Shown: in pieces, positions 1 through 64,000 of the stretch | How the letters are laid out: each line of letters starts with the position of its first letter | How positions within the stretch are numbered: position 1 is the stretch's first letter | Assembly (NCBI RefSeq): GCF_963665445.1 | Contig: NZ_OY762276.1 | Location: forward strand, 962,001 to 1,026,000 | Direction of reading: 5' to 3' | Source of the DNA: an uncultured Desulfobulbus sp. | Lineage (GTDB): Bacteria > Desulfobacterota > Desulfobulbia > Desulfobulbales > Desulfobulbaceae | Length of the DNA: 64,000 nt | Notes under the pieces: generated by a model | Seen by the model: only the letters and a program-made list of their open reading frames with translations | Told to the model about the DNA's origin: nothing | Databases searched by the model: none | Position numbers and translations under genes: made by a program

Positions 1-1555
1 CCCAGAATTCCCGTCGCGCCAGGGGATCGACTCCGGAGGTCGGCTCGTCGAGAAACAACACCTCGGGTTCATGCATCAGGGCCACGGCCAAAGCCAGGCG
101 CTGCTTGTAGCCGAGCGGCAGCGACTGGCTCTCGCTGGACCTGAATTCGCGTAAATCAAAGGTGTCAAGGGCCCAATCGATCTGGTGCTGACGCCTTGTG
201 CCGCGCAACCCGTAGGCGGAGCTGAAGAATTTGAGATTTTGCATCACGCTCAGGTTGCCGTAGAGGGAAAACTTCTGCGCCATGTAGCCGATGCGGGCGC
301 GGGCGGCATCGGCAGCGGTGCGAAGGTTCATCCCCGCCACGGTACATGAGCCGCTGGAGATGGGCAGCAGGCCGCAGAGCATGCGGAATGTCGTGGTCTT
401 GCCCGCGCCGTTGGCCCCGAGCAGGCCGAAGATCTCGCCGTGACGGACGTGAAAGCTGACGTGGTCCACCGCATGGAAATCGCCGAAGCGGCGGACCAGG
501 TTGTCCACCGTAATCACCTTCTCGCCACCGTTGCGACCGTTGGTCTGGGCCAGAGCGATGGGGACGCTGCCGTTGGCGGCTCCATGGTCTTCCTTGAGCG
601 TGGCCACGAAATAATCCTCGAACCGCGGCGGAACCTGGGTGACGGCAACTTCTGTTTCCCGGGAGATCTGAGGGAGATGCAGCGGTCCAGCCTCGCGACT
701 GACCACGCGAATCGCCTTGCCGAGGATCAGGGCGTCGAGCACGGCGGGATCGCGGCTCAGTCTTCGCTGCAGGGTTCGTTTGGGCAGGGAGGGGGCGCGC
801 ACCATCCAGGTCCGCCCGGCGACCTGGTCGCTGAAGGCCTGTGGTTGTTGATGGCCAAGGATGCGTCCCTGATGCATCAGGACCACTTCGGCACAGCGTT
901 CGGCCTCGTCGAGATAGGCGGTGCTGAGAAGGACGGTCATGCCCTCGGCCTCGACCAGGTGGTAGACGATCTGCCATAACTCCCGCCGTGACACCGGGTC
1001 GACCCCGACCGTGGGCTCGTCGAGCAGCAGCAGGCGGGGCGGACGCACCAGGGTGCAGACCAGGCCGAGTTTTTGCTTCATACCGCCGGACAGGCGACCT
1101 GCCAGGCGGCTGCGAAAATTTTCCAAGCCGGCCATGGCCAGCAGTTGGCGGTAGCGTTCTGGTCGCGCCTCCTCCTCAACCCCCTGGAGATCGGCATAGA
1201 GATCGAGGTTCTCCTGGACCGAGAGATCCTCATAGAGGCCAAATCGTTGCGGCATGTAGCCCACGCTGGCCTGGACCAGATGCGGGTTTGCCACCACATC
1301 GATGTCCAGGGCGCGCAAGCTGCCGTTGTCCGGTGCAAGCAGACCGCTGCACAATCGCATCAGCGTGGTTTTGCCGGCGCCGTCCGGGCCGATCAGCCCT
1401 GTCACCCTCTTCGGTTTGATGGCGCAGCTCACCCCGTGCAGGGCTGTAATCTGCTGTTTTTCGACGGCAAAGGTTTTGCGGACCTCGTTGAGGATCAGGG
1501 CGGGATGTGAGTCGTCGCTGCAAACGGGGGCTGGGGGGGGGGAGAGAGCTGTCAT
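1..1555 (-). CDS. ABC transporter ATP-binding protein with two ATPase domains (YbhF/RbbA type), 3'-truncated by window edge
   Basis: About 518 codons are visible; the C-terminus lies beyond base 1. The first ATPase domain has a Walker A (GPDGAGKTT, near residue 55), a signature (LSGGMKQKLGL, ~155) and a Walker B (LLLLDEPTVGVDP, ~175). The second repeats this: GANGAGKTT near 380, LPLGYKQRLALA near 485 and EVLFLDEPTSGVDP near 505. This tandem layout is known from YbhF-like ATPases of ABC-2 type exporters, which energise drug or lipid efflux at the inner membrane. The ATG at 1555 is the first start giving a complete N-terminus; no strong ribosome site is seen, and an in-frame GTG lies further upstream. 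The ABC-2 permeases would be expected further left, outside the window. Confidence 0.88.
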   Translation of the reverse strand, partial: MTALSPPPAPVCSDDSHPALILNEVRKTFAVEKQQITALHGVSCAIKPKRVTGLIGPDGAGKTTLMRLCSGLLAPDNGSLRALDIDVVANPHLVQASVGYMPQRFGLYEDLSVQENLDLYADLQGVEEEARPERYRQLLAMAGLENFRSRLAGRLSGGMKQKLGLVCTLVRPPRLLLLDEPTVGVDPVSRRELWQIVYHLVEAEGMTVLLSTAYLDEAERCAEVVLMHQGRILGHQQPQAFSDQVAGRTWMVRAPSLPKRTLQRRLSRDPAVLDALILGKAIRVVSREAGPLHLPQISRETEVAVTQVPPRFEDYFVATLKEDHGAANGSVPIALAQTNGRNGGEKVITVDNLVRRFGDFHAVDHVSFHVRHGEIFGLLGANGAGKTTTFRMLCGLLPISSGSCTVAGMNLRTAADAARARIGYMAQKFSLYGNLSVMQNLKFFSSAYGLRGTRRQHQIDWALDTFDLREFRSSESQSLPLGYKQRLALAVALMHEPEVLFLDEPTSGVDPLARREFW

Positions 1556-2036
1556 GGGCGACCGAATCGGCAAGCCGCCAGACAGCACGCATATAGAGGC
1601 GTATCCGGAGGCAGAGAGCTGAACCTGTTGGAATCGAAACGAGTTATGCGCGCACCGCGTCGATCAACAGAAAAGGGAAAAAATTTTTGGCATTATACCA
1701 CAACTGGAGGTAATTGCCCAAACACTCTCAAAAAAAAGCGTCTGGAAAAAAATATTCGAAAGCCACATCTCCTGAGATTTCTCCCGTGCATTGGAGATTC
1801 CAGCAGGGGCAGTGCCTCCGGCATCGTTGAGATGGGGTGCCGTCCTTCGCCCGTGAATGCTGTCATTTCCATTCGTGGTGATCTCCGAGAAATTGCCGCC
1901 AGTCGCAGCGCATCGCCCCGCCTCGGTCATCTCGACCGTATGGGAGAGATCTTTGGCCAGTTGTTTTTGAACATCTGTCCAGCGACCCCAGATACGAGTT
2001 TCCGCCACAGAGGATAAAAAAATGACTGATGACCGC
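1556..2036. other. Gene-poor intergenic DNA
   Basis: No convincing gene is seen. Short open frames here lack ribosome sites and recognisable domains. Bases 1905-1955 carry a degenerate, reverse-oriented piece of the longer dispersed repeat (GGTCATCTCGACC, then GGGAGAGATCT) seen in full at 2037, 4077, 42392 and 42602. Confidence 0.5.
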
Positions 2037-2194
2037 TGAACTTCAGCTCTAGGGAAACAAAGACGAGATCCCTCGCGGACGCTCGGGATGAGATCGATAA
2101 GGCGGCTTTTTCTAGAGAGCGCAGGATCGCCCCGAGGTCATCTCGGCCATGGGGAGAGATCTCCTCTTTTCAAGCTGAGCTTTGGTGGTAATCA
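2037..2194 (-). repeat. Dispersed repeat family B, copy 1 (reverse orientation)
   Basis: Read on the minus strand this matches the copies at 4077, 42392 and 42602 over ~155 bp. It starts GATTACCACCAAAGCTCAGC, passes through GAGATCTCTCCC and CGAGATGACCTCGG, and ends near a GAGGGATC block and TGAAGTTCAG. It shows no open frame with a ribosome site and directly abuts a family A copy. Confidence 0.75.
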
Positions 2195-2205
2195 AATACA
2201 AATAT

Positions 2206-2305
2206 AATGGCTTCGTAGAAAGTCAAAAGCCTGAATGTCACGCATTGTGAAATCAGCAACTTACGAAGCTCGAAACGTCGTTCTCGAGCCTTTTTACGGG
2301 AACGA
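2206..2305 (+). repeat. Dispersed repeat family A, copy 1
   Basis: A ~100-bp unit with two nested inverted repeats. An outer arm GGCTTCGTA pairs with TTACGAAGC about 55 bp later. A terminal hairpin follows (CGTTCTCG, loop, CGGGAACG). The same design recurs at 2480, 3816 and 39197, always on the plus strand. It is probably a non-autonomous palindromic element. Confidence 0.8.
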
Positions 2306-2394
2306 ATATCTTTACCTTCGAACTTCAGCCAAGGCATCTGATTGGAAAATCCCGCACATTGTTTGGGAGGACATCGAAATTGCGGGACGTTCAG

Positions 2395-2472
2395 AGGAGC
2401 GTTGCACCACCCGGAGGTCATCTCGACCATCGGGAGAGATCTCGTCTTTTCAGCTGAGTTTCGGTGGTAATT
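2395..2472 (-). repeat. Dispersed repeat family B, copy 2 (reverse, partial)
   Basis: About half of a family B unit, in reverse orientation. On the minus strand it begins AATTACCACCGAAACTCAGC and continues through AGATCTCTCCCGATGG and GAGATGACCTCCGG. It directly precedes a family A copy, repeating the B-then-A arrangement at 2037-2305. Confidence 0.65.
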
Positions 2473-2479
2473 GAATAAC

Positions 2480-2579
2480 GATGGTTTCGTAAAAAGTCGG
2501 GAGCCCGGTAGTTCCGTATCGTGAACGCAGTCTGTTACGAAGCACGAAACGTCGTTCTCGGGGCTTTTTACGGGAACGA
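2480..2579 (+). repeat. Dispersed repeat family A, copy 2
   Basis: Same length and architecture as the copy at 2206: GGTTTCGTA pairing with TTACGAAGC, then CGTTCTCG/CGGGAACG. The interior differs while the arms are kept, which suggests the fold is what is conserved. Confidence 0.8.
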
Positions 2580-2583
2580 CAAT

Positions 2584-2623
2584 AAAAAAAGAGCAGAGTG
2601 CCCACGTGCGCAGGCACTCTGCT
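2584..2623 (-). terminator. Intrinsic terminator of the membrane-protein gene at 2653
   Basis: A perfect 10-bp stem (GCAGAGTGCC/GGCACTCTGC, 2593-2602 and 2613-2622) is followed on the minus strand by a run of seven T. It lies 30 bases after the stop codon of the minus-strand gene. Confidence 0.85.
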
Positions 2624-2652
2624 TGAAGATACGGCTGTGAATGGGGTTGGCG

Positions 2653-3186
2653 TTACCAACGTTTGAAAAACTGCTGCTTGGACTCTTGGCTTGGCTTCGA
2701 CGGTGGCGGTGCAGGGGGCCGTTTCGAGGCCTCCAATTCACGTTTCAACTGTTCGTTTTCCGCGCGTTCTTTGGCCAGTTTGGCGGCCATCTCATTGAGC
2801 TGGCTTTGCGATGGTTCGTTGCCGGTTGGCGCAGCCACCGTGATCGTCGCCGCGTAGGCGGAGGTCGGGACAAGCAAATGAATTGCATGCGGATCTTGTG
2901 GTGGGGTTTTAGCGGTTGCGTCTGCAGCCAAGTTGGCGGTGCCGAAGCCGACCACGAAAATCACCAGGGAATTGAGCACCCAGTAAATCCCTTTCTGGAT
3001 CATCGGCGCACGGCCCTCCAGCTCGGAGAACCAGACCACGGAACCGATGAGAAAGCTCATAAACAATGCCATATAGCGCATGGGCAACTCCGGGAACTGG
3101 CACCCGATTCCGTTGACCAAAAACATCATCAGTGAGCCGGCCACCCCCGGAGTGAGCATGGATTTCGGGTTGAGAAATTCATTCAT
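2653..3186 (-). CDS. Hypothetical membrane protein with C-terminal coiled coil
   Basis: 177 aa. The start ATG has a strong ribosome site (AGGAGG, about 6 bases upstream). Three hydrophobic segments lie near residues 12-28, 40-55 and 66-85. A hydrophilic, alanine/glutamate-rich coiled coil follows (~130-160), with a proline-rich tail ending QQFFKRW. No family is recognised. The hydrophobic arrangement recalls small phage- or holin-like membrane proteins, but nothing proves this. It is a single gene with its own terminator, surrounded by repeats. Confidence 0.75.
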   Translation of the reverse strand: MNEFLNPKSMLTPGVAGSLMMFLVNGIGCQFPELPMRYMALFMSFLIGSVVWFSELEGRAPMIQKGIYWVLNSLVIFVVGFGTANLAADATAKTPPQDPHAIHLLVPTSAYAATITVAAPTGNEPSQSQLNEMAAKLAKERAENEQLKRELEASKRPPAPPPSKPSQESKQQFFKRW

Positions 3187-3388
3187 CGGCTACCTCCTGT
3201 GCTGGTGTTCCGAGGGATATTCAACGCTAACAGATTCCCATCAGCTTGACTTGTACCCATACATGTTCATTCCCGGCTCAACTTCGTCCCAGTTAGTTCA
3301 GCGACTGAGATAGATCCTGACTTTTGTAAGGTATAGATCTGAGGAATCCTTCCCTGATAGGGAAAGGTGGGCGAAGATGAGGGACGTC

Positions 3389-3754
3389 TCATGGAGTTCT
3401 TTCGGGCTCCTCATGGTGTTTGACCTCACCTTTGCGTCGCGCCGTGTATTGTTCCAGTTTGCGATGGGCGGCGTCAAAGGCGTCACGCAGGGCGACATAT
3501 ACATCCTGGTGGGCCTGGTTGCGTGGGTCGGGTTCGCGGTTGATTTCAATCTTGCTCTCCGGGCAGGTGAGATCGATACGTATTTTGTAAAGCCCGCCCT
3601 TTTGTTTGTTGGCCAAAGGCGCCTCGACCACTACTCTGCAGCTAACGATGTTCCCGTGGATGTGGTTCAGCTTCTCCACGCGTTTGTGTATTTCAGCCTC
3701 TACGGCCTCCGATGTTGCGGTATTGCGGAATGTTACCTGTAATGGGACCTGCAT
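3389..3754 (-). CDS. HPF/RaiA-family ribosome-associated protein
   Basis: 121 aa. It opens with the beta-alpha fold typical of the hibernation-promoting factor/sigma-54 modulation family: MQVPLQVTFRN, then a helix with EAEIHKRVEKLN, then CRVVVEAP and a basic stretch, and a second helix DAFDAAHRKLEQY. Members bind the 30S decoding region and silence ribosomes in stationary phase. This copy has the short form with a charged tail (ARRKGEVKHHEEPERTP) and no long dimerisation domain. The start has a good ribosome site (GGAGGGAGC). It is monocistronic; a family A repeat lies just upstream. Confidence 0.85.
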   Translation of the reverse strand: MQVPLQVTFRNTATSEAVEAEIHKRVEKLNHIHGNIVSCRVVVEAPLANKQKGGLYKIRIDLTCPESKIEINREPDPRNQAHQDVYVALRDAFDAAHRKLEQYTARRKGEVKHHEEPERTP

Positions 3755-3815
3755 GCTCCCTCCTCGATGATGGAATAAACAATGAGATACGATCGCTCGC
3801 CTGCAACTGAATCAT

Positions 3816-3916
3816 GATGACCTCGTAAAAGGTCAAAAAAACTGAAAGTTACGTATAGTTAAACCAGAATGTTACGAAGCTCAAAACGTCGTTCTCAAGG
3901 CTTTTTGCGAGAACGA
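3816..3916 (+). repeat. Dispersed repeat family A, copy 3
   Basis: Keeps GACCTCGTAA and TTACGAAGCTC arms and a terminal CGTTCTC/GAGAACG hairpin. It is in the same orientation as the other three copies. Confidence 0.8.
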
Positions 3917-4076
3917 AAATCATTGTGTATCAAGCAAAGATGATGGATTTTTCGTCGTTCGAGCTTTGAACCATGAAACGACACATCCTCCCTCCGCTTC
4001 ACGATCATGTACACTTGTTGACCAAGACCAGTGCCAAACAGGTCAACACAGAAAAGTTCATGTCATTTTATTGAGT

Positions 4077-4240
4077 GATTACCAACGAAACTCAGCATGA
4101 AGAGATGAGATCTCTCCCTTCGGTCGAGATGACATCGGGGTGGTGCCACGCTCCTTTGACATAGCCGCCTCATCGGTGTCATCCCGAACAATGTGAGGGA
4201 TCTTAAAACCAGAACCCTGAGTCGAGGTTCAAGGTTAATC
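4077..4240 (+). repeat. Dispersed repeat family B, copy 3
   Basis: Begins GATTACCAACGAAACTCAGC and contains GAGATCTCTCCC, CGAGATGACATCGG, TGTCATCCCGAA and TGTGAGGGATC, as in the copies at 42392 and 42602. Its distal end is diverged. Confidence 0.75.
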
Positions 4241-4516
4241 ATATTTTATTATGTAATAATAATAGAGTAGATAGAAGCCTTGGTAAAGGCAATAGAGAGA
4301 AAGTAAAGAAACAATGGATAGGGAGACTATCCATAAGGTGTCGCTCACTGCTGCTTCGCAGATCCAAGTCAGCTTGTAGTCAGCTCAATCCGTGCCCTTC
4401 CGCTCCGCTTCATCGTTGTTGATCAGACTTGCTGAAAAATCGACCGTAAGAAAATGCATGGATGCCACGGTCGACCTCGTCGTGCATACGTTGTTGTTTT
4501 CGGAGATTTGCTTATG

Positions 4517-4530
4517 GGTAAAATTACCTA
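4517..4530. promoter_or_regulatory. Inverted repeat upstream of the WYL regulator
   Basis: GGTAA and TTACC arms separated by two bases lie about 100 bases before the regulator's start. An element with the same arms, the 16-bp palindrome TAGGTAAATTTACCTA, sits before the phage genes at 62106. A -10-like TACAGT lies at ~4581. Operator function is inferred. Confidence 0.35.
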
Positions 4531-4630
4531 AAATAATAAATGATATTTATATGTTGTCGCTTAATTGGTCGTGTGCTAGGTACAGTTTTCAAACGATCCC
4601 TGGTTGCGCGTTCTGTCAAAGGAGAAGAAC

Positions 4631-5617
4631 ATGTCCGAGCGGTTGAAGTTCGAGCGGTTTATCTGGTTTCACTCCCAAGTCAAACGGTCGCTACACCCCA
4701 ACGCAATAAGTTTGGTTGAGGAGTTTGAGGTATCCGAACGAACCGCCCAACGTGATATCGAATTCATGCGTGACCGTCTACAGGCTCCGCTTGTGTTTGA
4801 CCGTAGCCGCAACGGCTATCGTTATACTGACGATACCTTTGAGATTCCAATTCATTGGCTGGATGAGGACAACCTCCTTGCCCTTGCCCTGGCGGCACGC
4901 CTGGCATCAACCATCCCGGATACGGCCGTGAAGGAGGATCTGTGTCAGCTGGTAGGGCGAATGCTTCGACTTTCCCACAATGATGGGTATTCCTGCCTGG
5001 ACCGTATAGGCGAGAAAATCTCGGTCAAGAACATCGAGTACGCCCTAGTGGATGAACAGTTTTTTCGCCTGGTGATTCGTGCCTTGTTTGACGAGCGCGC
5101 CCTCCAAATCACCTACCGTTCTCCATACAGCGGTACCAACACCGAGCGATCAATTCAGCCGCTCCATCTGATACATTACATGGGAAGTTGGCACCTGCTC
5201 GCCTGGTGCTCGGCCAGAAAGGCCCTCCGCGATTTTGCCCTGGCGCGATTGCAAACGGTGGAACTGGCAGAAGCGTCGATTCAGGTCCCCACCGACTTAC
5301 CACCGATCAAAGAGTTAACCCGCCGCCACTTCGGCATCATGCAAGGCGAGGCCGCCACCGCCGTCACCCTTCACTTTTCTTCCCAGGTCGCACCCCGCAT
5401 TCTCGAGCAGATCTGGCATCCCGGCCAGCAGACCAGCCTGGAGCCCGACGGCAGCCTCCTGCTGCGTTTTCCCACCGCCGATTTCCGCGAACTGATTCGA
5501 AATATTCTCAGCTATGGCGCCGAGGTGCGGGTGGTGGAACCGCCGGAACTGCAAAGGCTGGTTAGAGAGGAAATTGAAAAAATGTACAGGCATTCTACCA
5601 GACCTGACATCGGTTGA
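4631..5617 (+). CDS. HTH-WYL transcriptional regulator of the CRISPR-Cas locus
   Basis: 328 aa from the ATG at 4631, chosen for its ribosome site (AAAGGAGAAGAAC). An N-terminal winged helix-turn-helix has the recognition segment FEVSERTAQRDIEFMRDRL. The central to C-terminal part is a WYL domain (ITYRSP, the IHYMGSWHLLAWC core, RDFALARLQTVEL), followed by a WCX-like end. WYL domains bind nucleic acid or small ligands and commonly regulate defence loci. The gene sits 64 bases upstream of cas3 on the same strand, so control of the cas operon is the natural inference. Whether it represses or activates cannot be read from sequence. Confidence 0.87.
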   Translation: MSERLKFERFIWFHSQVKRSLHPNAISLVEEFEVSERTAQRDIEFMRDRLQAPLVFDRSRNGYRYTDDTFEIPIHWLDEDNLLALALAARLASTIPDTAVKEDLCQLVGRMLRLSHNDGYSCLDRIGEKISVKNIEYALVDEQFFRLVIRALFDERALQITYRSPYSGTNTERSIQPLHLIHYMGSWHLLAWCSARKALRDFALARLQTVELAEASIQVPTDLPPIKELTRRHFGIMQGEAATAVTLHFSSQVAPRILEQIWHPGQQTSLEPDGSLLLRFPTADFRELIRNILSYGAEVRVVEPPELQRLVREEIEKMYRHSTRPDIG

Positions 5618-5681
5618 CAGAGTGAGGGTGGTAGGGTGTTGGCATGCTGAACTCAACAGAAAATCAAAAGGTAAATTTTCA

Positions 5682-7898
5682 ATGAGCCATCATTGTACTT
5701 TAGTTCCAATCGCACATTCAAAGCCACCTTCGGATAATCAAAGTCTTGAAGCCCATTTGGAGAAGGTTGCCGGATTGGCAGAGCAGCATGCCATGGCGTT
5801 TGGGGCCGCTTCCTGGGGGCGGCTTGTCGGCCTTTGGCATGATTTGGGGAAATTTTCACCCGATTTCCAGGCGTACATCCGACAGCTCAATGAGGCCCAT
5901 TTGGAGGGCAAGCCAGGGAAGGTTAACCACTCCTCAGCTGGGGCGTTACTGGCTGTTGAGCGATTTGGCAAGGTTGGTCGTATTTTGGCCTATTGTATTA
6001 TGGGCCATCACGCGGGGCTGCCGGATTGGCAAAGCGAAACTGCACCCCGCGCATCTCTTGCATGGCGGCTTGATCAAAAGGAATTGCTTTCAGTTGCAAC
6101 TTCAGGGGGGATTCCTGCCACAATTACGGTACAAACACTTCCCACGGAAAAAGCGAAAAACGGTACCGTATTTTCACGTTCGCTTTGGCTGCGAATGTTG
6201 TTTTCCAGTCTTGTCGATGCTGATTTCCTCGATACCGAGGCTTTCATGGACCCAGAAAAAGCTCACCAACGCAGTGGCTACCCCTCTCTTGCCGAATTGG
6301 CCCCGTTATTCGACCAGTTTATAGTAGAAAAAACCGCTAGTGCACCGATTTCTAAGGTCAACAGCATCCGAACAGAAGTATTGCAAGCCTGTTTGGACAG
6401 TGCGGTTAACCCCCCTGGTTTGTTCACCCTCACCGTGCCCACAGGCGGTGGTAAAACCCTTTCTTCCATGGCTTTTGCGTTACGGCACGCAAACCTCCAA
6501 AACAAACGACGAATCATCTATGTTATCCCGTATACCAGCATAATTGAACAGACGGCGGAACAGTTCCGCGCCATCTTCGGTGATGCAGTTCTGGAACATC
6601 ATAGCAATCTGGAGGTCTCCGAAGCCTCGAAGGAAGATGCGCGCAGCCGTCTTGCCTGCGAAAATTGGGATGCTCCTCTAATCATTACCACCACGGTGCA
6701 GTTCTTCGAGTCGTTATTTGCCAGCCGAACTAGCCGATGTCGTAAACTGCACAATATCGCCCAGAGCGTGGTGATCCTGGACGAAGCACAACTCCTGCCA
6801 GCGGACTTTCTTAAACCTATTTTGGAAATCATGCGGGAGTTGCAGGACAATTACGGCGTCACTTTCGTTCTTTCCACGGCAACTCAACCTGCTCTCGGTC
6901 CTCACCAAAATATGGATTTCAATTTTTCTGGCCTCCCCGGTCTGCGGGAAATCATTCCTCCTTCATTTAATCTATACGAGCGGTTGCAACGCACCAAGGT
7001 CGAAAATTTGGAGGGGCTTACGACTCCCTTATCTTGGGAGAGTCTTGCCTCACGCCTAAAAGGGCATGAATCTGTTCTTTGTGTTGTGAACCGTCGTGAC
7101 GATGCCCGTGAACTATGGGAAAAAATGCCAGCTGGTACCTTCCATCTTTCTGCTCTAATGTGCGGGGCGCACCGGTCAGCACGTATTGCCGAAATTAAGG
7201 CCAATCTGAAGGAGAAAAAGCCAACTAGAGTCATTAGCACTCAACTTGTCGAGGCAGGCGTTGATTTCGATTTCCCTGTGGTTTACCGGGCACTTGCCGG
7301 ACTCGATTCCGTGGCACAGGCCGCCGGTCGTTGCAACCGTGAAGGAGAGATGAAGCAAGGCATGGTCTATATCTTTCAGCCGGAAAGTAAGATACCGGTT
7401 GGTCATCTAAGGCAGGCGGCAGAGATCGGTCGTCAGATTTTGATGGAACAACAGATTGATCCTCTTGCCCCTGAACGGTTTGAGCAGTTTTTCCGGATGT
7501 TCTATTGGATGCGTGGAGACTTGCTTGACAAGGAAAATATCATGGAATTACTTGGTAATGACCCAGAGTTGCGGATTAGCTTTCGCACCGCAGCCGAGAA
7601 GTTCAAGCTTATCGATGAGGGCATTTATGCGCCGGTTCTTGTCCTGTATGGGGAAAAAGGCTGCAAACTGATCGAATTGTTGCAGCACCAAGGCCCGGAA
7701 CGCTGGATTCTTCGACAGGTGCAACGCTATGTAGTCAATCTACCACGGCATGTTCATGGGCACTTGTTAGCCGACGGCGCTATCAAGGAAATCCATCCAG
7801 GTATCTTTGTGCAGGGGCATGGCAATTTGTACGACAATAATCTCGGCTTTTGCGCTGATCGATCTTTGATCTACGCACCGGATGAACTGATGATCTGA
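5682..7898 (+). CDS. cas3: CRISPR-associated nuclease-helicase Cas3 (type I-C)
   Basis: 738 aa from the ATG at 5682; the frame is open further upstream but that part overlaps the regulator. The HD nuclease domain shows WHDLGK (H53, D54), NHSSAGA (H83) and GHHAGLP (H109-H110). The helicase has Walker A PTGGGKT (~250), DEAQ in place of DEAH/DEAD (~366), STATQPAL (motif III) and QAAGRCNREG (motif VI, ~545). Cas3 unwinds and degrades target DNA after Cascade binding. All catalytic motifs are intact, so interference should be functional. It is followed by cas5c after 10 bases. Confidence 0.95.
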   Translation: MSHHCTLVPIAHSKPPSDNQSLEAHLEKVAGLAEQHAMAFGAASWGRLVGLWHDLGKFSPDFQAYIRQLNEAHLEGKPGKVNHSSAGALLAVERFGKVGRILAYCIMGHHAGLPDWQSETAPRASLAWRLDQKELLSVATSGGIPATITVQTLPTEKAKNGTVFSRSLWLRMLFSSLVDADFLDTEAFMDPEKAHQRSGYPSLAELAPLFDQFIVEKTASAPISKVNSIRTEVLQACLDSAVNPPGLFTLTVPTGGGKTLSSMAFALRHANLQNKRRIIYVIPYTSIIEQTAEQFRAIFGDAVLEHHSNLEVSEASKEDARSRLACENWDAPLIITTTVQFFESLFASRTSRCRKLHNIAQSVVILDEAQLLPADFLKPILEIMRELQDNYGVTFVLSTATQPALGPHQNMDFNFSGLPGLREIIPPSFNLYERLQRTKVENLEGLTTPLSWESLASRLKGHESVLCVVNRRDDARELWEKMPAGTFHLSALMCGAHRSARIAEIKANLKEKKPTRVISTQLVEAGVDFDFPVVYRALAGLDSVAQAAGRCNREGEMKQGMVYIFQPESKIPVGHLRQAAEIGRQILMEQQIDPLAPERFEQFFRMFYWMRGDLLDKENIMELLGNDPELRISFRTAAEKFKLIDEGIYAPVLVLYGEKGCKLIELLQHQGPERWILRQVQRYVVNLPRHVHGHLLADGAIKEIHPGIFVQGHGNLYDNNLGFCADRSLIYAPDELMI

Positions 7899-7908
7899 AG
7901 GAGGAGAC

Positions 7909-8592
7909 ATGAACGGAAACGGAAAGCGAAGCGCCCCTTTCCGCCTCAAAGTCTGGGGGCGAAACGCCTGCTTCACCAGGCCGGAAATGAAAGTGGAACG
8001 GGTTTCATACGATGTGATGACACCTTCGGCGGCGCGGGGCGTACTTGAGGCTATCCTGTGGAAACCGGCCATTCGTTGGTTGGTGGAGCGCATTGATGTC
8101 CTCGCACCGATCCGTTGGGAATCGGTCCGTAGGAACGAGGTTGGAAGCGTTATGTCGCCACGATCTAAAGGGTTGTTTATTGAAGATCAACGACAACAAC
8201 GGGCTGGACTATTTTTACGGGAGGTGAGCTATATCATCCACGCCCGCCTTGAAATGACAACCAAGGCTGGAGAGGAAGACAACCTGACCAAATTTCAGGA
8301 AATGTTTCTGCGGAGGACAGAGAAGGGGCAGTGTTTTCACCGGCCCTACCTCGGTTGCCGGGAATTTGCCGCCGACTTCACTTTGATCCGCCAGGGGGAC
8401 CGGTTACCAGAACCGATAGCTGTTTCCCGAGATCTCGGGTGGATGCTATACGACATTCAGCACGACAATCGGGCTGACAAAAACCATGTGCATAGCTGTA
8501 CCGAATCCTGCCGACCTTCTTTCTTCCGGGCGGAGCTTACAAATGGGGTTTTGCTGGTGCCGTCGCGTGATGACGGGGAGGTGCGGCAATGA
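7909..8592 (+). CDS. cas5c: Cas5c/Cas5d, crRNA-processing Cascade subunit
   Basis: 227 aa, starting after GGAGGAGAC. The N-terminus (FRLKVWGRNACFTRPEMKVERVSYDVMTPSAARGVLEAILWKP) is characteristic of the type I-C Cas5 family. In this subtype, which lacks Cas6, Cas5 cleaves pre-crRNA in the repeat stem and caps the 5' handle. The stop overlaps the cas8c start in an ATGA, suggesting coupled translation. Length is normal for the family. Confidence 0.94.
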   Translation: MNGNGKRSAPFRLKVWGRNACFTRPEMKVERVSYDVMTPSAARGVLEAILWKPAIRWLVERIDVLAPIRWESVRRNEVGSVMSPRSKGLFIEDQRQQRAGLFLREVSYIIHARLEMTTKAGEEDNLTKFQEMFLRRTEKGQCFHRPYLGCREFAADFTLIRQGDRLPEPIAVSRDLGWMLYDIQHDNRADKNHVHSCTESCRPSFFRAELTNGVLLVPSRDDGEVRQ

Positions 8593-10337
8593 TTCTCCAG
8601 GCTTTGGCATCGTATTATGAACGTCTTGCAACGGAAGGTGGTGTTGCTCCGTATGGTTTTAAACGGATAGAAATACCTTTTTTCATTGTCCTAAACATGC
8701 AAGGTGACTTTCTAGGACTCCAAGACACACGCATATTGTCAGGACGAAAAATGGTGGCCCAATCGTATTTTGTTCCCGAAGAGCGAGGACGTTCAGGTTC
8801 CAAATCGTGGCAAACCGCAAATTTTCTTTGGGATCATTACGGCTATGTATTGGGATGGCCGAAATCAGAGAACGAAAAAGATAAGGAAATGTCGAAAAAA
8901 CAACACGAAACATTTGTGTTGGAAACGGAAAGAATTGCTGCCAAGTGCCCTGAAGATAAGGCCGTTGAGGCTGTTTGCCGATTTCTTTCTGCCGGAAATT
9001 TTAACGATGTATTCAATCATTCCTGCTGGAATGATTGTGCCAAACTCGCTGGCTGCAATCTAACCTTTCAAATAGAAGGCCAACTTGTTTGTCAGCGCGA
9101 TAGCATTAAGGCCCTTATTTCCAAGGGACAGATCGTCAAAGATGAGGACGAAGGATCTGATTTTCTCCCAGAATTGGAGGGGTTTTGCCTTGTCACCGGG
9201 GAAACAGGCCCAATCGCTCGACTCCATCCTCGTACACCAATTGCTGGAGCTAAAAGCGGTGCCAAGATCGTTTCATTTCAGAAAAATATGGGGTTTGACT
9301 CGTATGGCAAGCTGCAAAGCTACAATGCGCCGACCAGCAAAAAAGCAGCTTTTGCGTACACCACAGCGTTAAATGAAATGCTATCCAAAAAATCCCGCCA
9401 GAAACTATTTGTCGGCGACGCTTCCACCGTTTTTTGGGCCGAAAAGAAAAACGATTTGGAAGATGTCTTTGCCGACATCTTTGGTGAACCAGCGAAAGAA
9501 AATCCTGAGCAAGCCAACAAGGCAATCCGTATTCTTTATGAAGCCCCCAAAGCAGGGGCTCCGCCGCTTTCTGAAGATTACACGACATTCTATGTTTTAG
9601 GACTCGCTCCCAATGCCGCCCGCATTGCCGTGCGCTTCTGGCATGCAGGAACGGTAGCGGAGACGGCCCGGCACATTCTGCACCATTTTGAAGATTGCAA
9701 AATGGTGCATGGGCCGAAGCAACCCGAGTATCTTTCCCTGTTCCGCCTGCTCGTCTCCACCGCCCTGCAAGGAAAGTCGGAGAATATCCCCCCAAATCTG
9801 GCCGGTGACTTCATGAAGGCCATTCTCGCCGGTACCCCTTACCCGCAGACCATTTTGTCGGCGGTTATCCGCCGTTGCCGGGCGGAACGTGAAGTAACCT
9901 ATCCCCGCGCCGCACTTCTCAAAGCGGTCCTGGCACGGGCAGCACGATTTTATCATCAATCAGAACAGGAGGTAGGCATGGCCTTGGATGCAGGCAACAG
10001 CAATATCGGCTACCGGCTTGGGCGGTTATTCGCCACGCTGGAAAAGATTCAAGAAGAGGCAAGTCCCGGTATTAACGCCACCATCCGTGACCGTTTTTAC
10101 GGCGCGGCTTCTGGTACCCCGGTTACAGCTTTTCCGCATTTGATGAAATTGAAAAACCATCATCTTGCCAAGCTGGACAACCGTGGTCGAGGCGTGAACC
10201 TGGAAAAGGTGATTGGCGAAATTATGGGCGGCATTGTCGATTTTCCAACCCATCTCTCGCTTCAGGATCAGGGCCGATTTGCGGTGGGATACTACCACCA
10301 GCGTCAGGCCTTTTTCACTAAAAACGAAACTAATTGA
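8589..10337 (+). CDS. cas8c: Cas8c (Csd1), large Cascade subunit
   Basis: 582 aa, typical for type I-C Cas8c. Csd1-like stretches include an N-terminal [12 protein letters not shown], and near the C-terminus [17 protein letters not shown] and [15 protein letters not shown]. The family recognises the PAM and stabilises the R-loop. An internal start producing the small subunit Cas11c is known in related systems. Here a candidate is the ATG near 9978, preceded by CAGGAGGTAGGC and opening a frame beginning [17 protein letters not shown]. Confidence 0.93.
9978..10337 (+). CDS. cas11c: Possible internally initiated Cas11c small subunit
   Basis: Inside cas8c, an in-frame ATG at 9978 follows an unusually good ribosome site (AGGAGGTAGGC). 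It would give a ~119-aa protein equal to the Cas8c C-terminus ([13 protein letters not shown] to the end). In other type I-C systems the small subunit Cas11 is made exactly this way, from within cas8c. The site is visible; expression is inferred. Confidence 0.55.
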
Positions 10338-10360
10338 TTTCACTTCCGGAGAATACCGTA

Positions 10361-11221
10361 ATGAGCAGTTCTGTCCAGAATCGTTATGACTTTGTGCTTT
10401 TGTTCGACGTACAAGATGGCAACCCCAATGGCGATCCGGATGCCGGCAACCTGCCCCGGATCGATCCGGAGACCGGACATGGTCTTGTCACCGATGTCTG
10501 TATCAAGCGGAAGGTACGTAACTATGTGCAGTTGGAAAAGGGGGGAGTGGCACCTTATGATATTTTTATTAAAGAAAAAGCCATTCTCAATACTCTTATT
10601 GATGAGGCCCATGAACAAGGGGAGGTGAAAAGTAAGGAAAAGGGAGACAAAACCGAGGCTGCTCGATCCTTTATGTGTAGTAAATATTTTGATGTTCGAA
10701 CTTTTGGGGCCGTCATGTCCACCGGTAAGAACGCTGGTCAAGTCCGTGGGCCGGTTCAATTAACGTTTGCCCGAAGTGTCGAGCAGATTGTGCCACTAGA
10801 GCACAGTATCACCCGTATGGCCGTGGCCACCGAAGCCGAAGCTGAGAAGCAGCAAGGCGATAACCGCACCATGGGGCGGAAATTTACCATCCCATACGCC
10901 CTTTACTGCTGTCATGGTTTTATTTCAGCCCCACTGGCTGCTCAGACCGGTTTCAGCGAATCCGATCTCGAATTGTTTTGGCAGGCTGTCATAAACATGT
11001 TCGAACATGATCGGTCCGCTGCCCGTGGATTGATGAGCAGTCGCAAGCTTTTTGTCTTCAAGCATGACAGTCGGATGGGGAATGCCCCGGCGCACAAACT
11101 GTTCGACTTGATTGACATTCAGCGTGCGGAGGGCTCGACCGGCCCGGCCCGTTCGTTCAATGATTATGTGGTGAATATTGACGCAACGCCCGATGGAGTG
11201 ATTTTGCAGGAAAAGTTGTAA
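10361..11221 (+). CDS. cas7c: Cas7c (Csd2), Cascade backbone
   Basis: 286 aa from the ATG at 10361, preceded by CCGGAGAATACC. Typical family opening: [50 protein letters not shown]. The RAMP-fold protein polymerises along the cr[18 protein letters not shown] and the SITRMAV block are also typical. Length is normal. The next gene, at 11249, is not a cas gene. Confidence 0.95.
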
Positions 11222-11248
11222 CGATTCAGAAGGATCGGAGCGTTATCT

Positions 11249-12292
11249 ATGGATACCAGGTTTCAGCAGCAGAAACATACTGATATTGATTCCGGTGCTG
11301 TAGTCATCTACCAAACCGAAGACGGCCGCACCACCTTGGATGTCCGGTTTCAAGACGAAACCGTCTGGCTGACCCAGGCGCAGATGGTGACGTTGTTTCA
11401 GCGGGATAAACGGACCATCTCCGAGCATGTCCGTAACATCTTCAAGGAAGGTGAACTTATTGAGGAGGCAGTTGTCCGGAAATCCCGGATAACTGCCGCA
11501 GATGGGAAAAGTTACCTGACAGCGGCCTACAACCTCGACGTCGTTATCTCGGTGGGTTATCGGGTTAAATCGAAACGCGGCACCCAGTTCCGTATCTGGG
11601 CATCGTCGGTACTCAAGGACTATTTGATCAAAGGCTATGCTCTCAATCAGCGACGGTTGGCAGAGCAGGGCGTGGCCGAACTGCGCGAGGTGTTGAATCT
11701 TCTTGCTGCCACTCTGGAGCAAAATCGATTAACCGATGAAACAGGATTGGCAATCGTGGAATTGGTTCGGCGCTATGGGCTGAGCTGGCATTTACTCTTG
11801 CAGTACGATGAAAACCGGTTGGGCCTACCCGCAGGGCTCACCCGGCGGGAGTCGGTGGGCTTTGACCTACCTGCAGTACGTCGAGGTATTTCCTGCCTGC
11901 GTGACGAATTGTTTACCAAAGGCGAGGCCACGGATCTTTTTGGCCGCGAGCGTGGTGAAAGCTTGGCCGGTATTGTTGGGGCTATTCACCAGACCTTTGG
12001 CGGCCAGGATCTTTATCCAAGTATCGAGGAAAAGGCCGCTCATCTTCTCTATTTTGTGATCAAGGATCACCCGTTCAGTGACGGGAACAAACGCATCGGT
12101 TCCTTTCTCTTTCTCTTGTACCTCCAGGAAAGCGGATTTTTGGCTACAAGCCGCTTCGACAACAAGTCCCTGGTGGCCTTGGCCCTCCTGGTTGCCGCTT
12201 CCGATCCAGCTCAGAAAGATGTTCTTGTCCACTTGATTGTGAATCTGCTCGGTGAATGCTCCGCAAATAATGGAGGGGGCATATATGGTTGA
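11249..12292 (+). CDS. RhuM-Fic/Doc fusion protein embedded in the cas operon
   Basis: 347 aa. The N-terminal half is the virulence-RhuM family domain (VWLTQAQMVTLFQRDKRTISEHVRNIF, then AYNLDVVISVGYRVKSKRGTQFRIWAS). The C-terminal part is a Fic/Doc fold with the motif HPFSDGNKR (~residues 274-282). It keeps the His, Asp, Asn, Lys and Arg of Doc-type enzymes and lacks the final Arg of canonical AMPylating Fic (HxFxxGNGRxxR). It lies between cas7c and cas4 on the same strand, 27 bases after cas7c, and overlaps the cas4 start by 8 bases, so it is co-transcribed. A role as toxin or guard of the CRISPR system is inferred. No antitoxin gene is adjacent. Confidence 0.85.
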   Translation: MDTRFQQQKHTDIDSGAVVIYQTEDGRTTLDVRFQDETVWLTQAQMVTLFQRDKRTISEHVRNIFKEGELIEEAVVRKSRITAADGKSYLTAAYNLDVVISVGYRVKSKRGTQFRIWASSVLKDYLIKGYALNQRRLAEQGVAELREVLNLLAATLEQNRLTDETGLAIVELVRRYGLSWHLLLQYDENRLGLPAGLTRRESVGFDLPAVRRGISCLRDELFTKGEATDLFGRERGESLAGIVGAIHQTFGGQDLYPSIEEKAAHLLYFVIKDHPFSDGNKRIGSFLFLLYLQESGFLATSRFDNKSLVALALLVAASDPAQKDVLVHLIVNLLGECSANNGGGIYG

Positions 12293-12962
12293 ACCTCTCC
12301 CTATACATGACGTCAGTAAGGCGTTGCCACCGATGCTGTTCGAAGAAGACGAACTGGTGATGATTTCCGCCCTGCAGCATTACCTTTTTTGTCCACGCCA
12401 GTGTGCCCTGATCCATATCGAACAGCAGTGGCTGGAAAATCGTCTGACCGCTGAAGGTCGTATTCTTCATGAACGGGTGCATGGTGGTGGCAGGGAATCG
12501 CGTCGGACTCTTCGGGTAGAATTCGATGTGCCCATTCGTTCGCTACGGCTTGGTTTAATCGGTCGGGCCGACATTGTTGAGTTTCATCGAGAACAAGGAG
12601 ATGTGTGGCGTCCAACTCCGGTGGAGTATAAGCGCGGGCGGCCTAAAAAGGACGATACCGACCGAGTGCAACTCTGCGCCCAGGCCATTTGTTTGGAAGA
12701 GATGTTGGACTGCGTGGTTCCTGCAGGGGCGCTGTATTACGGCCAAAAAAAGCGGCGCATGGCCGTTGCCTTTGACGTTGAACTGCGGAATAAAACGGCA
12801 CAAACCGCCACACATCTCCACAACCTGCTGGCAGCGGGAACGACACCCGCGCCCCATTATCAAAAGAGTTGTGAGAGCTGTTCCTTCCTCCCGTTGTGTT
12901 TGCCCAAAGTGGTGACACACAAAAAAGTCGGCACATATATGCGTAAAATGGTGACGCCATGA
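12285..12962 (+). CDS. cas4: Cas4 exonuclease
   Basis: 225 aa from the ATG at 12285, which has a GGAGGGGG ribosome site; a longer frame upstream lacks one. It shows an N-terminal cysteine (YLFCPRQCALIH, ~35), the RecB-like nuclease core (GRADIVEFHR and VEYKRGRPK with its catalytic Lys) and the C-terminal cluster CESCSFLPLC (~195-205), which with the first Cys ligates an Fe-S centre. Cas4 trims prespacers and enforces PAM selection. Its stop overlaps the cas1 start. Confidence 0.94.
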   Translation: MVEPLPIHDVSKALPPMLFEEDELVMISALQHYLFCPRQCALIHIEQQWLENRLTAEGRILHERVHGGGRESRRTLRVEFDVPIRSLRLGLIGRADIVEFHREQGDVWRPTPVEYKRGRPKKDDTDRVQLCAQAICLEEMLDCVVPAGALYYGQKKRRMAVAFDVELRNKTAQTATHLHNLLAAGTTPAPHYQKSCESCSFLPLCLPKVVTHKKVGTYMRKMVTP

Positions 12963-13987
12963 AAAAACATCTCAACACCCTGTTTGTCACCACCCAAGGG
13001 GCCTATCTGGCCAAGGATGGGGAGACGGTTGCCGTACGCATTGAAGGGGAAACGGTGTTACGGGTGCCGGTACATACCCTGGAGTCGGTTGTTTGCTTTG
13101 GCAATGTCGGTTGCAGCCCCTTTTTAATGGGGTTTTGTGGCGAGCGTAAGGTGGGGCTGAGTTTTCTCAGTGAAAATGGCCGGTTTCTTGCGCGGGTGCA
13201 GGGTCCGACCTCTGGGAATGTGTTGTTGCGGCGTGAACAGTACCGGCGGGCTGATGATGCGGAATTTTCCGCTGCCGTGGCAACGGCCTGTGTGCTCGGG
13301 AAAATCGCCAACAGCAGGACGGTGTTGTTACGTGCCTTGCGTGATCATAGCGAAAAGATAGATCAAAGCCCTATGCAAGAAGCTGTCGACAGGCTCGGTG
13401 CAGCAATCAACAGGCTGCAGGGTAACTTGGACCTCGACTCTGTGCGCGGGGTGGAAGGTGATGCAGCCCGGGTCTATTTCGGCGTTATTGACCATCTCAT
13501 AGTGCGGAATAAGGAACATTTCTATATGCGCCAGCGGAGCCGCAGGCCGCCGCTGGATCGGATGAACTGTCTGCTGTCCTTCCTCTATACCCTGGTGCTC
13601 AATGATATTCGCTCGGCTGTGGAAGCCGTTGGACTTGACCCGGCTGTGGGGTATCTGCATCGTGATCGTCCCGGAAGGGCGGGGTTGGCGTTGGACCTAA
13701 TGGAGGAGTTTCGCCCCTTGGCGGACCGGTTGGCAGTTTCCCTGGTCAATTTAGGCCAGATGCGCAGGGATGATTTTGTAGTGAGCGACGGCGGTGCTGT
13801 TCGCATGAGCGATGAAGCACGTAAAACCCTCTTGGTCGCCTATCAAAAGCGCAAACAGGAGGAGATGGTGCACCCTTTTCTTGAGGAGAAGATGAGCTTG
13901 GGCTTGTTTTTTCATATTCAAGCCTTGCTCTTTGCCCGGTACCTGCGTGGCGAACTGGATGGCTATCCGCCGGTTATCTGGAAATAG
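12959..13987 (+). CDS. cas1: Cas1 integrase
   Basis: 342 aa, type I-C Cas1. The N-terminus is LNTLFVTTQGAYLAKDGETVAVRIEGE. Metal-binding catalytic residues appear as Glu in RGVEGDAARVYFG, His in GYLHRDRPGRAGLALDLMEEFRPLADRL, and Asp/Glu in the same block. It acts with Cas2 to insert new spacers at the leader end. The ATGA overlap with cas4 indicates translational coupling. It looks intact. Confidence 0.95.
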   Translation: MKKHLNTLFVTTQGAYLAKDGETVAVRIEGETVLRVPVHTLESVVCFGNVGCSPFLMGFCGERKVGLSFLSENGRFLARVQGPTSGNVLLRREQYRRADDAEFSAAVATACVLGKIANSRTVLLRALRDHSEKIDQSPMQEAVDRLGAAINRLQGNLDLDSVRGVEGDAARVYFGVIDHLIVRNKEHFYMRQRSRRPPLDRMNCLLSFLYTLVLNDIRSAVEAVGLDPAVGYLHRDRPGRAGLALDLMEEFRPLADRLAVSLVNLGQMRRDDFVVSDGGAVRMSDEARKTLLVAYQKRKQEEMVHPFLEEKMSLGLFFHIQALLFARYLRGELDGYPPVIWK

Positions 13988-13996
13988 GAGGCGGTT

Positions 13997-14287
13997 ATGA
14001 TGGTGCTGGTGAGTTACGATGTGCGGACCAGTGAGCCGGGTGGGGCAAAACGGTTACGTCGGGTGGCTAAGGTATGCCGCAACCATGGTCAGCGCGTACA
14101 GTTTTCCGTGTTCGAGTGCATGGTTGATCCTGCACAATGGGCACGGTTGCGGCAGGCGTTGCTCAACGAGATTGATCTCGATGCAGATAGTCTGCGTTTT
14201 TACTTTCTTGGCGCCAACTGGAAAAATCGGGTGGAGCATGTCGGCGCCAAGAAAAGTTTGGATCAGGAAGGACCGTTGATTGTCTGA
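13997..14287 (+). CDS. cas2: Cas2
   Basis: 96 aa, full length. MMVLVSYDVRTSEPGGAKRLRRVAKVC carries the conserved Asp after the first strand, and QFSVFECMVDPAQW follows. Cas2 bridges two Cas1 dimers in the adaptation complex. A ribosome site AGGAGGCGGTT precedes the start. It ends 173 bases before the first repeat. Confidence 0.95.
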   Translation: MMVLVSYDVRTSEPGGAKRLRRVAKVCRNHGQRVQFSVFECMVDPAQWARLRQALLNEIDLDADSLRFYFLGANWKNRVEHVGAKKSLDQEGPLIV

Positions 14288-14460
14288 ACGACTCCGCGAA
14301 CCACCCATAGCCATTGATTACCGGGAGGTTCGCGTTGCCCATAAATGCGATGGTTGAGTGGTCATTGACGGGAAAAATGGAGGATCAAAGTCCCTTAAAA
14401 AAACACCATCGCGGAAAAGAGTGAAAAACTTGAATGGGAGCAAACCTTTACCATTCAACA
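14288..14460 (+). promoter_or_regulatory. CRISPR leader
   Basis: Non-coding stretch between cas2 and the first repeat. The repeat 3' end (ATTGAAAC) and the cas gene position both make this the leader side. It probably holds the pre-crRNA promoter and the Cas1-Cas2 docking sequence, in an A-rich run near 14390-14450. Confidence 0.75.
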
Positions 14461-16153
14461 GTCGCCCCCCACGCGGGGGCGTGGATTGAAACTTTTTTTT
14501 GCGCCTCACATCGGGTGTTGATTGCGGTCGCCCCCCACGCGGGGGCGTGGATTGAAACGGAAACGGTGGGGGGTGGGTGTTGAGCCTGCCCCGTCGCCCC
14601 CCACGCGGGGGCGTGGATTGAAACGTCTTGCACATCGACAGGAACCGCTTTGCGTACCGTCGCCCCCCACGCGGGGGCGTGGATTGAAACTCGACATCGA
14701 TGATCAGGGTTGCTCCACCTGCAGGTCGCCCCCCACGCGGGGGCGTGGATTGAAACGCGTCAAAAACAACAGACAGCCGACGCGACGCCACGTCGCCCCC
14801 CACGCGGGGGCGTGGATTGAAACTTCTCGTCGCCCTGCCATGTGCCCTTGTTGCAGAGTCGCCCCCCACGCGGGGGCGTGGATTGAAACCCGCCAGGTGG
14901 GGACCGCCTATCCGTTGTCGGTCGTCGCCCCCCACGCGGGGGCGTGGATTGAAACTTTTATTCTTTACTTCTTTAGACGTTGTTAGTGGTGTCGCCCCCC
15001 ACGCGGGGGCGTGGATTGAAACCTCCAAAATTCTAAAGGCGAGTACTCAAGTATGAGGTCGCCCCCCACGCGGGGGCGTGGATTGAAACACGTGTGGTGT
15101 GTAGGCTGGTTGGGGTGTAGCTGTGTCGCCCCCCACGCGGGGGCGTGGATTGAAACACAAGTAAGGATAGAGACAAGTCTGGTTGATTAGGTCGCCCCCC
15201 ACGCGGGGGCGTGGATTGAAACACCATAGCGAAAACGGCAATCTGGCCTGGAAAACCAGTCGCCCCCCACGCGGGGGCGTGGATTGAAACGTTGTAGTGG
15301 GTGGGTATATAGTGTGGCGGGTGATCGTCGCCCCCCACGCGGGGGCGTGGATTGAAACAACAACTCCAAGTCGAGTGTCAAGTTCCGAGTCGGTCGCCCC
15401 CCACGCGGGGGCGTGGATTGAAACTTCCCTGTACGGTAATGCTGAAAACGAATCGCTTGGTCGCCCCCCACGCGGGGGCGTGGATTGAAACCAACAGCCC
15501 CCTCAAACAATAACATGGCCGTTGCGTCGCCCCCCACGCGGGGGCGTGGATTGAAACCTTTGAGGTCGATCAAGGCGCTATTGAGCAACTGTCGCCCGCC
15601 ACGCGGGGGCGTGGATTGAAACCACATCCTCCTTAGGGATGCCGCCGTTATCTGCTGTCGCCCCCCACGCGGGGGCGTGGATTGAAACTGAGCGAGCACA
15701 GGGATTGGAGACATCGCGCCAAAGTCGCCCCCCACGCGGGGGCGTGGATTGAAACCATAAAGTCCGACTCAGCCACCTCGACCGCTGCAGTCGCCCCCCA
15801 CGCGGGGGCGTGGATTGAAACAAGTGTAACTATTTACAATAACGTGTTCTCAAACAGTCGCCCCCCACGCGGGGGCGTGGATTGAAACTTGACCGGAGCG
15901 GCATCGACCCGCTTGCCCCGGTTGGTCGCCCCCCACGCGGGGGCGTGGATTGAAACGAGGGAACCCGTCTTTGGGATACGTGGTGGTTGGGTCGCCCCCC
16001 ACGCGGGGGCGTGGATTGAAACGATGCGGAATCCCCGTGGGAAGCGGCCATGGATGTCGCCCCCCACGCGGGGGCGTGGATTGAAACTGATACCCCTCCT
16101 CGCTGTATGGCGATTTGTAATGTCGCCCCCCACGCGGGGGCGTGGATTGAAAC
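14461..16153 (+). CRISPR. Type I-C CRISPR array, 26 repeats and 25 spacers
   Basis: The 32-bp repeat starts GTCGCCCCCC and ends GTGGATTGAAAC. It contains a strong stem (GCCCCC/GGGGGC) as expected for Cas5d cleavage. Repeat starts run 14461, 14527, 14593, 14659, 14725, 14792 and on to 16056 and 16122. Spacers are 33-36 bp, mostly 34-35, and all differ. Only the repeat at 15591 departs from consensus (C to G at position 8). The last repeat is unmutated. I recognised no match between a spacer and other parts of this window, but an exact search was not possible by eye. Confidence 0.98.
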
Positions 16154-16310
16154 CCAAACCCGGGAAGCCCCGGATAGCCATGGGCGAAATGGAGATCCAG
16201 CCACTCATACCCCGCTTCCAGGTTCCGCTTGGCTGCTGCCACGAACTCCGCCTGCACCCGCTTGATATCATTTATAGTCATCTCCCGCGGGACCTTGGCA
16301 GGTTGGCATC
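16154..16310 (-). pseudogene. Fragment of an old-yellow-enzyme-like oxidoreductase gene at the array's distal end
   Basis: On the minus strand the frame reads KVPREMTINDIKRVQAEF, then VAAAKRNLEAGYEWLDLHFAHGYPG. This matches the NADH:flavin oxidoreductase/old yellow enzyme pattern (P-x-MT-x-x-DI-x-x-V-x-x-F-x-x-AA-x-x-A-x-x-AGF-x-x-x-x-IH-x-AHGY). The frame has a stop at ~16310, so the ~130 N-terminal residues are missing, and it runs straight into the terminal repeat on the other side. Only an internal slice of the family survives. Confidence 0.55.
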
Positions 16311-16317
16311 AGGAACA

Positions 16318-16476
16318 ATGGCCGAGGGCGTAAAGTTGGCCAGGATCGTCGATGCATCGTCACCGGCCCTTTCGATACTCCTGTCAGGAAATCTGCTGGA
16401 CGAGGATCAGGCATCAGCGGACATTCGCCTCAATTTTTGCTATATTGCCGCCTGGCTGAACGAGGGGGCTCGGTGA
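16318..16476 (+). other. Unrecognised short frame, possible gene remnant
   Basis: A 52-codon frame (MAEGVKLARIVDASS to YIAAWLNEGAR) with protein-like composition but no clear ribosome site. It may be the C-terminal end of a disrupted gene. No family is recognised. Confidence 0.25.
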
Positions 16477-16519
16477 GAAATCCTGGGCCTTGAAGAATTT
16501 TTGTAGGTAGTTTGGTAGG

Positions 16520-17290
16520 ATGGATCGGTTTTCACGCATAGAAAAATTATTGGGCCATGAGGTTTTGGTCAGGCTCCAGTCCCGTTACGTGGTGGTGGTC
16601 GGCCTTGGTGCGGTCGGCGGACATGTGGTTGAAGGGCTTGCGCGCAGCGGTGTCGGACGTCTGCGCCTGGTCGACTTTGATGTGATATCTCCCACCAATA
16701 TCAACCGTCAGATTTTGGCCCTGGAGTCGACCCTGGGACGCAAGAAATGCGAAGTTGCCGAGGAGCGGGTACGATTGATCAACCCGCAATGTTTTGTGGA
16801 GGGCAGGCAGGCCTTTCTCGATGAGGAGAATGTCCATTCCATTCTCACCCCCCGGCCTGATCTGGTCATTGACGCCATCGATGCCCTCAGTCCCAAAATT
16901 CAATTGCTCCGAGAAGCCCACTATCTCGGTATTCCGATCTTGTCCTCCATGGGGGCGGCCCTGCGCACCGACCCGACAAAGGTCGCGTACGCGGATCTCA
17001 GCAAGACCTATAACTGTCCGCTGGCGAAACGGGTGCGGAAGCGGTTGCGAAAATTCGGCATTGAACAGGGGATCGACTGTGTATTCTCATCCGAACCTGT
17101 CGATTTTACCTACGAAGGGCCGCAGGAAGAGGAGATCCCCACCCAGGAGTGGCGGGGTTGCCCGCGCAATGTGCTGGGCAGTATGCCCACCATCACCGGT
17201 ATTTTTGGTCTGATGCTTGCCAACAAAGCGATCCTCCAGTTGGCCAGGCCGGATGATTGTGCAAGAGAGGCTGTCGTTTCTGGGGAGTGA
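16520..17290 (+). CDS. tcdA: tRNA threonylcarbamoyladenosine dehydratase (TcdA/CsdL)
   Basis: 256 aa, typical length. E1-like ThiF fold: nucleotide-binding glycine loop VVGLGAVGGHVVEGLARSGVG (~25-45), then LRLVDFDVISPTNINRQ, DAIDALSPKIQL and SSMGAALRTDP. The enzyme activates t6A37 of ANN-decoding tRNAs and cyclises it to ct6A in the cytoplasm. A preceding ATG-proximal GTAGGATGG gives only a weak ribosome site. It is a single gene, not part of a visible operon. Confidence 0.88.
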   Translation: MDRFSRIEKLLGHEVLVRLQSRYVVVVGLGAVGGHVVEGLARSGVGRLRLVDFDVISPTNINRQILALESTLGRKKCEVAEERVRLINPQCFVEGRQAFLDEENVHSILTPRPDLVIDAIDALSPKIQLLREAHYLGIPILSSMGAALRTDPTKVAYADLSKTYNCPLAKRVRKRLRKFGIEQGIDCVFSSEPVDFTYEGPQEEEIPTQEWRGCPRNVLGSMPTITGIFGLMLANKAILQLARPDDCAREAVVSGE

Positions 17291-17440
17291 AATCCCCTGC
17301 AGGCGAGGGCGGGCAGGGGCCCCTGGTAGGCATCCCTGAACCACGGGTGAGATCGAAGACAGTGATGCCGATGGTCCCCCCCCTCCGCCAAGAAAGTGCT
17401 CGGCAATAAGGGCATATGTTTTTAGTAAGATGAGAGTCTC

Positions 17441-17940
17441 ATGAAGAAATTTCCAGCACTCGGTGCACAGGAGATTCTGGCCCTGGCCATCTTCCTGGAA
17501 GAAAACGATGAACGGGTTTATCAGGACTTCGCCGATGGCCTGAAAGAGACCTACCCGGCAACGGCCAGGGTGCTGATGGCCATGGGAGCGGAGGAAACGG
17601 TCCACCGGCAAAGGCTGACCGAACTTTACAAGCGCAGGTTCGGTGAGCATATCCCCTTTGATTCGACGGCAGTCTGACCGGGCGGGGGCATCCCCGGATT
17701 CGTGGAGGTGTTTGCGGCCTGAGGACCACCCTGGGCGGGATCGGCCATACCCTGCCGTTTCTTATCCCCAACTATCAGCTGGCGATCAGCGTCGTCCTGG
17801 CGGTGGTCGTGCTCGAGCTTGCAGCCATCACCTGGATCCGTTCGCGCTACATGGCAACGCCGATCCTGTCCGCGGCCCTGCAGGTGGTGCTGGGCGGGGT
17901 ACTCGTCTTTTTGACCGGGATCCTTATCGGCAACTCCTGA
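17441..17940 (+). pseudogene. Decayed ferritin-VIT1 (MbfA-like) gene
   Basis: The first 78 codons (MKKFPALGAQEILALAIFLEENDERVYQDFADGL to RRFGEHIP) match the start of the ferritin-like domain of MbfA, a membrane-bound iron exporter. The frame then breaks: PLIRRQ continues in another frame. A third frame (~17716-17940) encodes the final membrane part, GGIGHTLPFLIPNYQ to FLTGILIGNS. About half of the ~325-aa family protein is missing from the middle. An internal deletion plus frameshift is the simplest reading. The 78-aa product could still be made but would lack most iron ligands. Confidence 0.7.
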
Positions 17941-17970
17941 GCTGTGGGGTGAACCTCGTATCCCGGCAAA

Positions 17971-19362
17971 TCAGGGGGCGGCCTCATCGGCATCGACCTG
18001 TTCCTCGAGTTCCTCGAGGGTGATGATGCTGTCAAAGTCCGCCTTTTCCCACAGGCGGCGCAGCTGTTGAGCGGTCTGCGGATCGGCCTGCTGCAGATTT
18101 TTGAGGAAGAAGACCATGGCGGTACTCATCTTATAGCTGTCTTCCTGATCGGCAAAACCTTGAATAGCGCGAAGAAACCAGTGACCGGCCTGTTCGTGCT
18201 CGTGCTGCAGCTGCTTGAGGTACCCCAGTTGCCCCAGGGTGAGGGCGGACTCAAAAGTGTTGTTGTTCGCTTCGTAGAGCACCAGTGCCTGTGCATACCA
18301 TCGCTCCGCGGCCTGGTAGTCCCGTTGCTCCTGGTGAATTTGCGCCAATTGATTGCAGGTGTGGGCGATATCAAGGGAACTTTCCAGCTGGCGATAGAGT
18401 TGCAGCGCCTGGGCGTGGTAGGTACGGGCCGTGGTGAAATCGCACTGCTCCTGGGCGAGAATCCCCAGCTGACTGCAGGTGTTGGCCTGGCTGCGGTGGT
18501 CGTGCTGCTGTTGGAAAATTCGCAGGGCCTCGCCATACCACTGCTCGGCGGCCTCGAACTCCCGTTGTTCCTGGGCGATTCGGCCCAGTTGATGGGCGTT
18601 GAGCGCAGCATCATGGAGGCTGCCCAACTGCTCAAAGAGCTGCAGTGATTGCCCGTACCATTCCTGTGCCGCGGCATAGTCCTGCTGTTCCTGGGCAATG
18701 CGACCCAGTTGATGGCAGCAGCTGGCCGCCCCCCGGCTGTTACCCAGGTTGGTGAACAGGGGAAGGGCCCGTCTGTGCCAGCGGGCGGCGACGGCGAGGT
18801 CGCGTTGTTCCTGGGCGATTTGTCCCAGCTGGTGGCAGGCTCCGGCGATCCCCTGGTCGTTGCTGAGCTGTTCAAACAGGGCCAGAGCCTTTTTGGAGCA
18901 GATCTCGGCCTGCGGCAGATCGCCCTGTTCTTCATGGATGCTTCCCAGGTGATGGAGGATGATGGCCATGTCGGCTGCATCTTCGTCCGGGCTGAGCAGC
19001 GCAAGGGCACGCTCAAACCAGAGGAGGGCCTGTTGCGGGTCGTGCTGCTCCCGGGCGATTCGGGCCAGCTGATGACTGGCAACGGCTTCCACCTGCGGCC
19101 GTTGCAGCTCTTGACCCACTTTTGCCAGCTGGGTGAAGTGGCGGGCGGCCCGGTCCGTATCCTGCCGTGCAAGGGCGGACAGGGCAAGAAACTGGTGCAG
19201 GGCCAGCGCGGCATCGAGCATGTTGAGCTGGTGAGCCGTTTGCACGGCTCGTTCAAAGGGTTCTTCATCGCAGGCGGGCAGGGCGTGTTGATCCACGGGG
19301 AGTTGCGCGGCCTGCCGGGCCATGCGCACGACAAAATCATGTTGCTCCTTCGGCTCTGTCAT
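17971..19362 (-). CDS. Tetratricopeptide-repeat protein
   Basis: 463 aa from the ATG at 19362 with AGGAGGCAGTC; a longer frame upstream crosses the next gene's promoter. At least eight TPR units recur every ~40 residues, each opening HQLGRIAQEQRD and closing AEQWYGEALRLFEQL. The C-terminal 60 residues are acidic (ITLEELEEQVDADEAAP). There is no signal peptide or catalytic domain, so it is probably a cytoplasmic scaffold. The units are so alike that the DNA itself is a tandem repeat of ~120 bp. Partner unknown. Confidence 0.85.
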   Translation of the reverse strand: MTEPKEQHDFVVRMARQAAQLPVDQHALPACDEEPFERAVQTAHQLNMLDAALALHQFLALSALARQDTDRAARHFTQLAKVGQELQRPQVEAVASHQLARIAREQHDPQQALLWFERALALLSPDEDAADMAIILHHLGSIHEEQGDLPQAEICSKKALALFEQLSNDQGIAGACHQLGQIAQEQRDLAVAARWHRRALPLFTNLGNSRGAASCCHQLGRIAQEQQDYAAAQEWYGQSLQLFEQLGSLHDAALNAHQLGRIAQEQREFEAAEQWYGEALRIFQQQHDHRSQANTCSQLGILAQEQCDFTTARTYHAQALQLYRQLESSLDIAHTCNQLAQIHQEQRDYQAAERWYAQALVLYEANNNTFESALTLGQLGYLKQLQHEHEQAGHWFLRAIQGFADQEDSYKMSTAMVFFLKNLQQADPQTAQQLRRLWEKADFDSIITLEELEEQVDADEAAP

Positions 19363-19561
19363 GACTGCCTCCTGACGGGTGGCGGGTGATTCAAGAGGGC
19401 TTCTATAAGCATTTTTGTCAAGTGTACTGTATTGTACGCGCTGAGCTGAAAATTTGGAAAAAGGATCTGCAGACCGAACCGCTCTTCCTCGCCCCGGCCG
19501 CGTGATAACCTTTATAGGCTGGCAGTACGTCGGTCTATAATCATAAGAAAAACGAAAAATT

Positions 19562-20167
19562 ATGGCAAAAATCGATTGGAAACCCGGAACCATGATCTAT
19601 CCACTGCCGGCGGTCATGGTCAGCCTGGGCGAGACGCCCGAGGAATACAACATCATCACCATTGCCTGGACCGGGACCATCTGTTCCGACCCGCCGATGT
19701 GCTATGTTTCGGTGCGGCCCGAGCGCCACTCCTATGCTATTCTGGAACGGACCCGGGAATTCGTGATCAACCTCACCACCCGGCCCCTGGCCTTTGCCAC
19801 AGACTGGTGCGGTGTGCGCTCCGGGCGGAGTTATCAGAAATTTGCCGAGATGAAACTGACGCCAGGGCAGGCAACCGTCGTGCGGGCGCCGATCATCGAA
19901 GAGGCGCCGATCAACATCGAGTGCCGGGTGGTCGAGATCAAACGCTTGGGGACGCACGACATGTTCATTGCCGAGGTGGTGAACGTCAAGGCGGACGAAC
20001 AGTACATCAACCCCGCAACCGGCGCCTTTGATATCGCCATGGCCGAGCCCCTGGTTTTTGCCCACGGCGGCTATTACGGCATGGGGCGCAAGATCGGCAA
20101 GTTCGGTTTCTCGGTGCAGAAAAAACGGCGAAAAAAGAAACCGCAGGCCACAAAAAAGAGGTCTTAG
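19562..20167 (+). CDS. Flavin reductase / flavoredoxin-family FMN-binding protein
   Basis: 201 aa. The flavin-reductase-like split-barrel fold is visible in PAVMVSLGETPEEYNIITIAWTGTICSDPPMCYVSVRPERHSYAIL, then EFVINL, and the later ECRVVEIKRLGTHDMFIAEVVNV. Such proteins bind FMN and pass electrons in sulfate reducers (flavoredoxin) or supply reduced flavin. The C-terminus has a lysine/arginine tail (KKRRKKKPQATKKRS), unusual for the family and perhaps a nucleic-acid or membrane contact. It is divergent from the TPR gene with a 200-base shared upstream region. Confidence 0.83.
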   Translation: MAKIDWKPGTMIYPLPAVMVSLGETPEEYNIITIAWTGTICSDPPMCYVSVRPERHSYAILERTREFVINLTTRPLAFATDWCGVRSGRSYQKFAEMKLTPGQATVVRAPIIEEAPINIECRVVEIKRLGTHDMFIAEVVNVKADEQYINPATGAFDIAMAEPLVFAHGGYYGMGRKIGKFGFSVQKKRRKKKPQATKKRS

Positions 20168-20272
20168 ACGCTTGCGGGACAGATGTCTTGGGCTGAATTG
20201 CTGTTGCAGCCTGCAGAGTAATCCAACGAACATGCATGCCCGGTACTGGTCCGGGAATGCCGGTATACCTTC

Positions 20273-21400
20273 ATGTTGATGCACAACGTCGTTTGTCCGG
20301 CCCTGATTGCCGGGCTGTTCACCTTCGCCCCCCTTCACGCCCATGCCCTGACGGAACAGGAGATTCTTGCCAGGAACGAAGCCTCCCTGGTGGCGGTGCG
20401 TGCCCTCGACCCGCAGTCCGGAACCATTGTGGTCGGCAGCGGTGTGGTCATCGCCCCGCAGCAGGTGATCACCTCCTGCGGGCTGGTGGATGGCCGAGGT
20501 GGGCTGGAAGTCGCCAAAGGGGCGCAAAAAATAGCGGCAAAGCTGCTGTTTGCCGATGCGGAAAAAGGACTCTGCCTGCTGGCGGCCGATGGTCTTGCCG
20601 CCACCACCGCCGAGCGGGGCCGCAGCAGCGGATTGAGCATGCAGCAGTCGATCTGGGCTGTGGGGATGGGGGACAAGGCGGCTGCCCTTGAGTCGGGGGT
20701 GCTGACCCAGCTGCGGGGCGGCACACAGCCGCTGATCGAAACCACCCTACTCGGAACCCGGCAGACGCTTGGGCGGGGACTTTTCGACCGGGATGGGCGC
20801 CTGATCGGCATTGCCACCGTCTTTGAGGACAATGGGCAAAACCTGTACTTCGCCGCCCCGATCGAATGGCTCGACAGTCTGCAGCCAGACGCCGAGCCGG
20901 GCGGGCTCAACCGCAAGATTCACTGGATCAAGCGGGCGGCCCTGATGGAGGAGGCGGCCGACTGGCAGCGGTTGCACGACGTGAGTCGGCAATGGGCCGA
21001 CGAATTCCCGCAGGAACCCGCGGCCTGGCATACCTTGGGCTATGCCTGTATCGGCCTGCATGCGTCGTCGGAGGCTCGGGCCGCCTTTCAGGAGACCATC
21101 CGCATCAATCCTGATGATATCGACGGTTGGAGCAACCTCGGTTTCATCTATACCGATCTGGAGCAACTGCCGCAAGCCGTGGGGGCCTACCAAAAGGTGG
21201 TGCAGATCGATCCCAGGGATACGGATGGCTGGTTGAACCTGAGTCTTGCCTACGAGGCGGTCGGCGACCATGCACAGGCGATGAAGGCGGCCGAGGAACT
21301 GGCTCGCCTGGATGTGACCCGCGCCGATGAGCTGCGCAGTTTTCTCCAACAGAAAGGTGGCGCGGGGTTTGACGATGTGGAGGAGCCCGCCCATCCGTAG
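20273..21400 (+). CDS. Exported protein with degenerate trypsin-like domain and TPR repeats
   Basis: 375 aa. A signal peptide ends near AHA in MLMHNVVCPALIAGLFTFAPLHAHA. Residues ~30-205 have the trypsin-2 (HtrA-like) fold: GSGVVIAPQQVITSCGLVDG, then GLCLLA, then GRGLFDRDGRLIGIATVF. The catalytic His position is Cys (TSCGLV for the usual TNHHV), and the GNSGGPL serine loop reads LGRGLFD, so protease activity is unlikely. Residues ~215-350 carry three TPR units (AWHTLGYACIGL, GWSNLGFIYTDL, GWLNLSLAYEAV). A periplasmic binding or scaffold role is inferred. Confidence 0.8.
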   Translation: MLMHNVVCPALIAGLFTFAPLHAHALTEQEILARNEASLVAVRALDPQSGTIVVGSGVVIAPQQVITSCGLVDGRGGLEVAKGAQKIAAKLLFADAEKGLCLLAADGLAATTAERGRSSGLSMQQSIWAVGMGDKAAALESGVLTQLRGGTQPLIETTLLGTRQTLGRGLFDRDGRLIGIATVFEDNGQNLYFAAPIEWLDSLQPDAEPGGLNRKIHWIKRAALMEEAADWQRLHDVSRQWADEFPQEPAAWHTLGYACIGLHASSEARAAFQETIRINPDDIDGWSNLGFIYTDLEQLPQAVGAYQKVVQIDPRDTDGWLNLSLAYEAVGDHAQAMKAAEELARLDVTRADELRSFLQQKGGAGFDDVEEPAHP

Positions 21401-21518
21401 TCCGCAAGGATCTCACCTTGCCGTTGCTGCTTGCTGGAAGGAGTTGCGCGGGACTGATGTTGAATGATCGGAGTGCCGATCGGCCCGGGGAGCCGGGTTG
21501 AGGGAGTATGGAACGAGA

Positions 21519-22814
21519 ATGGATTTATTACTGCTTGCGGTCTTGATAGCCCTCAACGGCATCTTTGCCATGTCGGAGATTGCCGTGCTCTCCAGTAGGG
21601 AGGTCCGGTTGCAGAAGATGGCCGGGGAACGGCGCCGGGGTGCCACGTCCGCCCTGAAGTTGAAAAATAACCCTGCCGCCTTCCTCTCCACGGTGCAGGT
21701 GGGAATCACCATGGTCGGTATTCTCAGCGGTGCCGTTGGCGAGAATGCCCTGGTAGAGCCCTTGACCCGCCTGCTGGCAGGCTTACCCGGGTTGCAGTCC
21801 TCGGCACCGCACCTTGCCCTTGTTCTCGTTGTGGTCGGCCTGACCTTTTTCACCGTAGTGATCGGTGAATTGGTCCCCAAACACCTGGGATTATTGAATC
21901 CGGAAAAAATCGCCTCGCTGGTGGCCCGGCCAATGCGTATTCTCGCCCGTATTGCCAAGCCCCTGGTCTGGTTGCTGGCGGCCTCCTCCAGTCAGGTGCT
22001 GCGGCTGCTCAATGCCCAGAGTCAGAAGGAGGCAGGGGTGAGCGACGAGGAAATCCAGTTGCTGATGGAGCAGGGGGCCAGGGCGGGGGTGTTCCACGAA
22101 AGCGAGCAGGTGCTGGTGGCCAACGTGCTCAGATTGGATGAGCTGCCGGTGGAGGCGATCATGACCCACCGCCAGGAGGTGCAGCTTCTCGATCTTTCCC
22201 TGCCGGAGACGGAGCTTCGTTCCTTTCTTGCCCAGAGTGCCCACTCGCGCATCATTGCCTGCCGCGGCGGCTGGGATGATATTGCCGGTCTGCTGCGCAC
22301 CGCCGATCTGTTGCGGGCGGTACTGGCCGGTGCGCCGTTGGAGATCGAAAAGCATCTTCGCCAGCCGTCCTTTGTCCCCGAACATGCGACCACCACCCAG
22401 TTGCTGGAGCATTTTCGCAGGGCACAGCTGCAGTGCGCCCTGGTGGTTGACGAGTACGGCGACATTCAAGGGCTGGTGACCCTGGCCGACGTGCTGACCG
22501 CCATCGTCGGTGAGGTGCCTTCGGCCAATCTGAGCGGCCTCCACTCGATGACCCGGCGGGAGGACGGCTCCTGGCTGGTTGCCGGCTCGGTTCCCATTGA
22601 GCGGGTCCGCTCCGCCCTTGGCCTGAAAGAGGAGCTGCCCGGCGAGGCCGACCGCGCCTACCATGCCATCGCCGGTTTCATAATCCATGTGCTCGGGCGC
22701 ATTCCCAGCGAATCCGACCACTTCGAAGAACAGGGCTACCGCTTCGAAGTGGTCGACATGGACAATCACCGCATCGACAAGGTCCTGGTGACCCCGGTCA
22801 AAAACTCAGATTGA
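21519..22814 (+). CDS. Hemolysin-family CNNM/CBS/CorC_HlyC membrane protein
   Basis: 431 aa from the ATG at 21519; a TTG seven codons upstream is an alternative. The N-terminal CNNM (DUF21) domain has hydrophobic segments at ~1-20, 55-80, 90-115 and 125-145. A CBS pair follows (VEAIMTHRQEVQLLD to VDEYGDIQGLVTLADVLTAIVGE). The C-terminal CorC_HlyC domain spans ~340-431 (REDGSWLVAGSVPIERV). Relatives take part in Mg/Co efflux and resistance. The old name hemolysin is not evidence of toxicity. The 3' end overlaps the convergent TonB receptor by 17 bases. Confidence 0.88.
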   Translation: MDLLLLAVLIALNGIFAMSEIAVLSSREVRLQKMAGERRRGATSALKLKNNPAAFLSTVQVGITMVGILSGAVGENALVEPLTRLLAGLPGLQSSAPHLALVLVVVGLTFFTVVIGELVPKHLGLLNPEKIASLVARPMRILARIAKPLVWLLAASSSQVLRLLNAQSQKEAGVSDEEIQLLMEQGARAGVFHESEQVLVANVLRLDELPVEAIMTHRQEVQLLDLSLPETELRSFLAQSAHSRIIACRGGWDDIAGLLRTADLLRAVLAGAPLEIEKHLRQPSFVPEHATTTQLLEHFRRAQLQCALVVDEYGDIQGLVTLADVLTAIVGEVPSANLSGLHSMTRREDGSWLVAGSVPIERVRSALGLKEELPGEADRAYHAIAGFIIHVLGRIPSESDHFEEQGYRFEVVDMDNHRIDKVLVTPVKNSD

Positions 22815-24723
22815 GTCCGGTGAGAAAGCGGACTCCCTCATCGGGGTAGCCGTAGTGGATTTCATAGTCGGTGTCGAACAGGTTTTCCAGATTGAAAAAC
22901 CATTCCGCCTGCATCCCGGCCAGTTTGAAGGGCTGGGTGGCCTTGAAGTCCACGCTCAGGTAGTCATCCAACCGCTGGGCCTCGATATTTTCCATCTCAC
23001 TGTACTGTTTGCCGGTGTAGCGCAGGCTGGTCTCTACCCGGGTCTCTGTCCGCGGCAGGGTGGCGAGTAAGGTGAGTTTACCCTTGAGGTTGGGGGTATA
23101 GGTCAGCTCGTTGCCGGTATCCTCGACCTCGGAGTCCTGGAGGATCAGGTTTGATTGCAGGCTGAGCCGTTTGTTGAAGTTGTATTTGGCGTTGATCTCG
23201 ATCCCCTGGCGCCAGGCATTGTCGCCGTTGATCGGGCTGTAGATGAGCGTCAGCGGGTCGCGCTGATAGAGGATGGGATCGTTGGTGTCGCTGCGGAAAA
23301 ACGTCAACTGGACCTGGGCGGTCTTGTCCCAGTTGTATTCGACGCCTGCATCCAGGGCGAGGATTTTTTCCTTGTCCAGGTCGGGATTGCCGCGCACCTG
23401 ATCGATGCTGCCGTGGGCAGGCTGATAGAGCTGGCCAAAGGTGGGGATGTTGACGCTGTGGCCGATATTGGCCTTGAAGTTCCAACCCGCACCAAGCGCA
23501 TGGTGGAGGCCTGCGGAAACACCGGGGTTGAAGCCGAATCCGGTGACCCGATCGCCGCGCAGGCCGCCGGTCAGGGTCCAGTCCTGCCACTTGCGGTCCG
23601 CCTGCAGGCCAAGGCCGGCGGTGATGCGGTTGTGTTCGCCGGAGAGGGTATGGTCGAGATCGTCGTTTTCCAAGACGGCGCTGGTCCGCACCGCCCATTC
23701 ATCGGCCGTATCGTTCCAGTTGTATTCGCCCTTGATCCCCACCTTGTCGTCGTCCAGGGTGGAAACGAACCCGCTCTGGCTCTTGTCCTCCACCGTGGTG
23801 GTATCGCCATAGAGATTGAGAACATAGTCGCCGGTTTCTCCGGCCAGGCCGGTGAGGCGGCTGTCGAACGAGGCTTTTTCGTAGGATTGGCGGGCATTGG
23901 GGGTGGGGTTGTCCACCGGTCCGGGGGAACCTGATTCGGAGGTGAAGTAGCGGCCGTTGACCTCCAGGCTGCGGTTCTCGGCCAGCTCACCGTTCCAGTG
24001 GACCAGGAAACTGCCGCTGTCGAGATCCTTGTTGGCGCGTTTGCCGTCGCGGTGCTTGCCCGTGGCCGAGGCCATGACCGAAGAGCCTGATTCCAGCTGC
24101 ATCTGATCGCTGCCACTGGCTTCCAGCGTTCCGTAGGAGCCGACCGTACCGCGCAGTTTGGTCAGGTGTTTTTTCTCCGCATTCTTTTTGCTGCCGATGC
24201 CCTTGGTGACGATGCTGATCGCGCCATCGCTCGCGCCGGATCCCAGCCAGACCGGGACCGGCGGCTTGAACACGGTGATCGATTCAATGGTCTCGATGGG
24301 AATGCCGGCCAGATCGACGCTGCCGTACTGGTTGCTGTTGAGCGGGCGGCCGTTGAGCAGGACCAGCACCCCGCCTGATTTGCCCGAGCCGCGGATGGAG
24401 ATGCGCGATCCCACACCCATGGCTCCTTTGACCTCCACACCGGCCATCCCGTTCAGGGCCTCCTCCACACTGAGCATGTTGCGGTTGTCGATCTCCTTGC
24501 GTCCCATGACCTCGACCATGGCCGGATTTTTTTCCGCATACTCGCTGAGACGATCGGCGGTGACCACCATGGTCTCCATCGTGGTCGGTTCACTGCCGTG
24601 GCCGCCGCTGTCATGGGCCTGCGCCATCTGGGCCTGCACCAGCAGTGGGGCACAGCAAAGACCCAGGCAGGAAAGGCGAATTGTTCGGGAAAGGGGACGA
24701 GATGGTGCGGGCAGACCGGGCAT
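22798..24723 (-). CDS. TonB-dependent outer-membrane receptor, last gene of the minus corrinoid arm
   Basis: 641 aa with signal peptide (cleavage near VQAQMAQA) and a TonB box (METMVVTADR). The plug domain is VEEALNGMAGVEVKGAMG..GSRISIRGSG, followed by a 22-strand-like barrel ending in the typical aromatic GLNLSF. The ribosome site AAGGAGTCAGCCG supports the ATG at 24723. It lies 81 bases after DUF2149 in an operon-like series headed by a cobalamin riboswitch, so a corrinoid or related tetrapyrrole/metal complex is the likely substrate. It is distinct in sequence from the BtuB-like receptor at 39349. Confidence 0.87.
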   Translation of the reverse strand: MPGLPAPSRPLSRTIRLSCLGLCCAPLLVQAQMAQAHDSGGHGSEPTTMETMVVTADRLSEYAEKNPAMVEVMGRKEIDNRNMLSVEEALNGMAGVEVKGAMGVGSRISIRGSGKSGGVLVLLNGRPLNSNQYGSVDLAGIPIETIESITVFKPPVPVWLGSGASDGAISIVTKGIGSKKNAEKKHLTKLRGTVGSYGTLEASGSDQMQLESGSSVMASATGKHRDGKRANKDLDSGSFLVHWNGELAENRSLEVNGRYFTSESGSPGPVDNPTPNARQSYEKASFDSRLTGLAGETGDYVLNLYGDTTTVEDKSQSGFVSTLDDDKVGIKGEYNWNDTADEWAVRTSAVLENDDLDHTLSGEHNRITAGLGLQADRKWQDWTLTGGLRGDRVTGFGFNPGVSAGLHHALGAGWNFKANIGHSVNIPTFGQLYQPAHGSIDQVRGNPDLDKEKILALDAGVEYNWDKTAQVQLTFFRSDTNDPILYQRDPLTLIYSPINGDNAWRQGIEINAKYNFNKRLSLQSNLILQDSEVEDTGNELTYTPNLKGKLTLLATLPRTETRVETSLRYTGKQYSEMENIEAQRLDDYLSVDFKATQPFKLAGMQAEWFFNLENLFDTDYEIHYGYPDEGVRFLTGLNLSF

Positions 24724-24804
24724 CGGCTGACTCCTTGTATGCGGGTTGAGGTTTGAGAGGGGGTGTTGAGCGTGAGTGCTCAGTATGGCAGGAAAAGGCC
24801 GTGC

Positions 24805-25173
24805 TCACTGGGCGCCGCTGTCGGGCACGTAGACCATGGAACCGTCTTCAAGGCGGTAGGCAACGCCGAGCCGGTTGCCCTTGCCCTGGGCGCTCTCCTT
24901 GGTGATGCGGCTGGCCTTGATCTGGGTTCCCTTCTTGACGATGATCTCCATCTCGCCGGAGGCCTGTTGTTTCATGATCGTCATCTCGGCGTTTTTATCG
25001 AACAGATCCTGGAGGCGGTAGACGCTGAACAAGGTCAGCAGCAGGCCGACGATGAACACCAGGCCGATGTCGAAGAGGTTGGCGACCCCGGTCATGGGGT
25101 CGTCGTCACGAAAGGCCGGATCGGAAAATCCCTTGCGGCTTTTATTGGTTCGGCGCGAGCGAAAGTAGTACAT
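24805..25173 (-). CDS. DUF2149-family membrane protein (ExbD-like partner)
   Basis: 122 aa. A basic N-terminus (RSRRTNKSRKGFSDP) precedes DDDPMTGVANLFDIGLVFIVGLLLTLFSVYRL, a single membrane span with an Asp near its start. A periplasmic domain follows, ending GMVYVPDSG-like. The topology and the one-span-plus-periplasmic-domain design mirror ExbD/TolR. DUF2149 is known to sit beside MotA/TolQ/ExbB genes and CobN-like chelatases. Together with the ExbB-type gene one base upstream it probably forms a proton-driven motor serving CobN or the receptor. Confidence 0.85.
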   Translation of the reverse strand: MYYFRSRRTNKSRKGFSDPAFRDDDPMTGVANLFDIGLVFIVGLLLTLFSVYRLQDLFDKNAEMTIMKQQASGEMEIIVKKGTQIKASRITKESAQGKGNRLGVAYRLEDGSMVYVPDSGAQ

Positions 25174-25174
25174 C

Positions 25175-25780
25175 TCAAGGCTCCGTCGGCGTATGCATCA
25201 GGAGTTCGGTGGCCAACTCCATGTTCTTGATATCCTCCTCAAGCCAGCGCCGGCGCACGGTGTAGAAACAGAAGGCCACCGTGCCCACGGCCATGCCGAC
25301 CACGGTGGTGGTGAAGGCGATGACCAGATCCGAGCTGAGTTTGGTCATGTCGCCCTGACCCAGCGCCGCAAGTCCGGTCCCCATGGGAATAAGTGTGCCG
25401 AGCAAGCCGAGCGAGGGGCCGGTGCGTACCAGAATCCGCAGGCGATCCATGGATTTCCATAGCTCCAAGGTGGTCGACTGGAGCAGGTTTTCCACCGCGA
25501 TTTCCTTATCGCCCGGAGTGGCGAGCAGTTGGTTCAGGGTCTGGAGGTAACGATTGACCCGGTGGGAGATGATTGCCTTGGCCTGCCCGGTCTGCAGCAG
25601 CTGCGGCAGTTGCTCGGAGGGGCAGGATTGCAGCCGTACTCGCTCGAGCCATTCGGCGAAGAAACCGCCGGATTGAACAATGATCACCAGCACCAGAAGG
25701 CTCAGTACCAGGAGCACCGGATAGAGCAGGGAAGAGGAGACCAGATAGATAAAGGTTTTGAGCAGGGCGCCGACGTCCAT
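25175..25780 (-). CDS. MotA/TolQ/ExbB-type proton channel protein
   Basis: 201 aa with three membrane spans (~15-38, ~110-135, ~150-175). Conserved core: GPSLGLLGTLIPMGTGLAALGQGDMTKLSSDLVIAFTTTVVGMAVG, the family's proton-path segment. It starts by TAATG overlap with the DUF2162 gene. ExbB-type pentamers convert proton flow into mechanical work on a periplasmic partner, here presumably DUF2149 and TonB-like or CobN clients. Confidence 0.9.
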   Translation of the reverse strand: MDVGALLKTFIYLVSSSLLYPVLLVLSLLVLVIIVQSGGFFAEWLERVRLQSCPSEQLPQLLQTGQAKAIISHRVNRYLQTLNQLLATPGDKEIAVENLLQSTTLELWKSMDRLRILVRTGPSLGLLGTLIPMGTGLAALGQGDMTKLSSDLVIAFTTTVVGMAVGTVAFCFYTVRRRWLEEDIKNMELATELLMHTPTEP

Positions 25781-26526
25781 TAGAAGGAACTCCGAATTTT
25801 TTTATGGGTAAGGCCGAAACCGGCAATAAAGGTCAATAGGGAGAGCGCCACGAGCGGCAGCAGGGCGCTCAGGTTCTGCAATTGCCCGGGCTCATGGTAG
25901 CGGGCCAGGCGGTAGATCTTGTCGACATCGGTGAACTGGGGCAGAACCGCCATGGAGATGAGGAAGTAGGCACCGAGCAGGACCATGGCGCCGCCGAGCA
26001 GGATCTCGGACGGTTGCTGCGACAGACGTCCCAGGCCGAGCATCAACCCCATGGTCGCCAGGCTGATGCAGAGGAAGGCGAAATAAAGCCCGCCCACCAC
26101 CTGAGGGAACCGGTCGGGAAAAAGCGAGAGGCAAAAGGCGATGGCAAAGACAATCACCGTGGCGCAGACCGGGCAGGGCAGGGTCAACAGCAGCCAGCCG
26201 CGGCTGGTGGCTGCATGGTGATGGGGTTTGCGCAACAGGAGCAGCCCCCAAAGGAGCATCACGCCCGCCATGAGCAGATGCACCTGCATCCCGGATTGGA
26301 GAAAGGCCTGAATGGTTTCCAGGTGGGCCAAGGGATCGAGGAGGCGCAGGCCCAAAGCCACCAGGCCAAAGAGGAGCCCGTAGAGGAGGGCAAAGGCCAA
26401 GAGACGGACTAGTTTTGCCCCCGTGGAAGGGGTGCGCTCAAGCAGATAGGCGAGGCCTATCCCGCTTTTGCCGGCAAAGATGCCGATGCTGAACAGTACG
26501 CCCATGATCAGGCTTTTGTAGACCAC
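25780..26526 (-). CDS. DUF2162 putative transporter
   Basis: 248 aa, GTG start at 26526 with AAAGGAGAAACACT. Seven or so hydrophobic segments are present, including KSLIMGVLFSIGIFAGKSGIGL, CPVCATVIVFAIAFCLSLF and LGGAMVLLGAYFLISMAVL. The CPVC motif in a membrane segment recalls thiol or metal relay sites. DUF2162 is annotated as a predicted transporter and co-occurs with CobN-like genes. Substrate unknown; cobalt or another metal for the adjacent chelatase is a possibility. Confidence 0.8.
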   Translation of the reverse strand: MVYKSLIMGVLFSIGIFAGKSGIGLAYLLERTPSTGAKLVRLLAFALLYGLLFGLVALGLRLLDPLAHLETIQAFLQSGMQVHLLMAGVMLLWGLLLLRKPHHHAATSRGWLLLTLPCPVCATVIVFAIAFCLSLFPDRFPQVVGGLYFAFLCISLATMGLMLGLGRLSQQPSEILLGGAMVLLGAYFLISMAVLPQFTDVDKIYRLARYHEPGQLQNLSALLPLVALSLLTFIAGFGLTHKKIRSSF

Positions 26527-26639
26527 AGTGTTTCTCCTTTGATATATCGTTTCAGTTGCATTCGCGGGTCGTGCCCGCGAAAAATGCCCACCACCCCCAG
26601 GTTCCCACGCTAGAGCATGAGAACGATTCCCTGGTTAAG

Positions 26640-29600
26640 TCATTTTCTCCGTCGCGAACCCCAGACAAAGAGCGCCAGGATCACCAGCACAAACACGCTC
26701 GCCGCCCACTGAATGCCCGAGGAACTCAGCTCGGTGGACTCATCCTTGGTCTGAATCTCTTCCATCTTGTAGCCCTGGACATTCTCCGCCTTCTGGCCCT
26801 CTTCGGGAGCTTTGGCCTCTTTGTCCGGCTGCGGTTGCGGCTGTTCTGCCGCCTGTTCGCTTTGCGCCTGCTGCTGGTCGTTCACCTGCTTTTGTTGCTC
26901 ACCAGCAGGCACCTCATTGAGCTTGGCAATGAGCTGTGCCCGGTCGGCGGTCTGCTGCTCCAGCGTCTTCTTGGCCATCTGTTCGATGGCCAGCTTGAAC
27001 TGCTCCACCATCTTCGGGCTGAGCACCCCGGGCATGGAGATGATGTTGACCACCATCTGGTTGAGCATGGGGTTGTTGCAGGTATGGTCGCAGCAGGCCA
27101 CGCCACGGCGAATGACATTGGTCGCATATTCCGCCGCCAGTTTTTTGGTGACCTCCTCGGCCGGTTGCCAGTAACCCTTGCGCACAGTTTCCAGCATGCG
27201 AGCGGTCATGGACTGATAGGCCCAGGGGGAATTCATGTCGAAGAATTCGGCCAAATCCATCCCGTACTTGTCCTCGACATAGACCTCAAAGACCTCCTGC
27301 CACTTGTCCGCACTCACCGCATCCCGGACCGTGACCTGCCAGCCCCAGAGGTTTTCGGCAAAGTCGGCCATCTGCCGCGCACCGCCGTAGTTGTCGCGCT
27401 TCATCCCCTCGATCCACTGGGGATTGAGATAGCGGGTGCGCATCTCCCGGCCGATAGTCTTGGTCACGTCCTCCACCATCAGCTCGTTCTTCTTGCGGTG
27501 CATTGTCACCAGGGTATCCGGCGCCTTGCCGCGCACATTTTTGACTGCTAGGGACATGCCGCCCAGGTACATGAAGAAGTCGTCGGTATCGATGATACCG
27601 ATCACGTTGGTGGAACGGGAGTGGACCGCGGTATCCACCCCGCGCAGGTTCTCGGTGAAGGTCTCCTTCACCGGCACGGCCCACTTGCCCTGGCCGACGG
27701 CGAACTGGACCCGGTTGAGATAGATGTTGCTGATCGACTCATCCGAGTCCCACAGCCCGGAGGCGCCGACCATCTCCTCCACGCCGTTGCCGTAGGAGCC
27801 GACCGCTTCGGTGAAGATGCGGAACCGCGACTGGGCCTCTGCCTCCTGCTCACTCATCCCCTTGGCCATGAGGGCGGCCTTGATTGTGGCCTGGTTGCGG
27901 GCGAGGAAGTTTTCGATATCGGTCTGGGCCAGGGCCTTCTGTACTGCCTCGTCGAGGAAGAACAGTTTTTCCGGGAACATATCGCGGTAGAGCCCCGAGG
28001 GATTGATGAGCACGTCGATCCGTGGACGCCCCAGTTGTTTGCCGGGAATGACCCGGCTGCCGATGACCCGGTCGGTGGCGTCCCAGACCGGTTCCACCCC
28101 CATGAGGGCAAGGGCGGTGGACTCGTTGACTCCCTCGTTGCGGGTGGTTTCGGTGGCCCAGAGCACTAAGCCGACTTTTTCCGGATAATGGCCTTCCTTC
28201 TCCATCTTGGCGCGGATCATCTCATCCGCGGCCCGTTTGCCGATGGTCCAGGCTGCCTTGGAGGGCACCTTGGCCGGGGAAAAGCCGTAGAAGTTCTTGC
28301 CCGTGGGGATGGCGGCCAGGTTGCGCAGGGGATCGTTGCCCTCGCCTGCGGGAACGTACTCGCCCTGAAGCGCCCGGATCAGGTTGTCCATCTCCCGTGG
28401 CGGCGAGTCGACCAGGTCCTTTTTGATCTGGCCCGGGTCTGCCTGGGGATTTTGTTTTTCAATCAAGGCCAGGGTGGAGACGGTGGCATCGTCGCTGTAG
28501 GCCTTGCCAAAGGTGTGCAGGCCGTAGGGCAGGGAGTTGTCGTCGATCTCGTGGAGATAGAGGTGGATCTTCTCCATGGCCGCCTCGTCCAGGGTCTTCA
28601 GCCCCAGATCCTTGGCCATGCCGGTCTTTTCCACCAGCTGGAAGATCTGCTTCATGTACTCTTCCGCGGTCACCGCACCCTTGGCATGGGCGATTTCGTA
28701 TTGATGATAGAGGTCGTGGATCTGTTTGTACTCGTGGTGCAGGTCCGCCTCCTTCATCGGCGGGGTGAGGTGGTCGATGATGACCCCGCGGCCGCGCCGT
28801 TTGGCCTCGATGCCCTCGCCGACGTCGTCAACGATATAGGGGTAGATGTTGGGAATGGCGCCGAGCATGATCTCCGGCGGATCCGAAGGTGCCAGACCGG
28901 CCTGCTTGCCCGGGAGCCACTCGTAGGTGGCGTGGGTGCCGAGATGGATCATGGCGTCGGCGTGGAATTTTTCCTTGAGCCAGAGATAGGCGGCGATGTA
29001 CTGGTGGTGCGGGTAGAGGGTGGTGTCGTGGTAGAGCTTGAGGGGATCGTCGGTCCAGCCGCGTGCCGGTTCCGGCAAAAGGACCACGTTGCCCAGCTTG
29101 ACCATGGGAAAGACCAGGTGGCCCTCCTTGGTCATGATGGCGCAGTCCTTGGGTTGGCCCCACTGGGCGATGACCGGCTTCTTGAAGGGTTCGGGCAAGC
29201 GGTTGAACCAGGTGGTGTATTCCTCAAGGCTGACCTGTTCCACCCCGCCGGAAGCGAGGAGGTTGTCCAGTTCGCCCGGTGCCCAGGAGCCGATGTTGCG
29301 GCCGCTGGTCAGGATCATGTCTTGGATCTGTTCCTCGCTGAATCGATCCGCCTGATCGATTTTATAGCCCTCGGCCTGCATCCGCGCGAGGATGGTCTGC
29401 AGGCTACGGAACACATTGAGGTAGGCGGCGGCGATGTTCTGCTTGCCCTGGCTATGGTTGTAGTAGAGGATGGCCACCTTCTTGTCGCGGTTGGGCATGC
29501 GTTGCAGTGCTGCCCAGTTGTGCAAGCGGGGGATGAGGAACTCGATGCACTCGTCCACGGTTTCGCCGACAAAGAGGTCGCGTCCAGTGGCCGGGTCGCT

Positions 29601-30596
29601 CACCTTTTTTTTACCGAGCAGGACCGTGGGTTCGATGGCACCGGAAAACTCGGGCGTGGCCACGGCCCAGGCCGTAGCCAGCGGAGTGATGCCCACCGGA
29701 CTCTTGCGCCACTCCTCAACGGTTTCCGCATAGGGATTGATCACATTGAACAGCGGTACGTTGAGTTCGATCAGAGCCTTTTTGATATCGTCGTTGATCG
29801 CGGAGGCGAATTTGAGGGTAAAGGCCAACACCAGGTCCACCTGCGCCTTGCCCCCAACCGGAGCAAGGTACTCTTTCAATACCTTGGGCAGCGGGCCGAA
29901 GCAGGGATAGACCGACAAACCGCCAGCCTCGAGCTTGCGGATCATGCTGTCCACCGCCTCAACCAGGCCGACCTTGAGGGAATTGTTGTAGAGGAGAATG
30001 GCCACCCGCGGCTGACCCGGCCTGTAGCCCGGACGCTTTTCATACCAACTTCGGTAATCGCTCAGGTTGGTGAAATTGGTGGGACTTTCCGGGTGATGGA
30101 GGCAGATCTCCGGCTGCGGTTGGAGCGGTTGATAGCTGACATTTTGGTCGATATGGCGATTGACCACTAGGCGCACCATGTTGATCAGGTTGGCCTGGCT
30201 GGTGTGATGGTGGTAGGCCATGATCTGCCTGTCAAAGAGAAACCCCTTTTTCTCCAGTTCCTCCTGGTCGCTTGCGTGGTTGATCGCGTAGACCTTTCGT
30301 CCCTCTACCAGCTGATGCCTGATCAGGTAGTCGGAAAGATCGCCGGACATCACGTTGACAAGCACGACGGATGACTCACCGACAAAGGACTTGGCCTGAG
30401 GTGTGTTTTCCAAGTCGGCCAGGGTGAAAAAACGGGTCTCGATACTGGGCGGCAGGTCCAGAGCATCGATGGCCCGTTGCAGCTGGTAGCCGTTCATGTC
30501 GATTTCAAGAATGGCGACCTTGGCGGCCTGGGCAATACCTGCCCAGGCAAAGAGGAAAACAAGCAGGATGAATACTGGGAATCGGCGCATGTGCAC
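26640..30596 (-). CDS. cobN: Exported, membrane-anchored CobN-type metal chelatase large subunit
   Basis: 1318 aa, about the size of CobN. The chelatase family is recognisable from RMPNRDKKVAILYYNHSQGKQNIAAAYLN, MIHLGTHATYEWLPGKQAGL, IPNIYPYIVDDVGEG, LYHDTTLYPHHQYIAAYLWL and RFRIFTEAVGSYGNGVEEMV. Unusually it starts with a signal peptide (FPVFILLVFLFAWAGIAQA) and ends in a Gln/Glu-rich linker plus one membrane span (WAASVFVLVILALFVWG) and SRRRK. The positive-inside rule therefore puts the whole chelatase in the periplasm. Start: GTG at 30596 with AAGGAGCAATAA; an ATG two codons later is possible. There are no CobS/CobT ATPase genes nearby. Confidence 0.9.
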   Translation of the reverse strand: MHMRRFPVFILLVFLFAWAGIAQAAKVAILEIDMNGYQLQRAIDALDLPPSIETRFFTLADLENTPQAKSFVGESSVVLVNVMSGDLSDYLIRHQLVEGRKVYAINHASDQEELEKKGFLFDRQIMAYHHHTSQANLINMVRLVVNRHIDQNVSYQPLQPQPEICLHHPESPTNFTNLSDYRSWYEKRPGYRPGQPRVAILLYNNSLKVGLVEAVDSMIRKLEAGGLSVYPCFGPLPKVLKEYLAPVGGKAQVDLVLAFTLKFASAINDDIKKALIELNVPLFNVINPYAETVEEWRKSPVGITPLATAWAVATPEFSGAIEPTVLLGKKKVSDPATGRDLFVGETVDECIEFLIPRLHNWAALQRMPNRDKKVAILYYNHSQGKQNIAAAYLNVFRSLQTILARMQAEGYKIDQADRFSEEQIQDMILTSGRNIGSWAPGELDNLLASGGVEQVSLEEYTTWFNRLPEPFKKPVIAQWGQPKDCAIMTKEGHLVFPMVKLGNVVLLPEPARGWTDDPLKLYHDTTLYPHHQYIAAYLWLKEKFHADAMIHLGTHATYEWLPGKQAGLAPSDPPEIMLGAIPNIYPYIVDDVGEGIEAKRRGRGVIIDHLTPPMKEADLHHEYKQIHDLYHQYEIAHAKGAVTAEEYMKQIFQLVEKTGMAKDLGLKTLDEAAMEKIHLYLHEIDDNSLPYGLHTFGKAYSDDATVSTLALIEKQNPQADPGQIKKDLVDSPPREMDNLIRALQGEYVPAGEGNDPLRNLAAIPTGKNFYGFSPAKVPSKAAWTIGKRAADEMIRAKMEKEGHYPEKVGLVLWATETTRNEGVNESTALALMGVEPVWDATDRVIGSRVIPGKQLGRPRIDVLINPSGLYRDMFPEKLFFLDEAVQKALAQTDIENFLARNQATIKAALMAKGMSEQEAEAQSRFRIFTEAVGSYGNGVEEMVGASGLWDSDESISNIYLNRVQFAVGQGKWAVPVKETFTENLRGVDTAVHSRSTNVIGIIDTDDFFMYLGGMSLAVKNVRGKAPDTLVTMHRKKNELMVEDVTKTIGREMRTRYLNPQWIEGMKRDNYGGARQMADFAENLWGWQVTVRDAVSADKWQEVFEVYVEDKYGMDLAEFFDMNSPWAYQSMTARMLETVRKGYWQPAEEVTKKLAAEYATNVIRRGVACCDHTCNNPMLNQMVVNIISMPGVLSPKMVEQFKLAIEQMAKKTLEQQTADRAQLIAKLNEVPAGEQQKQVNDQQQAQSEQAAEQPQPQPDKEAKAPEEGQKAENVQGYKMEEIQTKDESTELSSSGIQWAASVFVLVILALFVWGSRRRK

Positions 30597-32636
30597 TTAT
30601 TGCTCCTTGGTGACAAAATGATCGGTGCTGACCCCGGCCACCACAAGGCCAAAGGCCTTGGCCATGAGTGGTGGGAGGATGTTGGGGGAGTTGACGGTTG
30701 CCGGGATAAGGTCGTTCTTGTCAGAGAGATGCATTCCCACAGCCGAGCACATCAGGTCAAAGGCCTGTTGGTTCACGATCAGCCCCTTGCCGGCATCGTC
30801 ACTGAACGCAAGGGCAGTCTCGATGAATCCGCCAACGACCGGGTCGGCCAGGGCCTGTTCAAGCCGGCGCGCCAGTTCCTCCTGGGGAAGGGGAGAGGGA
30901 TAGAGCTGCGACAGCCATTCCAGGCTCAGTCTTCGTTCGTCAAGCCGCTGCAGCACACCACGCCCGGCCACGATGCCGTTCTGGCCGATCAGAGCCTCGG
31001 TCACCCCGGCATGCACTGCCTTGGCAATCAGTTCTCCGATCTTGCCGTGACCGCCGGTATAGCGGACCAGCGGGCCTTCACCCTGAACCACGATCATCGA
31101 ATCGGTACCTGTACCGGTGGCGCGGTACGCCCAGGGATGGGCCGTACTGCGGATGTCGAGATCGAGTAAGGCCGCGGTCTTGGCCTCAGTGGCGGTGATG
31201 ATCGCCCGGGCCATACCCTCGGAAGCCAGTTTGCAGTTGGTGAGGAGGATGATGTTGATCGTGCCCAGGGTGTGCGCATGGCCCTCGTCCCTGGACATCC
31301 GCTGCGCATTGCCGCGTGCGCCTGCCGTTACCAGGGCGACGACCTCGATATCCTTGAACCGCTGCACCTGCACGGAGAGGTTGTCCATGTTGGCACCGGT
31401 CATGAGGCCGGAGTAGGTTGCCCGTGTGTAGCCGAGGTTCTCGGCGACGTCCGTGGTCACCTGGGCAACGCCAAAGGCCATGTGGCCAAGGCTCGCGTGC
31501 ATCGGCACGTAGGTGTTGCCCACCGCCTGGAGGCCGTCGAGGTTGCCGTCGATGGTGGAGAGGATCGCCTGGGGCCGGGTGAAGCGAACCACCAGGGATT
31601 TGAAATCCGCATCGTTGACCCGGTGGCTGACCACCTTGGCGGACTGGACATAGTCAAGATCCAGGGGGATTGGTCGCTCTTCCCGAATCCCGTTTGCGCT
31701 GACTGCCTGTTTGCTGTCGGCAAACAGCTCGGGATAGAATGAGGCCGCGAGCCACTGCACGGCCGCGCCCACCTGCGGCGTGATCTGGCAGGCAATGGAG
31801 CAGGGCATTTGGGTAAAGGCATGGTTGCGCGCCCCTTCGACGTCCTTCCAGCCATCCAGGCGAAGCATGTTGTGCACCGTTTCCATGTTGCGGTCGCAGC
31901 CGTAGATCATTTGCGGATTGAAGCCTTGCCAGGCGGCGAGATCCATCTCCACGAAGCCGCCCTTCTTGTGCCACTGGGGCGTGATGCCACCGGCCGCATC
32001 GATCATCTCGTTTTGAAAGGAATCGTCACCGGGGCAGTACAGTTTGCCCCCTCCCGCGATCACCCGCGCGACTCTTTTTCGTTTGTCGGGGGCAAGGTCT
32101 TTGATGCGTTTCCGGACCAGCTCGATCTGCTCCTGATTACGCCTGACGATTTCCTGTGCCGCCTGTTCACGGCCAACCAGGCGCCCGATCAACTCCATGC
32201 GGGCAAATCCCTCCTCCAGGGAGGTTTCCTGAAAATAGAGGATCTTGGTTGGCAGGTGCGATTCTTCCAGCCAGCGCGAAATGGCTTGCTGCTGGGAGAC
32301 CGGGGCGAGGATCAGGTCGGGATGGCAGGCGGCAATGGCGTTGAGGTCCGGGGCAAAGAAACTGCCCACGCTGGCAATGCGCAACCGACTGTGGCTGAGC
32401 AGATCCTGACGGGTCAGGCCGACAAGGATATCAGTTCGCTCGAGTTCGACCAAGAGATCGGTGATGGAGCTCAACAGGCAGACAACACGCTTAGGGGGCT
32501 CTTGCAGGGCGAGCTCCCGTCCGAGGCTATCCTTGAAAGCAAGGGGATGCCCGGTGCTCAGCGCGGACTGCGGCAAAAGGCCGCAGCCGAGCAGGAGTAC
32601 AAGGAGGCAGCAGGTAAGCAGTGGGTGGCGGCGCAT
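30597..32636 (-). CDS. Lipoprotein fusion: BtuF-like binding domain plus CbiZ adenosylcobinamide amidohydrolase
   Basis: 679 aa. The N-terminus is a lipoprotein signal (LLTCCLLVLLLGCGLLP). Residues ~35-320 form a helical-backbone periplasmic binding domain of the BtuF/FhuD type (PKRVVCLLSSITDLLVELERTDILVGLTR). From ~345 to the end it is CbiZ-like: STIDGNLDGLQAVGNTYVPMHASLGH, VALVTAGARGNAQRMSRDEGHAHTLGTINIILLTN and DLDIRSTAHPWAYRATGTGTDSMIVVQG. CbiZ removes the aminopropanol tail of (pseudo)cobinamide/cobamides for remodelling and normally works in the cytoplasm. Here it appears tethered outside the inner membrane. Its stop abuts cobN. Confidence 0.88.
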   Translation of the reverse strand: MRRHPLLTCCLLVLLLGCGLLPQSALSTGHPLAFKDSLGRELALQEPPKRVVCLLSSITDLLVELERTDILVGLTRQDLLSHSRLRIASVGSFFAPDLNAIAACHPDLILAPVSQQQAISRWLEESHLPTKILYFQETSLEEGFARMELIGRLVGREQAAQEIVRRNQEQIELVRKRIKDLAPDKRKRVARVIAGGGKLYCPGDDSFQNEMIDAAGGITPQWHKKGGFVEMDLAAWQGFNPQMIYGCDRNMETVHNMLRLDGWKDVEGARNHAFTQMPCSIACQITPQVGAAVQWLAASFYPELFADSKQAVSANGIREERPIPLDLDYVQSAKVVSHRVNDADFKSLVVRFTRPQAILSTIDGNLDGLQAVGNTYVPMHASLGHMAFGVAQVTTDVAENLGYTRATYSGLMTGANMDNLSVQVQRFKDIEVVALVTAGARGNAQRMSRDEGHAHTLGTINIILLTNCKLASEGMARAIITATEAKTAALLDLDIRSTAHPWAYRATGTGTDSMIVVQGEGPLVRYTGGHGKIGELIAKAVHAGVTEALIGQNGIVAGRGVLQRLDERRLSLEWLSQLYPSPLPQEELARRLEQALADPVVGGFIETALAFSDDAGKGLIVNQQAFDLMCSAVGMHLSDKNDLIPATVNSPNILPPLMAKAFGLVVAGVSTDHFVTKEQ

Positions 32637-32661
32637 GGTTCATTCCTCGGGTAGATGGGGG

Positions 32662-33087
32662 TTATTTGATAAAGTATCCGGCAGAGCGCCATTGACCATC
32701 CGCTTCCTCGGTGAAAGTCAGCGTTTCCGTTGCCTGCTTTTTGAGGGCAAAGGCGGTGGTGAAACTCAGGATGCAGTAGTGGCCGTCAGGAGCTCCCGGG
32801 AGAGCGGTCGCCTCCTGAACAGAGGTGAGCGTTCGTTGTTCCAGTGCGCCAAGGGGGCTGCGGCTGGCCTGCAGTGCGTTGCTCCAGTTGGCTTGCGAGA
32901 CCGCGTTACGGAAGAAAACCGAGGCGGTCTGCCAGCTTTTCGCAAAATCTCCCGCATCGATCAGCTGCAGCCAGGATTCCGCCGCAGCAGTGACCTGCGC
33001 CTTTGGCGGTGCAGTGGCCGCGCTCAGGGAGAGCGGGTGAATACTCAACAAAAACACCGAAAGAAGAACAGTGAACAACGCTTGCAT
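32662..33087 (-). CDS. DUF4019-like secreted small protein, first gene of the minus corrinoid operon
   Basis: 141 aa from the ATG at 33087 (ribosome site AAGGAGGCCC). The signal peptide is MQALFTVLLSVFLLSIHPLSLSAAT. The mature part, with AAAESWLQLIDAGDFAKSWQTASVFFRNAVSQANWSNAL and SFTTAFALKKQATETLTFTEEADGQWRSAGYFIK, fits the DUF4019 pattern. Function is unknown. Its place directly after the riboswitch terminator makes it part of the B12-controlled operon. Confidence 0.8.
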   Translation of the reverse strand: MQALFTVLLSVFLLSIHPLSLSAATAPPKAQVTAAAESWLQLIDAGDFAKSWQTASVFFRNAVSQANWSNALQASRSPLGALEQRTLTSVQEATALPGAPDGHYCILSFTTAFALKKQATETLTFTEEADGQWRSAGYFIK

Positions 33088-33134
33088 GGGCCTCCTTGGA
33101 TTCACCGGTCATGCGCTGATAAAAGCAAAAAAAA

Positions 33135-33168
33135 ATCCCGGATCGAATGGTAGGTTTCGATCCGGGAT
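33135..33168 (-). terminator. Riboswitch-controlled terminator of the minus operon
   Basis: Stem ATCCCGGATCGAA paired with TTCGATCCGGGAT; on the minus strand a run of nine T follows. It lies between the cobalamin aptamer (33225-33400) and the first gene, so it is the expression platform. Confidence 0.85.
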
Positions 33169-33224
33169 GTCCCTTTTTTACCCGTGCTTATGATGCGAGT
33201 AGGCTTCCGTCCACGAAGCGATTA

Positions 33225-33400
33225 CTCAATTCTTCAGGTAGGTCTTCTGACTTACGGTTCACTCTACTGGCTGCGTCTTCCCGACTTGAACGTCAGTGAC
33301 ATTGATGCAGTTTTCGTCCCCGATTACAGCAGCGGGCCTGTCTCCGAATCACACGGAGTTCCCTTTTAAGCTCACACGAGCACCTGAGAATAGGCCTTGT
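33225..33400 (-). promoter_or_regulatory. Cobalamin riboswitch (minus strand)
   Basis: On the minus strand the conserved blocks appear in order: CAGGTGCTCG, AAAAGGGAA, GCCCGCTGCTGTAA, AATGTCACTG, GGGAAGACG and the B12 box AAGTCAGAAGACCTACC (33236-33253 on the plus strand). A terminator follows toward the genes. It is expected to shut off the receptor/CobN operon when cobalamin is plentiful. Confidence 0.92.
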
Positions 33401-33639
33401 TTAGACGGTTTGCTGTGAAAGTCAAGGATAATTTTTATGGGAACAATTCCTGTATTGCACTTTGTGCTCACACGCTGTGGTCCTTGTTTGCAGTTTTGTC
33501 GCGATGAAGATCTGTGATCATTCATGATTTTCTATCGATGATCCCTCTGCAGTCAAACTGCAGTATTCCCTTGGCCTTCAAGGCTATCGCAGCAAAATAA
33601 ATCTTGACTTTTGTGGGGCGATAGGTTCTATCCAGCCCT

Positions 33640-33802
33640 AGTTCAGGTGTTCGTAGGAACATAAAAGGGAACCCCGTGCAAGTCGGGGACGGGCCCGCCG
33701 CTGTGACCGAGGACGAAGACTGCATCCATGTCACTGACCGAAAGAGGTTGGGAAGACGCAGTCAAGTAGGATGATTCGGGAGTCAGAAGACCTGCCTGGA
33801 TG
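33640..33802 (+). promoter_or_regulatory. Cobalamin riboswitch (plus strand)
   Basis: Conserved blocks: CAGGTGTTCG, AAAAGGGAA, GGGCCCGCCGCTGTGACC, CATGTCACTGACC, GGGAAGACG, GATGA and the B12 box AGTCAGAAGACCTGCC (33781-33796). It is divergent from the minus-strand riboswitch, ~240 bases away. It heads the DUF3450-ExbB-TonB-BtuB-CbiK genes. Confidence 0.93.
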
Positions 33803-33870
33803 GTATTTGGTGACGACTGCGAGGACGGCAGCGTACCCGGAATGAAGTTTTTCTGCGGATAAACAGGGCT

Positions 33871-33913
33871 ATCCCGGATTGAGGTTCTCTCCTTGATCCG
33901 GGATTTTTTTTTT
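33871..33913 (+). terminator. Riboswitch-controlled terminator of the plus operon
   Basis: ATCCCGGAT and ATCCGGGAT arms followed by nine T. It is placed between the plus-strand cobalamin aptamer and the first gene. The stem is nearly the same sequence as the terminator of the minus riboswitch. Confidence 0.85.
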
Positions 33914-33972
33914 GCCCTCTACTCCCCCGGAAACCCGGCCATCCTCGCCTAGGTGCATAACTTTAACCTTGC

Positions 33973-34755
33973 GTGGATCCCGTGGCTTTTCTTCGAACAT
34001 CGCTCGCCCTCTGCCTCCTGTTTTCGTTTTCTGCGAAAACCGCAGGCGCCCAACCCACCGAAACCGAGCGCCGGGTGGAGCAGCCGCTTCGCCAGGCCAT
34101 CGATACCAGCCAATCCGCACAGAAAACTGTTGATCAGTGGCGGGGAGACCGTGAGCGGTTGACAGCCCGCTACGAACTCCTGGAGCAGGAGATCAAACAG
34201 CTCAAGGAGCGCAACGACGAGTTGCAGACCGCGGTGGATGCCACTCGAGAACGCCTTGCCCAGAAAAAGCAGCAACTCGGTGAAATTGAACGAATCACCG
34301 GGGAAATCACCCCCTTTCTTGAAGAACTCTATACGAAACTTGCAGTGGCCCAGCAGCAAGGCCCTCCTTTTCTTCTTCAGGAACGGCAGGACCGGCTCGA
34401 AAAACTGCAGGTATTGATCAATGATCCCGGTGTCAGTGTCGGGGAAAAGTACCGTCGCCTGATGGAAGGGCTCATGGTGGAGGCCGAATACGGCACCACC
34501 ACCGAGGTCTATCAGGATCACATCGACCTTCAGGGGCAACCGACCCTAGTGGACGTCTTTCGTCTCGGGAGGCTGAACCTGTTCTATCTCACCCTGGATC
34601 AGGAGCACTGCGGCTTCTACAACGAGGCCGAGCGCACCTGGCAGCCGCTGGATGAATCCTTCCTTCGTCCCCTCAAATCGGCGGTGGCCATGGCCGCCAA
34701 ACGCCAGCCCGTGGAAATGGTCAGCCTGCCGCTGGGAAGGATGGTGCAGCCATGA
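33973..34755 (+). CDS. DUF3450-family TonB-system protein
   Basis: 260 aa. The signal peptide is RTSLALCLLFSFSAKTAGA. A long coiled coil runs ~30-110 (RLTARYELLEQEIKQLKERNDELQTAVDATRERLAQKKQQL), and a C-terminal globular part has GEKYRRLMEGLMVEAEYG and GRLNLFYLTLDQEHCGFY, typical of DUF3450. The family accompanies long-form ExbB/TonB2 systems and probably acts in the periplasm as part of the transducer. The start is a GTG (33973 or 33982), without a strong ribosome site. The stop overlaps the next start in ATGA. Confidence 0.85.
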   Translation: MDPVAFLRTSLALCLLFSFSAKTAGAQPTETERRVEQPLRQAIDTSQSAQKTVDQWRGDRERLTARYELLEQEIKQLKERNDELQTAVDATRERLAQKKQQLGEIERITGEITPFLEELYTKLAVAQQQGPPFLLQERQDRLEKLQVLINDPGVSVGEKYRRLMEGLMVEAEYGTTTEVYQDHIDLQGQPTLVDVFRLGRLNLFYLTLDQEHCGFYNEAERTWQPLDESFLRPLKSAVAMAAKRQPVEMVSLPLGRMVQP

Positions 34756-36188
34756 AAACCTTGGTTCAGATGTTGATTGTGTTCGTTGCCGGCATGCTTA
34801 CGGTCGCGCCGCTGATGGCCGCGGATATGCGCGCCTTGCCGCATCAGGCTGAGCAGGTCCGGGAGGAGTTGGCGCGAAAGGCGCAGGCGGAAAAGGCAGC
34901 CGCTGAACGGGCCGCCGCCGAAGTTCGCGCCAGGGTTTTCAGCGATCGCGCGACCCTGGAGCGGGCCGTGGCCAAGCTGGAGGCGGAAAAGAACCAGCTG
35001 AGTGCAAAGGTCAAGGCGCTTGAAGAGAGCAACAGCCAGATGGCCAGCGAAGAGGGCGGAATCAACGAGCAACTGGCCCAGACCGATGGCATGGTGAAAG
35101 AGCTGGTGGGGCAGATCCGGATCAATGCCAAGGATCTGGATACCCTGATCAGCGGGAATCCCCAGTCCGCGGTCGGGGCTCCGCCGGTGTCCTTTCTGGC
35201 TGCCGTGGCCGAGGACGAGCGTTTTCCGGGCATGGACGATGTTCGCGCCATGACCGAGGCTCTGATCGGCCAGATCAAGGCATCGGGCGAGGTTCGTCTG
35301 GACAAGGGGAAGATCATCGATCGCAGCGGGAAAGAGGTGCAGGCGGATGTGTTGTTGGTCGGTCCCTTCACCGCCGCCTATCGCCTTGAGGGAGAGACCG
35401 GTTTTCTCAACCACGCCAATGACGGCAGCAAACTCTACGCCCTGTCGCGCCTGCCCGCAGGCCACCTGCAACGCCAACTGGCCGACTACATGGCCGGATC
35501 GACCGAATCGGTGCCGGTGGATATCGGCCGGGGCGCTGCCCTGCGTCAGCTCAGCCACCAACTCAGCCTGAGCGAACAGGTCACCAAGGGCGGGCCCATT
35601 GTCTGGCCGATTCTCGCCATTCTCGTCATCGGTTTGCTGATCGTTGCCGAGCGGGCAGTCCGCCTTCTCCGTAATCGGCACTCCAACCTGCCCCTTATCG
35701 AAGAGATCCGCGAACTGAGCCGCAGCGGCGACTGGCAGGGGTGTGAACAGCGTTGCTTACAGGTGAGCGCAAAGCCGCTTGGCCGGGTGCTCCTGGCCGG
35801 GATCGGGGCGAGGTCGTTTGCCCGCGAGGACATGGAAAACACCCTTCAGGAAGCCATCCTCAAAGAGATTCCTGGGCTGGAACGGTTCCTTTCCACCCTG
35901 GGCATGCTCACCGCCATCGCGCCGCTGTTGGGACTCCTGGGCACGGTCACGGGTATGATCAACGTCTTTCATGTGATCACCCTCTATGGGGCCAGCGATC
36001 CGCGGCTGATGTCCGGCGGCATCTCCGAGGCCCTGGTGACCACCATGCTCGGTCTTTCAGTGGCCATCCCCCTGATGCTGTTGCACAACATGCTCAGTCG
36101 CGGGGTCGACCGCATGGTCGGAGATCTCGAGGAACAGGCCGTCTCCCTGGTCAACATCATTCATCGGCGGCGGGAGCAGGTATGCTGA
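34752..36188 (+). CDS. Long ExbB-type channel with periplasmic coiled-coil N-terminus (TtpC-like)
   Basis: 478 aa. The signal peptide is MKTLVQMLIVFVAGMLTVAPLMAA. An alanine/glutamate-rich coiled coil (~30-100) and a periplasmic domain precede three membrane spans (~282-303, ~400-425, ~445-465). The ExbB core is FLSTLGMLTAIAPLLGLLGTVTGMINVF and GGISEALVTTMLGLSVAIP. This extended form is known from TonB2 systems of marine proteobacteria (TtpC with ExbB). It is translationally coupled to genes on both sides. Confidence 0.9.
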   Translation: MKTLVQMLIVFVAGMLTVAPLMAADMRALPHQAEQVREELARKAQAEKAAAERAAAEVRARVFSDRATLERAVAKLEAEKNQLSAKVKALEESNSQMASEEGGINEQLAQTDGMVKELVGQIRINAKDLDTLISGNPQSAVGAPPVSFLAAVAEDERFPGMDDVRAMTEALIGQIKASGEVRLDKGKIIDRSGKEVQADVLLVGPFTAAYRLEGETGFLNHANDGSKLYALSRLPAGHLQRQLADYMAGSTESVPVDIGRGAALRQLSHQLSLSEQVTKGGPIVWPILAILVIGLLIVAERAVRLLRNRHSNLPLIEEIRELSRSGDWQGCEQRCLQVSAKPLGRVLLAGIGARSFAREDMENTLQEAILKEIPGLERFLSTLGMLTAIAPLLGLLGTVTGMINVFHVITLYGASDPRLMSGGISEALVTTMLGLSVAIPLMLLHNMLSRGVDRMVGDLEEQAVSLVNIIHRRREQVC

Positions 36189-36799
36189 TTGCCGATGCCT
36201 GGTACAGCCTGGCCACCTATTTCCGCACCGGTGGACCGGTGATGCTGCCGCTGCTGCTGGTGAGTCTGGCGATGTGGTTGTTGATCGCCAATCGGGCGAT
36301 TGTGCTGCGCAGACTCAGTATCCACCCCCTCTCCGGGCAGGAGGCCCTGGCGTGCATTCAAGGGAACCACTCGCCCGAAGCCGGCGGGAGCTGCGCCGTT
36401 GGCCTGCTGGTGCTGCGGTTTCTTGACCGTATGAGCGGAGACCCCGGCCTTGATCGCAATATTCTCGATGAACTGGTGCTCTCCCTGAACCGCAGCCTGA
36501 CCCAATTTCTTCCGCTCATCGGTATCCTGGCTGCGGTGGCGCCGCTGTTGGGCCTGCTGGGCACGGTCACCGGCATGATGTCCACCTTTGAGGTGATGTC
36601 ACTCTTCGGCACCGGAAACGCCAAGGGCATGGCGGGCGGCATCTCCGAGGCCCTGATCACCACCCAAACCGGACTTGTCGTCGCTATTCCCGGCCTGTAC
36701 ATGAAAAATTTCCTTGAGCGTCGTGCCCAGGCATTACAGCGGCAGTTGACTGCCACCGGTTACTACCTGCGCCGCCATCTCCAGGAGGCTCCATGCTGA
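36182..36799 (+). CDS. exbB: ExbB proton channel protein
   Basis: 205 aa from the ATG at 36182, which overlaps the previous stop. Three spans are present, with the core LPLIGILAAVAPLLGLLGTVTGMMSTFEVMS and GGISEALITTQTGLVVAIPGLYMKN. It pairs with ExbD to drive TonB. Having a second ExbB-like gene directly after the long-form one is the TonB2 arrangement. Confidence 0.92.
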   Translation: MLIADAWYSLATYFRTGGPVMLPLLLVSLAMWLLIANRAIVLRRLSIHPLSGQEALACIQGNHSPEAGGSCAVGLLVLRFLDRMSGDPGLDRNILDELVLSLNRSLTQFLPLIGILAAVAPLLGLLGTVTGMMSTFEVMSLFGTGNAKGMAGGISEALITTQTGLVVAIPGLYMKNFLERRAQALQRQLTATGYYLRRHLQEAPC

Positions 36800-37209
36800 A
36801 CATTGCCCGCAGCCGCCGTGCAAACCGGTCGACACCGGGGCTTGATATCGCTCCGCTGATCGACATGGTCTTTATTCTGCTCATCTTCTTTCTGGTCAAC
36901 ACCTCCTTTGTCAAGGAGACCGGGATCGAGGTCAGCCGTCCCACCGCCTCCACCGCGACCATGGAGAACAAACGCTCCGTCTTGATCGCCATCTCGCCTG
37001 ATAACCGTATTTTTATGGAGCAGCGGGAGATCGATCTGCGCGCGGTGCGGGCCAATGTGGAACGGGCCCTGGCGGAAAATCCGGAGGCCGCGGTGATCGT
37101 TGTTGCCGACAAGACCAGCTCCACCGGCACCGCTATCCAGGTCATGGACGGCTGCCGCATGGCCGGAGCGGTGAACGTTTCCCTGGCAGCCAGTCTCCCC
37201 CAGGGATGA
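36793..37209 (+). CDS. exbD: ExbD
   Basis: 138 aa. A single span carries the essential Asp: DIAPLIDMVFILLIFFLVNTSFVKE (~18-42). The periplasmic domain ends with VIVVADKTSSTGTAIQVMDGCRMAG. It forms the proton-conducting partner of ExbB and transmits force to TonB. It overlaps exbB by 7 bases and tonB by 4. Confidence 0.93.
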   Translation: MLNIARSRRANRSTPGLDIAPLIDMVFILLIFFLVNTSFVKETGIEVSRPTASTATMENKRSVLIAISPDNRIFMEQREIDLRAVRANVERALAENPEAAVIVVADKTSSTGTAIQVMDGCRMAGAVNVSLAASLPQG

Positions 37210-37892
37210 CGATGGACGCGACACTCAAAAAAGATCCCCTGGGCCGGCAGCATGGCATCCAGGATTGGCTCAAGGCGGCCCTGGTGGCGGCGGTGCTCAA
37301 TCTGGGGCTCTACCTGCTCATGCCGGTGCTGATCGCCTCCGTACCTGAGAAGCCGGCCTTTGACACCCTGGTGCCGCAGATCAACCTGACCCGGCTGCGG
37401 CCGCCGGAGACCCGGAAGAATCCGGAGCCGGTCAAACCGCCCGATCCCAAACCTTTGCAGCGCCCCAAGCCGACCGCGACCCCCCTGCCCACCCCCAAGC
37501 TGCAACTGGACTTTGAGCTTAACCCTCGGCTGCCGAGCAGCAGCACTACCCTCAACCTGCCGCCGATGGAAACCGCATTGCCCCAGGCCGAGTTCAGCGA
37601 GTCCTTCTCCGTCTCCCAGTTGGACGGGCCGCTGACCACTCTGGTGCAGATGCCGCCGCAATACCCGTCTTCGGCCAGACGCCGCAATATCGAGGGCTGG
37701 GTCAAGGTCCGCTTTGTGGTGGATGAAAACGGCACGGTGGGCGATGTCAAGGTCCTGGCGGCCAAGCCTTCGGGCGTCTTTGAACAGAGTGTCCTTCGCT
37801 GCGTGTCCAGCTGGCGTTTCAAACCCGGCACCGTGGGCGGCGTGGCAGTCAAGGCCCATGTGGAACAGACCATAACCTTTAAACTGGAGTAG
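37206..37892 (+). CDS. tonB: Energy transducer TonB
   Basis: 228 aa. N-terminal span WLKAALVAAVLNLGLYLLMPVLIAS; proline-rich stiff linker (~60-110, RPPETRKNPEPVKPPDPKPLQRPKP); C-terminal TonB domain MPPQYPSSARRRNIEGWVKVRFVVDENGTVGDVKVLAAKPSGVFEQSVLRCVSSWRFKPG. It couples the inner-membrane proton motive force to outer-membrane receptors such as those at 39349 and 22798. The start at 37206 overlaps exbD; an ATG two codons on is also possible. Confidence 0.93.
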   Translation: MTMDATLKKDPLGRQHGIQDWLKAALVAAVLNLGLYLLMPVLIASVPEKPAFDTLVPQINLTRLRPPETRKNPEPVKPPDPKPLQRPKPTATPLPTPKLQLDFELNPRLPSSSTTLNLPPMETALPQAEFSESFSVSQLDGPLTTLVQMPPQYPSSARRRNIEGWVKVRFVVDENGTVGDVKVLAAKPSGVFEQSVLRCVSSWRFKPGTVGGVAVKAHVEQTITFKLE

Positions 37893-37896
37893 AACT

Positions 37897-39177
37897 ATGC
37901 AATCTCGTCTTGTTGCCCTCGGATGTGGCGTGCTGATGACCCTGGTGCTGGTGGTTGCTCCCGTTCAGGCAGCCGATCTTCCCACCCCAGTCCGCCTGGT
38001 GCTGGCCAAGATCGCTCCCCTGATGTCGGCCAAAGAGTATGCCAAGGCAGGCAAAATCCTCGAAGAGGCATTGGCAAAAAACGAGACCAGAAACGGTGAG
38101 CTCGCCTTTGCCCTGGGGAATTGCCGCATGCTGCGCGGTGATCGGAGTGGTGCCGTCAAGGCCTATGCGGAGGCGGTCCGGCTCGAACCCAATCACGCCA
38201 AGGCTTGGCTCAACATGGCCAAGGCCCAGTACGAGGCAAAGTCTTACCGGGATGCGGGGCAGAGTTTCGCCAAGGGCTATAATGCGCAGCAACGCAAATC
38301 CGCCGATACCCTCTACTTCAGTGCTGCATCCTTTCAGCTGGCCGGTGCGAACCGGGAAGCGATCAACGCCTTTGAACGGCTGTTTGCCGCCCATAAACGG
38401 GCCATCAAGCCCCAGTGGCGGGAGCAGTATATCCATGTCCTGATCGATGGAGGCCAGAGCTCCAAGGCCCTGCCGCTCATTCGCGACCTGATCGCGCAGT
38501 CCACCGGCGAGCAGAGGGCGCGCTGGCAGGAGGTCCTGCTTTACCAGTATCTCCGCCTGAACATGCACAGCGAGGGTGCGGCCCTGGCCCGCCAGCTGAT
38601 TCAGGAGGATCCCGGCCAGACCCGCTGGTGGCAGGCCTTGGCCCATATCCAGCTGGCCGCCAACCATTATGAAGATGCCATCGCCGCCCTGGTCGGCTAC
38701 GGCATGCTCAAACCCTTGAGCGAGAAGGAGCTCCGCCTACTTGCCGATCTCTATCTTCAGGCGGGTATCCCGGCCAAGGCAGTACCTCTCTACCAAAAAC
38801 TGCTGCAGGCCAGGGGCGAGAGCCAGATCGCCCAGCGCCTTGCCATGGCCTATCAGCAAATGGATCAGCCGGAAAAGGCCCTGGAAGTACTCGGGCGTAC
38901 CGGCAATGTGCAGGGAAATCCGAATCTGCTGATGCTCCGGGGGGAGATCTGCTACAGCCTGAAACGCTACCAGGATGCCGCAACCAGTTACCGTCGCGCC
39001 GCCGATATCAAGGGGCATCACCAGGGGCAATCCTGGCTCATGGCCGGATACTCAGCCATGCAGGCGCACGATTTGGCATCAAGCCGTAACGCCCTTGTCC
39101 ATGCGGTGCAGTTTGATCGGGAAAAGAAGGCCGCTACCCTGGCCTTGGCGCAGGTCAATCAGCAATTAGTCCGCTAA
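37897..39177 (+). CDS. Exported TPR protein of the TonB cluster
   Basis: 426 aa. The signal peptide ends near VQA in LVALGCGVLMTLVLVVAPVQA. About nine TPR-like units follow (FALGNCRMLRGDRSGAVKAYAEAVRLEPNHAKAWLNMAKAQYEAKSYRDAG and later SWLMAGYSAMQAHDLASSRNALVHAVQFD). TPR proteins regularly end TonB2 operons (TtpC-ExbB-ExbD-TonB-TPR) and are thought to hold the complex together in the periplasm. It follows tonB by 4 bases. Confidence 0.87.
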   Translation: MQSRLVALGCGVLMTLVLVVAPVQAADLPTPVRLVLAKIAPLMSAKEYAKAGKILEEALAKNETRNGELAFALGNCRMLRGDRSGAVKAYAEAVRLEPNHAKAWLNMAKAQYEAKSYRDAGQSFAKGYNAQQRKSADTLYFSAASFQLAGANREAINAFERLFAAHKRAIKPQWREQYIHVLIDGGQSSKALPLIRDLIAQSTGEQRARWQEVLLYQYLRLNMHSEGAALARQLIQEDPGQTRWWQALAHIQLAANHYEDAIAALVGYGMLKPLSEKELRLLADLYLQAGIPAKAVPLYQKLLQARGESQIAQRLAMAYQQMDQPEKALEVLGRTGNVQGNPNLLMLRGEICYSLKRYQDAATSYRRAADIKGHHQGQSWLMAGYSAMQAHDLASSRNALVHAVQFDREKKAATLALAQVNQQLVR

Positions 39178-39196
39178 TAAGCGAAAAGACAAAAAT

Positions 39197-39296
39197 GATG
39201 GCCTCGTAACAGTCAAAACGCTGAAATGCACCCCTCGTGAAATAGGCATGTTACGAAGCTCGAAACGTCGTTCTCGAGGCTCTTTACGAGAACGAC
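39197..39296 (+). repeat. Dispersed repeat family A, copy 4 (inside the B12 operon)
   Basis: The best-preserved copy: GATGGCCTCGTAA, then TTACGAAGCTCGAAACG and the hairpin CGTTCTCG-aggctcttta-CGAGAACG. It lies between the TPR gene and btuB, so it would be in the polycistronic mRNA and could act as a processing or stabilising element. Confidence 0.82.
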
Positions 39297-39348
39297 AAAA
39301 ATTACAGATGATGAAAAAATACCAACTACAACCTTCAAGGAGAACAAC

Positions 39349-41355
39349 GTGAAACCCGTGAAGCATCGCCCTCTCGACCCGCTCCTTCTTTCCTGCACCG
39401 TGCTGCTGCTTGCCGCAGCTCCGGTCGGTGCGGAAGTGAGCGACTCCGGCTCGGCGACCAAGGACGAACAGACCGTGCAGAAGGCTGAGGAGATGGTTGT
39501 GACCGCATCGAGAAGTGCAACCGCGCTCAGTGAAACCACCAAGAGTATTGATATCGTCGATTCGGCCGACCGCGACGATTTGCAGCAGTATTATCTGCCG
39601 GAACTGCTCGATAACGAACCCGGTGTGTTCCTGAAAAAGACGGGCGGATTGGGGCAATGGTCCAATATCAGCATTCGCGGTGCGGGCGCCCAATATACCC
39701 AGTACCAGTACAACGGCATTCCCCTGCGCGACTCCGCCGACACCCAAACCACCTTGCAGTATTTTATCGAAGATATGTTCAGCGGCTCCAACCTCGATCG
39801 GGTGGAAATTCTCAAGGGGACCAACAGTACCCTGTACGGTTCGCAGGCCATGGGCGGGGTCATCAATATTATTCCACAAAAATGGCAGTCCGGTTTCACG
39901 GCTGATCTGCGCAATCAATTCGGTCCCAACGGCACCTACATCGGTAATGCCCGCGTAGCTTATGGGCAGGAGAAATACTATGTCGATATCAATCCGATCT
40001 ATATCACCACCGATGGCGAGAACTACGGCGGCGCCAACTCCTATAATTACGAAAATACCGGCGCGACCATCGGCGCGGGCGTGAAGTTCACCGACAGCAC
40101 CGCCCTTGAATTCAGTGGGATTTTTTCCGAATCGGATCTCACCCTTGGCTCAACCCCATCCCTGGACGCAAACGGTAACCTGGTGAAGAATCATGCCTAT
40201 GCCGACCGACATCGGGAGAGTGAGTTGAACCAGGTCGGCCTGAACTGGTCGCAGACCATCAACAACACCTGGGACTACAGCCTCAAGGGGGCCTACACCT
40301 CCACCGAACGCCATTACTTCTGGTCAAACACCAACGGCGATCAATCCAACTACGACGGCGAGAACTGGTATTTCGAGATGCAGCACAACCTCCATCTCAC
40401 CGATTGGATGACCCTGAACGTCGGTGCCGATTACGAAGATTCCACCTACGACGGTCAGGAGCCGCGTAACAAGTACGGCGGCGATTATACCCCGGTGGAC
40501 TTTCATGAATCCTGGGGCAACAAGGATCTGTTTTCCCAGGCCCAGTTCGTCTTTCTCGACCGCAGTCTCTTCTTCAACGTCGGTGCTCGCTATAACGACC
40601 ACGAGGAGTTTGACAGCGAAGCGGTATGGGAGACCTCCGCGGCCTATATCTTCAAACAGACCGATACCAAGATCCATGCCCATGTGGGCACCGGCTACCG
40701 GACCCCTGGTCTGTATGAGATTTACGGCGGATACCTTTCCGGCGGCACCTTGGTGACCATCGGTAATCCGGATCTGCAGCCGGAAGAGAGTATCGGCTAC
40801 GAGATCGGCGTCGACCAGAGTCTGTTCGATGGTAAGCTCAGCATGGGGCTCACCTATTTCGAGACCCAGTTCGACGACATGATCATCTTTGACAGCCTTG
40901 CCTACCGCTATGAAAATGCCGACGAAGGTAAAAATTCAGGGATCGAGGCATCTCTGCGTTACCAGCCCTGGAGCAAGCTGCGTTTCAATCTGGCCTATAC
41001 CTATATCGACTCACGCTCAAAGGATGATGGTGCCTCCGGTTGGTCCCGGGTGAATTATCTACCACGAAACAAGGTGAATTTTGTGGTGACGGTGTTGCCC
41101 ACGGACAAGTTGACCATGGCCCTGGATCTCAACTGGCAGGATGAAAAAATCGTTCCGCTCTATGATGCAAGCTACAACAAGGTGAACTGGGAGGAGGACT
41201 CGGTCATGGTGGCCAATCTATCCGCCACCTACAAGGCGTGGAAGTATATGGATCTTTTTGCTAGAGTCGACAACCTGTTTGACAAGGACTATACCGAATC
41301 AGGCTACTGTATGCCGGGCCTGACCGTCTTCGGTGGCATAAGATTTCATTATTAA
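39349..41355 (+). CDS. btuB: BtuB-like TonB-dependent corrinoid receptor
   Basis: 668 aa. GTG start at 39349 after AAGGAGAACAAC. Signal peptide (LLLSCTVLLLAAAPVGA), TonB box (AEEMVVTASR), plug (LPELLDNEPGVFLKKTGG, NISIRGAGAQYTQYQYNGIPL, RVEILKGTNSTLYGSQAMGGVINII) and barrel ending GIRFHY. Cobalamin specificity is inferred from the upstream riboswitch, TonB set and adjacent cbiK rather than from binding residues. Confidence 0.88.
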   Translation: MKPVKHRPLDPLLLSCTVLLLAAAPVGAEVSDSGSATKDEQTVQKAEEMVVTASRSATALSETTKSIDIVDSADRDDLQQYYLPELLDNEPGVFLKKTGGLGQWSNISIRGAGAQYTQYQYNGIPLRDSADTQTTLQYFIEDMFSGSNLDRVEILKGTNSTLYGSQAMGGVINIIPQKWQSGFTADLRNQFGPNGTYIGNARVAYGQEKYYVDINPIYITTDGENYGGANSYNYENTGATIGAGVKFTDSTALEFSGIFSESDLTLGSTPSLDANGNLVKNHAYADRHRESELNQVGLNWSQTINNTWDYSLKGAYTSTERHYFWSNTNGDQSNYDGENWYFEMQHNLHLTDWMTLNVGADYEDSTYDGQEPRNKYGGDYTPVDFHESWGNKDLFSQAQFVFLDRSLFFNVGARYNDHEEFDSEAVWETSAAYIFKQTDTKIHAHVGTGYRTPGLYEIYGGYLSGGTLVTIGNPDLQPEESIGYEIGVDQSLFDGKLSMGLTYFETQFDDMIIFDSLAYRYENADEGKNSGIEASLRYQPWSKLRFNLAYTYIDSRSKDDGASGWSRVNYLPRNKVNFVVTVLPTDKLTMALDLNWQDEKIVPLYDASYNKVNWEEDSVMVANLSATYKAWKYMDLFARVDNLFDKDYTESGYCMPGLTVFGGIRFHY

Positions 41356-41451
41356 CTGTCTGATTTTACGTGTTGATAAAAGATGCCGAGATCCGCTGGC
41401 GGTGCGGCCGGATAATTGGATCACAACCTATAAACCAAGGAGAATCAAAGT

Positions 41452-42357
41452 ATGCGAGGAAAAGAGTTGTTGAGGAAATGGATGTTCATGGTCGTGGCCG
41501 TCCTTGTGGGGCTCTGCCTGCAGACCGCCAACACCCAGGCAGGCGAGCACGGCAAAAAGAAGGAGGCCAAGCCGGCCATTTTGCTGGTGACCTTTGGCAC
41601 CAGCATCGATCGGGCCAAGGCGTCGTTTGACAACATCGACAAACAGGTCAAGGCAGCCTTTCCGGGTGTGGAGGTTCGCTGGGCTTATACCTCCAAGATC
41701 ATTCGCCACAAACTGGCCAAGCAGGGCACCATGATCGATTCTCCGGAAGTGGCCCTGGCACGTCTCATGGACGATGGCTACACCAAGGTTGCAGTGCAGT
41801 CCCTGCACATGATTCCCGGTGCAGAATTCCACGAGATCAATGTCAATGCCCGCCTGTTTGCGCAGATGGCCGGCGGCTTTGACAGCCTCCAGGTCTCCAT
41901 GCCGCTGTTGGTCGGCGACGAGGGGATGGAAGAGGCGTTGAAGATCGTCAAGGAGCAGGTTGTTCCCAAAGAGCGAAAAGCCGGGGAAGCGGTGGTGCTC
42001 ATGGGCCACGGCACCCATCATCCCAGCGATGCCATTTACAGTGCCATGATGTACAAGGCACAGAAGATGGATCCGAATTTTTTTGTGGGCACGGTTGAAG
42101 GTCATCCCACCTTCGACGAGGTTCGCGACGCCCTGGTGGCAAAGAAGATCAAGAAGGTCTATCTCGTTCCCTTCATGACCGTTGCCGGTGATCACGCGAT
42201 GAACGACATGGCCGGTGACGAACCGGATTCATGGAAGAGTCAGCTGGATGCGGTCGGCATCAAGTCCGTGCCGGTGATGAAGGGGTTGGGCGAGGTGGAT
42301 GCCATCGACGCCATGTGGATTGCACACCTGAAGGATGCCATGGCGCATCTGCATTAA
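41452..42357 (+). CDS. cbiK: Periplasmic cobalt chelatase CbiK
   Basis: 301 aa. Signal peptide (MFMVVAVLVGLCLQTANTQA) before KPAILLVTFGTSIDRAKASFDNID. Conserved histidines sit in LMGHGTHHPSDAIYSAM, TVEGHPTFDEV and VAGDHAMNDMAGDEPDSW. CbiK inserts Co2+ (or Fe2+) into sirohydrochlorin in anaerobic B12 synthesis. A periplasmic form is known from Desulfovibrio, where a role in metal or heme handling rather than B12 synthesis was suggested. The ribosome site AAGGAGAATCAAAG precedes the start. It is the last gene of the riboswitch-headed plus arm. Confidence 0.93.
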   Translation: MRGKELLRKWMFMVVAVLVGLCLQTANTQAGEHGKKKEAKPAILLVTFGTSIDRAKASFDNIDKQVKAAFPGVEVRWAYTSKIIRHKLAKQGTMIDSPEVALARLMDDGYTKVAVQSLHMIPGAEFHEINVNARLFAQMAGGFDSLQVSMPLLVGDEGMEEALKIVKEQVVPKERKAGEAVVLMGHGTHHPSDAIYSAMMYKAQKMDPNFFVGTVEGHPTFDEVRDALVAKKIKKVYLVPFMTVAGDHAMNDMAGDEPDSWKSQLDAVGIKSVPVMKGLGEVDAIDAMWIAHLKDAMAHLH

Positions 42358-42391
42358 ACCCTTTGGGGTGTCTCATTAGCCAATAAAAAAA

Positions 42392-42560
42392 GATTACCAC
42401 CGAAACAGAGCTTGAAGAAATGAGATCTCTCCCGATGGCCGAGATGACCTCGGAGTGGTGCTACGCTCCCTGTAAAGAGCCTCTTCATCGATGTCATCCC
42501 CAACGAATGTGAGGGATCTCGTTTTTGTTCCCCTTGAGCTGAGGTTCAGTGGGAATCAGA
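42392..42560 (+). repeat. Dispersed repeat family B, copy 4
   Basis: Full unit from GATTACCACCGAAAC to TTCAGTGGGAATCAG. It is very similar to copy 5, only 40 bases away, with a terminator between them. Confidence 0.85.
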
Positions 42561-42561
42561 T

Positions 42562-42596
42562 AAAAAAAAGCCCCGAAATGCTCGGGGCTTTTTTTG
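42562..42596. terminator. Bidirectional intrinsic terminator
   Basis: Stem AGCCCCGA/TCGGGGCT flanked by A8 on the left and T7 on the right. It can end cbiK transcripts and block read-through in the opposite direction. Confidence 0.85.
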
Positions 42597-42601
42597 TTTC
42601 G

Positions 42602-42769
42602 ACTACCACCAAAGCTCAGCTTGAAAAGAGGAGATCTCTCCCGATGGTCGAGATGACCTCGGAGTGGTGCAATGCTCCCTGGAAAGAGCCGCCTCATCGA
42701 TGTCATCCCGAAGGAATGTGAGGGATCCCGTCTTTGTTCCCCTTGAGCTGAAGTTCAGTGGGAATCAGT
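42602..42769 (+). repeat. Dispersed repeat family B, copy 5
   Basis: Full unit from ACTACCACCAAAGCTCAGC to GTTCAGTGGGAATCAG. It contains GAGATCTCTCCCGATGG, CGAGATGACCTCGG, ATCGATGTCATCCCGAA and TGTGAGGGATC, the consensus blocks of the family. Confidence 0.85.
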
Positions 42770-42801
42770 TATTTTATTGGCATACCTGTGGCAATAATCC
42801 G

Positions 42802-43842
42802 CTACCATCCGATAAGCATCGAGCTGTGGTTGGGGAAGAGTTTTTTTATCACGATTGCAACGAGGTAAGAGCCGAGGATGACCAGTCCGGTAATGATCGG
42901 CAGGAGCCAGAGTCCGCCTGTCCAGGGGAACCAGCTTTTTACCCAAAAGAGCGCCTTGACCATCCACCCGTGGATGAAAAAGATGGCAAAGCTGGAGGCG
43001 GCCAGACCGGAGAGAACGTTGCTTTCGATCTGTTCGTAACGATGGAGGAGCACCATGCACAGCAGGCAGAGAAGAAATTTTTGAACGATGTTGATATCAA
43101 AGGCATGAAGCATGAAGAGCGGCTTGTGATAGCTGCCTGCCCCCATGTAATACGTGCTCTGAATCATGGACAGTATCAAGACTCCCAGGGCAAGGAGCCA
43201 GGCCTTTTTGTCGAAATGTTCATAGATCCAGTCCCGATCGATGGAACAGAGTATGCCGAACAGGTAGACCGGGCTGAAAAAGAGGACCGACTGCAGCACC
43301 AGGATATTGTTCACCGGCCGTTGCGCCAGGGCGGAACAGATCAGTAGACCGATGGTCACCTTCACCTGGGTGGGTTTGCTCAGCTTGATGAAGCCGATAA
43401 AGACCGGGGAAAGAAGGAACATGATCATGATGAAGGGAATATACCAGTAGGCGAGAAAATGACCGCCGGTCATCAGGCTCAAGCCAATCGGCTGCAACCA
43501 TTGATCGAAAAAGGACAGGCTCGGGCCGACAAACTTGTCCGGAAGGGTGGCATGGGTGGCAAAGGTGAAGGTAAGCGCCAGCGCCGACCAGAGGAGGTAG
43601 GGCACAAAGACCTTTTGCAGTTTTTTCGATATGAACCGGCTGTACTTGAAGCGGGGGTAAAAGACCTGGTGAAAGAGAAATCCGGAAATGAACACAAAAA
43701 GCGCGGTCCCGCCGGTGATGATGTTGGCCAGGACCCGTTCCGGGTAGGAGTTGAAGTTCCAGCCGCTGAGACCGTAGCAATGACCGATAACAATGAGGAC
43801 AATGGCGATGCCACGGTAATATTCAAATGATTTGAGAAACAT
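42802..43842 (-). CDS. Acyltransferase-3 family membrane protein
   Basis: 346 aa from the ATG at 43842 (MFLKSFEYYRGIAIVLIVIGHCYGLSGW). It has about ten membrane spans; the conserved opening Arg-Gly and His in RGIAIVLIVIGHC, the GTALFVFISGFLFHQVFYPRF segment and FVPYLLWSALAL fit the family. These enzymes O-acylate sugars of exopolysaccharide, lipopolysaccharide or peptidoglycan. No glycan genes adjoin it, so the substrate is unknown. A longer frame upstream lacks support. Confidence 0.85.
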   Translation of the reverse strand: MFLKSFEYYRGIAIVLIVIGHCYGLSGWNFNSYPERVLANIITGGTALFVFISGFLFHQVFYPRFKYSRFISKKLQKVFVPYLLWSALALTFTFATHATLPDKFVGPSLSFFDQWLQPIGLSLMTGGHFLAYWYIPFIMIMFLLSPVFIGFIKLSKPTQVKVTIGLLICSALAQRPVNNILVLQSVLFFSPVYLFGILCSIDRDWIYEHFDKKAWLLALGVLILSMIQSTYYMGAGSYHKPLFMLHAFDINIVQKFLLCLLCMVLLHRYEQIESNVLSGLAASSFAIFFIHGWMVKALFWVKSWFPWTGGLWLLPIITGLVILGSYLVAIVIKKLFPNHSSMLIGW

Positions 43843-44309
43843 GGTCTTTTCTGGGTACTCGGTGAAATCTCTCGATCTCGTCAATATAAATGAGTGGAAG
43901 CCCGTTGCTGGTCGCCTGTGGCCGCGTACAGGGGGGCTGGCATAGAAACGGGGTATGGTTATTGTGTCCGGCAAATGGTGGAGGGCGGGTGAATTGAACG
44001 GGTAAGGGGGGCAGGTCGTAAACGGTTCGGTGATACACGGGGAAGGACGATCAATGGTGCGGCGTGCACCGGGAAAATATGCCGGAGTTGATGAGAATAT
44101 ACCTTGTTCCGTTGGATTTTGCCTCTGTCAAATTGCGCAAGCGATTTTCTCGATAATTTTTCTGCTGCCCCTGCTTTGGGGCGGGGAGACTGCCGGTTGA
44201 AAGCTGAGCAAGAGTGACAGCGTCCCGCTCAATGGGCTGAAAAGATTGCGAAGACCAAGTGGAGCCGGTACTGTTGAGCTCCGGTTACAAGAAATAAGGA
44301 GAACAGCCT
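43843..44309. other. Intergenic region without recognised gene
   Basis: Divergent spacer between the acyltransferase and ferritin-like genes. It presumably holds both promoters; I see no repeat, RNA or convincing frame. Confidence 0.5.
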
Positions 44310-44801
44310 ATGTTTACCCTTGCTGATGTGCGCAACATAGCGGTGCAGATTGAAAAAAACGGCGAGGAAACCTATCGCAAGGTTGCTGCCCAGGTAAAGA
44401 GTTTGGAACTGCAGCAGATCTTTCAGTGGATGGCCGATGAGGAAAAACGCCATGGCGAGGTTTTTGCGGCGATCATCGATGATCGAACCCTTTCCAAAGA
44501 GCAGGCCGAGCTCGAGGCCATGGGGCGCTCTCTCCTGGAAGATATCGTTCGCAGCCAGACCTTTTCCCTTGATGAAAAGCAGCTGGTGCAGACCACCAAC
44601 CTGGATGATCTGCTGGCCCAGTCCATTGAATTCGAGCAGGACACCATCGATTTTTACCAATTTCTCGCCGGGTTTCTTGATGAGCCCGAAGCGATCAGCC
44701 AACTCAACCGTATTGTCGAACAGGAGCAGGCCCATGTGAAGCATCTGCAGGAGATACGAAGCAATGCCACGTCATTGGCCGACTTTGCGATCGAACTCTA
44801 G
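44310..44801 (+). CDS. Rubrerythrin/ferritin-like diiron protein
   Basis: 163 aa, four-helix bundle. Diiron ligands occur as Glu in QIEKNGEETYRKVA, Glu-x-x-His in WMADEEKRHGEVF, Glu in SIEFEQDTIDFYQFL and Glu-x-x-His in IVEQEQAHVKHL. There is no C-terminal rubredoxin domain, so it is a short erythrin likely involved in peroxide or iron handling. A strong ribosome site (AAGGAGAACAGCCT) precedes it, and it has its own terminator. Confidence 0.85.
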   Translation: MFTLADVRNIAVQIEKNGEETYRKVAAQVKSLELQQIFQWMADEEKRHGEVFAAIIDDRTLSKEQAELEAMGRSLLEDIVRSQTFSLDEKQLVQTTNLDDLLAQSIEFEQDTIDFYQFLAGFLDEPEAISQLNRIVEQEQAHVKHLQEIRSNATSLADFAIEL

Positions 44802-44862
44802 CCGGGTGAAGTCACGGTATGGTTAAATGCATCGTACACGTCTTTGCCACCCCCTAGAGGCA

Positions 44863-44915
44863 CAACAAAGGGGCCAGCCAGGGAAATAGACCTTGGCCGG
44901 CCCCTTTGTTGTAGC
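44863..44915 (+). terminator. Terminator after the ferritin-like gene
   Basis: Long stem ACAACAAAGGGGCC and GGCCCCTTTGTTGT, with an internal GCCAGG/CCTTGGC pairing. No long T run follows, so part of its effect may be RNA stabilisation. Confidence 0.6.
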
Positions 44916-45015
44916 GGAAGTATGCAACATTGTTCTCATGCCCTGTTGGCGCAGATATCCGCAACCAAGGAAAAGAAAATCAACGTCTCGAGCAACTGAA
45001 CCTTTTTAAATAGGC

Positions 45016-45034
45016 GACCACCGAATGGTGGTCA
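45016..45034. repeat. Short hairpin before the IS3 relic
   Basis: GACCACC/GGTGGTC inverted repeat. A related GC-rich hairpin (CCACCGG/CCGGTGG-like) follows at 45082-45105, and CCCCCGG/CCGGGGG at 47352-47372. Hairpins of this size bound IS200/IS605 elements. Confidence 0.4.
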
Positions 45035-45076
45035 GTTGATCTGTTAAATGTACCGCTTTGAGCGGTTCACAGGTTT

Positions 45077-45187
45077 TCAAGCCACCGGCTTTGTCGGTGG
45101 TTCTGACTCAGCCAGAGACAAGACCTCGGTCTTGTATGCCTCGGAATAGCGGTTTCTTGACTTGGTTTCTTTTGTCTTGGTTGTCAT
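45077..45187 (-). pseudogene. IS3-family transposase OrfA remnant
   Basis: A 36-codon frame, MTTKTKETKSRNRYSEAYKT then EVLSLAESEPPTKPVA. RYSEAYKTEVLSLAE matches the N-terminal helix-turn-helix of IS3-type OrfA (RYSxEFKxEALxLAE). It stops where the HTH should continue. No OrfB follows. Confidence 0.55.
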
Positions 45188-45267
45188 CGGTCACCTCTGT
45201 CGAGGAGTATGTTCGCTTAACGAGGTGTCCGTCGATAATGAGCAGGTTCATAATCACGGGTGTATAT

Positions 45268-47319
45268 ATGAATGCCGAATTTTTTACAGGTATCCGTCAA
45301 ACATATTGTAGAACGATTTTGATAGAAATTATCTCATTTTTCCTTGTGTTATCGGTGGTGACAGTTGCTGCTCAGGCGCAATCAGCCGAAAATCCTGAAA
45401 ATAAAAAGCTTGGATCTGTACTGTCGTTTGAAAACATTGCCTCACAGCCCCATACCTATTTTTCTTCCCAAACTGTTACAACCAGCGAGGGAACACAACT
45501 CGAAAAGTATCTCATTAATGGCCCTCCGGTCCCGCCTCCCGGTTACGACCTTGAGCGTGCTGCGGTTTTACAGCCCGCGTCTAATTCGGCCGCAGGCATT
45601 GTCACACTGACAACTCCCGCGTTTAACTGGGTTTTTGGATGCTCATCTGTGTCCGGTGCGATGATCGCGGGTTACTACGATCGGAACGGATATCCTGATA
45701 TATATACCGGACCCACTAATGCGGGAGTCATGCCTTTGGATAACAGTTCCTGGCCGACATGGTCGGACGGATACAATACCTATCCTAATCTCCCCTTGGC
45801 GGCATCCCATAAAGGCGTTGACGGCAGGAGTGTGAGAGGATCGATCGATGATTATTGGGTTCAGTATGATAGTTCCGCCGATGATCCATATTTGACAGGT
45901 GGCTGGTCGCAGCACACATGGGGCGATGCGATTGGTGATTATATGAAGACCAGTCAGTCCCCCTACAACAATCTCGACGGATCGACAATTTTCTATAATT
46001 GGACATCATCTGTGGATCCGCTAACCTGTGCCCAAATGGCTTCGTACGGAATCGATGGCCTGGACGGGACCTATGGACGGAAACTTTTTTACGAAGCCAG
46101 AGGGTATACCGTCATGGATTGTTATAATCAGAAAACAGATAACAACAGTGGCGGATTTACATTTGCCAACTTTAAGGCGGAGATAGATGCGGGAAGGCCT
46201 GTAATGCTCAACCTAGAAGGCCACACCGTCGTTGGGGTGGGGTATGACGATTCCAGCAGTCTGGTTTATATCCATGATACCTGGGATTACAGCACACATA
46301 CCATGACCTGGGGCGGGTCTTATTCGGGCATGCAACTTCTTTCAGTCAGCGTCGTCAACCTTGCCCCTCCCTCCTGCGTCGAGCCGACCGTAACAACAGC
46401 GAACATATACGGTATTGGCGTCACCTCCGCCTTCAGCGGCGGTGACGTGACATATTCGGGGTGTACTTCTTCTGTTACAGTCACGGATCGCGGTGTATGT
46501 TGGAGTACTTCGTCCGATCCGACCACAAGCGACATTTGCACCCACGACGGATCCGGAACCGGAAGCTTTACAAGTAAAATTACCGGACTGACTGAAAACA
46601 CACCTTATCATGTCCGGGCATTTGCAACGAACAGTTATGGCACTGGTTACGGTGCGGACCTGACATTTACCACCCTGGGGTCATGTGACGGTTACAATAT
46701 CACTTTCCCCACCTATAACTTTGAAGACATTTCCAGTACAGGGACACAATTAGCCCTAAGTGATGATTCATATGCATATTTCTCTATACCCTTCACTTTC
46801 TCGTTTTATGGTAACGCTTACACGGCAATCAGCGTCGGCTCCAATGGTACGGTTTATTTTGAAGATTCGTATTTAGGGTTCGGGAACACCGATATTCCCG
46901 CCATAAACAGTGACGGTGTGTTGAAATATATTGCACTGTTTTGGGACGATCTCAATCCATCTGCAGATGGCATCGTTGTTTGGGAAGTGTTGGGCACCGC
47001 ACCTTCACGCAGACTTGTTGTTCAATGGACCAACGTCCCGCATTTTGGATCTGCTTCGCCGACGAACGGAGGCACCTTCCAGGTTGTCTTGTACGAGGGA
47101 AGTAATAATATCCGTTTGAATTACGCCGATGTGGATTTTGGAGATGCCTCTTTTGACTACGGTATTTCCGCCACAGTAGGCATCCAGCGGGATAGCGATT
47201 GTGGAGTGAAATTTTCTTACAACTCAAAGGTATTAAAGAATGATCTCTCTATACTTTTTAGTGCTGGCAAAAATATTGATTGGTTTGTACCAATTAAGTG
47301 TTTGTTGCTCGAAGAGTAG
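45268..47319 (+). CDS. Secreted C39-like cysteine peptidase with Fn3-like and nidogen-like domains
   Basis: 683 aa from the ATG at 45268. Signal peptide (ILIEIISFFLVLSVVTVAAQAQ). Residues ~110-345 form a C39-like peptidase: Cys in FGCSSVSGAMIAGYYDRNGYPDIY, His in GRPVMLNLEGHTVVGVGYDD and Asp in VYIHDTWDY. Next comes a beta-sandwich repeat (VTDRGVCWSTSSDPTT..GLTENTPYHVRAFATNSYGTGYG), then a nidogen-like segment (SVGSNGTVYFEDSYLGFG..LFWDDLNPS..FQVVLYEGSNNIRLNYADV). There is no sorting signal at the C-terminus. The upstream extension of the frame covers the IS3 relic. IS relics on both sides suggest transfer. Confidence 0.78.
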   Translation: MNAEFFTGIRQTYCRTILIEIISFFLVLSVVTVAAQAQSAENPENKKLGSVLSFENIASQPHTYFSSQTVTTSEGTQLEKYLINGPPVPPPGYDLERAAVLQPASNSAAGIVTLTTPAFNWVFGCSSVSGAMIAGYYDRNGYPDIYTGPTNAGVMPLDNSSWPTWSDGYNTYPNLPLAASHKGVDGRSVRGSIDDYWVQYDSSADDPYLTGGWSQHTWGDAIGDYMKTSQSPYNNLDGSTIFYNWTSSVDPLTCAQMASYGIDGLDGTYGRKLFYEARGYTVMDCYNQKTDNNSGGFTFANFKAEIDAGRPVMLNLEGHTVVGVGYDDSSSLVYIHDTWDYSTHTMTWGGSYSGMQLLSVSVVNLAPPSCVEPTVTTANIYGIGVTSAFSGGDVTYSGCTSSVTVTDRGVCWSTSSDPTTSDICTHDGSGTGSFTSKITGLTENTPYHVRAFATNSYGTGYGADLTFTTLGSCDGYNITFPTYNFEDISSTGTQLALSDDSYAYFSIPFTFSFYGNAYTAISVGSNGTVYFEDSYLGFGNTDIPAINSDGVLKYIALFWDDLNPSADGIVVWEVLGTAPSRRLVVQWTNVPHFGSASPTNGGTFQVVLYEGSNNIRLNYADVDFGDASFDYGISATVGIQRDSDCGVKFSYNSKVLKNDLSILFSAGKNIDWFVPIKCLLLEE

Positions 47320-47405
47320 TTACGTTTCGTCAATATAATTTCCCTTGGGTAAACCCCCGGCTTTGCCGGGGGACTCACAAAGTTTGACGGATCCAGCAAA
47401 ATAAA

Positions 47406-47454
47406 GAAGCCTCCAATCTCGTGGACCGGTCAAAGTCACGGAAAAGGAGGCTTC
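47406..47454 (+). promoter_or_regulatory. Hairpin sequestering the tnpA ribosome site
   Basis: GAAGCCTCC pairs with GGAGGCTTC immediately before the ATG at 47455, burying the GGAGG. IS200 is known to repress its transposase by exactly such a structure. Confidence 0.65.
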
Positions 47455-47620
47455 ATGAACGACATACAATGTTTAAGCCACACGAAATGGGATTGCAAGT
47501 TCCACGTGGTGTAGAATACCGAAATGCCGAAGAAAAATGCTTTATGACCAGCTTGCATCGCGCGCAATTACCTTGGGGAAAAGAGGAACTACAATAGGAT
47601 GCAGTTTGGGAGGGCACGAT
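47455..47620 (+). pseudogene. Frameshifted, truncated IS200 transposase (Y1 TnpA)
   Basis: The first frame reads MNDIQCLSHTKWDCKFHVV then stop. The adjacent frame continues IPKCRRKMLYDQLASRAI. Together they match the start of TnpA_IS200 (LSHTKWDCKYHIVFIPKYRRK). The catalytic Tyr region is gone. Confidence 0.72.
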
Positions 47621-47698
47621 GCTGTTTTGTGCGACCAATATGCGACCAGCGAGAACTCCCGCTGGTCGTTAACAGTGCTTTAACTCACTGGAATTACT

Positions 47699-47743
47699 TG
47701 GAGCCGATAACCAGACTTGAACTGGTGACCTACTGATTACGAA
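47699..47743 (-). other. attachment site: 3' fragment of tRNA-Thr(CGT)
   Basis: On the minus strand: TTCGTAATCAG (anticodon loop, CGT), AGGTC, a perfect T-arm (ACCAG-TTCAAGT-CTGGT), TATCGGC, T and CCA. The 5' half of the tRNA is missing. Tyrosine integrases commonly use the anticodon loop to 3' end of tRNAs, and one is encoded next door. The fragment points left, so the element extends rightward and the intact tRNA should lie beyond base 64000. Confidence 0.72.
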
Positions 47744-47864
47744 TGAGTTTTTTTAGCTTCCTGCCTCTTCTCTATATATCCTAACTACTTGCATTTACAT
47801 CCTGTTGTTGTTATCACATTCCCGTTGATTACCGTCAAGCTGTGACCTGGGTGTGACCTGAAAT

Positions 47865-48989
47865 ATGACAACAACAGACATCAAAGCAATGAAACCTGGT
47901 GACCAGGTTTACGATGATCAGGTTAAAGGGCTCATCTGTCGTGCCAACCAATCTGGTATTTCGTTTCTTCTCGTTTATCGCAGCAATGGCCGCCAGAGGA
48001 AGCCAAAGATAGGCAATTGGCCAACTATTACTTTAGATCAGGCCAGGCGGATCGCAAAGGAAATGCTTCTTCAGCTAGCATCCGGGAAAGATCCCATGGA
48101 GGAACGCAATCAAAGCCGGTCTATGTTAACTGTTGATCAAGTCTGGCCTAGATATCTTTCCGAACACGCGACCACGAAAAAGACAGGGAGGGAAGATGAA
48201 AGAATATACAGCCATCATATTCCAGCCTGGTTTAAACGTCTACCCGTTCCTGAAGTTGGGTATTCCGAGGTGATTCGAGTTCGGGATTCAATGAAATCCG
48301 TTCCATATCAATCTAATAGAGCAGTTGCTTTGATTTCCAAATTTCTGGAATTGTCAGAAACATGGGGCATAAGACCATTGGGTTCCAATCCTTGCCGGAA
48401 AGTTTCTCGATTCCGCGAGGTTCCACGGCGTAGATATATGACCCGTGAAGAACTTGCGAATATAGCTGAAGCGCTACGGAAACGAGAAAAACAAGAACCA
48501 TATTCTGTCGCTTTTATCCGTTTGTTAATGTTAACCGGCGCACGTTGTGGAGAATTGGCAAATGCAAGATGGAAGGATCTGGATGGAAATCGTATTATCT
48601 TGTTTTCGCATAAAACCGATCAAGATGGTCATCCCCGAGTCATACAGCTGCCGACATCGGCGGTAGAAATAATTGCTGCTTTACCTGAACGGTTACCGGA
48701 TGATACGATTTTGTCTATTAAATCACCAAAAAGATTATGGGATTCTGTAAGAAAAGAGGCTGGTTGTCCCGATTTACGCCTGCACGACTTGCGTCATTCT
48801 TTTGCTTCTATAGCTGTAGGTTCTGGATTTACCCTTCACCAAATTGGGGAACTTCTTGGACACCGTGATGCAAGTACAACAAAAAGATATGCTCATTTAA
48901 TGAATGATGCGGCGGCGCTGGTTGCCGAAACTGTTGCTGATTCAATAGTGAATCATTTTAACGGAAAAGGGGAAGGGGAGGGGAGCTAA
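47865..48989 (+). CDS. int: Tyrosine recombinase / phage integrase
   Basis: 374 aa. The N-terminal arm domain is GDQVYDDQVKGLICRANQSGISFLLVYRSNGRQRKPKIGNW, a DUF4102-like P4-type fold. The catalytic set is complete: Arg in TGARCGELANARW, Lys in FSHKTDQDG, His-x-x-Arg in LHDLRHSFASIAV, His in LGHRDASTTKRYAHL and the nucleophile Tyr in KRYAHL. It is adjacent to the tRNA-Thr fragment, so it is the likely enzyme that integrated this element. Confidence 0.93.
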   Translation: MTTTDIKAMKPGDQVYDDQVKGLICRANQSGISFLLVYRSNGRQRKPKIGNWPTITLDQARRIAKEMLLQLASGKDPMEERNQSRSMLTVDQVWPRYLSEHATTKKTGREDERIYSHHIPAWFKRLPVPEVGYSEVIRVRDSMKSVPYQSNRAVALISKFLELSETWGIRPLGSNPCRKVSRFREVPRRRYMTREELANIAEALRKREKQEPYSVAFIRLLMLTGARCGELANARWKDLDGNRIILFSHKTDQDGHPRVIQLPTSAVEIIAALPERLPDDTILSIKSPKRLWDSVRKEAGCPDLRLHDLRHSFASIAVGSGFTLHQIGELLGHRDASTTKRYAHLMNDAAALVAETVADSIVNHFNGKGEGEGS

Positions 48990-49212
48990 CCTCCTGTCGC
49001 CATTGTCAGAGACCATCTAAGGAAAATAAGGTAATATATTCCAGTACATTTTATTTTTTCACTTTATTTGACCTCTTTTATTTGAAATAGATAACGACAA
49101 CATATGCGGCTTGACCGCAGAATGTTATTGTTGGAATTTAGTATCATGTTCCCGGGACTCTATCGTCAGAATACCCGGCGGTCATGGTTTCCATCAAACT
49201 TCGTCAGGCATG
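48990..49212. other. AT-rich spacer
   Basis: No gene, repeat or RNA recognised. Base composition drops sharply from here to ~54.8 kb, compared with the backbone. Confidence 0.4.
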
Positions 49213-50007
49213 TTATTTAATATTGCATACATCTTTTTTGAATTCCGAGAATGAAACTTTCGTGCCGGTTTTACACTCTCGGAGGCAGGCATCCGCAAGA
49301 GCGGAACCTATAAAACCAGGATGATTAGAAAGAGTTGTTATTCCTGTCATGACTACAATGCTATAACCGCTATAGTCATGTGCATATTTTTCACAATCTG
49401 TTTTATATCCTCTGGTATCATCAATGCACTCGCGTGCTGAGTATTCGTGCAACCATTTGCAGTCTTCTTCGGACATAGATAGCGGTGGTAATGCTTGGCT
49501 ATATTCAACAATAACTTTATTACCTATAAGTTTCGCTTGTTTCTTGCGTTTGGTCTCAAAAGGTAATTCCACCAATATTTCATCAGCTTTGCAAGTGATC
49601 TTTGCTGCATCATAGGAATCAAATCCTTTAGCAGTTACAACTTGAGGTTTTTCTCCAGCTTTTAGAAGTAAAAAATATAACTTACTGGCGGGTGTAGCTG
49701 AACCTCCTGGATTTACGCCGAATAAAATTACAATGCCTCTTGCGGTATCCACGTGGTCATAAATACCAACATATTGAGCATGGCTGTCAAAGACAACAAA
49801 GCCATCCACACTGATCGCCCCACGTGGGCTCCCTGGAGATTCAATGATATTTACTTCTCCAAATCGAGTATTTAGCTTGTCGTTCGCCAGCGATAATGAC
49901 GTAGCTCCGCAATTCAAAAAGAATGAAATAAATAACAGTAACAATATGTTGCCAAGATAGCGAGGTAGTGATCTCATAATATCCTGAATGTTTTTATATC
50001 TCGACAT
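49213..50007 (-). CDS. Hypothetical exported protein
   Basis: 264 aa from the ATG at 50007; a TTG seven codons upstream is possible. A hydrophobic stretch (YLGNILLLLFISFFLNCGATSLS) looks like a lipoprotein-type or plain signal. The rest is soluble with several Cys near the end (KWLHEYSARECIDDTRGYKTDCEKYAHD, DACLRECKTG, KDVCNIK), suggesting disulfides. No family is recognised. It is AT-rich like the surrounding cargo. Confidence 0.65.
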   Translation of the reverse strand: MSRYKNIQDIMRSLPRYLGNILLLLFISFFLNCGATSLSLANDKLNTRFGEVNIIESPGSPRGAISVDGFVVFDSHAQYVGIYDHVDTARGIVILFGVNPGGSATPASKLYFLLLKAGEKPQVVTAKGFDSYDAAKITCKADEILVELPFETKRKKQAKLIGNKVIVEYSQALPPLSMSEEDCKWLHEYSARECIDDTRGYKTDCEKYAHDYSGYSIVVMTGITTLSNHPGFIGSALADACLRECKTGTKVSFSEFKKDVCNIK

Positions 50008-50078
50008 AGCACGGACCGTTTCCAGCAAGTTATTATCTAGTTTCTAGTTATCATTCACAGCTTTTCCAATAAACCGGA

Positions 50079-50110
50079 ACCGGGAGTTGAACCCGCCGCC
50101 TCCCTTGCTG
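50079..50110 (-). other. T-arm-like tRNA/tmRNA 3' remnant
   Basis: On the minus strand GGCGGGTTCAACTCCCGG resembles a T-arm (4 of 5 stem pairs with a TTCAACT loop), as at the 3' end of tmRNA or a tRNA. No CCA or anticodon arm can be placed, so this is only a possible second attachment scar. Confidence 0.3.
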
Positions 50111-50312
50111 CTCAAAGCCTCGTAGGCTTACCGGGGTACATGCGGGATACGGTCAAGGTTCAGGAGATATGTGAACTCAGGTCGGAAAATTAGATGCCCC
50201 CATTTCTTTTAATTGGGCTCCGTCCCCGTTTTGCAAGCGTGAAACTAGCTGAAGTACGTATATAAGGAATGTTAACTCAGCAAAAAACCTGGTCTGACCC
50301 CATTTTATTAAC

Positions 50313-50460
50313 GCCCTGTTTTCGGCGCTACCATCCTGGTAGCGCTTCCAACACATTCCAGAGCAATATGTATTTCCTTTTCGAGGCCGGGATTGTCCAA
50401 CCCCGGATAAGATTGTGGTTCGCTCGTGCCTCACTCACACAATCTATCTTTGTTCGTTCG
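50313..50460. repeat. Structured direct repeat C, copy 1
   Basis: About 150 bp nearly identical to 51705-51857. Three successive hairpins: GCGCTACC/GGTAGCGC, CCGGG/CCCGG and GATTGTG/CACAATC. It lies just after the stop of the gene at 50476. Confidence 0.85.
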
Positions 50461-50475
50461 GCGTATGATATACCT

Positions 50476-51234
50476 TTAATATTGCACACCACCGACATCA
50501 GCTCTAATTAGTTCAGCTGGTGTGTTGACTATTGAATAATTGTTATCAGGGCGACAAACAAACATGCACCCTGTACAAGTTACTGGATTTGCATTCGTTC
50601 TATGGATTTTAACAGGTCCTATTCCTTTTACTAGCCAAATAGTAGTTTTATAGGAACATGGATCTAATTGTTCAACTACATCATTGGTTACAATCTCATA
50701 TTTAAGAGCATCGTAGGTTCCACTGGGAACAACAATTTGTTCAAGGCCAACTAGAGTTGTTGTGAAAGTTAAATTTCCACCGAAATATGAATGAGTAGTA
50801 GTCTGCCCAGTAGTCATTGCTGGGTCGATAAGAACCATGTTTACACCAAAATCAGAAAAATCATTTTCTGGCATTTCGTATTGACACCCAATAGCTAGAC
50901 CTAATTCTTTATTTTGCATAATTGGTTCATACTCGTAACCATTTGTACCATATCTAATTCCAGTTAAACCTGTAGAGCAAGATTGTTTTGAATTTAAAGA
51001 TAACCTACTTCCAGTCGTGAACTCCCACCTATTTCCATATTCAAGAGGGAAGTAGTTACATGTCCTGTAAATATTGTTGGCAGTATCATCATCTTGACAT
51101 GTAGTCATATTTTTAGAAGTGGTATTTATTGGAATAACTACAATTTGATCCGCCGCTGTTCCTAACGAATAAAACAAAAAAAATGTTACCAAAGCGAACC
51201 CTACGGCCATCAGACCACTTTTCCATGGTTGCAT
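50476..51234 (-). CDS. Hypothetical secreted protein
   Basis: 252 aa with a strong ribosome site (AGGAGGAAAT) and signal peptide (LMAVGFALVTFFLFYSLGTAADQ). The mature part has CNYFPLEYGNRWEF, reminiscent of lipoprotein/beta-barrel-like YXXY folds, several cysteines (CQDDD, CSTG, CQYEM, CSYKT, CTGCMFVC) and no assigned domain. It sits between the two copies of direct repeat C, so it may travel as a cassette with them. Confidence 0.7.
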   Translation of the reverse strand: MQPWKSGLMAVGFALVTFFLFYSLGTAADQIVVIPINTTSKNMTTCQDDDTANNIYRTCNYFPLEYGNRWEFTTGSRLSLNSKQSCSTGLTGIRYGTNGYEYEPIMQNKELGLAIGCQYEMPENDFSDFGVNMVLIDPAMTTGQTTTHSYFGGNLTFTTTLVGLEQIVVPSGTYDALKYEIVTNDVVEQLDPCSYKTTIWLVKGIGPVKIHRTNANPVTCTGCMFVCRPDNNYSIVNTPAELIRADVGGVQY

Positions 51235-51280
51235 ATTTCCTCCTTAATGTTTTAATGAGGCAAAAAGCCTCTTGATCTTG

Positions 51281-51400
51281 CCCGCCATAAACGGACACTG
51301 CTTTAAGCTACTTTCAGGGCCTCAAACGCAAGCGGGCTGATGTAGCCATTTGCGCTGTGTCGACGGATTCGATTGTAGTCGACTTCAATATATACAGGAG
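51281..51400 (-). pseudogene. IS3-family transposase OrfB C-terminal remnant with terminal inverted repeat
   Basis: On the minus strand YIEVDYNRIRRHSANGYIS then PLAFEALKVA and a stop match the end of IS3-type OrfB (DYIEVFYNRxRRHSALGYxSPxxFE). The element end GTCCGTTTATGGCGGG follows at 51281-51299. The catalytic core is missing. Confidence 0.78.
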
Positions 51401-51448
51401 ATATCGTAACTCCTACAGTGAAATAAACTTGTTCCGATTACTCTTTAC

Positions 51449-51670
51449 TCAGATTGCCGCTCTTGCTTTTTCATAACATTTTTCTTTTTCATCTTGGCTA
51501 ACCGCCACACTCATCATTCCGGCAATGCAAATAATACCGACTATGTCGATAACCAACCTTGAATAAGCGAAGCGTGCACCTAGGGCTGAACTCTCAAACA
51601 GAATCATGGGAATTTTCGTGGTCGACCAAGCTCCAAGAAAAACCATGATGTTTATGAAACAGCGCATCAT
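51449..51670 (-). pseudogene. Fragment of a YraQ-like (DUF318) permease
   Basis: 73 codons. VFLGAWSTTKIPMILFESSALGARFAYSRLVIDIVGII matches the C-terminal part of predicted permeases of the YraQ/UPF0718 family. Only about a quarter of the usual ~300 aa is present, bounded by an IS3 scar on one side and repeat C on the other. Confidence 0.55.
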
Positions 51671-51704
51671 TTTTTAACGCCTGATCAGGCGAATGCATTC
51701 TTAC

Positions 51705-51857
51705 GTCCTGCGCCCAGCGCTACCATCCTGGTAGCGCTTCCAGCACATTCCAGAACAATATTTATTTCCTTTGTGAGGCCGGGTTTGTCCAACCCCGGAT
51801 AAGATTGTGGTTTGTTCGTGCCTCACTCACTCACACAATCTATCCTTGTTCGTTAGG
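51705..51857. repeat. Structured direct repeat C, copy 2
   Basis: Same three-hairpin series as copy 1, with a few substitutions and a 4-base TCAC insertion in the last loop. The substitutions fall mainly outside the stems. A perfect palindrome GCCTGATCAGGC sits ~15 bases to its left. Confidence 0.85.
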
Positions 51858-51909
51858 GATATTTTTATTCACCATGTTTTCTAGCATTTCTTAAACTCAA
51901 ACTACTAAA

Positions 51910-52401
51910 TTAGCCTTGCCCTGAATTTTTATTGTAGTCTTTTAATGCAGATGAGTACGGATACTTTCTAAGCAATTCTTCGTACGGTATAAGTTTCTTG
52001 CTGTATTTAAAAAACTTTTGAACTTCCTCGTCCCATTCTTTTTGAATATATTCACTCTTAAATTCATGTACAAACCTAAAACCAGGGTAAATATAGTCAT
52101 ACATCATTGGGTCACCAAGCTTCATAATTTCCTCAAGAATCTCGTTTAATGCTGAAAAATCACCTTTGGGCATATTAACATTCGAAGTCGCTATCTTTAG
52201 ATTTTTAAATGCATCAAATAGAGCCTCACTTGTAATACGTATACAATTTGAGGCTTTTTCTATATCCCCCTCATCATATTTTTCATCTGCAAATTTTATA
52301 AACTTCCAAGCCGTTTTTATATCGTTGCGGACTTCCGACATAAGCCTATTAAACATTGGCCTTTTCACAGCATTAACCATATTGTCAATAAACTCAAACA
52401 T
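51910..52401 (-). CDS. Hypothetical alpha-helical protein
   Basis: 163 aa, ribosome site GAGG. It is predicted to be mostly helical and charged (MFEFIDNMVNAVKRPMFNRL, DIKTAWKFIKFADEKYDEGDIEKASNCIRI). No family is recognised. It heads away from a run of small minus-strand genes that may form one operon (53840 to 51910). Confidence 0.6.
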   Translation of the reverse strand: MFEFIDNMVNAVKRPMFNRLMSEVRNDIKTAWKFIKFADEKYDEGDIEKASNCIRITSEALFDAFKNLKIATSNVNMPKGDFSALNEILEEIMKLGDPMMYDYIYPGFRFVHEFKSEYIQKEWDEEVQKFFKYSKKLIPYEELLRKYPYSSALKDYNKNSGQG

Positions 52402-52411
52402 TAAAACCTCA

Positions 52412-52570
52412 TTAAAGAAAGAGTAGGCCCACTACAGCGGCAAAAGCAATGCATATGAGGAGTGTGATAAATAATGAAACTCCCTCGCTCATTCCGTTTC
52501 CGAAGTTGGGGAAAATCTTGTCGAATAGAAATAAAAATGCAAAAAAGCTTATACCTATTAAAATATCCAT
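52412..52570 (-). CDS. Small membrane protein
   Basis: 52 aa from the ATG at 52570, with AGGAGT. Two hydrophobic segments (ILIGISFFAFLFLFDKIF and LFITLLICIAFAAVVGLLFL). It overlaps the gene at 52558 by 13 bases. Function unknown. Confidence 0.55.
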   Translation of the reverse strand: MDILIGISFFAFLFLFDKIFPNFGNGMSEGVSLFITLLICIAFAAVVGLLFL

Positions 52571-52860
52571 TTCAAAATAACTCCTGCCAATATTGCACCC
52601 AAGGTGCCTGTAATAAGTACCCAAGTACGAATATAGCTTTGTTCGGTTTTCGATTTTTTTCTTTCTGAAATTTGCTCTAAATCCTGAATTCTGTTTCTCA
52701 TTGCGAGACGGAACCCCTGATTTTCATCTCTTGCTCCTATTTCTTCATCAGCTTTGCGTATTTCTTCGAGTGAAAAGCTTTCAACAAAAGAATCCGCCCC
52801 CTTCACATACTTTTGGAATTCATTTATGACAATCCATGTTTCTTTTGTTAATTGTCCCAT
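52558..52860 (-). CDS. Small tail-anchored membrane protein
   Basis: 100 aa. Soluble helical part (ETWIVINEFQKYVKGADSFVESF, RLAMRNRIQDLEQISERKK), then one C-terminal span (WVLITGTLGAILAGVILKWIF). The topology suggests a membrane-anchored accessory to a neighbouring protein. No family is recognised. Confidence 0.55.
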   Translation of the reverse strand: MGQLTKETWIVINEFQKYVKGADSFVESFSLEEIRKADEEIGARDENQGFRLAMRNRIQDLEQISERKKSKTEQSYIRTWVLITGTLGAILAGVILKWIF

Positions 52861-52876
52861 GTTGTTTCTTTATTAT

Positions 52877-53098
52877 TTATGAGGTAACAACAAGTCTATA
52901 TTTCTTTCGAACTTCATTTTCAGCCCAAGATAAAATGGTTCTTGCATCATCTCCGCCAACTACTGTAAGTCCAAGTGGGCTTGATGAGTTATTTGGGTTT
53001 AATTCAACCCCCATGTCTTTTTTGTATAATTCATGTTCTTTCATTTTTTCATTAACGAGCTTGGTATATTGAGCTTCATCAACCTTTGGCTTGGTCAT
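52877..53098 (-). CDS. Hypothetical small protein
   Basis: 73 aa with a strong ribosome site (AAGGAGATAATAA). Charged, no membrane span (MTKPKVDEAQYTKLVNEKMKEHELYKKDMG). It is upstream of the two small membrane proteins on the same strand. Function unknown. Confidence 0.6.
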   Translation of the reverse strand: MTKPKVDEAQYTKLVNEKMKEHELYKKDMGVELNPNNSSSPLGLTVVGGDDARTILSWAENEVRKKYRLVVTS

Positions 53099-53219
53099 TT
53101 ATTATCTCCTTGATGCATGAACCCTAACTAAAACATCTGCTGCTTGACAGTAGAATGTAATTGTTAAAATTAATTATCGTTATAAATATATATTACTATT
53201 TTTTTTATATTTTTACTGC

Positions 53220-53729
53220 TCAATACCATTCAATTTTCCCTTCCGTATATTTTTCATTCTCGGGAAAACCTATATTTGAAAATGCTTTATGTCCATTTTC
53301 ATCTATCCAGCTGTACATAACTTGCTTTTCATTTTTTTTATGAGTCTTGATTGAATTTTGATGGTCCGGACGTGGAATATATTTTGAATAATATGACAGA
53401 TTTGGTGTTTGAAAATTTTGTATCGATGTTGGCTTTTTGGCTGTAGCTTGTTGGCCCTTTAGGAGAATAAAATATTCTTTTGCCGCATATTCAAAAATCT
53501 TTGGAAGTATAAATGCAAAAATGATTAATACAATGGGTAACAGTACCAATTTTAAGATACTGTAATTTATTGAATATTTTCTAAAATTTCTCCAAAAATT
53601 AAAATTACTTCTTCGCGCTTGACCATGTCTTTTCCCTTTCTCTGCAGGCGATATTTTTTGCTCGTCTTCTTTTTCTAGATTAATTGCTGGCCCTTCTTTA
53701 CTTTCAAAATCTTCAAGCTCGAATTCCAT
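53220..53729 (-). CDS. Hypothetical single-span membrane protein
   Basis: 169 aa from the ATG at 53729, just after the nuclease gene stop; an earlier in-frame ATG would overlap that gene. Acidic N-terminus, a basic patch (KGKRHGQARRSNFNFWRNFRK), one membrane span (LVLLPIVLIIFAFILPKIF) and a C-terminal YSWIDENGHKAFSN segment resembling DUF4124. It is likely co-transcribed with the Mrr-like gene. Confidence 0.6.
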   Translation of the reverse strand: MEFELEDFESKEGPAINLEKEDEQKISPAEKGKRHGQARRSNFNFWRNFRKYSINYSILKLVLLPIVLIIFAFILPKIFEYAAKEYFILLKGQQATAKKPTSIQNFQTPNLSYYSKYIPRPDHQNSIKTHKKNEKQVMYSWIDENGHKAFSNIGFPENEKYTEGKIEWY

Positions 53730-53739
53730 TTTTATAAAC

Positions 53740-54345
53740 TCATTCGATTGTCTGGATGAATTGTTCTTGGTATTGGGAAACTTTAAAAGTTTGTTTACAT
53801 ATCGGAAAATTTTGACATCCCCAAAAACGTTCATCGCCATTTTTCTTTGAATTTCTTAAGCTCATTTTTTTATTACAGCTCGGGCATGTTGGATAAACAA
53901 AATTGTTCATTTCGAGGAATTTTTTGAGATAATCTTGCACGGGTTTAGGTGCTTTCGTGATCAACTGGATAATTTTGGCACCATCGAAAATATTGATTTT
54001 GTTCTGCTCGGCAAATTCAAGTGCGTCGTTAGTGTACTCACCTGTCACGAAATAGAACCCTTTTTCAACTCCGTTTGCGGCCATGGCTCCATAGAATTCT
54101 CGGACATGTTTTACGCCGACTTTCATTGTTGCCCACGCTTTGCACTGTGCAATTGCCGCTGGGTTCTCAAAATCGCCGTCTTTGTACGCGAAAATGTCTA
54201 TCCCTTGATCCTTTCCTATTGGTGTTCTGAATGCCTGAAATTTTGCAGCTCTCATTAATTCAACACAAAATGCTTCAAACGTTTTCCATTCGATTGCCTT
54301 CAAGAGATCAATATTCCAATTTCCTGTAATCTTTATGTGTTCCAT
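53740..54345 (-). CDS. Mrr-like restriction endonuclease with topoisomerase-type zinc finger
   Basis: 201 aa. PD-(D/E)xK core of the Mrr_cat type: WKTFEAFCVELMRAAKF, then GKDQGIDIFAYKDG (Asp), then IAQCKAWATMKVGVKHVREFYGAM (Q-x-K). A topoisomerase-type zinc ribbon follows (CPSCNKKMSLRNSKKNGDERFWGCQNFPIC, ~154-185). Mrr-family enzymes cut modified or foreign DNA. Here the nuclease is carried by the integrated element, so a role in inter-phage defence is plausible. Family assignment is from motifs only. Confidence 0.78.
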   Translation of the reverse strand: MEHIKITGNWNIDLLKAIEWKTFEAFCVELMRAAKFQAFRTPIGKDQGIDIFAYKDGDFENPAAIAQCKAWATMKVGVKHVREFYGAMAANGVEKGFYFVTGEYTNDALEFAEQNKINIFDGAKIIQLITKAPKPVQDYLKKFLEMNNFVYPTCPSCNKKMSLRNSKKNGDERFWGCQNFPICKQTFKVSQYQEQFIQTIE

Positions 54346-54378
54346 AGGGTTAACCGATTGTATTGTAATGAGAATATT

Positions 54379-54816
54379 TTACGCTACTTTACGACTCGAA
54401 GTATAGTTTTCTCTCGTTTCTGCTTCTTCCTTTTCTTCCTTCCATTTTTTGAATCCATCGAAAGTTTCTTCGAATTCAACTTCGAACCATGCTTCTTTTT
54501 TGGGATTCTTTCTTACTTCTTCGCTGAGCCATTCTTCGGCCTGGTCAAATATTTTAAATTTTCTTTTCTCGTTATCACTTCGCAATTCAATTTTCTTTTT
54601 TCCTGTTAACAACCAACCCAAATAATCACTGTAGTTAACAAAAAGCCCTGCTATCATTTCTGCCGACGGCCCTCTTTTCCCAGTGATTACCATCGAAAGG
54701 TATCCAGCTGTTATTCCAATCTTATTTGCGAATTCACCTTGAGTGAGATGGAGTCTTTTTTCAATTAACTCTCTTAATCTCACTCGGAATTCATCATCTA
54801 TCGTTAATTTTTTCAT
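54379..54816 (-). CDS. XRE-type phage repressor
   Basis: 145 aa. The N-terminal helix-turn-helix is LREL..LTQGEFANKIGITAGYLSMVITGKRGPSAEMIAGLF (~25-65); a charged coiled-coil C-terminus (EKRKFKIFDQAEEWL..FKKWKEEKEEAE) may mediate dimerisation. It is divergently transcribed from the inovirus genes starting at 54912, with a palindrome between them. This is the classic position of a lysogeny repressor. No ribosome site is obvious before the ATG. Confidence 0.82.
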   Translation of the reverse strand: MKKLTIDDEFRVRLRELIEKRLHLTQGEFANKIGITAGYLSMVITGKRGPSAEMIAGLFVNYSDYLGWLLTGKKKIELRSDNEKRKFKIFDQAEEWLSEEVRKNPKKEAWFEVEFEETFDGFKKWKEEKEEAETRENYTSSRKVA

Positions 54817-54845
54817 TGACGCTACATCTATTGTTATTTATAAAG

Positions 54846-54857
54846 TAACTATAGTTA
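54846..54857. promoter_or_regulatory. Palindromic operator between repressor and phage genes
   Basis: Perfect 12-bp palindrome TAACTATAGTTA in the 95-base divergent spacer. A half-match (CTGTAGTTAAC) lies inside the repressor gene near 54629. A binding site for the XRE protein is inferred. Confidence 0.5.
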
Positions 54858-54911
54858 ATTACTGATTATACCACACAGCTACCAAGACACGAAAAACCCA
54901 AGAGGCCCACC

Positions 54912-55316
54912 ATGCCCGAAACCAAATCATGCCTCCAAATAAGCCAGAATCCCACTCCAGGCGCTTCCGTTGAATTCTGCCCCAAATGCCTTAACCTGCT
55001 CTCTTTCTCCGGTATGCAGCAAACCGACCGTGGTTTTCAGCTCGTGTACGATTGCCCCGAATGTGAAAGTTCTTTCACCTATGCCCCCGTCACCCAAATG
55101 CAGCTTTTTGAAGTGCTCCGAGACATCACCGAGCCTCAAACCTTCTGCGGCATCAACCCGTTAATCGACCATATTTCTGAAAACAGCAACGTGTCAAGGT
55201 CTCACCTTATCCACGAGCTGCAGCTTTTAAGACGTGCCTTGGATCGTCTCCGCCATGAGCGCCAATACTTTGATGAATCCGATATCGATTCCTTTCTCGA
55301 TACACTTCAAGGGTGA
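54912..55316 (+). CDS. Phage zinc-ribbon protein
   Basis: 134 aa, first gene of the rightward inovirus operon. CPKC (~23) and CPEC (~50) form a Cys4 zinc ribbon. The C-terminal half is helical (HISENSNVSRSHLIHELQLLRRALDRLRHE), perhaps winged-helix-like. It may be a transcription or replication accessory protein. Ribosome site AAGAGG. Confidence 0.65.
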   Translation: MPETKSCLQISQNPTPGASVEFCPKCLNLLSFSGMQQTDRGFQLVYDCPECESSFTYAPVTQMQLFEVLRDITEPQTFCGINPLIDHISENSNVSRSHLIHELQLLRRALDRLRHERQYFDESDIDSFLDTLQG

Positions 55317-55322
55317 TTCAAA

Positions 55323-55499
55323 ATGAACCTTTCCGATTCCTTAACACTCTTCGGCCTCTTCATCGTCTTCCTTGGCCTGGGCCTGCTCATCTACGCCAGC
55401 CTATTCGGGCTGTACCTGCGTTTACAACTGCAATTCTTTCCCAGGCTCAACAAGCAGTTTGAACAAATGCTTAAGCACATGGATGAAAAGACGGAATGA
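55323..55499 (+). CDS. Tiny single-span membrane protein
   Basis: 58 aa: MNLSDSLTLFGLFIVFLGLG followed by a span to ~32 and an amphipathic tail (RLNKQFEQMLKHMDEKTE). Its stop overlaps the next start in ATGA. Phage-encoded; function unknown. Confidence 0.6.
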   Translation: MNLSDSLTLFGLFIVFLGLGLLIYASLFGLYLRLQLQFFPRLNKQFEQMLKHMDEKTE

Positions 55500-55708
55500 A
55501 AAACCCAACCCGCCCCAACACCTCAGAGATCACCTGTTCCCAATGCGGCAGGCCCCTTGAAGTGTCCACTGTGGAAACACAAGACGGCCACTATCAAGAC
55601 TATCTCCAGTGCTGGCACTGCTTCACCAGCACACCGGGGCGGAAAGTCATGCGCGTTCCACTGCATTCTTACAAGCAGCCGGAAATCACTGCACCGGCAA
55701 ATTTATAG
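55496..55708 (+). CDS. Small zinc-ribbon protein
   Basis: 70 aa with CSQC (~14) and CWHC (~39), a Cys4 zinc ribbon, and no other domain. Translationally coupled to the membrane peptide before it. Confidence 0.6.
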   Translation: MKNPTRPNTSEITCSQCGRPLEVSTVETQDGHYQDYLQCWHCFTSTPGRKVMRVPLHSYKQPEITAPANL

Positions 55709-55730
55709 ATAAACAGGAGAGAAAACGGTC

Positions 55731-55961
55731 ATGCAAACAACGAACATCTCCCATGCCTTCCACTCTGTAACCCATTGCCCCAAGTGCACAGGGGTTCTTG
55801 AACAGCCAACCTTTGAAAAAATGGACGGATCTGATGAAAGAACCCTCGTTTACAAGTGTCGTAAATGCGCCATGTCCTTTGCTTTGCTTCCGGTGACTGA
55901 ATACCGCCTGTTTGAGACTAATGAAGTTTCAAGGGCCTGGAAAGTCGCATCAGCAAATTAA
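55731..55961 (+). CDS. Small zinc-ribbon protein
   Basis: 76 aa with CPKC (~17) and CRKC (~44) and the ending FALLPVTEYRLFETNEV. That ending resembles FTYAPVTQMQLFEVL of the 54912 product, so the two are probably paralogues. Ribosome site GGAGAG. Confidence 0.6.
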   Translation: MQTTNISHAFHSVTHCPKCTGVLEQPTFEKMDGSDERTLVYKCRKCAMSFALLPVTEYRLFETNEVSRAWKVASAN

Positions 55962-55987
55962 TCCCCTCAACCATTTCAGGTGTCGCC

Positions 55988-56149
55988 ATGATCACTGGTT
56001 TCTCAGGTACCCCAGGCAAAGGCAAATCCTCCGAAGCAGTCCTTAAGCTCGTTGAGAAGATTATGAAGGACCGCTCTTCTTTAACCACTACCTCAACTGA
56101 AGATATAGACCACCAACCACCCAAAAATCCAATCAAAAACCAGGAGTAA
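55988..56149 (+). CDS. Orphan Zot N-terminal P-loop peptide
   Basis: 53 aa. The first 18 residues (MITGFSGTPGKGKSSEAV) match the start of the full-length Zot at 60139 (MIIGFTGTPGSGKTYEAV), including Walker A. Then the similarity ends in a polar tail (SSLTTTSTEDIDHQPPKNP). It is either a remnant of a partial duplication or a small regulatory peptide. It has no Walker B and no membrane span. It is followed by the gene at 56155 with an AGGAG ribosome site inside its end. Confidence 0.6.
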   Translation: MITGFSGTPGKGKSSEAVLKLVEKIMKDRSSLTTTSTEDIDHQPPKNPIKNQE

Positions 56150-56154
56150 CCATC

Positions 56155-56487
56155 ATGCCCAACGAGAAAGACACCATCAGCGCAGGAAACAACAGTCCCT
56201 TTTTCCCGATCTCTGGCCGCATCGAGTCTTCCGACCAGGTCGCCGTCAGCCGGGACAACCTCCCTATCTTCAATACCCTGATCAAAGGTAAAGCCCCCGA
56301 CGAGTACACCAACCCGCCACAATGGGCCGTTACCTCAAATATCCGTTTCGGTAAACAGGGCGACATCGTCAACAACATCAAAACCGAGGTCCGTTGCCGG
56401 TCCTATCTGGTGGAACAGGTGGACGAACGAACCGGCGTTGTTTCCAAGATCCGGAGATTCACCCACGATCTCTGGCTGATGCAATGA
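56155..56487 (+). CDS. Possible phage ssDNA-binding protein
   Basis: 110 aa, soluble, ribosome site AGGAGTAACC. It shows beta-rich segments (WAVTSNIRFG, EVRCRSYLVEQV, SKIRRFTHDLWLM) with aromatic and basic residues. The position just before the coat genes is where inoviruses often encode the gene V-type ssDNA-binding protein. The assignment rests on position, size and composition, not on a recognised motif. Confidence 0.4.
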   Translation: MPNEKDTISAGNNSPFFPISGRIESSDQVAVSRDNLPIFNTLIKGKAPDEYTNPPQWAVTSNIRFGKQGDIVNNIKTEVRCRSYLVEQVDERTGVVSKIRRFTHDLWLMQ

Positions 56488-56537
56488 CGTGTCCTCACCA
56501 AGCGGATCTTGGGATATCCCCGGACCTTGGCAGGGCT

Positions 56538-56568
56538 GCCCGGCTTCCGGCGTCTGCCGGTGCCGGGC
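56538..56568. other. Strong stem-loop upstream of the coat genes
   Basis: GCCCGGC pairs with GCCGGGC, and inside it CCGGC pairs with GCCGG. No T run follows. In the filamentous phage context it could be a packaging signal, an attenuator or an mRNA-processing structure. Confidence 0.55.
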
Positions 56569-56679
56569 TGAACTGGCAAGGAGCGTGGTTTCCTGGATTT
56601 GCCCACGAAGCCGGGGGCCTCCGACAGCTCCCTTTGTAGAGATGAACCTTAACTGACAACCTCATACGGAGAACGTGCC

Positions 56680-56874
56680 ATGAAAAAACGTCTTCTTATC
56701 GTCCTGGCCCCGCTGGTTGTCCCTAGCCTGGCCTTTGCGGAATGGACCCCAATGGTTGATTCCACAATGTTTGACGGCATCAAGGCCGACATGCTCACCA
56801 TGGTCGGCGGTATCGTCACCCTTTTCTTCATTATCCTTGGCTTAGCTATGCTGATGCGCGCCGGCGGTCGCTAG
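56680..56874 (+). CDS. Coat-like protein 1 (pVIII type)
   Basis: 64 aa. Signal peptide MKKRLLIVLAPLVVPSLAFA, then a mature ~44 aa with acidic N-terminal part (EWTPMVDSTMFDGIKADM), one span (VTLFFIILGLAMLM) and basic end (RAGGR). This is the design of an inovirus coat subunit. Ribosome site GGAGA. Confidence 0.68.
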   Translation: MKKRLLIVLAPLVVPSLAFAEWTPMVDSTMFDGIKADMLTMVGGIVTLFFIILGLAMLMRAGGR

Positions 56875-56919
56875 GCATATCAACCCCATACAAACCCCTT
56901 TTCTTTAGGAGAACAAACC

Positions 56920-57192
56920 ATGAACTTCCTCAAAACCATCGCAACCAAAACCAAGAACTTCTTCCAGAAGGCAAAGGCTGTCGTCGTCCCTGCTGCCCTG
57001 GCCATCTGCGGCATCGGCGCTTCTGTCGCCCTCGGCCCCCAGGCCTCCCACGCTGGTGTGGCTGAACTGTTCGCTGCTGCCGATATCTCCGGCCTGGCAA
57101 CCCTGATCGAGGCTTTGCTGACCACCTTCGTGGGCATCATGCTGCTGTTCATCGGCTACAAGTACCTCAAGCGTGCTGGCAACCGCGGCTAA
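56920..57192 (+). CDS. Major coat protein (pVIII type)
   Basis: 90 aa. Long signal peptide ending SHA, then mature ~45 aa: GVAELFAAADISGLATLIEA, one span (FVGIMLLFIGY) and basic DNA-facing end (KYLKRAGNRG). Size and charge pattern match filamentous-phage major coat proteins. Ribosome site AGGAGAAC and a hairpin after the gene fit high expression. Confidence 0.78.
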   Translation: MNFLKTIATKTKNFFQKAKAVVVPAALAICGIGASVALGPQASHAGVAELFAAADISGLATLIEALLTTFVGIMLLFIGYKYLKRAGNRG

Positions 57193-57200
57193 TCGCCAAC

Positions 57201-57223
57201 GGGGAGGGGCAACCCTCCCCTTT
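57201..57223 (+). terminator. Hairpin after the major coat gene
   Basis: GGGGAGGG/CCCTCCCC followed by TTTA. This is comparable to the terminator after gene VIII in Ff phages; the short T run suggests partial termination. Confidence 0.6.
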
Positions 57224-57237
57224 ACCCTGGATAGATT

Positions 57238-57549
57238 ATGAACCCGAACCAATACCTCTTTGATGCAATCAGCCAAATGACCGGCGGCATCATCACCGAT
57301 ATCAAGTCCCTTTTTCTCGGGGGAATAGTCCTCGCTTTCATTCTCGTGGGGTTGGATCACCTCAAGGATGCCTTCAACCATATGCTCGATGCACGGGCAC
57401 ATGACAGGTTCCTGGAGAACGCCGAAGACATGCGAATGGAACGCGACCAGCACAGGCGCGGTTCCTCCGAATGGGAAGAAGCAAACTACATGTACCGCCA
57501 CTTCATCGGCAAGGCGGCAAAATCGCGTTTAAGGAGTTGGGGCGAATGA
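57238..57549 (+). CDS. Phage membrane protein
   Basis: 103 aa with one N-terminal span (LFLGGIVLAFILVGLDHL) and a charged helical tail (DMRMERDQHRRGSSEWEEANYMYRHF). The stop overlaps the next start. It is probably a minor virion or assembly protein. Confidence 0.6.
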   Translation: MNPNQYLFDAISQMTGGIITDIKSLFLGGIVLAFILVGLDHLKDAFNHMLDARAHDRFLENAEDMRMERDQHRRGSSEWEEANYMYRHFIGKAAKSRLRSWGE

Positions 57550-57665
57550 CACTCAATTTGACCGCATACGGAATGGGCCTTGGACTGGTGATGGTCGGTT
57601 GGATAGCAGGAATGGCCGTCAGCTATGCCTTTGCAACCATCCGCGCAATAGGGCACCTGGCATGA
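57546..57665 (+). CDS. Tiny phage membrane peptide
   Basis: 39 aa with one span (GMGLGLVMVGWIAGMAVSYAF). It overlaps genes on both sides by 4 bases, typical of compact inovirus operons (compare pVII/pIX, ~33 aa). Confidence 0.55.
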   Translation: MTLNLTAYGMGLGLVMVGWIAGMAVSYAFATIRAIGHLA

Positions 57666-57787
57666 CTGGCGCAGAACTGACCGACATTCTCAATCAGATC
57701 GTTTCCCAGCTGGGCGACATCATGAGCTTCGGGCTCGGGGGACTGACCGGCATTGCCTTTGTGATCGCTGCTTCCATGAGGTGGTAA
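57662..57787 (+). CDS. Tiny phage membrane peptide
   Basis: 41 aa: MTGAELTDILNQIVSQLGDI plus a span ending AASMRW. A pVII/pIX-like minor coat role is possible from size and position. Confidence 0.5.
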   Translation: MTGAELTDILNQIVSQLGDIMSFGLGGLTGIAFVIAASMRW

Positions 57788-57789
57788 CC

Positions 57790-57927
57790 ATGATTCAACT
57801 GCCTGAAGGCTTTGACGCTGCCCAACTGTTTGCTGAGTTTTTCAGCCTGGCCTCTCCGTTCATCGGCATTGCCGCGCTGATTGCCAGCTTCTACTTGATC
57901 AACCGCATACTTAAGAAAGCGCCATGA
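57790..57927 (+). CDS. Tiny phage membrane peptide
   Basis: 45 aa: MIQLPEGFDAAQLFAEFFSL with one span and basic end (NRILKKAP). Resembles a minor coat subunit. Overlaps the next start in ATGA. Confidence 0.5.
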   Translation: MIQLPEGFDAAQLFAEFFSLASPFIGIAALIASFYLINRILKKAP

Positions 57928-58028
57928 AAACCATTCCCTCATTTTTCAAACTGCGCCTGACCTTCTTGGTGATCGGCTGCTTTGCGGTCTGCTTCATCGT
58001 CGGCCTGGCAAAGAGGCTGCTCTTATGA
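57924..58028 (+). CDS. Tiny phage membrane peptide
   Basis: 34 aa: a basic start (MKTIPSFFKLRL), one span with two Cys and a basic end (AKRLLL). It overlaps both neighbours by 4 bases. Confidence 0.45.
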   Translation: MKTIPSFFKLRLTFLVIGCFAVCFIVGLAKRLLL

Positions 58029-58411
58029 AACGGATACTTTCTGTTGCGATCGCTGCCGGGTTCCTCTTCTTCGGCGTCGGCCTCTACCTGGCCCATGGTG
58101 AAGAAGTACCCAGCTTGCCCAACGGGCCGAACGCATCCTACAGCGTTAATCCGGGTCAAGGCTTCCCCAAAGAGTACGTGGTTCCCCGGACCTCTTCCAC
58201 CTCTGCACTGCTTCGTAAAAGGGAGCTCAAATCCTGCAGGGAATACCTCTCCATCTGCGAGCGTTCCTGCGAGTACCGGGGCTCCATGTTCAAGTTCCAA
58301 TGCATAGGTCAGGAGTTCCAGCCGTACCAGGACCATTTCCGTTGCCAGTGCGCTGATGATTTATCAAATTTAACCAGCGTGCAGGCCATAACTACCACTA
58401 AAAAGAGATAA
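58025..58411 (+). CDS. Secreted cysteine-rich phage protein
   Basis: 128 aa. Signal peptide (MKRILSVAIAAGFLFFGVGLYLAHG). The mature domain has six Cys (KSCREYLSICERSCEYRG, FQCIG, RCQCAD), probably disulfide-bonded. It sits immediately before the adhesin gene. It could be a virion or host-recognition accessory. No family is recognised. Confidence 0.6.
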   Translation: MKRILSVAIAAGFLFFGVGLYLAHGEEVPSLPNGPNASYSVNPGQGFPKEYVVPRTSSTSALLRKRELKSCREYLSICERSCEYRGSMFKFQCIGQEFQPYQDHFRCQCADDLSNLTSVQAITTTKKR

Positions 58412-58413
58412 AA

Positions 58414-59796
58414 ATGAATATTTCTCGGTTAATTTTTATTTTTATCCTCTGGTTTATCCTGTCTCCTTTATCGGTTAATGCCACTGGAACCATTGGTACT
58501 TCCGGGACCTGTTATTTCGTTGTCGTTTACTATGGTCCAACTTCATCTCTCGCCTATGGGTATTATGCCGGTGGTACATCCACTACCCTCGGATTGACCA
58601 ATATTGCTCGAACTGGCGGTTCACAATATTCATATAGTGCCAGTGGTACTTGGTATTATGTCAACGCTCGCATTTATTATTGGACCGGTACTTATTGGCA
58701 AATCGCTGAAACTCTCTGGTCAGGTCAGTATGTAAACGCCACTATCAAGGCCAACCTTGATGCAATTGCCGATGGAACTGCTTACCCCTCCTCCGGTCCC
58801 CCTGATGATTTTTGTCAAACCAATCCCTGTTTGGAAAAAGCTGGTACTTCTGCGGGATATGCCATTTCAACCTATTCCGAGGACCAATCACCGAATTTAT
58901 CCGCTCAATGTTTCGATGGTTGTCAGGTCACTGCCGAAATCGGTAGCGAGTTAGGACCATGTCTTGATGGCTCTTGTGTTTCCTCGGTCAAATACACCTA
59001 TTCAGGTGAATCCTGTACTTCAGAAGAGACCATTGCCGATTTAGAGGAGGCCCCACCAGGCGTATGTTATTCGCAGTGGATCTCTCTGGTCAATAAATGC
59101 GGAAGCGCTTCGAATATTGGGTCTTTTGATTATTCTTCCTGTTCTGGCGAATGCTCGAAAACTGATTGTTCTTCCCAGTGGTCTGCTCTTTCCGAGCGCT
59201 GTGGCGGTGAACAATATATCGTCAACTGGGACGGTTCCAAATGTTCAGGAACCTGCAAAACCGACGATACCCCAAATGTTTCAGAAGGCGATGCCGTCCC
59301 TACCACTGTCAAAACTTCCACGACTACCAATGATGATGGCACATCATCTAACACTACGATCACGACCTACAATATAGACGGTACTGAATATACCACCACA
59401 ACGACCACCAATTATGATTCGGATGGGAATGCCACGGGGACAACTACGACTCAAAGTCAAGGTAGTTCTGACGACGAAACCTTCTCCACAATAACGCCAA
59501 ACGGTTTCACTGAATCCTATTCCCCCTCTGATACTGAATTCGATATTCCCGACCGCTTCACCGATTTTCTGACGAATGTAAAATCCTCGGGCCTATTCTC
59601 CTTTTCCTCCGATTTTTTCAATTCTCTCCCCAGCGGTGGTTCCTCCGTTTTCGTGATCGAAGGCGGCGATACCTTTGGCGGCAGTCACAGCATAGATCTG
59701 AGCGAAACAATGACCGGCGGTCTTGCGGTGGCAAAGGCCGTGCTGCTTGCCCTGTTTGGTTTCCTCTCCATCCGCGCCATTATCATGAAGAGGTGA
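58414..59796 (+). CDS. pIII-like adsorption protein
   Basis: 460 aa. Signal peptide (IFIFILWFILSPLSVNA). N-terminal Tyr/Gly-rich domain (~25-130), cysteine-rich domain (~145-280), long Thr/Ser-rich linker (~290-365) and a C-terminal domain ending in a span (LAVAKAVLLALFGFLSIRAIIMKR). This order (receptor domains, flexible linker, membrane anchor) is that of inovirus pIII. The N-terminal repeats are not similar to Ff N1/N2. The linker is AT-richer than neighbouring genes. Confidence 0.75.
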   Translation: MNISRLIFIFILWFILSPLSVNATGTIGTSGTCYFVVVYYGPTSSLAYGYYAGGTSTTLGLTNIARTGGSQYSYSASGTWYYVNARIYYWTGTYWQIAETLWSGQYVNATIKANLDAIADGTAYPSSGPPDDFCQTNPCLEKAGTSAGYAISTYSEDQSPNLSAQCFDGCQVTAEIGSELGPCLDGSCVSSVKYTYSGESCTSEETIADLEEAPPGVCYSQWISLVNKCGSASNIGSFDYSSCSGECSKTDCSSQWSALSERCGGEQYIVNWDGSKCSGTCKTDDTPNVSEGDAVPTTVKTSTTTNDDGTSSNTTITTYNIDGTEYTTTTTTNYDSDGNATGTTTTQSQGSSDDETFSTITPNGFTESYSPSDTEFDIPDRFTDFLTNVKSSGLFSFSSDFFNSLPSGGSSVFVIEGGDTFGGSHSIDLSETMTGGLAVAKAVLLALFGFLSIRAIIMKR

Positions 59797-59800
59797 AATA

Positions 59801-60136
59801 ATGTCCGGCTTTGGTGTCATCATAGATTGGCTTGAAACTTTTTGGAGCTGGATAGAAACCGGCTTCACCTGGATTCTTAACGGCTTACTGGTCCTGATCC
59901 AGTTTGTCTTCTTCACCATCTTCGATGGCCTGTTGACGGTGATTGAAACAGCCCTGGCGGCTATCGATCTCTCGTCCGTGATCTTCAACTATGCCGCCGC
60001 CTGGTCCAGCATGCCAACTCAATTGGTCTGGCTGATCAACGCCGTTGGTCTGCCGCAATGCTTCACCATCCTTGGCGCTGCCTACCTGATCCGCCTGACC
60101 TTGAACCTCATCCCTTCAATCTTCACCAGGGTCTAA
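59801..60136 (+). CDS. pVI-like minor coat protein (DUF2523 type)
   Basis: 111 aa, three hydrophobic segments (ILNGLLVLIQFVFFTIFDGLL, FNYAAAWSSMPTQLVWLINAVGL, FTILGAAYLIRLTL). The ending LPQCFTILGAAYLIRLTLNL is typical of DUF2523 proteins, which lie between pIII and Zot in many inoviruses. Confidence 0.75.
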   Translation: MSGFGVIIDWLETFWSWIETGFTWILNGLLVLIQFVFFTIFDGLLTVIETALAAIDLSSVIFNYAAAWSSMPTQLVWLINAVGLPQCFTILGAAYLIRLTLNLIPSIFTRV

Positions 60137-60138
60137 TC

Positions 60139-61002
60139 ATGATTATCGGATTCACCGGGACCCCCGGCTCGGGCAAAACCTACGAGGCAGTCAAAAAGAT
60201 CCTCGATAACATCCGCATGAACCGTGTGGTCTATACCAATATTGACGGCATCTTTGATCCGGAATGCGTGGAGATGATCAAGACCTATTGCAACCTCTCC
60301 GACCTGGCGTTCACTCGGTTGCTTCGTCCCATTGAATCGGACCAGATCGAAAAATTCTGGATGCACGTTGAACCAGGCGCCTTGGTCATCCTCGACGAGA
60401 TCCACAAATGGTTCTCCAACCGTGACTGGCAGGCTGAGAAAAACAAGCAGTTCGGCTATTGGGCCTCGACGCATCGCCACCATGGGTATGATGTAGTGTT
60501 GATCACCCAGAACATTGAACGGGTCGACGCTGCCGTTCGCAGTCTCCTTGAATGGAACTATGTCTACCGCAAGGTGAACTTCCTCGGCGGTGCGGTCAAG
60601 CGCTCCTACCTCTGTTATGCCTACGGCGGAGACGACACCAACGGCAAGCCGCTTGCCACCTCAAAACGGACCTACAATCCGGCCATCTTCCGTTGCTACA
60701 AGTCCTACGTCTCCAAGGACATCAAAGAATTGTCCATCATGCGCCATGTGAACGTGTTCCGGCATCCGGTCTTTGCCCTGATCCCGATCATGCTCTTTGT
60801 GTCGCTCTACATGGTGTTCTACAAATCCAGCCTCGGCACCGGTGACCTGTTCGGCACCAACAAGGTGATGGCCACTATCGAGAAGAAGAACAAGCAGGCG
60901 CTTCACCATCCCCCGGCCTCTTCCCCCCCTACAGCAACCGGCACCATTACCCCCGTGGTCCGTAATGGCCAACTCGTGTTCACCAACCGTCAAGGATCAT
61001 GA
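60139..61002 (+). CDS. zot: Zot/pI assembly ATPase
   Basis: 287 aa. Walker A GFTGTPGSGKTYEAV (~4-18), Walker B LVILDEIHKWFSNR (~87), STHRHHGYDVVLITQN (~113), one span (VFALIPIMLFVSLYMVFY, ~213-230) and a periplasmic tail. Zot/pI powers extrusion of the filament through the inner membrane. It is the diagnostic gene of inoviruses. Its stop overlaps the next gene. Confidence 0.92.
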   Translation: MIIGFTGTPGSGKTYEAVKKILDNIRMNRVVYTNIDGIFDPECVEMIKTYCNLSDLAFTRLLRPIESDQIEKFWMHVEPGALVILDEIHKWFSNRDWQAEKNKQFGYWASTHRHHGYDVVLITQNIERVDAAVRSLLEWNYVYRKVNFLGGAVKRSYLCYAYGGDDTNGKPLATSKRTYNPAIFRCYKSYVSKDIKELSIMRHVNVFRHPVFALIPIMLFVSLYMVFYKSSLGTGDLFGTNKVMATIEKKNKQALHHPPASSPPTATGTITPVVRNGQLVFTNRQGS

Positions 61003-61604
61003 CCATGAAAGCCTTCTCCGTCTTCCTGTTCTTCGCGTCCTTCCTCCTGGTCGCTTCCATCCTCTTTGGGATCTCCGCCTGTACGCCCCACCAGGAAAAG
61101 AAACCCGTATCAGTTCATCAGTCAGCCAAGGCAGAACCGGCTCCACTCCCCCCGGTCCCGGCAAACCTGCCAATCTCGGTGGACTTCAACAACGTGCCGC
61201 TCTCCGAGGTGGCGCAGTTCATCACCACCCAGACCGGCAAGGGATTTGTTCTCTCCGGCAACGAAGCAAAGCCCATTACCTGGGTGGAATCCAATCTGAG
61301 CAAGGATACCCTATTCGATTCCTTCAAGGCGACCATCACCGCCTCGGGCCTGCTGCTCAAATCCACCAACGATCAGCAATCCCTGTTCACCATCGAGCAG
61401 CCCGAGGAACCGAAGACACCGGTTCTGCTCAACTCTGCCCGTTCCAGCCGGGGTGTGTTTCTTCTTCTGGGAGCGACCATCTACCCGCTGGAGAAGTTCC
61501 CTTACCCGGTCCGTTACGATTCCGGCCACTGGTATGCACTCGTGCCGAAGTCCACAGCTGACCGGCTCGCTACCGATAAACCGGCAGAGAAAACCCCGAT
61601 GTAA
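60999..61604 (+). CDS. Lipoprotein with a secretin N-domain only
   Basis: 201 aa. Signal with lipobox (LFGISAC, Cys28). After a proline-rich linker, VDFNNVPLSEVAQFITTQTGKGFVLSG..ITWVESNLSKDTLFDSFKATITASGLLLKSTNDQQSLFTIE matches the N0/N1-type domain of secretins (pIV, GspD, PilQ). The pore-forming beta-barrel that should follow is absent. It probably acts as an adaptor to a host secretin. It overlaps zot by 4 bases. Confidence 0.78.
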   Translation: MTMKAFSVFLFFASFLLVASILFGISACTPHQEKKPVSVHQSAKAEPAPLPPVPANLPISVDFNNVPLSEVAQFITTQTGKGFVLSGNEAKPITWVESNLSKDTLFDSFKATITASGLLLKSTNDQQSLFTIEQPEEPKTPVLLNSARSSRGVFLLLGATIYPLEKFPYPVRYDSGHWYALVPKSTADRLATDKPAEKTPM

Positions 61605-61809
61605 GATCACGGCCGCGACGCGGCGGCCGGAATGGCGCGTTGCAGTTGTCTGCAGTTCAGCGTGAATGACGCTGGAAATTGACGGGGATTTCCCCAACGG
61701 AAAACGGGGGAAGCGACCCCTCTAATGGAGCGTCCCGTTTTTCGTCCCGCCGCCTGCGACCAACCAGCGGCCAAGATCGAAACCAACCTCCAACCAGGGC
61801 AACCAGCAC
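61605..61809. other. Intergenic region with hairpins, candidate replication/packaging region
   Basis: Hairpin GGCCGC(G)/GCGGCC at ~61612-61632, and G/C-rich inverted segments (GGGATTTCCCC, ACGGGGGAAGCG with CGTCCCGTT). In inoviruses the intergenic region after the assembly genes carries the plus/minus origins and packaging signal; that role is inferred. Confidence 0.35.
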
Positions 61810-62001
61810 ATGAAGAAAGTAATGCAAAGCATCCAACTACAACCAACGCCGCAGGCGCACTTCTCCTGCGCCGACTGTGGCCGGAAAACAATCATGTCAA
61901 TCTATGATCCGGGATTTGGCCTTTGTGGTCGGTGTGAAAGCAGGCTGAATCTGCAGAATGACAAATGGAATAAAAAAAAGCCCCCGCTGTCAGTTTGTTG
62001 A
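61810..62001 (+). CDS. Small zinc-ribbon protein
   Basis: 63 aa with CADC (~20) and CGRC (~39), a Cys4 ribbon resembling small phage DksA/zinc-ribbon proteins. It ends inside the following hairpin. Confidence 0.5.
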   Translation: MKKVMQSIQLQPTPQAHFSCADCGRKTIMSIYDPGFGLCGRCESRLNLQNDKWNKKKPPLSVC

Positions 62002-62018
62002 GGCAGACAGGGGGGCTA
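61979..62018 (-). terminator. Minus-strand terminator-like hairpin
   Basis: AGCCCCC..TGTC pairs with GACA..GGGGGCT. Read on the minus strand, eight T follow. It would stop antisense transcription coming from the replication genes. Confidence 0.55.
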
Positions 62019-62083
62019 GGGGGTAGCTGATGGGCTCAGCTAGTAAAATCCTATAGGAGCTATCGGATATTGTCAAATAAATT

Positions 62084-62099
62084 TAGGTAAATTTACCTA
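62084..62099. promoter_or_regulatory. 16-bp palindrome upstream of the replication genes
   Basis: TAGGTAAATTTACCTA is perfectly self-complementary and lies just before the gene at 62106. It is likely an operator or Rep-related site. It is distinct from the repressor palindrome at 54846. Confidence 0.5.
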
Positions 62100-62105
62100 C
62101 AACAA

Positions 62106-62471
62106 ATGGTTTTCTCAATGAAACACAAGTGGATTGAACACAAAAACTGTTCCAGCCCAGGCACCTGCCCAATCTGTGACGGTGGCCTTGCTGTCTGCGA
62201 AGTCTGCGGACTAATCGAGGGTTCCTTGACAACCGATTGCCCTGGGTATCGATGTTGGGAAGAAAAGGGCGACGATATCTATAAAGGCAAGATTGATTTT
62301 GTGCACGGACAATGGGTCAACCAGCCTTCACCCCACAGCCCAGCCTATTATCAAAAAGATAAGCGGAAAGAAATATGTATGTGCTGTGCCGGAACGGGCA
62401 TTTGCACCGACGTTTATGGAAATGAAGGAAGCTGTATGACCTGCGATGGTCGCGGTTATTTCACCTATTAA
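62106..62471 (+). CDS. Phage zinc-finger protein
   Basis: 121 aa (an ATG at 62118 is an alternative start). Four CxxC pairs: CPIC, CEVC, CMCC and CMTC, the last in CCAGTGIC..CMTCDGRG, which resembles the DnaJ-type zinc-finger repeats. It is the gene directly before rep. A role in replication control is inferred. Confidence 0.6.
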   Translation: MVFSMKHKWIEHKNCSSPGTCPICDGGLAVCEVCGLIEGSLTTDCPGYRCWEEKGDDIYKGKIDFVHGQWVNQPSPHSPAYYQKDKRKEICMCCAGTGICTDVYGNEGSCMTCDGRGYFTY

Positions 62472-62484
62472 AGGAGGTATTTTC

Positions 62485-64000
62485 ATGTACCGTTCACACC
62501 GATCCAAAGACCCACTTTCCCAAAAGGTCCGCGCTGCCATGCGTGGTCAACAAGTCGACCTCTCCAACGTCCCTACCTTCTGGGAACCCTTTCCCGATCA
62601 TCTTGAAGACATCCCCCTGCAGGATTACCGGTTCGATCATGGATATCCGCTCTTTGTCCACCGGGATGCTGCCGCGATCAATGTCCGCACCACCAAGGAG
62701 CAGCCCACCGGCTCCGATCCACAAGCCCGATTAACAAGTGGTTTACCAGTAGTATCGGAGTTGCCAGGGTTGAGGGTCAAGCGATGTGTAGATTTTTTGA
62801 AAGTGTCTTTGCATGTGCAATGGGATGGACAGGAAAGTGACCTCCTTCCGATTCTCGACTTCATGAAAAAGCAGGTCCAGGATACCGAACTCGAGTGCAT
62901 CCCAGTCTTCAAGGAACATGGCTTCGACTGGAACCTCTACCGGACCGGCATCCGGTACTATACCTACCGCATCAAATCCGGCGACATCACCCTGCTGTTC
63001 AACCGCCGCTCGCATGATCAGAAAATACCCAACTGCCGCTTGGAAATCGGCTCCCTTTCCTGCTGGTCACCTGGCTTTTACGAAATTTATGAGCGGGTGA
63101 AAGCCTTTCTCGCCATTCATGGCGGCAAAGTCTTTAAGGAAATCGTCTCTGAGGTGCACCTCGCCGCTGACTTCGTCGGCACGGATATCAAAACCACCGA
63201 CCTGGAGGACCGTACCCATTGGATCGCCCTTGCCCGCGACAACGATTTTTACGGCGGCCTCAAGGTAACCAAGCGTACACCCGAACCAGAACCCGACGAA
63301 GTTGAGTTCAATAGCCATTACACCAACCGCAAATTCTCCGGCATCACCATCGGCAGCGGTGACATGATGTTTCGGGCCTATGACAAGGTCATGGAGCTTA
63401 AAAGAAAACGCGCCACCAACAAACAGCAGGTCTTTGCCGAAATCTGGGGTGTCGACAAATACGACGAACTGCCAGTGACCCGTATCGAATACCAGATCCG
63501 GCGGCCGCGACTCCGGGAATTTGCCGACATGAGCCATGTAGAGTTCGTGGATGGTGAACGTCAGTTCCACATCTCCGAACTGAAAGGCAGGCAGATTAAC
63601 ACAGTCGTTGACCTGGTAAACAGTCTTAAATCCCTCTGGGCCTACCTGACAAACGAATGGACCCGCCATGCCGACAGCCCGGTGAACCGCAACCACAACC
63701 AGACAAAAGCCAAAGTTTCCGAGTTCTGGCAACAGGTCCAGGCAGTGGTTTGGACGGGCGTTTTCGGCTACGTCCGAATGCATCCAGCCAAACACAAAGA
63801 TATCGTGATGCTCCGCAAGCAGGCCCGGGGAATTCTCATGTCTGTCTGTGCCTCCCTGGAAGTGCAGCCCAACGACATCGATAAAATCGTCTTCCTCTGC
63901 CAAGGCATGATTGAGGAAGACTTGCACGCCTTCTTTGAAGATGAACAGGCTTTCATCAAGAAGATGGAAACCAAGCGCAACGAATTCAGGGCAACGCTCG
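62485..64000 (+). CDS. Phage replication initiation protein (Rep_trans/RstA type), cut by window end
   Basis: At least 505 aa; the 3' end is outside. Ribosome site AAGGAGGTATTTTC. Features of the replication initiation factor family: RCVDFLKVSLHVQW, FKEIVSEVHLAADFVG, a NSHYTNRKFSGITIGSGDMMFRAYDKVMEL block and TRIEYQIRRPRLREF. These proteins nick the double-stranded form and start rolling-circle replication (compare RstA of CTX phage). It is longer than typical RstA (~360 aa). Confidence 0.8.
   Translation, partial: MYRSHRSKDPLSQKVRAAMRGQQVDLSNVPTFWEPFPDHLEDIPLQDYRFDHGYPLFVHRDAAAINVRTTKEQPTGSDPQARLTSGLPVVSELPGLRVKRCVDFLKVSLHVQWDGQESDLLPILDFMKKQVQDTELECIPVFKEHGFDWNLYRTGIRYYTYRIKSGDITLLFNRRSHDQKIPNCRLEIGSLSCWSPGFYEIYERVKAFLAIHGGKVFKEIVSEVHLAADFVGTDIKTTDLEDRTHWIALARDNDFYGGLKVTKRTPEPEPDEVEFNSHYTNRKFSGITIGSGDMMFRAYDKVMELKRKRATNKQQVFAEIWGVDKYDELPVTRIEYQIRRPRLREFADMSHVEFVDGERQFHISELKGRQINTVVDLVNSLKSLWAYLTNEWTRHADSPVNRNHNQTKAKVSEFWQQVQAVVWTGVFGYVRMHPAKHKDIVMLRKQARGILMSVCASLEVQPNDIDKIVFLCQGMIEEDLHAFFEDEQAFIKKMETKRNEFRATL

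Follow-up and report, generated by a model that had tools for sequence, protein, structure and literature searches.

Exported relatives of CobN described so far

Two published accounts already describe exported proteins that resemble CobN and have partners of the kind seen with the protein analysed here, one as BtuS (2018) and one as HmuS (2025) (PMC6460266, PMC12583661). HmuS of Bacteroides thetaiotaomicron, from hmuYRSTUV (PDB 9D26), strips iron from heme with NADH and without ATP, and binds a tetrapyrrole at its head/neck, apart from the active site (PMC12583661). A B. fragilis btuS1 btuS2 double mutant, according to the portions of the BtuS account available, still makes protoporphyrin from heme, at about twice the level of its parent (PMC6460266). 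Metal removal may therefore not be the common function of these proteins. The name BtuS reportedly goes back to Rodionov in 2003.

The closest published description that we found is that of BtuS, including B. fragilis BtuS1, together with Hmu-like operons behind cobalamin riboswitches, in which exported CobN-like proteins occur, some under B12 control (PMC10100974); BtuS1 is set beside our protein by description only, and the available excerpts make no mention of a BtuF-CbiZ link, a CCxHTC motif, the DUF2162 residues or a TonB-free core. The cobN-exbB-exbD-tonB cluster of the Trichlorobacter (Geobacter) lovleyi plasmid pSZ77 shares with our locus the series TonB receptor-DUF2162-ExbB-DUF2149-CobN, a CCxHTC motif in CobN and a position behind cobalamin riboswitches, but no CbiZ is annotated in the stretch read, and its authors left the role of the plasmid CobN as unknown (PMC3403914). 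Pseudomonas aeruginosa PA1922-PA1925, likened by description only and from partial text, also combines genes for a TonB receptor, a CobN-like protein and an annotated ExbD in an operon under metal control, in this case by zinc through Zur (PMC4542158). The literature searched, which left out most subscription papers, yielded no account of what the B12-linked form does.

The operon and its CobN protein

Our locus lies in a stretch of 64,000 nucleotides, the window, in which a CobN operon and a divergent operon each stand behind a cobalamin riboswitch:

33220..33402, minus: cobalamin riboswitch of the CobN operon (RF00174, 110.6 bits, far above the gathering score of 31.5)
32662..33105, minus: DUF4019 protein, first gene of the CobN operon (Pfam)
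30597..32636, minus: exported fusion of a BtuF-type binding protein with CbiZ, 679 aa (Pfam Peripla_BP_2 and CbiZ)
26640..30596, minus: exported CobN-family protein of the BtuS/HmuS branch, 1318 aa (Pfam, alignment, tree)
25780..26526, minus: DUF2162 membrane protein (Pfam), with Lys20, His83, Cys118, Cys121 and Met181 in hydrophobic segments
25175..25780, minus: ExbB/TolQ-type proton-channel subunit (Pfam)
24805..25173, minus: DUF2149 protein; a low-confidence model shows a single membrane span, which carries the invariant Asp35, and a small domain of beta strands
22798..24723, minus: TonB-dependent receptor (Pfam)
33628..33813, plus: second cobalamin riboswitch, of the divergent operon (RF00174, 105.3 bits)
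33973..42357, plus: divergent operon of DUF3450, ExbB, a second ExbB, ExbD, TonB, a TPR protein, a TonB receptor and CbiK
36793-37209, plus: ExbD of the divergent operon
37206-37892, plus: TonB of the divergent operon
39349-41355, plus: TonB receptor of the divergent operon
41452-42357, plus: exported CbiK-type cobaltochelatase of the divergent operon

The CobN reading frame was confirmed at 30596-26640 on the minus strand; an earlier note on this DNA had placed it correctly but underestimated its product at about 1250 residues, against 1318. Its single Pfam family is CobN-Mg_chel (PF02514, 1033.9 bits). The N-terminus, MRRFPVFILLVFLFAWAGIAQA followed by A, is a predicted Sec-type signal sequence, and the C-terminus, SSSGIQWAASVFVLVILALFVWGSRRRK, contains one predicted membrane span ending in SRRRK; between them lie the CobN core, CCDHTCNNP (1168-1176) and a linker rich in Q, E, P and K. 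As read from its sequence, the protein is therefore exported, anchored in the membrane and periplasmic rather than cytosolic, the location that the earlier note had deduced from the same two signals. A simple hydropathy scan, with our own cut of a 15-residue mean above 2.0, found both an export signal and a C-terminal span in 54 of 62 related reading frames of at least 1200 aa.

The note had also reported that CobS and CobT are absent nearby, and this holds: tblastn with two ChlI/D-type proteins of the same genome found no such ATPase in the 64-kb window, and CobT had no match in the entire genome. ChlI/D-type matches lie elsewhere in the genome, beside two other CobN loci. A plain biosynthetic CobN of the CobNST type was ruled out, the protein being exported and having no AAA+ motor beside its gene; CobN of CobNST and BchH/ChlH share the fold family with it, and CobN also the DxDD motif, but they are cytosolic, AAA+-driven and set apart in the tree. 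That tree separates an exported branch that includes HmuS (29 rows) from cytosolic CobN/BchH (8 rows) with support of 100/99, HmuS forming a long branch and 25 of the 59 related reading frames having been picked by hand for spread. We regard the protein as almost certainly an exported CobN of the BtuS/HmuS branch within a B12 regulon.

Residue conservation was counted on 60 sequences, the window protein and 59 reading frames of 1200-1499 aa, with the longer frames L063, L082 and L111 left out. The catalytic His555 and Glu594, which correspond to H538 and E577 of HmuS, and Asp1005 are kept in all 60, and Asp1006 in 57. The active-site motif is DTDD here, DSDD in solved CobN chains and SLDH in HmuS, with Asp1006 and Met1009 standing where HmuS has His1209 and Glu1212. 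Judged by sequence, the protein has the CobN-type and not the HmuS-type motif together with the catalytic His and Glu of the superfamily, and no AAA+ partner beside it. Ahead of the membrane anchor, CCxHTC is nearly invariant (C1168 60/60, C1169 59/60, H1171 58/60, C1173 60/60), and two cytosolic CobN paralogs of the genome end before its position, the third, at 1258118, being split over two frames and outside this comparison; in the hydropathy scan, the N-terminus of the paralog at 1275799 was cut by the fetched stretch. To judge from these alignments the motif is new here, and it could be structural or a disulfide.

Among PDB sequences, HmuS is the best match to the window protein; the two share the CobN fold family, export, a membrane anchor, the branch of the tree (100/99) and the lack of an ATPase partner, HmuS itself needing no ATP. 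The annotated hmu operon of P. nigrescens likewise has ExbB, DUF2149, a TonB receptor and a membrane protein in the place of DUF2162. These likenesses would suit an HmuS-type heme de-chelatase for iron. However, His254 of HmuS is replaced (with Lys262 nearby in 57/60), the His1209/Glu1212 motif is missing, and HmuS 694-895, the stretch taken to hold its Met-rich insertion, has no aligned residues in our protein. Iron control and HmuY also belong to HmuS only, and no HmuY was seen among the Pfam matches of our operon; Asp1006, Met1009, CCxHTC, the BtuF-CbiZ partner and the cobalamin riboswitch belong to our protein only, no such riboswitch occurring in the P. nigrescens hmu stretch. Lacking the heme-ligand His, the His1209/Glu1212 motif and the Met-rich insertion, the protein was rejected as a plain HmuS, and iron removal from heme is very improbable here; the cargo is probably a corrinoid rather than heme.

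The earlier note had overlooked the cobalamin riboswitches ahead of both operons and the exported BtuF-CbiZ fusion directly upstream. CbiZ is an adenosylcobinamide amidohydrolase. The last base of the fusion gene directly precedes the CobN start, an N-terminal hydrophobic segment is present in 46 of 46 homologous reading frames of at least 600 aa, and one frame of 2024 aa unites BtuF, CbiZ and CobN. Because riboswitches and fusion lie upstream, the system most likely acts in corrinoid acquisition. The genome has at least 13 cobalamin riboswitches (150 of 300 candidates scored). Among NCBIfam models, none scored above its cut-off for CobN, BtuF-CbiZ, both receptors, CbiK or P. nigrescens HmuS, the best match of the operon's receptor being a B12 receptor model (138.6 against a cut-off of 599.7), and DUF2162, ExbB, DUF2149 and DUF4019 had no match. 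Exported CbiK was rejected as a general second chelatase: only 4 of 25 CbiK-like reading frames in 80 related loci pass the hydropathy cut, and one of the four is a fragment of 97 aa; most therefore seem to be cytosolic.

The conserved block and its membrane partners

The earlier note's placing of DUF2162, ExbB and DUF2149 in the CobN operon proved accurate, the genes lying on one strand with gaps of 113, -1 and 1 bp. Of 395 DUF2149 loci we surveyed the 80 most similar to a Desulfobulbales-like query, a choice by which the sample leans to relatives; as reading frames were picked by length, their start sites are approximate. In these 80, ExbB adjoins DUF2149 in all, CobN is found in 73, DUF2162 in 71 and BtuF-CbiZ in 50, and each of the 7 loci without a CobN match has a contig or fetch edge in or close to the block. 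A same-strand riboswitch lies upstream of DUF2149 in the same gene run in 49 loci, the scores of L078, L089 and L103 resting on weak or cut-off matches; the run is cut off in 23, and none was found in 8, where L044 and L072 have one further upstream on the same strand, L058 carries one in the opposite orientation, and L109, L113, L118, L119 and L121 are without one. The operon type occurs in many Desulfobacterota and some other phyla, and since the CobN block recurs across bacteria, it reflects more than chance.

DUF2162 keeps K20, H83 and M181 in 62 of 62 sequences and C118 and C121 in 61 each, a membrane set of PCPVC, His, Lys and Met that appears, from the alignment, to be new here. Its structure model (mean pLDDT 89.0) gave 411 matches to PDB folds at E <=10, none at <=0.001, the best at 0.067, with TM-scores <0.4 among the 50 matches listed; our literature search found no paper on the family. 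DUF2149 conserves Asp35 in 48/48, its model of one span and a small domain is weak (mean pLDDT 67.9), and hhalign against the ExbD profile aligned 19 columns including the Asp without significance (probability 1.1%, P 0.047). In 58 of 64 ExbB proteins of this family, Ile or Val replaces the Glu that precedes the TM3 threonines of canonical ExbB.

ExbB and DUF2149 could be a plain TonB motor of the linked receptor, with CobN independent of it, a reading compatible with any other given here. The available part of one account states this for HmuU and HmuV (PMC10100974), and a TonB receptor is present in our operon and, among the 80 loci, in between 40 (by tblastn) and 58 (by phmmer). However, four Lentisphaerota loci (L113, L118, L119, L121) carry the four-gene core, and neither a TonB receptor nor TonB nor a canonical ExbD was recognised in them; a canonical ExbB-ExbD-TonB set adjoins the CobN block in the window and on the T. 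lovleyi plasmid, and canonical ExbD is present in 10/80 loci. Methanosarcina acetivorans likewise matches all four core families and not TonB_C, as family presence and not adjacency, its DUF2162 match possibly not being one above the cut-off. We consider the plain TonB motor possible but doubtful, and lean slightly towards an ExbB-DUF2149 pair dedicated to CobN and DUF2162. The evidence from these sequences suggests that the four genes CobN-DUF2162-ExbB-DUF2149 form a core that can be separated from TonB, a distinction new here. The four families are not always together, as M. jannaschii matches CobN and DUF2162 and not DUF2149 or MotA_ExbB; the two BtuS genes of M. barkeri, according to the authors as far as the available text goes, lack the whole operon seen elsewhere (PMC10846266).

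A proposed route for corrinoid acquisition

We tentatively propose that the operon encodes a cobalamin-riboswitch-controlled corrinoid-acquisition machine built round the exported CobN. A corrinoid would enter through the TonB receptor, and the exported BtuF-CbiZ would capture and trim it and hand it on to the CobN cleft, where, by analogy with HmuS, a reduction might be followed by removal or exchange of the metal outside the cytoplasm. The freed metal would pass to the CCxHTC site, then to the membrane ligands of DUF2162 and on to the cell interior, and ExbB-DUF2149 would be a pmf motor acting on CobN/DUF2162 through the conserved C-terminal span of CobN, and not, or not only, on the TonB receptor. 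Among the possible reactions we favour metal removal, though with reserve. We know of no precedent for cobalt removal from a corrin, a chemically difficult step.

CbiZ and the B12 riboswitch are no less consistent with salvaging the corrinoid whole than with destroying it, and transport might need no metal chemistry. CobN would then be a corrinoid receptor or chaperone, and DUF2162 with ExbB-DUF2149 a pmf permease replacing BtuCD and importing the corrinoid intact or trimmed by CbiZ. Besides this riboswitch and BtuF-CbiZ context, no BtuC or BtuD gene was seen in the operon, a BtuD-like ATPase occurs in only 14 of 80 loci, and the Met of the tetrapyrrole site in the HmuS head and neck (Met79; PMC12583661) is kept as M83 in 56/60. 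Yet the invariant His555 and Glu594 are not obviously needed by a mere carrier, and the genome has an ABC ATPase (Pfam) and a permease-like gene (by eye) beside another CobN (L002), so the cell can probably import B12 by an ABC transporter. Transport alone is a somewhat unlikely alternative.

Metal insertion outside the cytoplasm, close to what the earlier note envisaged, would place cobalt in metal-free corrinoids scavenged from neighbours, with pmf, by way of ExbB-DUF2149, replacing the CobST or ChlID motor. The CobN-type active site, a pmf-type subunit adjoining in all 80 loci and the absence of an AAA+ motor beside the gene (a ChlI/D-like ATPase occurs in 2 of 80 loci) speak for it; against it, HmuS, the characterised exported relative, runs towards removal without ATP, and the genome has two genes for CbiK, which inserts cobalt early in the anaerobic route. 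Outside the cell, moreover, both free cobalt and corrinoids without metal are likely scarce. We judge insertion quite unlikely.

Most likely the system is related to HmuS, handles corrinoids and has a pmf motor that works for CobN/DUF2162. Whether pmf also drives the chemistry of CobN is a question on which the TonB-free core, the neighbouring canonical set and M. acetivorans, as family and locus comparisons, lean towards yes. In its fullest form, which we judge unlikely, ExbB-DUF2149 would work an exported CobN and a metal-conducting DUF2162 independently of TonB and the outer membrane, as a pmf-driven tetrapyrrole chelatase pulling cobalt from scavenged corrinoids and passing it on by way of CCxHTC and the PCPVC/His/Lys/Met site in the membrane.

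The exported, ATPase-free CobN proteins are already known as the BtuS/HmuS branch, for which the annotation 'cobaltochelatase CobN' is misleading; the earlier note's claim to a new kind of tetrapyrrole chelatase is not supported. What our analysis makes testable is the removal or exchange of cobalt in corrinoids outside the cytoplasm and the purpose of the ExbB-DUF2149 pair. The operon appears as an HmuS-like machine under B12 control whose active site differs and which has an additional Cys/His motif; were the pmf-driven chelatase true, CobN would take the part that TonB plays in the classical motor, and HmuS would represent the same machine for iron.

The CobN operon and its B12 control

The window CobN belongs to the BtuS/HmuS branch and is under B12 control; its gene lies in one of two divergent operons.

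Features of the two operons (window coordinates, strand)
30596-26640, strand -: CobN gene, 1318 aa, full CobN family (PF02514, 1033.9 bits)
33402-33220, strand -: cobalamin riboswitch at the head of the CobN operon
32662-33105, strand -: DUF4019 protein, first gene behind the riboswitch, also in 4 of the best 80 related loci
33628-33813, strand +: second cobalamin riboswitch, opening the divergent operon
41452-42357, strand +: gene for a CbiK-type sirohydrochlorin cobaltochelatase; the protein has a clear signal sequence, and a TonB receptor gene lies upstream

Behind its riboswitch the first operon runs DUF4019, BtuF-CbiZ fusion, CobN, DUF2162, ExbB, DUF2149 and TonB receptor, and both gene order and Pfam confirm that CobN shares an operon with DUF2162, ExbB and DUF2149, as the earlier note had it; the divergent operon encodes DUF3450, ExbB, a second ExbB, ExbD, TonB, a TPR protein, a TonB receptor and the exported CbiK. 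The export signal and the C-terminal span with SRRRK that had been described for CobN both appear in the window protein: the N-terminus reads as a signal sequence with an AQA|A-like end, and the C-terminal region comprises a Q/E/P/K-rich linker, a single hydrophobic span and then SRRRK. The positive-inside rule gives the orientation of membrane spans and, with SRRRK following the span, predicts that the bulk of the protein lies on the periplasm side. The best 80 of 395 DUF2149 loci contain 62 CobN ORFs that reach 1200 aa or more; by a simple cut applied to these, hydrophobic segments occur at the N-terminus in 56, at the C-terminus in 60 and at both ends in 54. The C-terminal span, which holds SS[GSA]x[QERK]W in 51/60 CobN sequences, is, judging by these residues, conserved beyond the needs of a bare anchor.

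The earlier note took an exported CobN to be a new kind of chelatase, a surprise that the literature has already reported for the iron form, HmuS. HmuS is described in PMC12583661, and the P. gingivalis protein in PMC13227078; PMC10100974 reports that some Hmu-like operons follow cobalamin riboswitches and proposes that these act on cobalamin, and PMC6460266 describes BtuS as an exported CobN-like family, citing Rodionov 2003. An exported CobN with ExbB/DUF2149 is therefore already known (PMC12583661, PMC10100974, PMC6460266), with ATP independence known for HmuS (PMC12583661). No assigned function for the B12-linked form was found in the available portions of the HmuS/BtuS/CobN literature (including PMC3403914, PMC4542158, PMC8531726, PMC545781, PMC8620254, PMC10434189 and PMC10846266).

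Active-site residues and relation to HmuS

His555 and Glu594, counterparts of HmuS His538 and Glu577 by pairwise alignment, are invariant in 60 aligned CobN sequences. The second active-site motif of the window CobN is DTDDFFMYLGGM, at which the solved CobN chains 9uk9, 9fpc and 7c6o have DSDD and HmuS has SLDH. The HmuS head/neck site is half retained: its Met is kept (window M83, present in 56/60 sequences; we take residue 78 of P. nigrescens HmuS as the Met79 counterpart), whereas His254 is lost, with Lys262 near that position kept in 57/60. HmuS residues 694-895, which we take to be the stretch holding the Met-rich insertion, lack an aligned counterpart in the window CobN. Heme as its substrate ranks last among the readings and seems to us very improbable.

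After the CobN core of the window protein stands GVACCDHTCNNP, and its motif is nearly constant among 60 sequences (Cys1168 60, Cys1169 59, His1171 58, Cys1173 60, Asn1175 60, Pro1176 59). T. lovleyi CobN has this CCxHTC motif intact; the corresponding residues are GSAFVTDN in the HmuS of P. nigrescens and CSGFVCDN in that of B. theta; two cytosolic CobN paralogs stop short of it, and the third is split. A tree was built from 37 proteins. Its exported set (29 rows, taking in HmuS and one Diaphorobacter protein) separates from the cytosolic CobN/BchH set (8 rows) with split support of 100/99, and the B12-linked CobN set stands apart from HmuS and Diaphorobacter (94/96); HmuS, BchH, Diaphorobacter and a single paralog sit on long branches, which makes their exact places unsure. 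The Diaphorobacter plasmid locus (L132, 1-13150) encodes an exported beta-proteobacterial CobN without CCxHTC, flanked by genes for TonB receptors, ExbB, a binding protein and an ABC permease; it may represent another branch that handles a different cargo.

Our tentative preference is that the exported CobN removes or exchanges the metal of a corrinoid; metal insertion by the same protein, ranked third, we regard as unlikely.

Related loci and the rest of the source genome

When GTDB genomes were scanned with an alignment of ten DUF2149 sequences, 395 places were confirmed, and the analysis took the best 80 with their flanks. DUF2149 occurs in 11/95 genomes searched from genus to order level, the source genome counted, and the module is thus patchy. 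Same-strand tblastn with the window proteins found ExbB in 80, CobN in 73, DUF2162 in 71, BtuF-CbiZ in 50 and DUF4019 in 4 of these best 80 of 395 loci, and a TonB receptor in 40 by tblastn and 58 by phmmer on ORFs. Among the 7 loci without a CobN match, the contig ends soon past the block in L061, L077, L103 and L117; L055 and L089 start at a contig end inside the block, with 9 and 7.7 kb following without CobN; and in L062 an ORF resembling a CobN start by eye, without a Pfam match, opens 400 bases from the edge. A covariance model built from 11 riboswitches of the source genome gave 71 matches across the best 80 of 395 loci; walking upstream from DUF2149 then placed a same-strand riboswitch in the same gene run in 49/80, with the run cut off in 23 and none found in 8. 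A CbiK-like gene, mostly without a signal sequence, lies in 29/80 loci, often just downstream of the exported CobN. In a deltaproteobacterial MAG (L111:1287-7361), BtuF, CbiZ and CobN form a single 2024-aa ORF, which suggests that CbiZ and CobN share side and job.

The 5.08-Mb source genome, one contig, holds four CobN genes, one DUF2162, at least 13 cobalamin riboswitches and one DUF2149 over the cut-off; a weak second match at 910105 reads as ExbD.

Further genes of the source genome (full-length contig coordinates)
G000:C1 1258118-1261458, 1275799-1279116 and 2021499-2024729: further CobN genes (L001-L003, L034, L035, L037), that at 1258118 broken across two frames
G000:C1:4621556-4622410, strand -: second CbiK, directly behind a riboswitch

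The reported absence of CobS/CobT near CobN holds: tblastn with two ATPases of the same genome found no ChlI/D-type ATPase within the 64-kb window, and CobT had zero matches genome-wide. ChlI/D-type ATPase matches adjoin two other CobN genes (~1263401-1265991 and 2018667-2021257), and the three extra CobN genes coexist with CbiK, of the early-cobalt route.

DUF2162 and the putative ExbB-DUF2149 motor

Lys20, His83 and Met181 of DUF2162 are invariant (n=62), Cys118 and Cys121 of its PCPVC are each kept in 61/62, and all five lie within hydrophobic segments. Structure prediction gives a helix bundle in which PCPVC sits at a helix break, and no relative was found among solved structures. The five conserved residues look like transition-metal ligands; a thiol-redox role is just as possible. 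An Asp heads the single span of DUF2149 in 48/48 sequences and sits within an NLFD-like motif in 81/81 copies of the best 80 of 395 loci; ExbD has one in the same place, a likeness that falls short of established homology. The family ExbB keeps Thr129 (64/64), Thr158 (63/64) and Thr159 (64/64), each aligned with a threonine in the canonical ExbB of the window, but does not keep the canonical Glu ahead of the Thr158/Thr159 pair.

Corrinoid transport without metal chemistry, ranked second, is possible though somewhat doubtful. In T. lovleyi, two riboswitches precede a receptor-DUF2162-ExbB-DUF2149-CobN-ExbB-ExbD-TonB-receptor operon. Four Lentisphaerota loci (L113, L118, L119, L121) hold a bare DUF2162-ExbB-DUF2149-CobN block, in which CbiZ fusion, riboswitch, canonical ExbD and TonB were all not found; three of them together have seven other ORFs of at least 550 aa, with zero receptors by Pfam, and L121 has zero further ORFs of that size. 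M. acetivorans, which lacks an outer membrane, matches CobN, DUF2149, DUF2162 and MotA_ExbB, with TonB_C unmatched. Against these stand M. jannaschii, which matches CobN and DUF2162, with DUF2149 and MotA_ExbB unmatched, and M. barkeri, which PMC10846266 describes as without the whole operon. Weighed together, these genomes favour the reading that the ExbB-DUF2149 motor belongs to CobN/DUF2162, and the TonB-free core lends some support to the earlier idea that proton motive force may drive the exported CobN.
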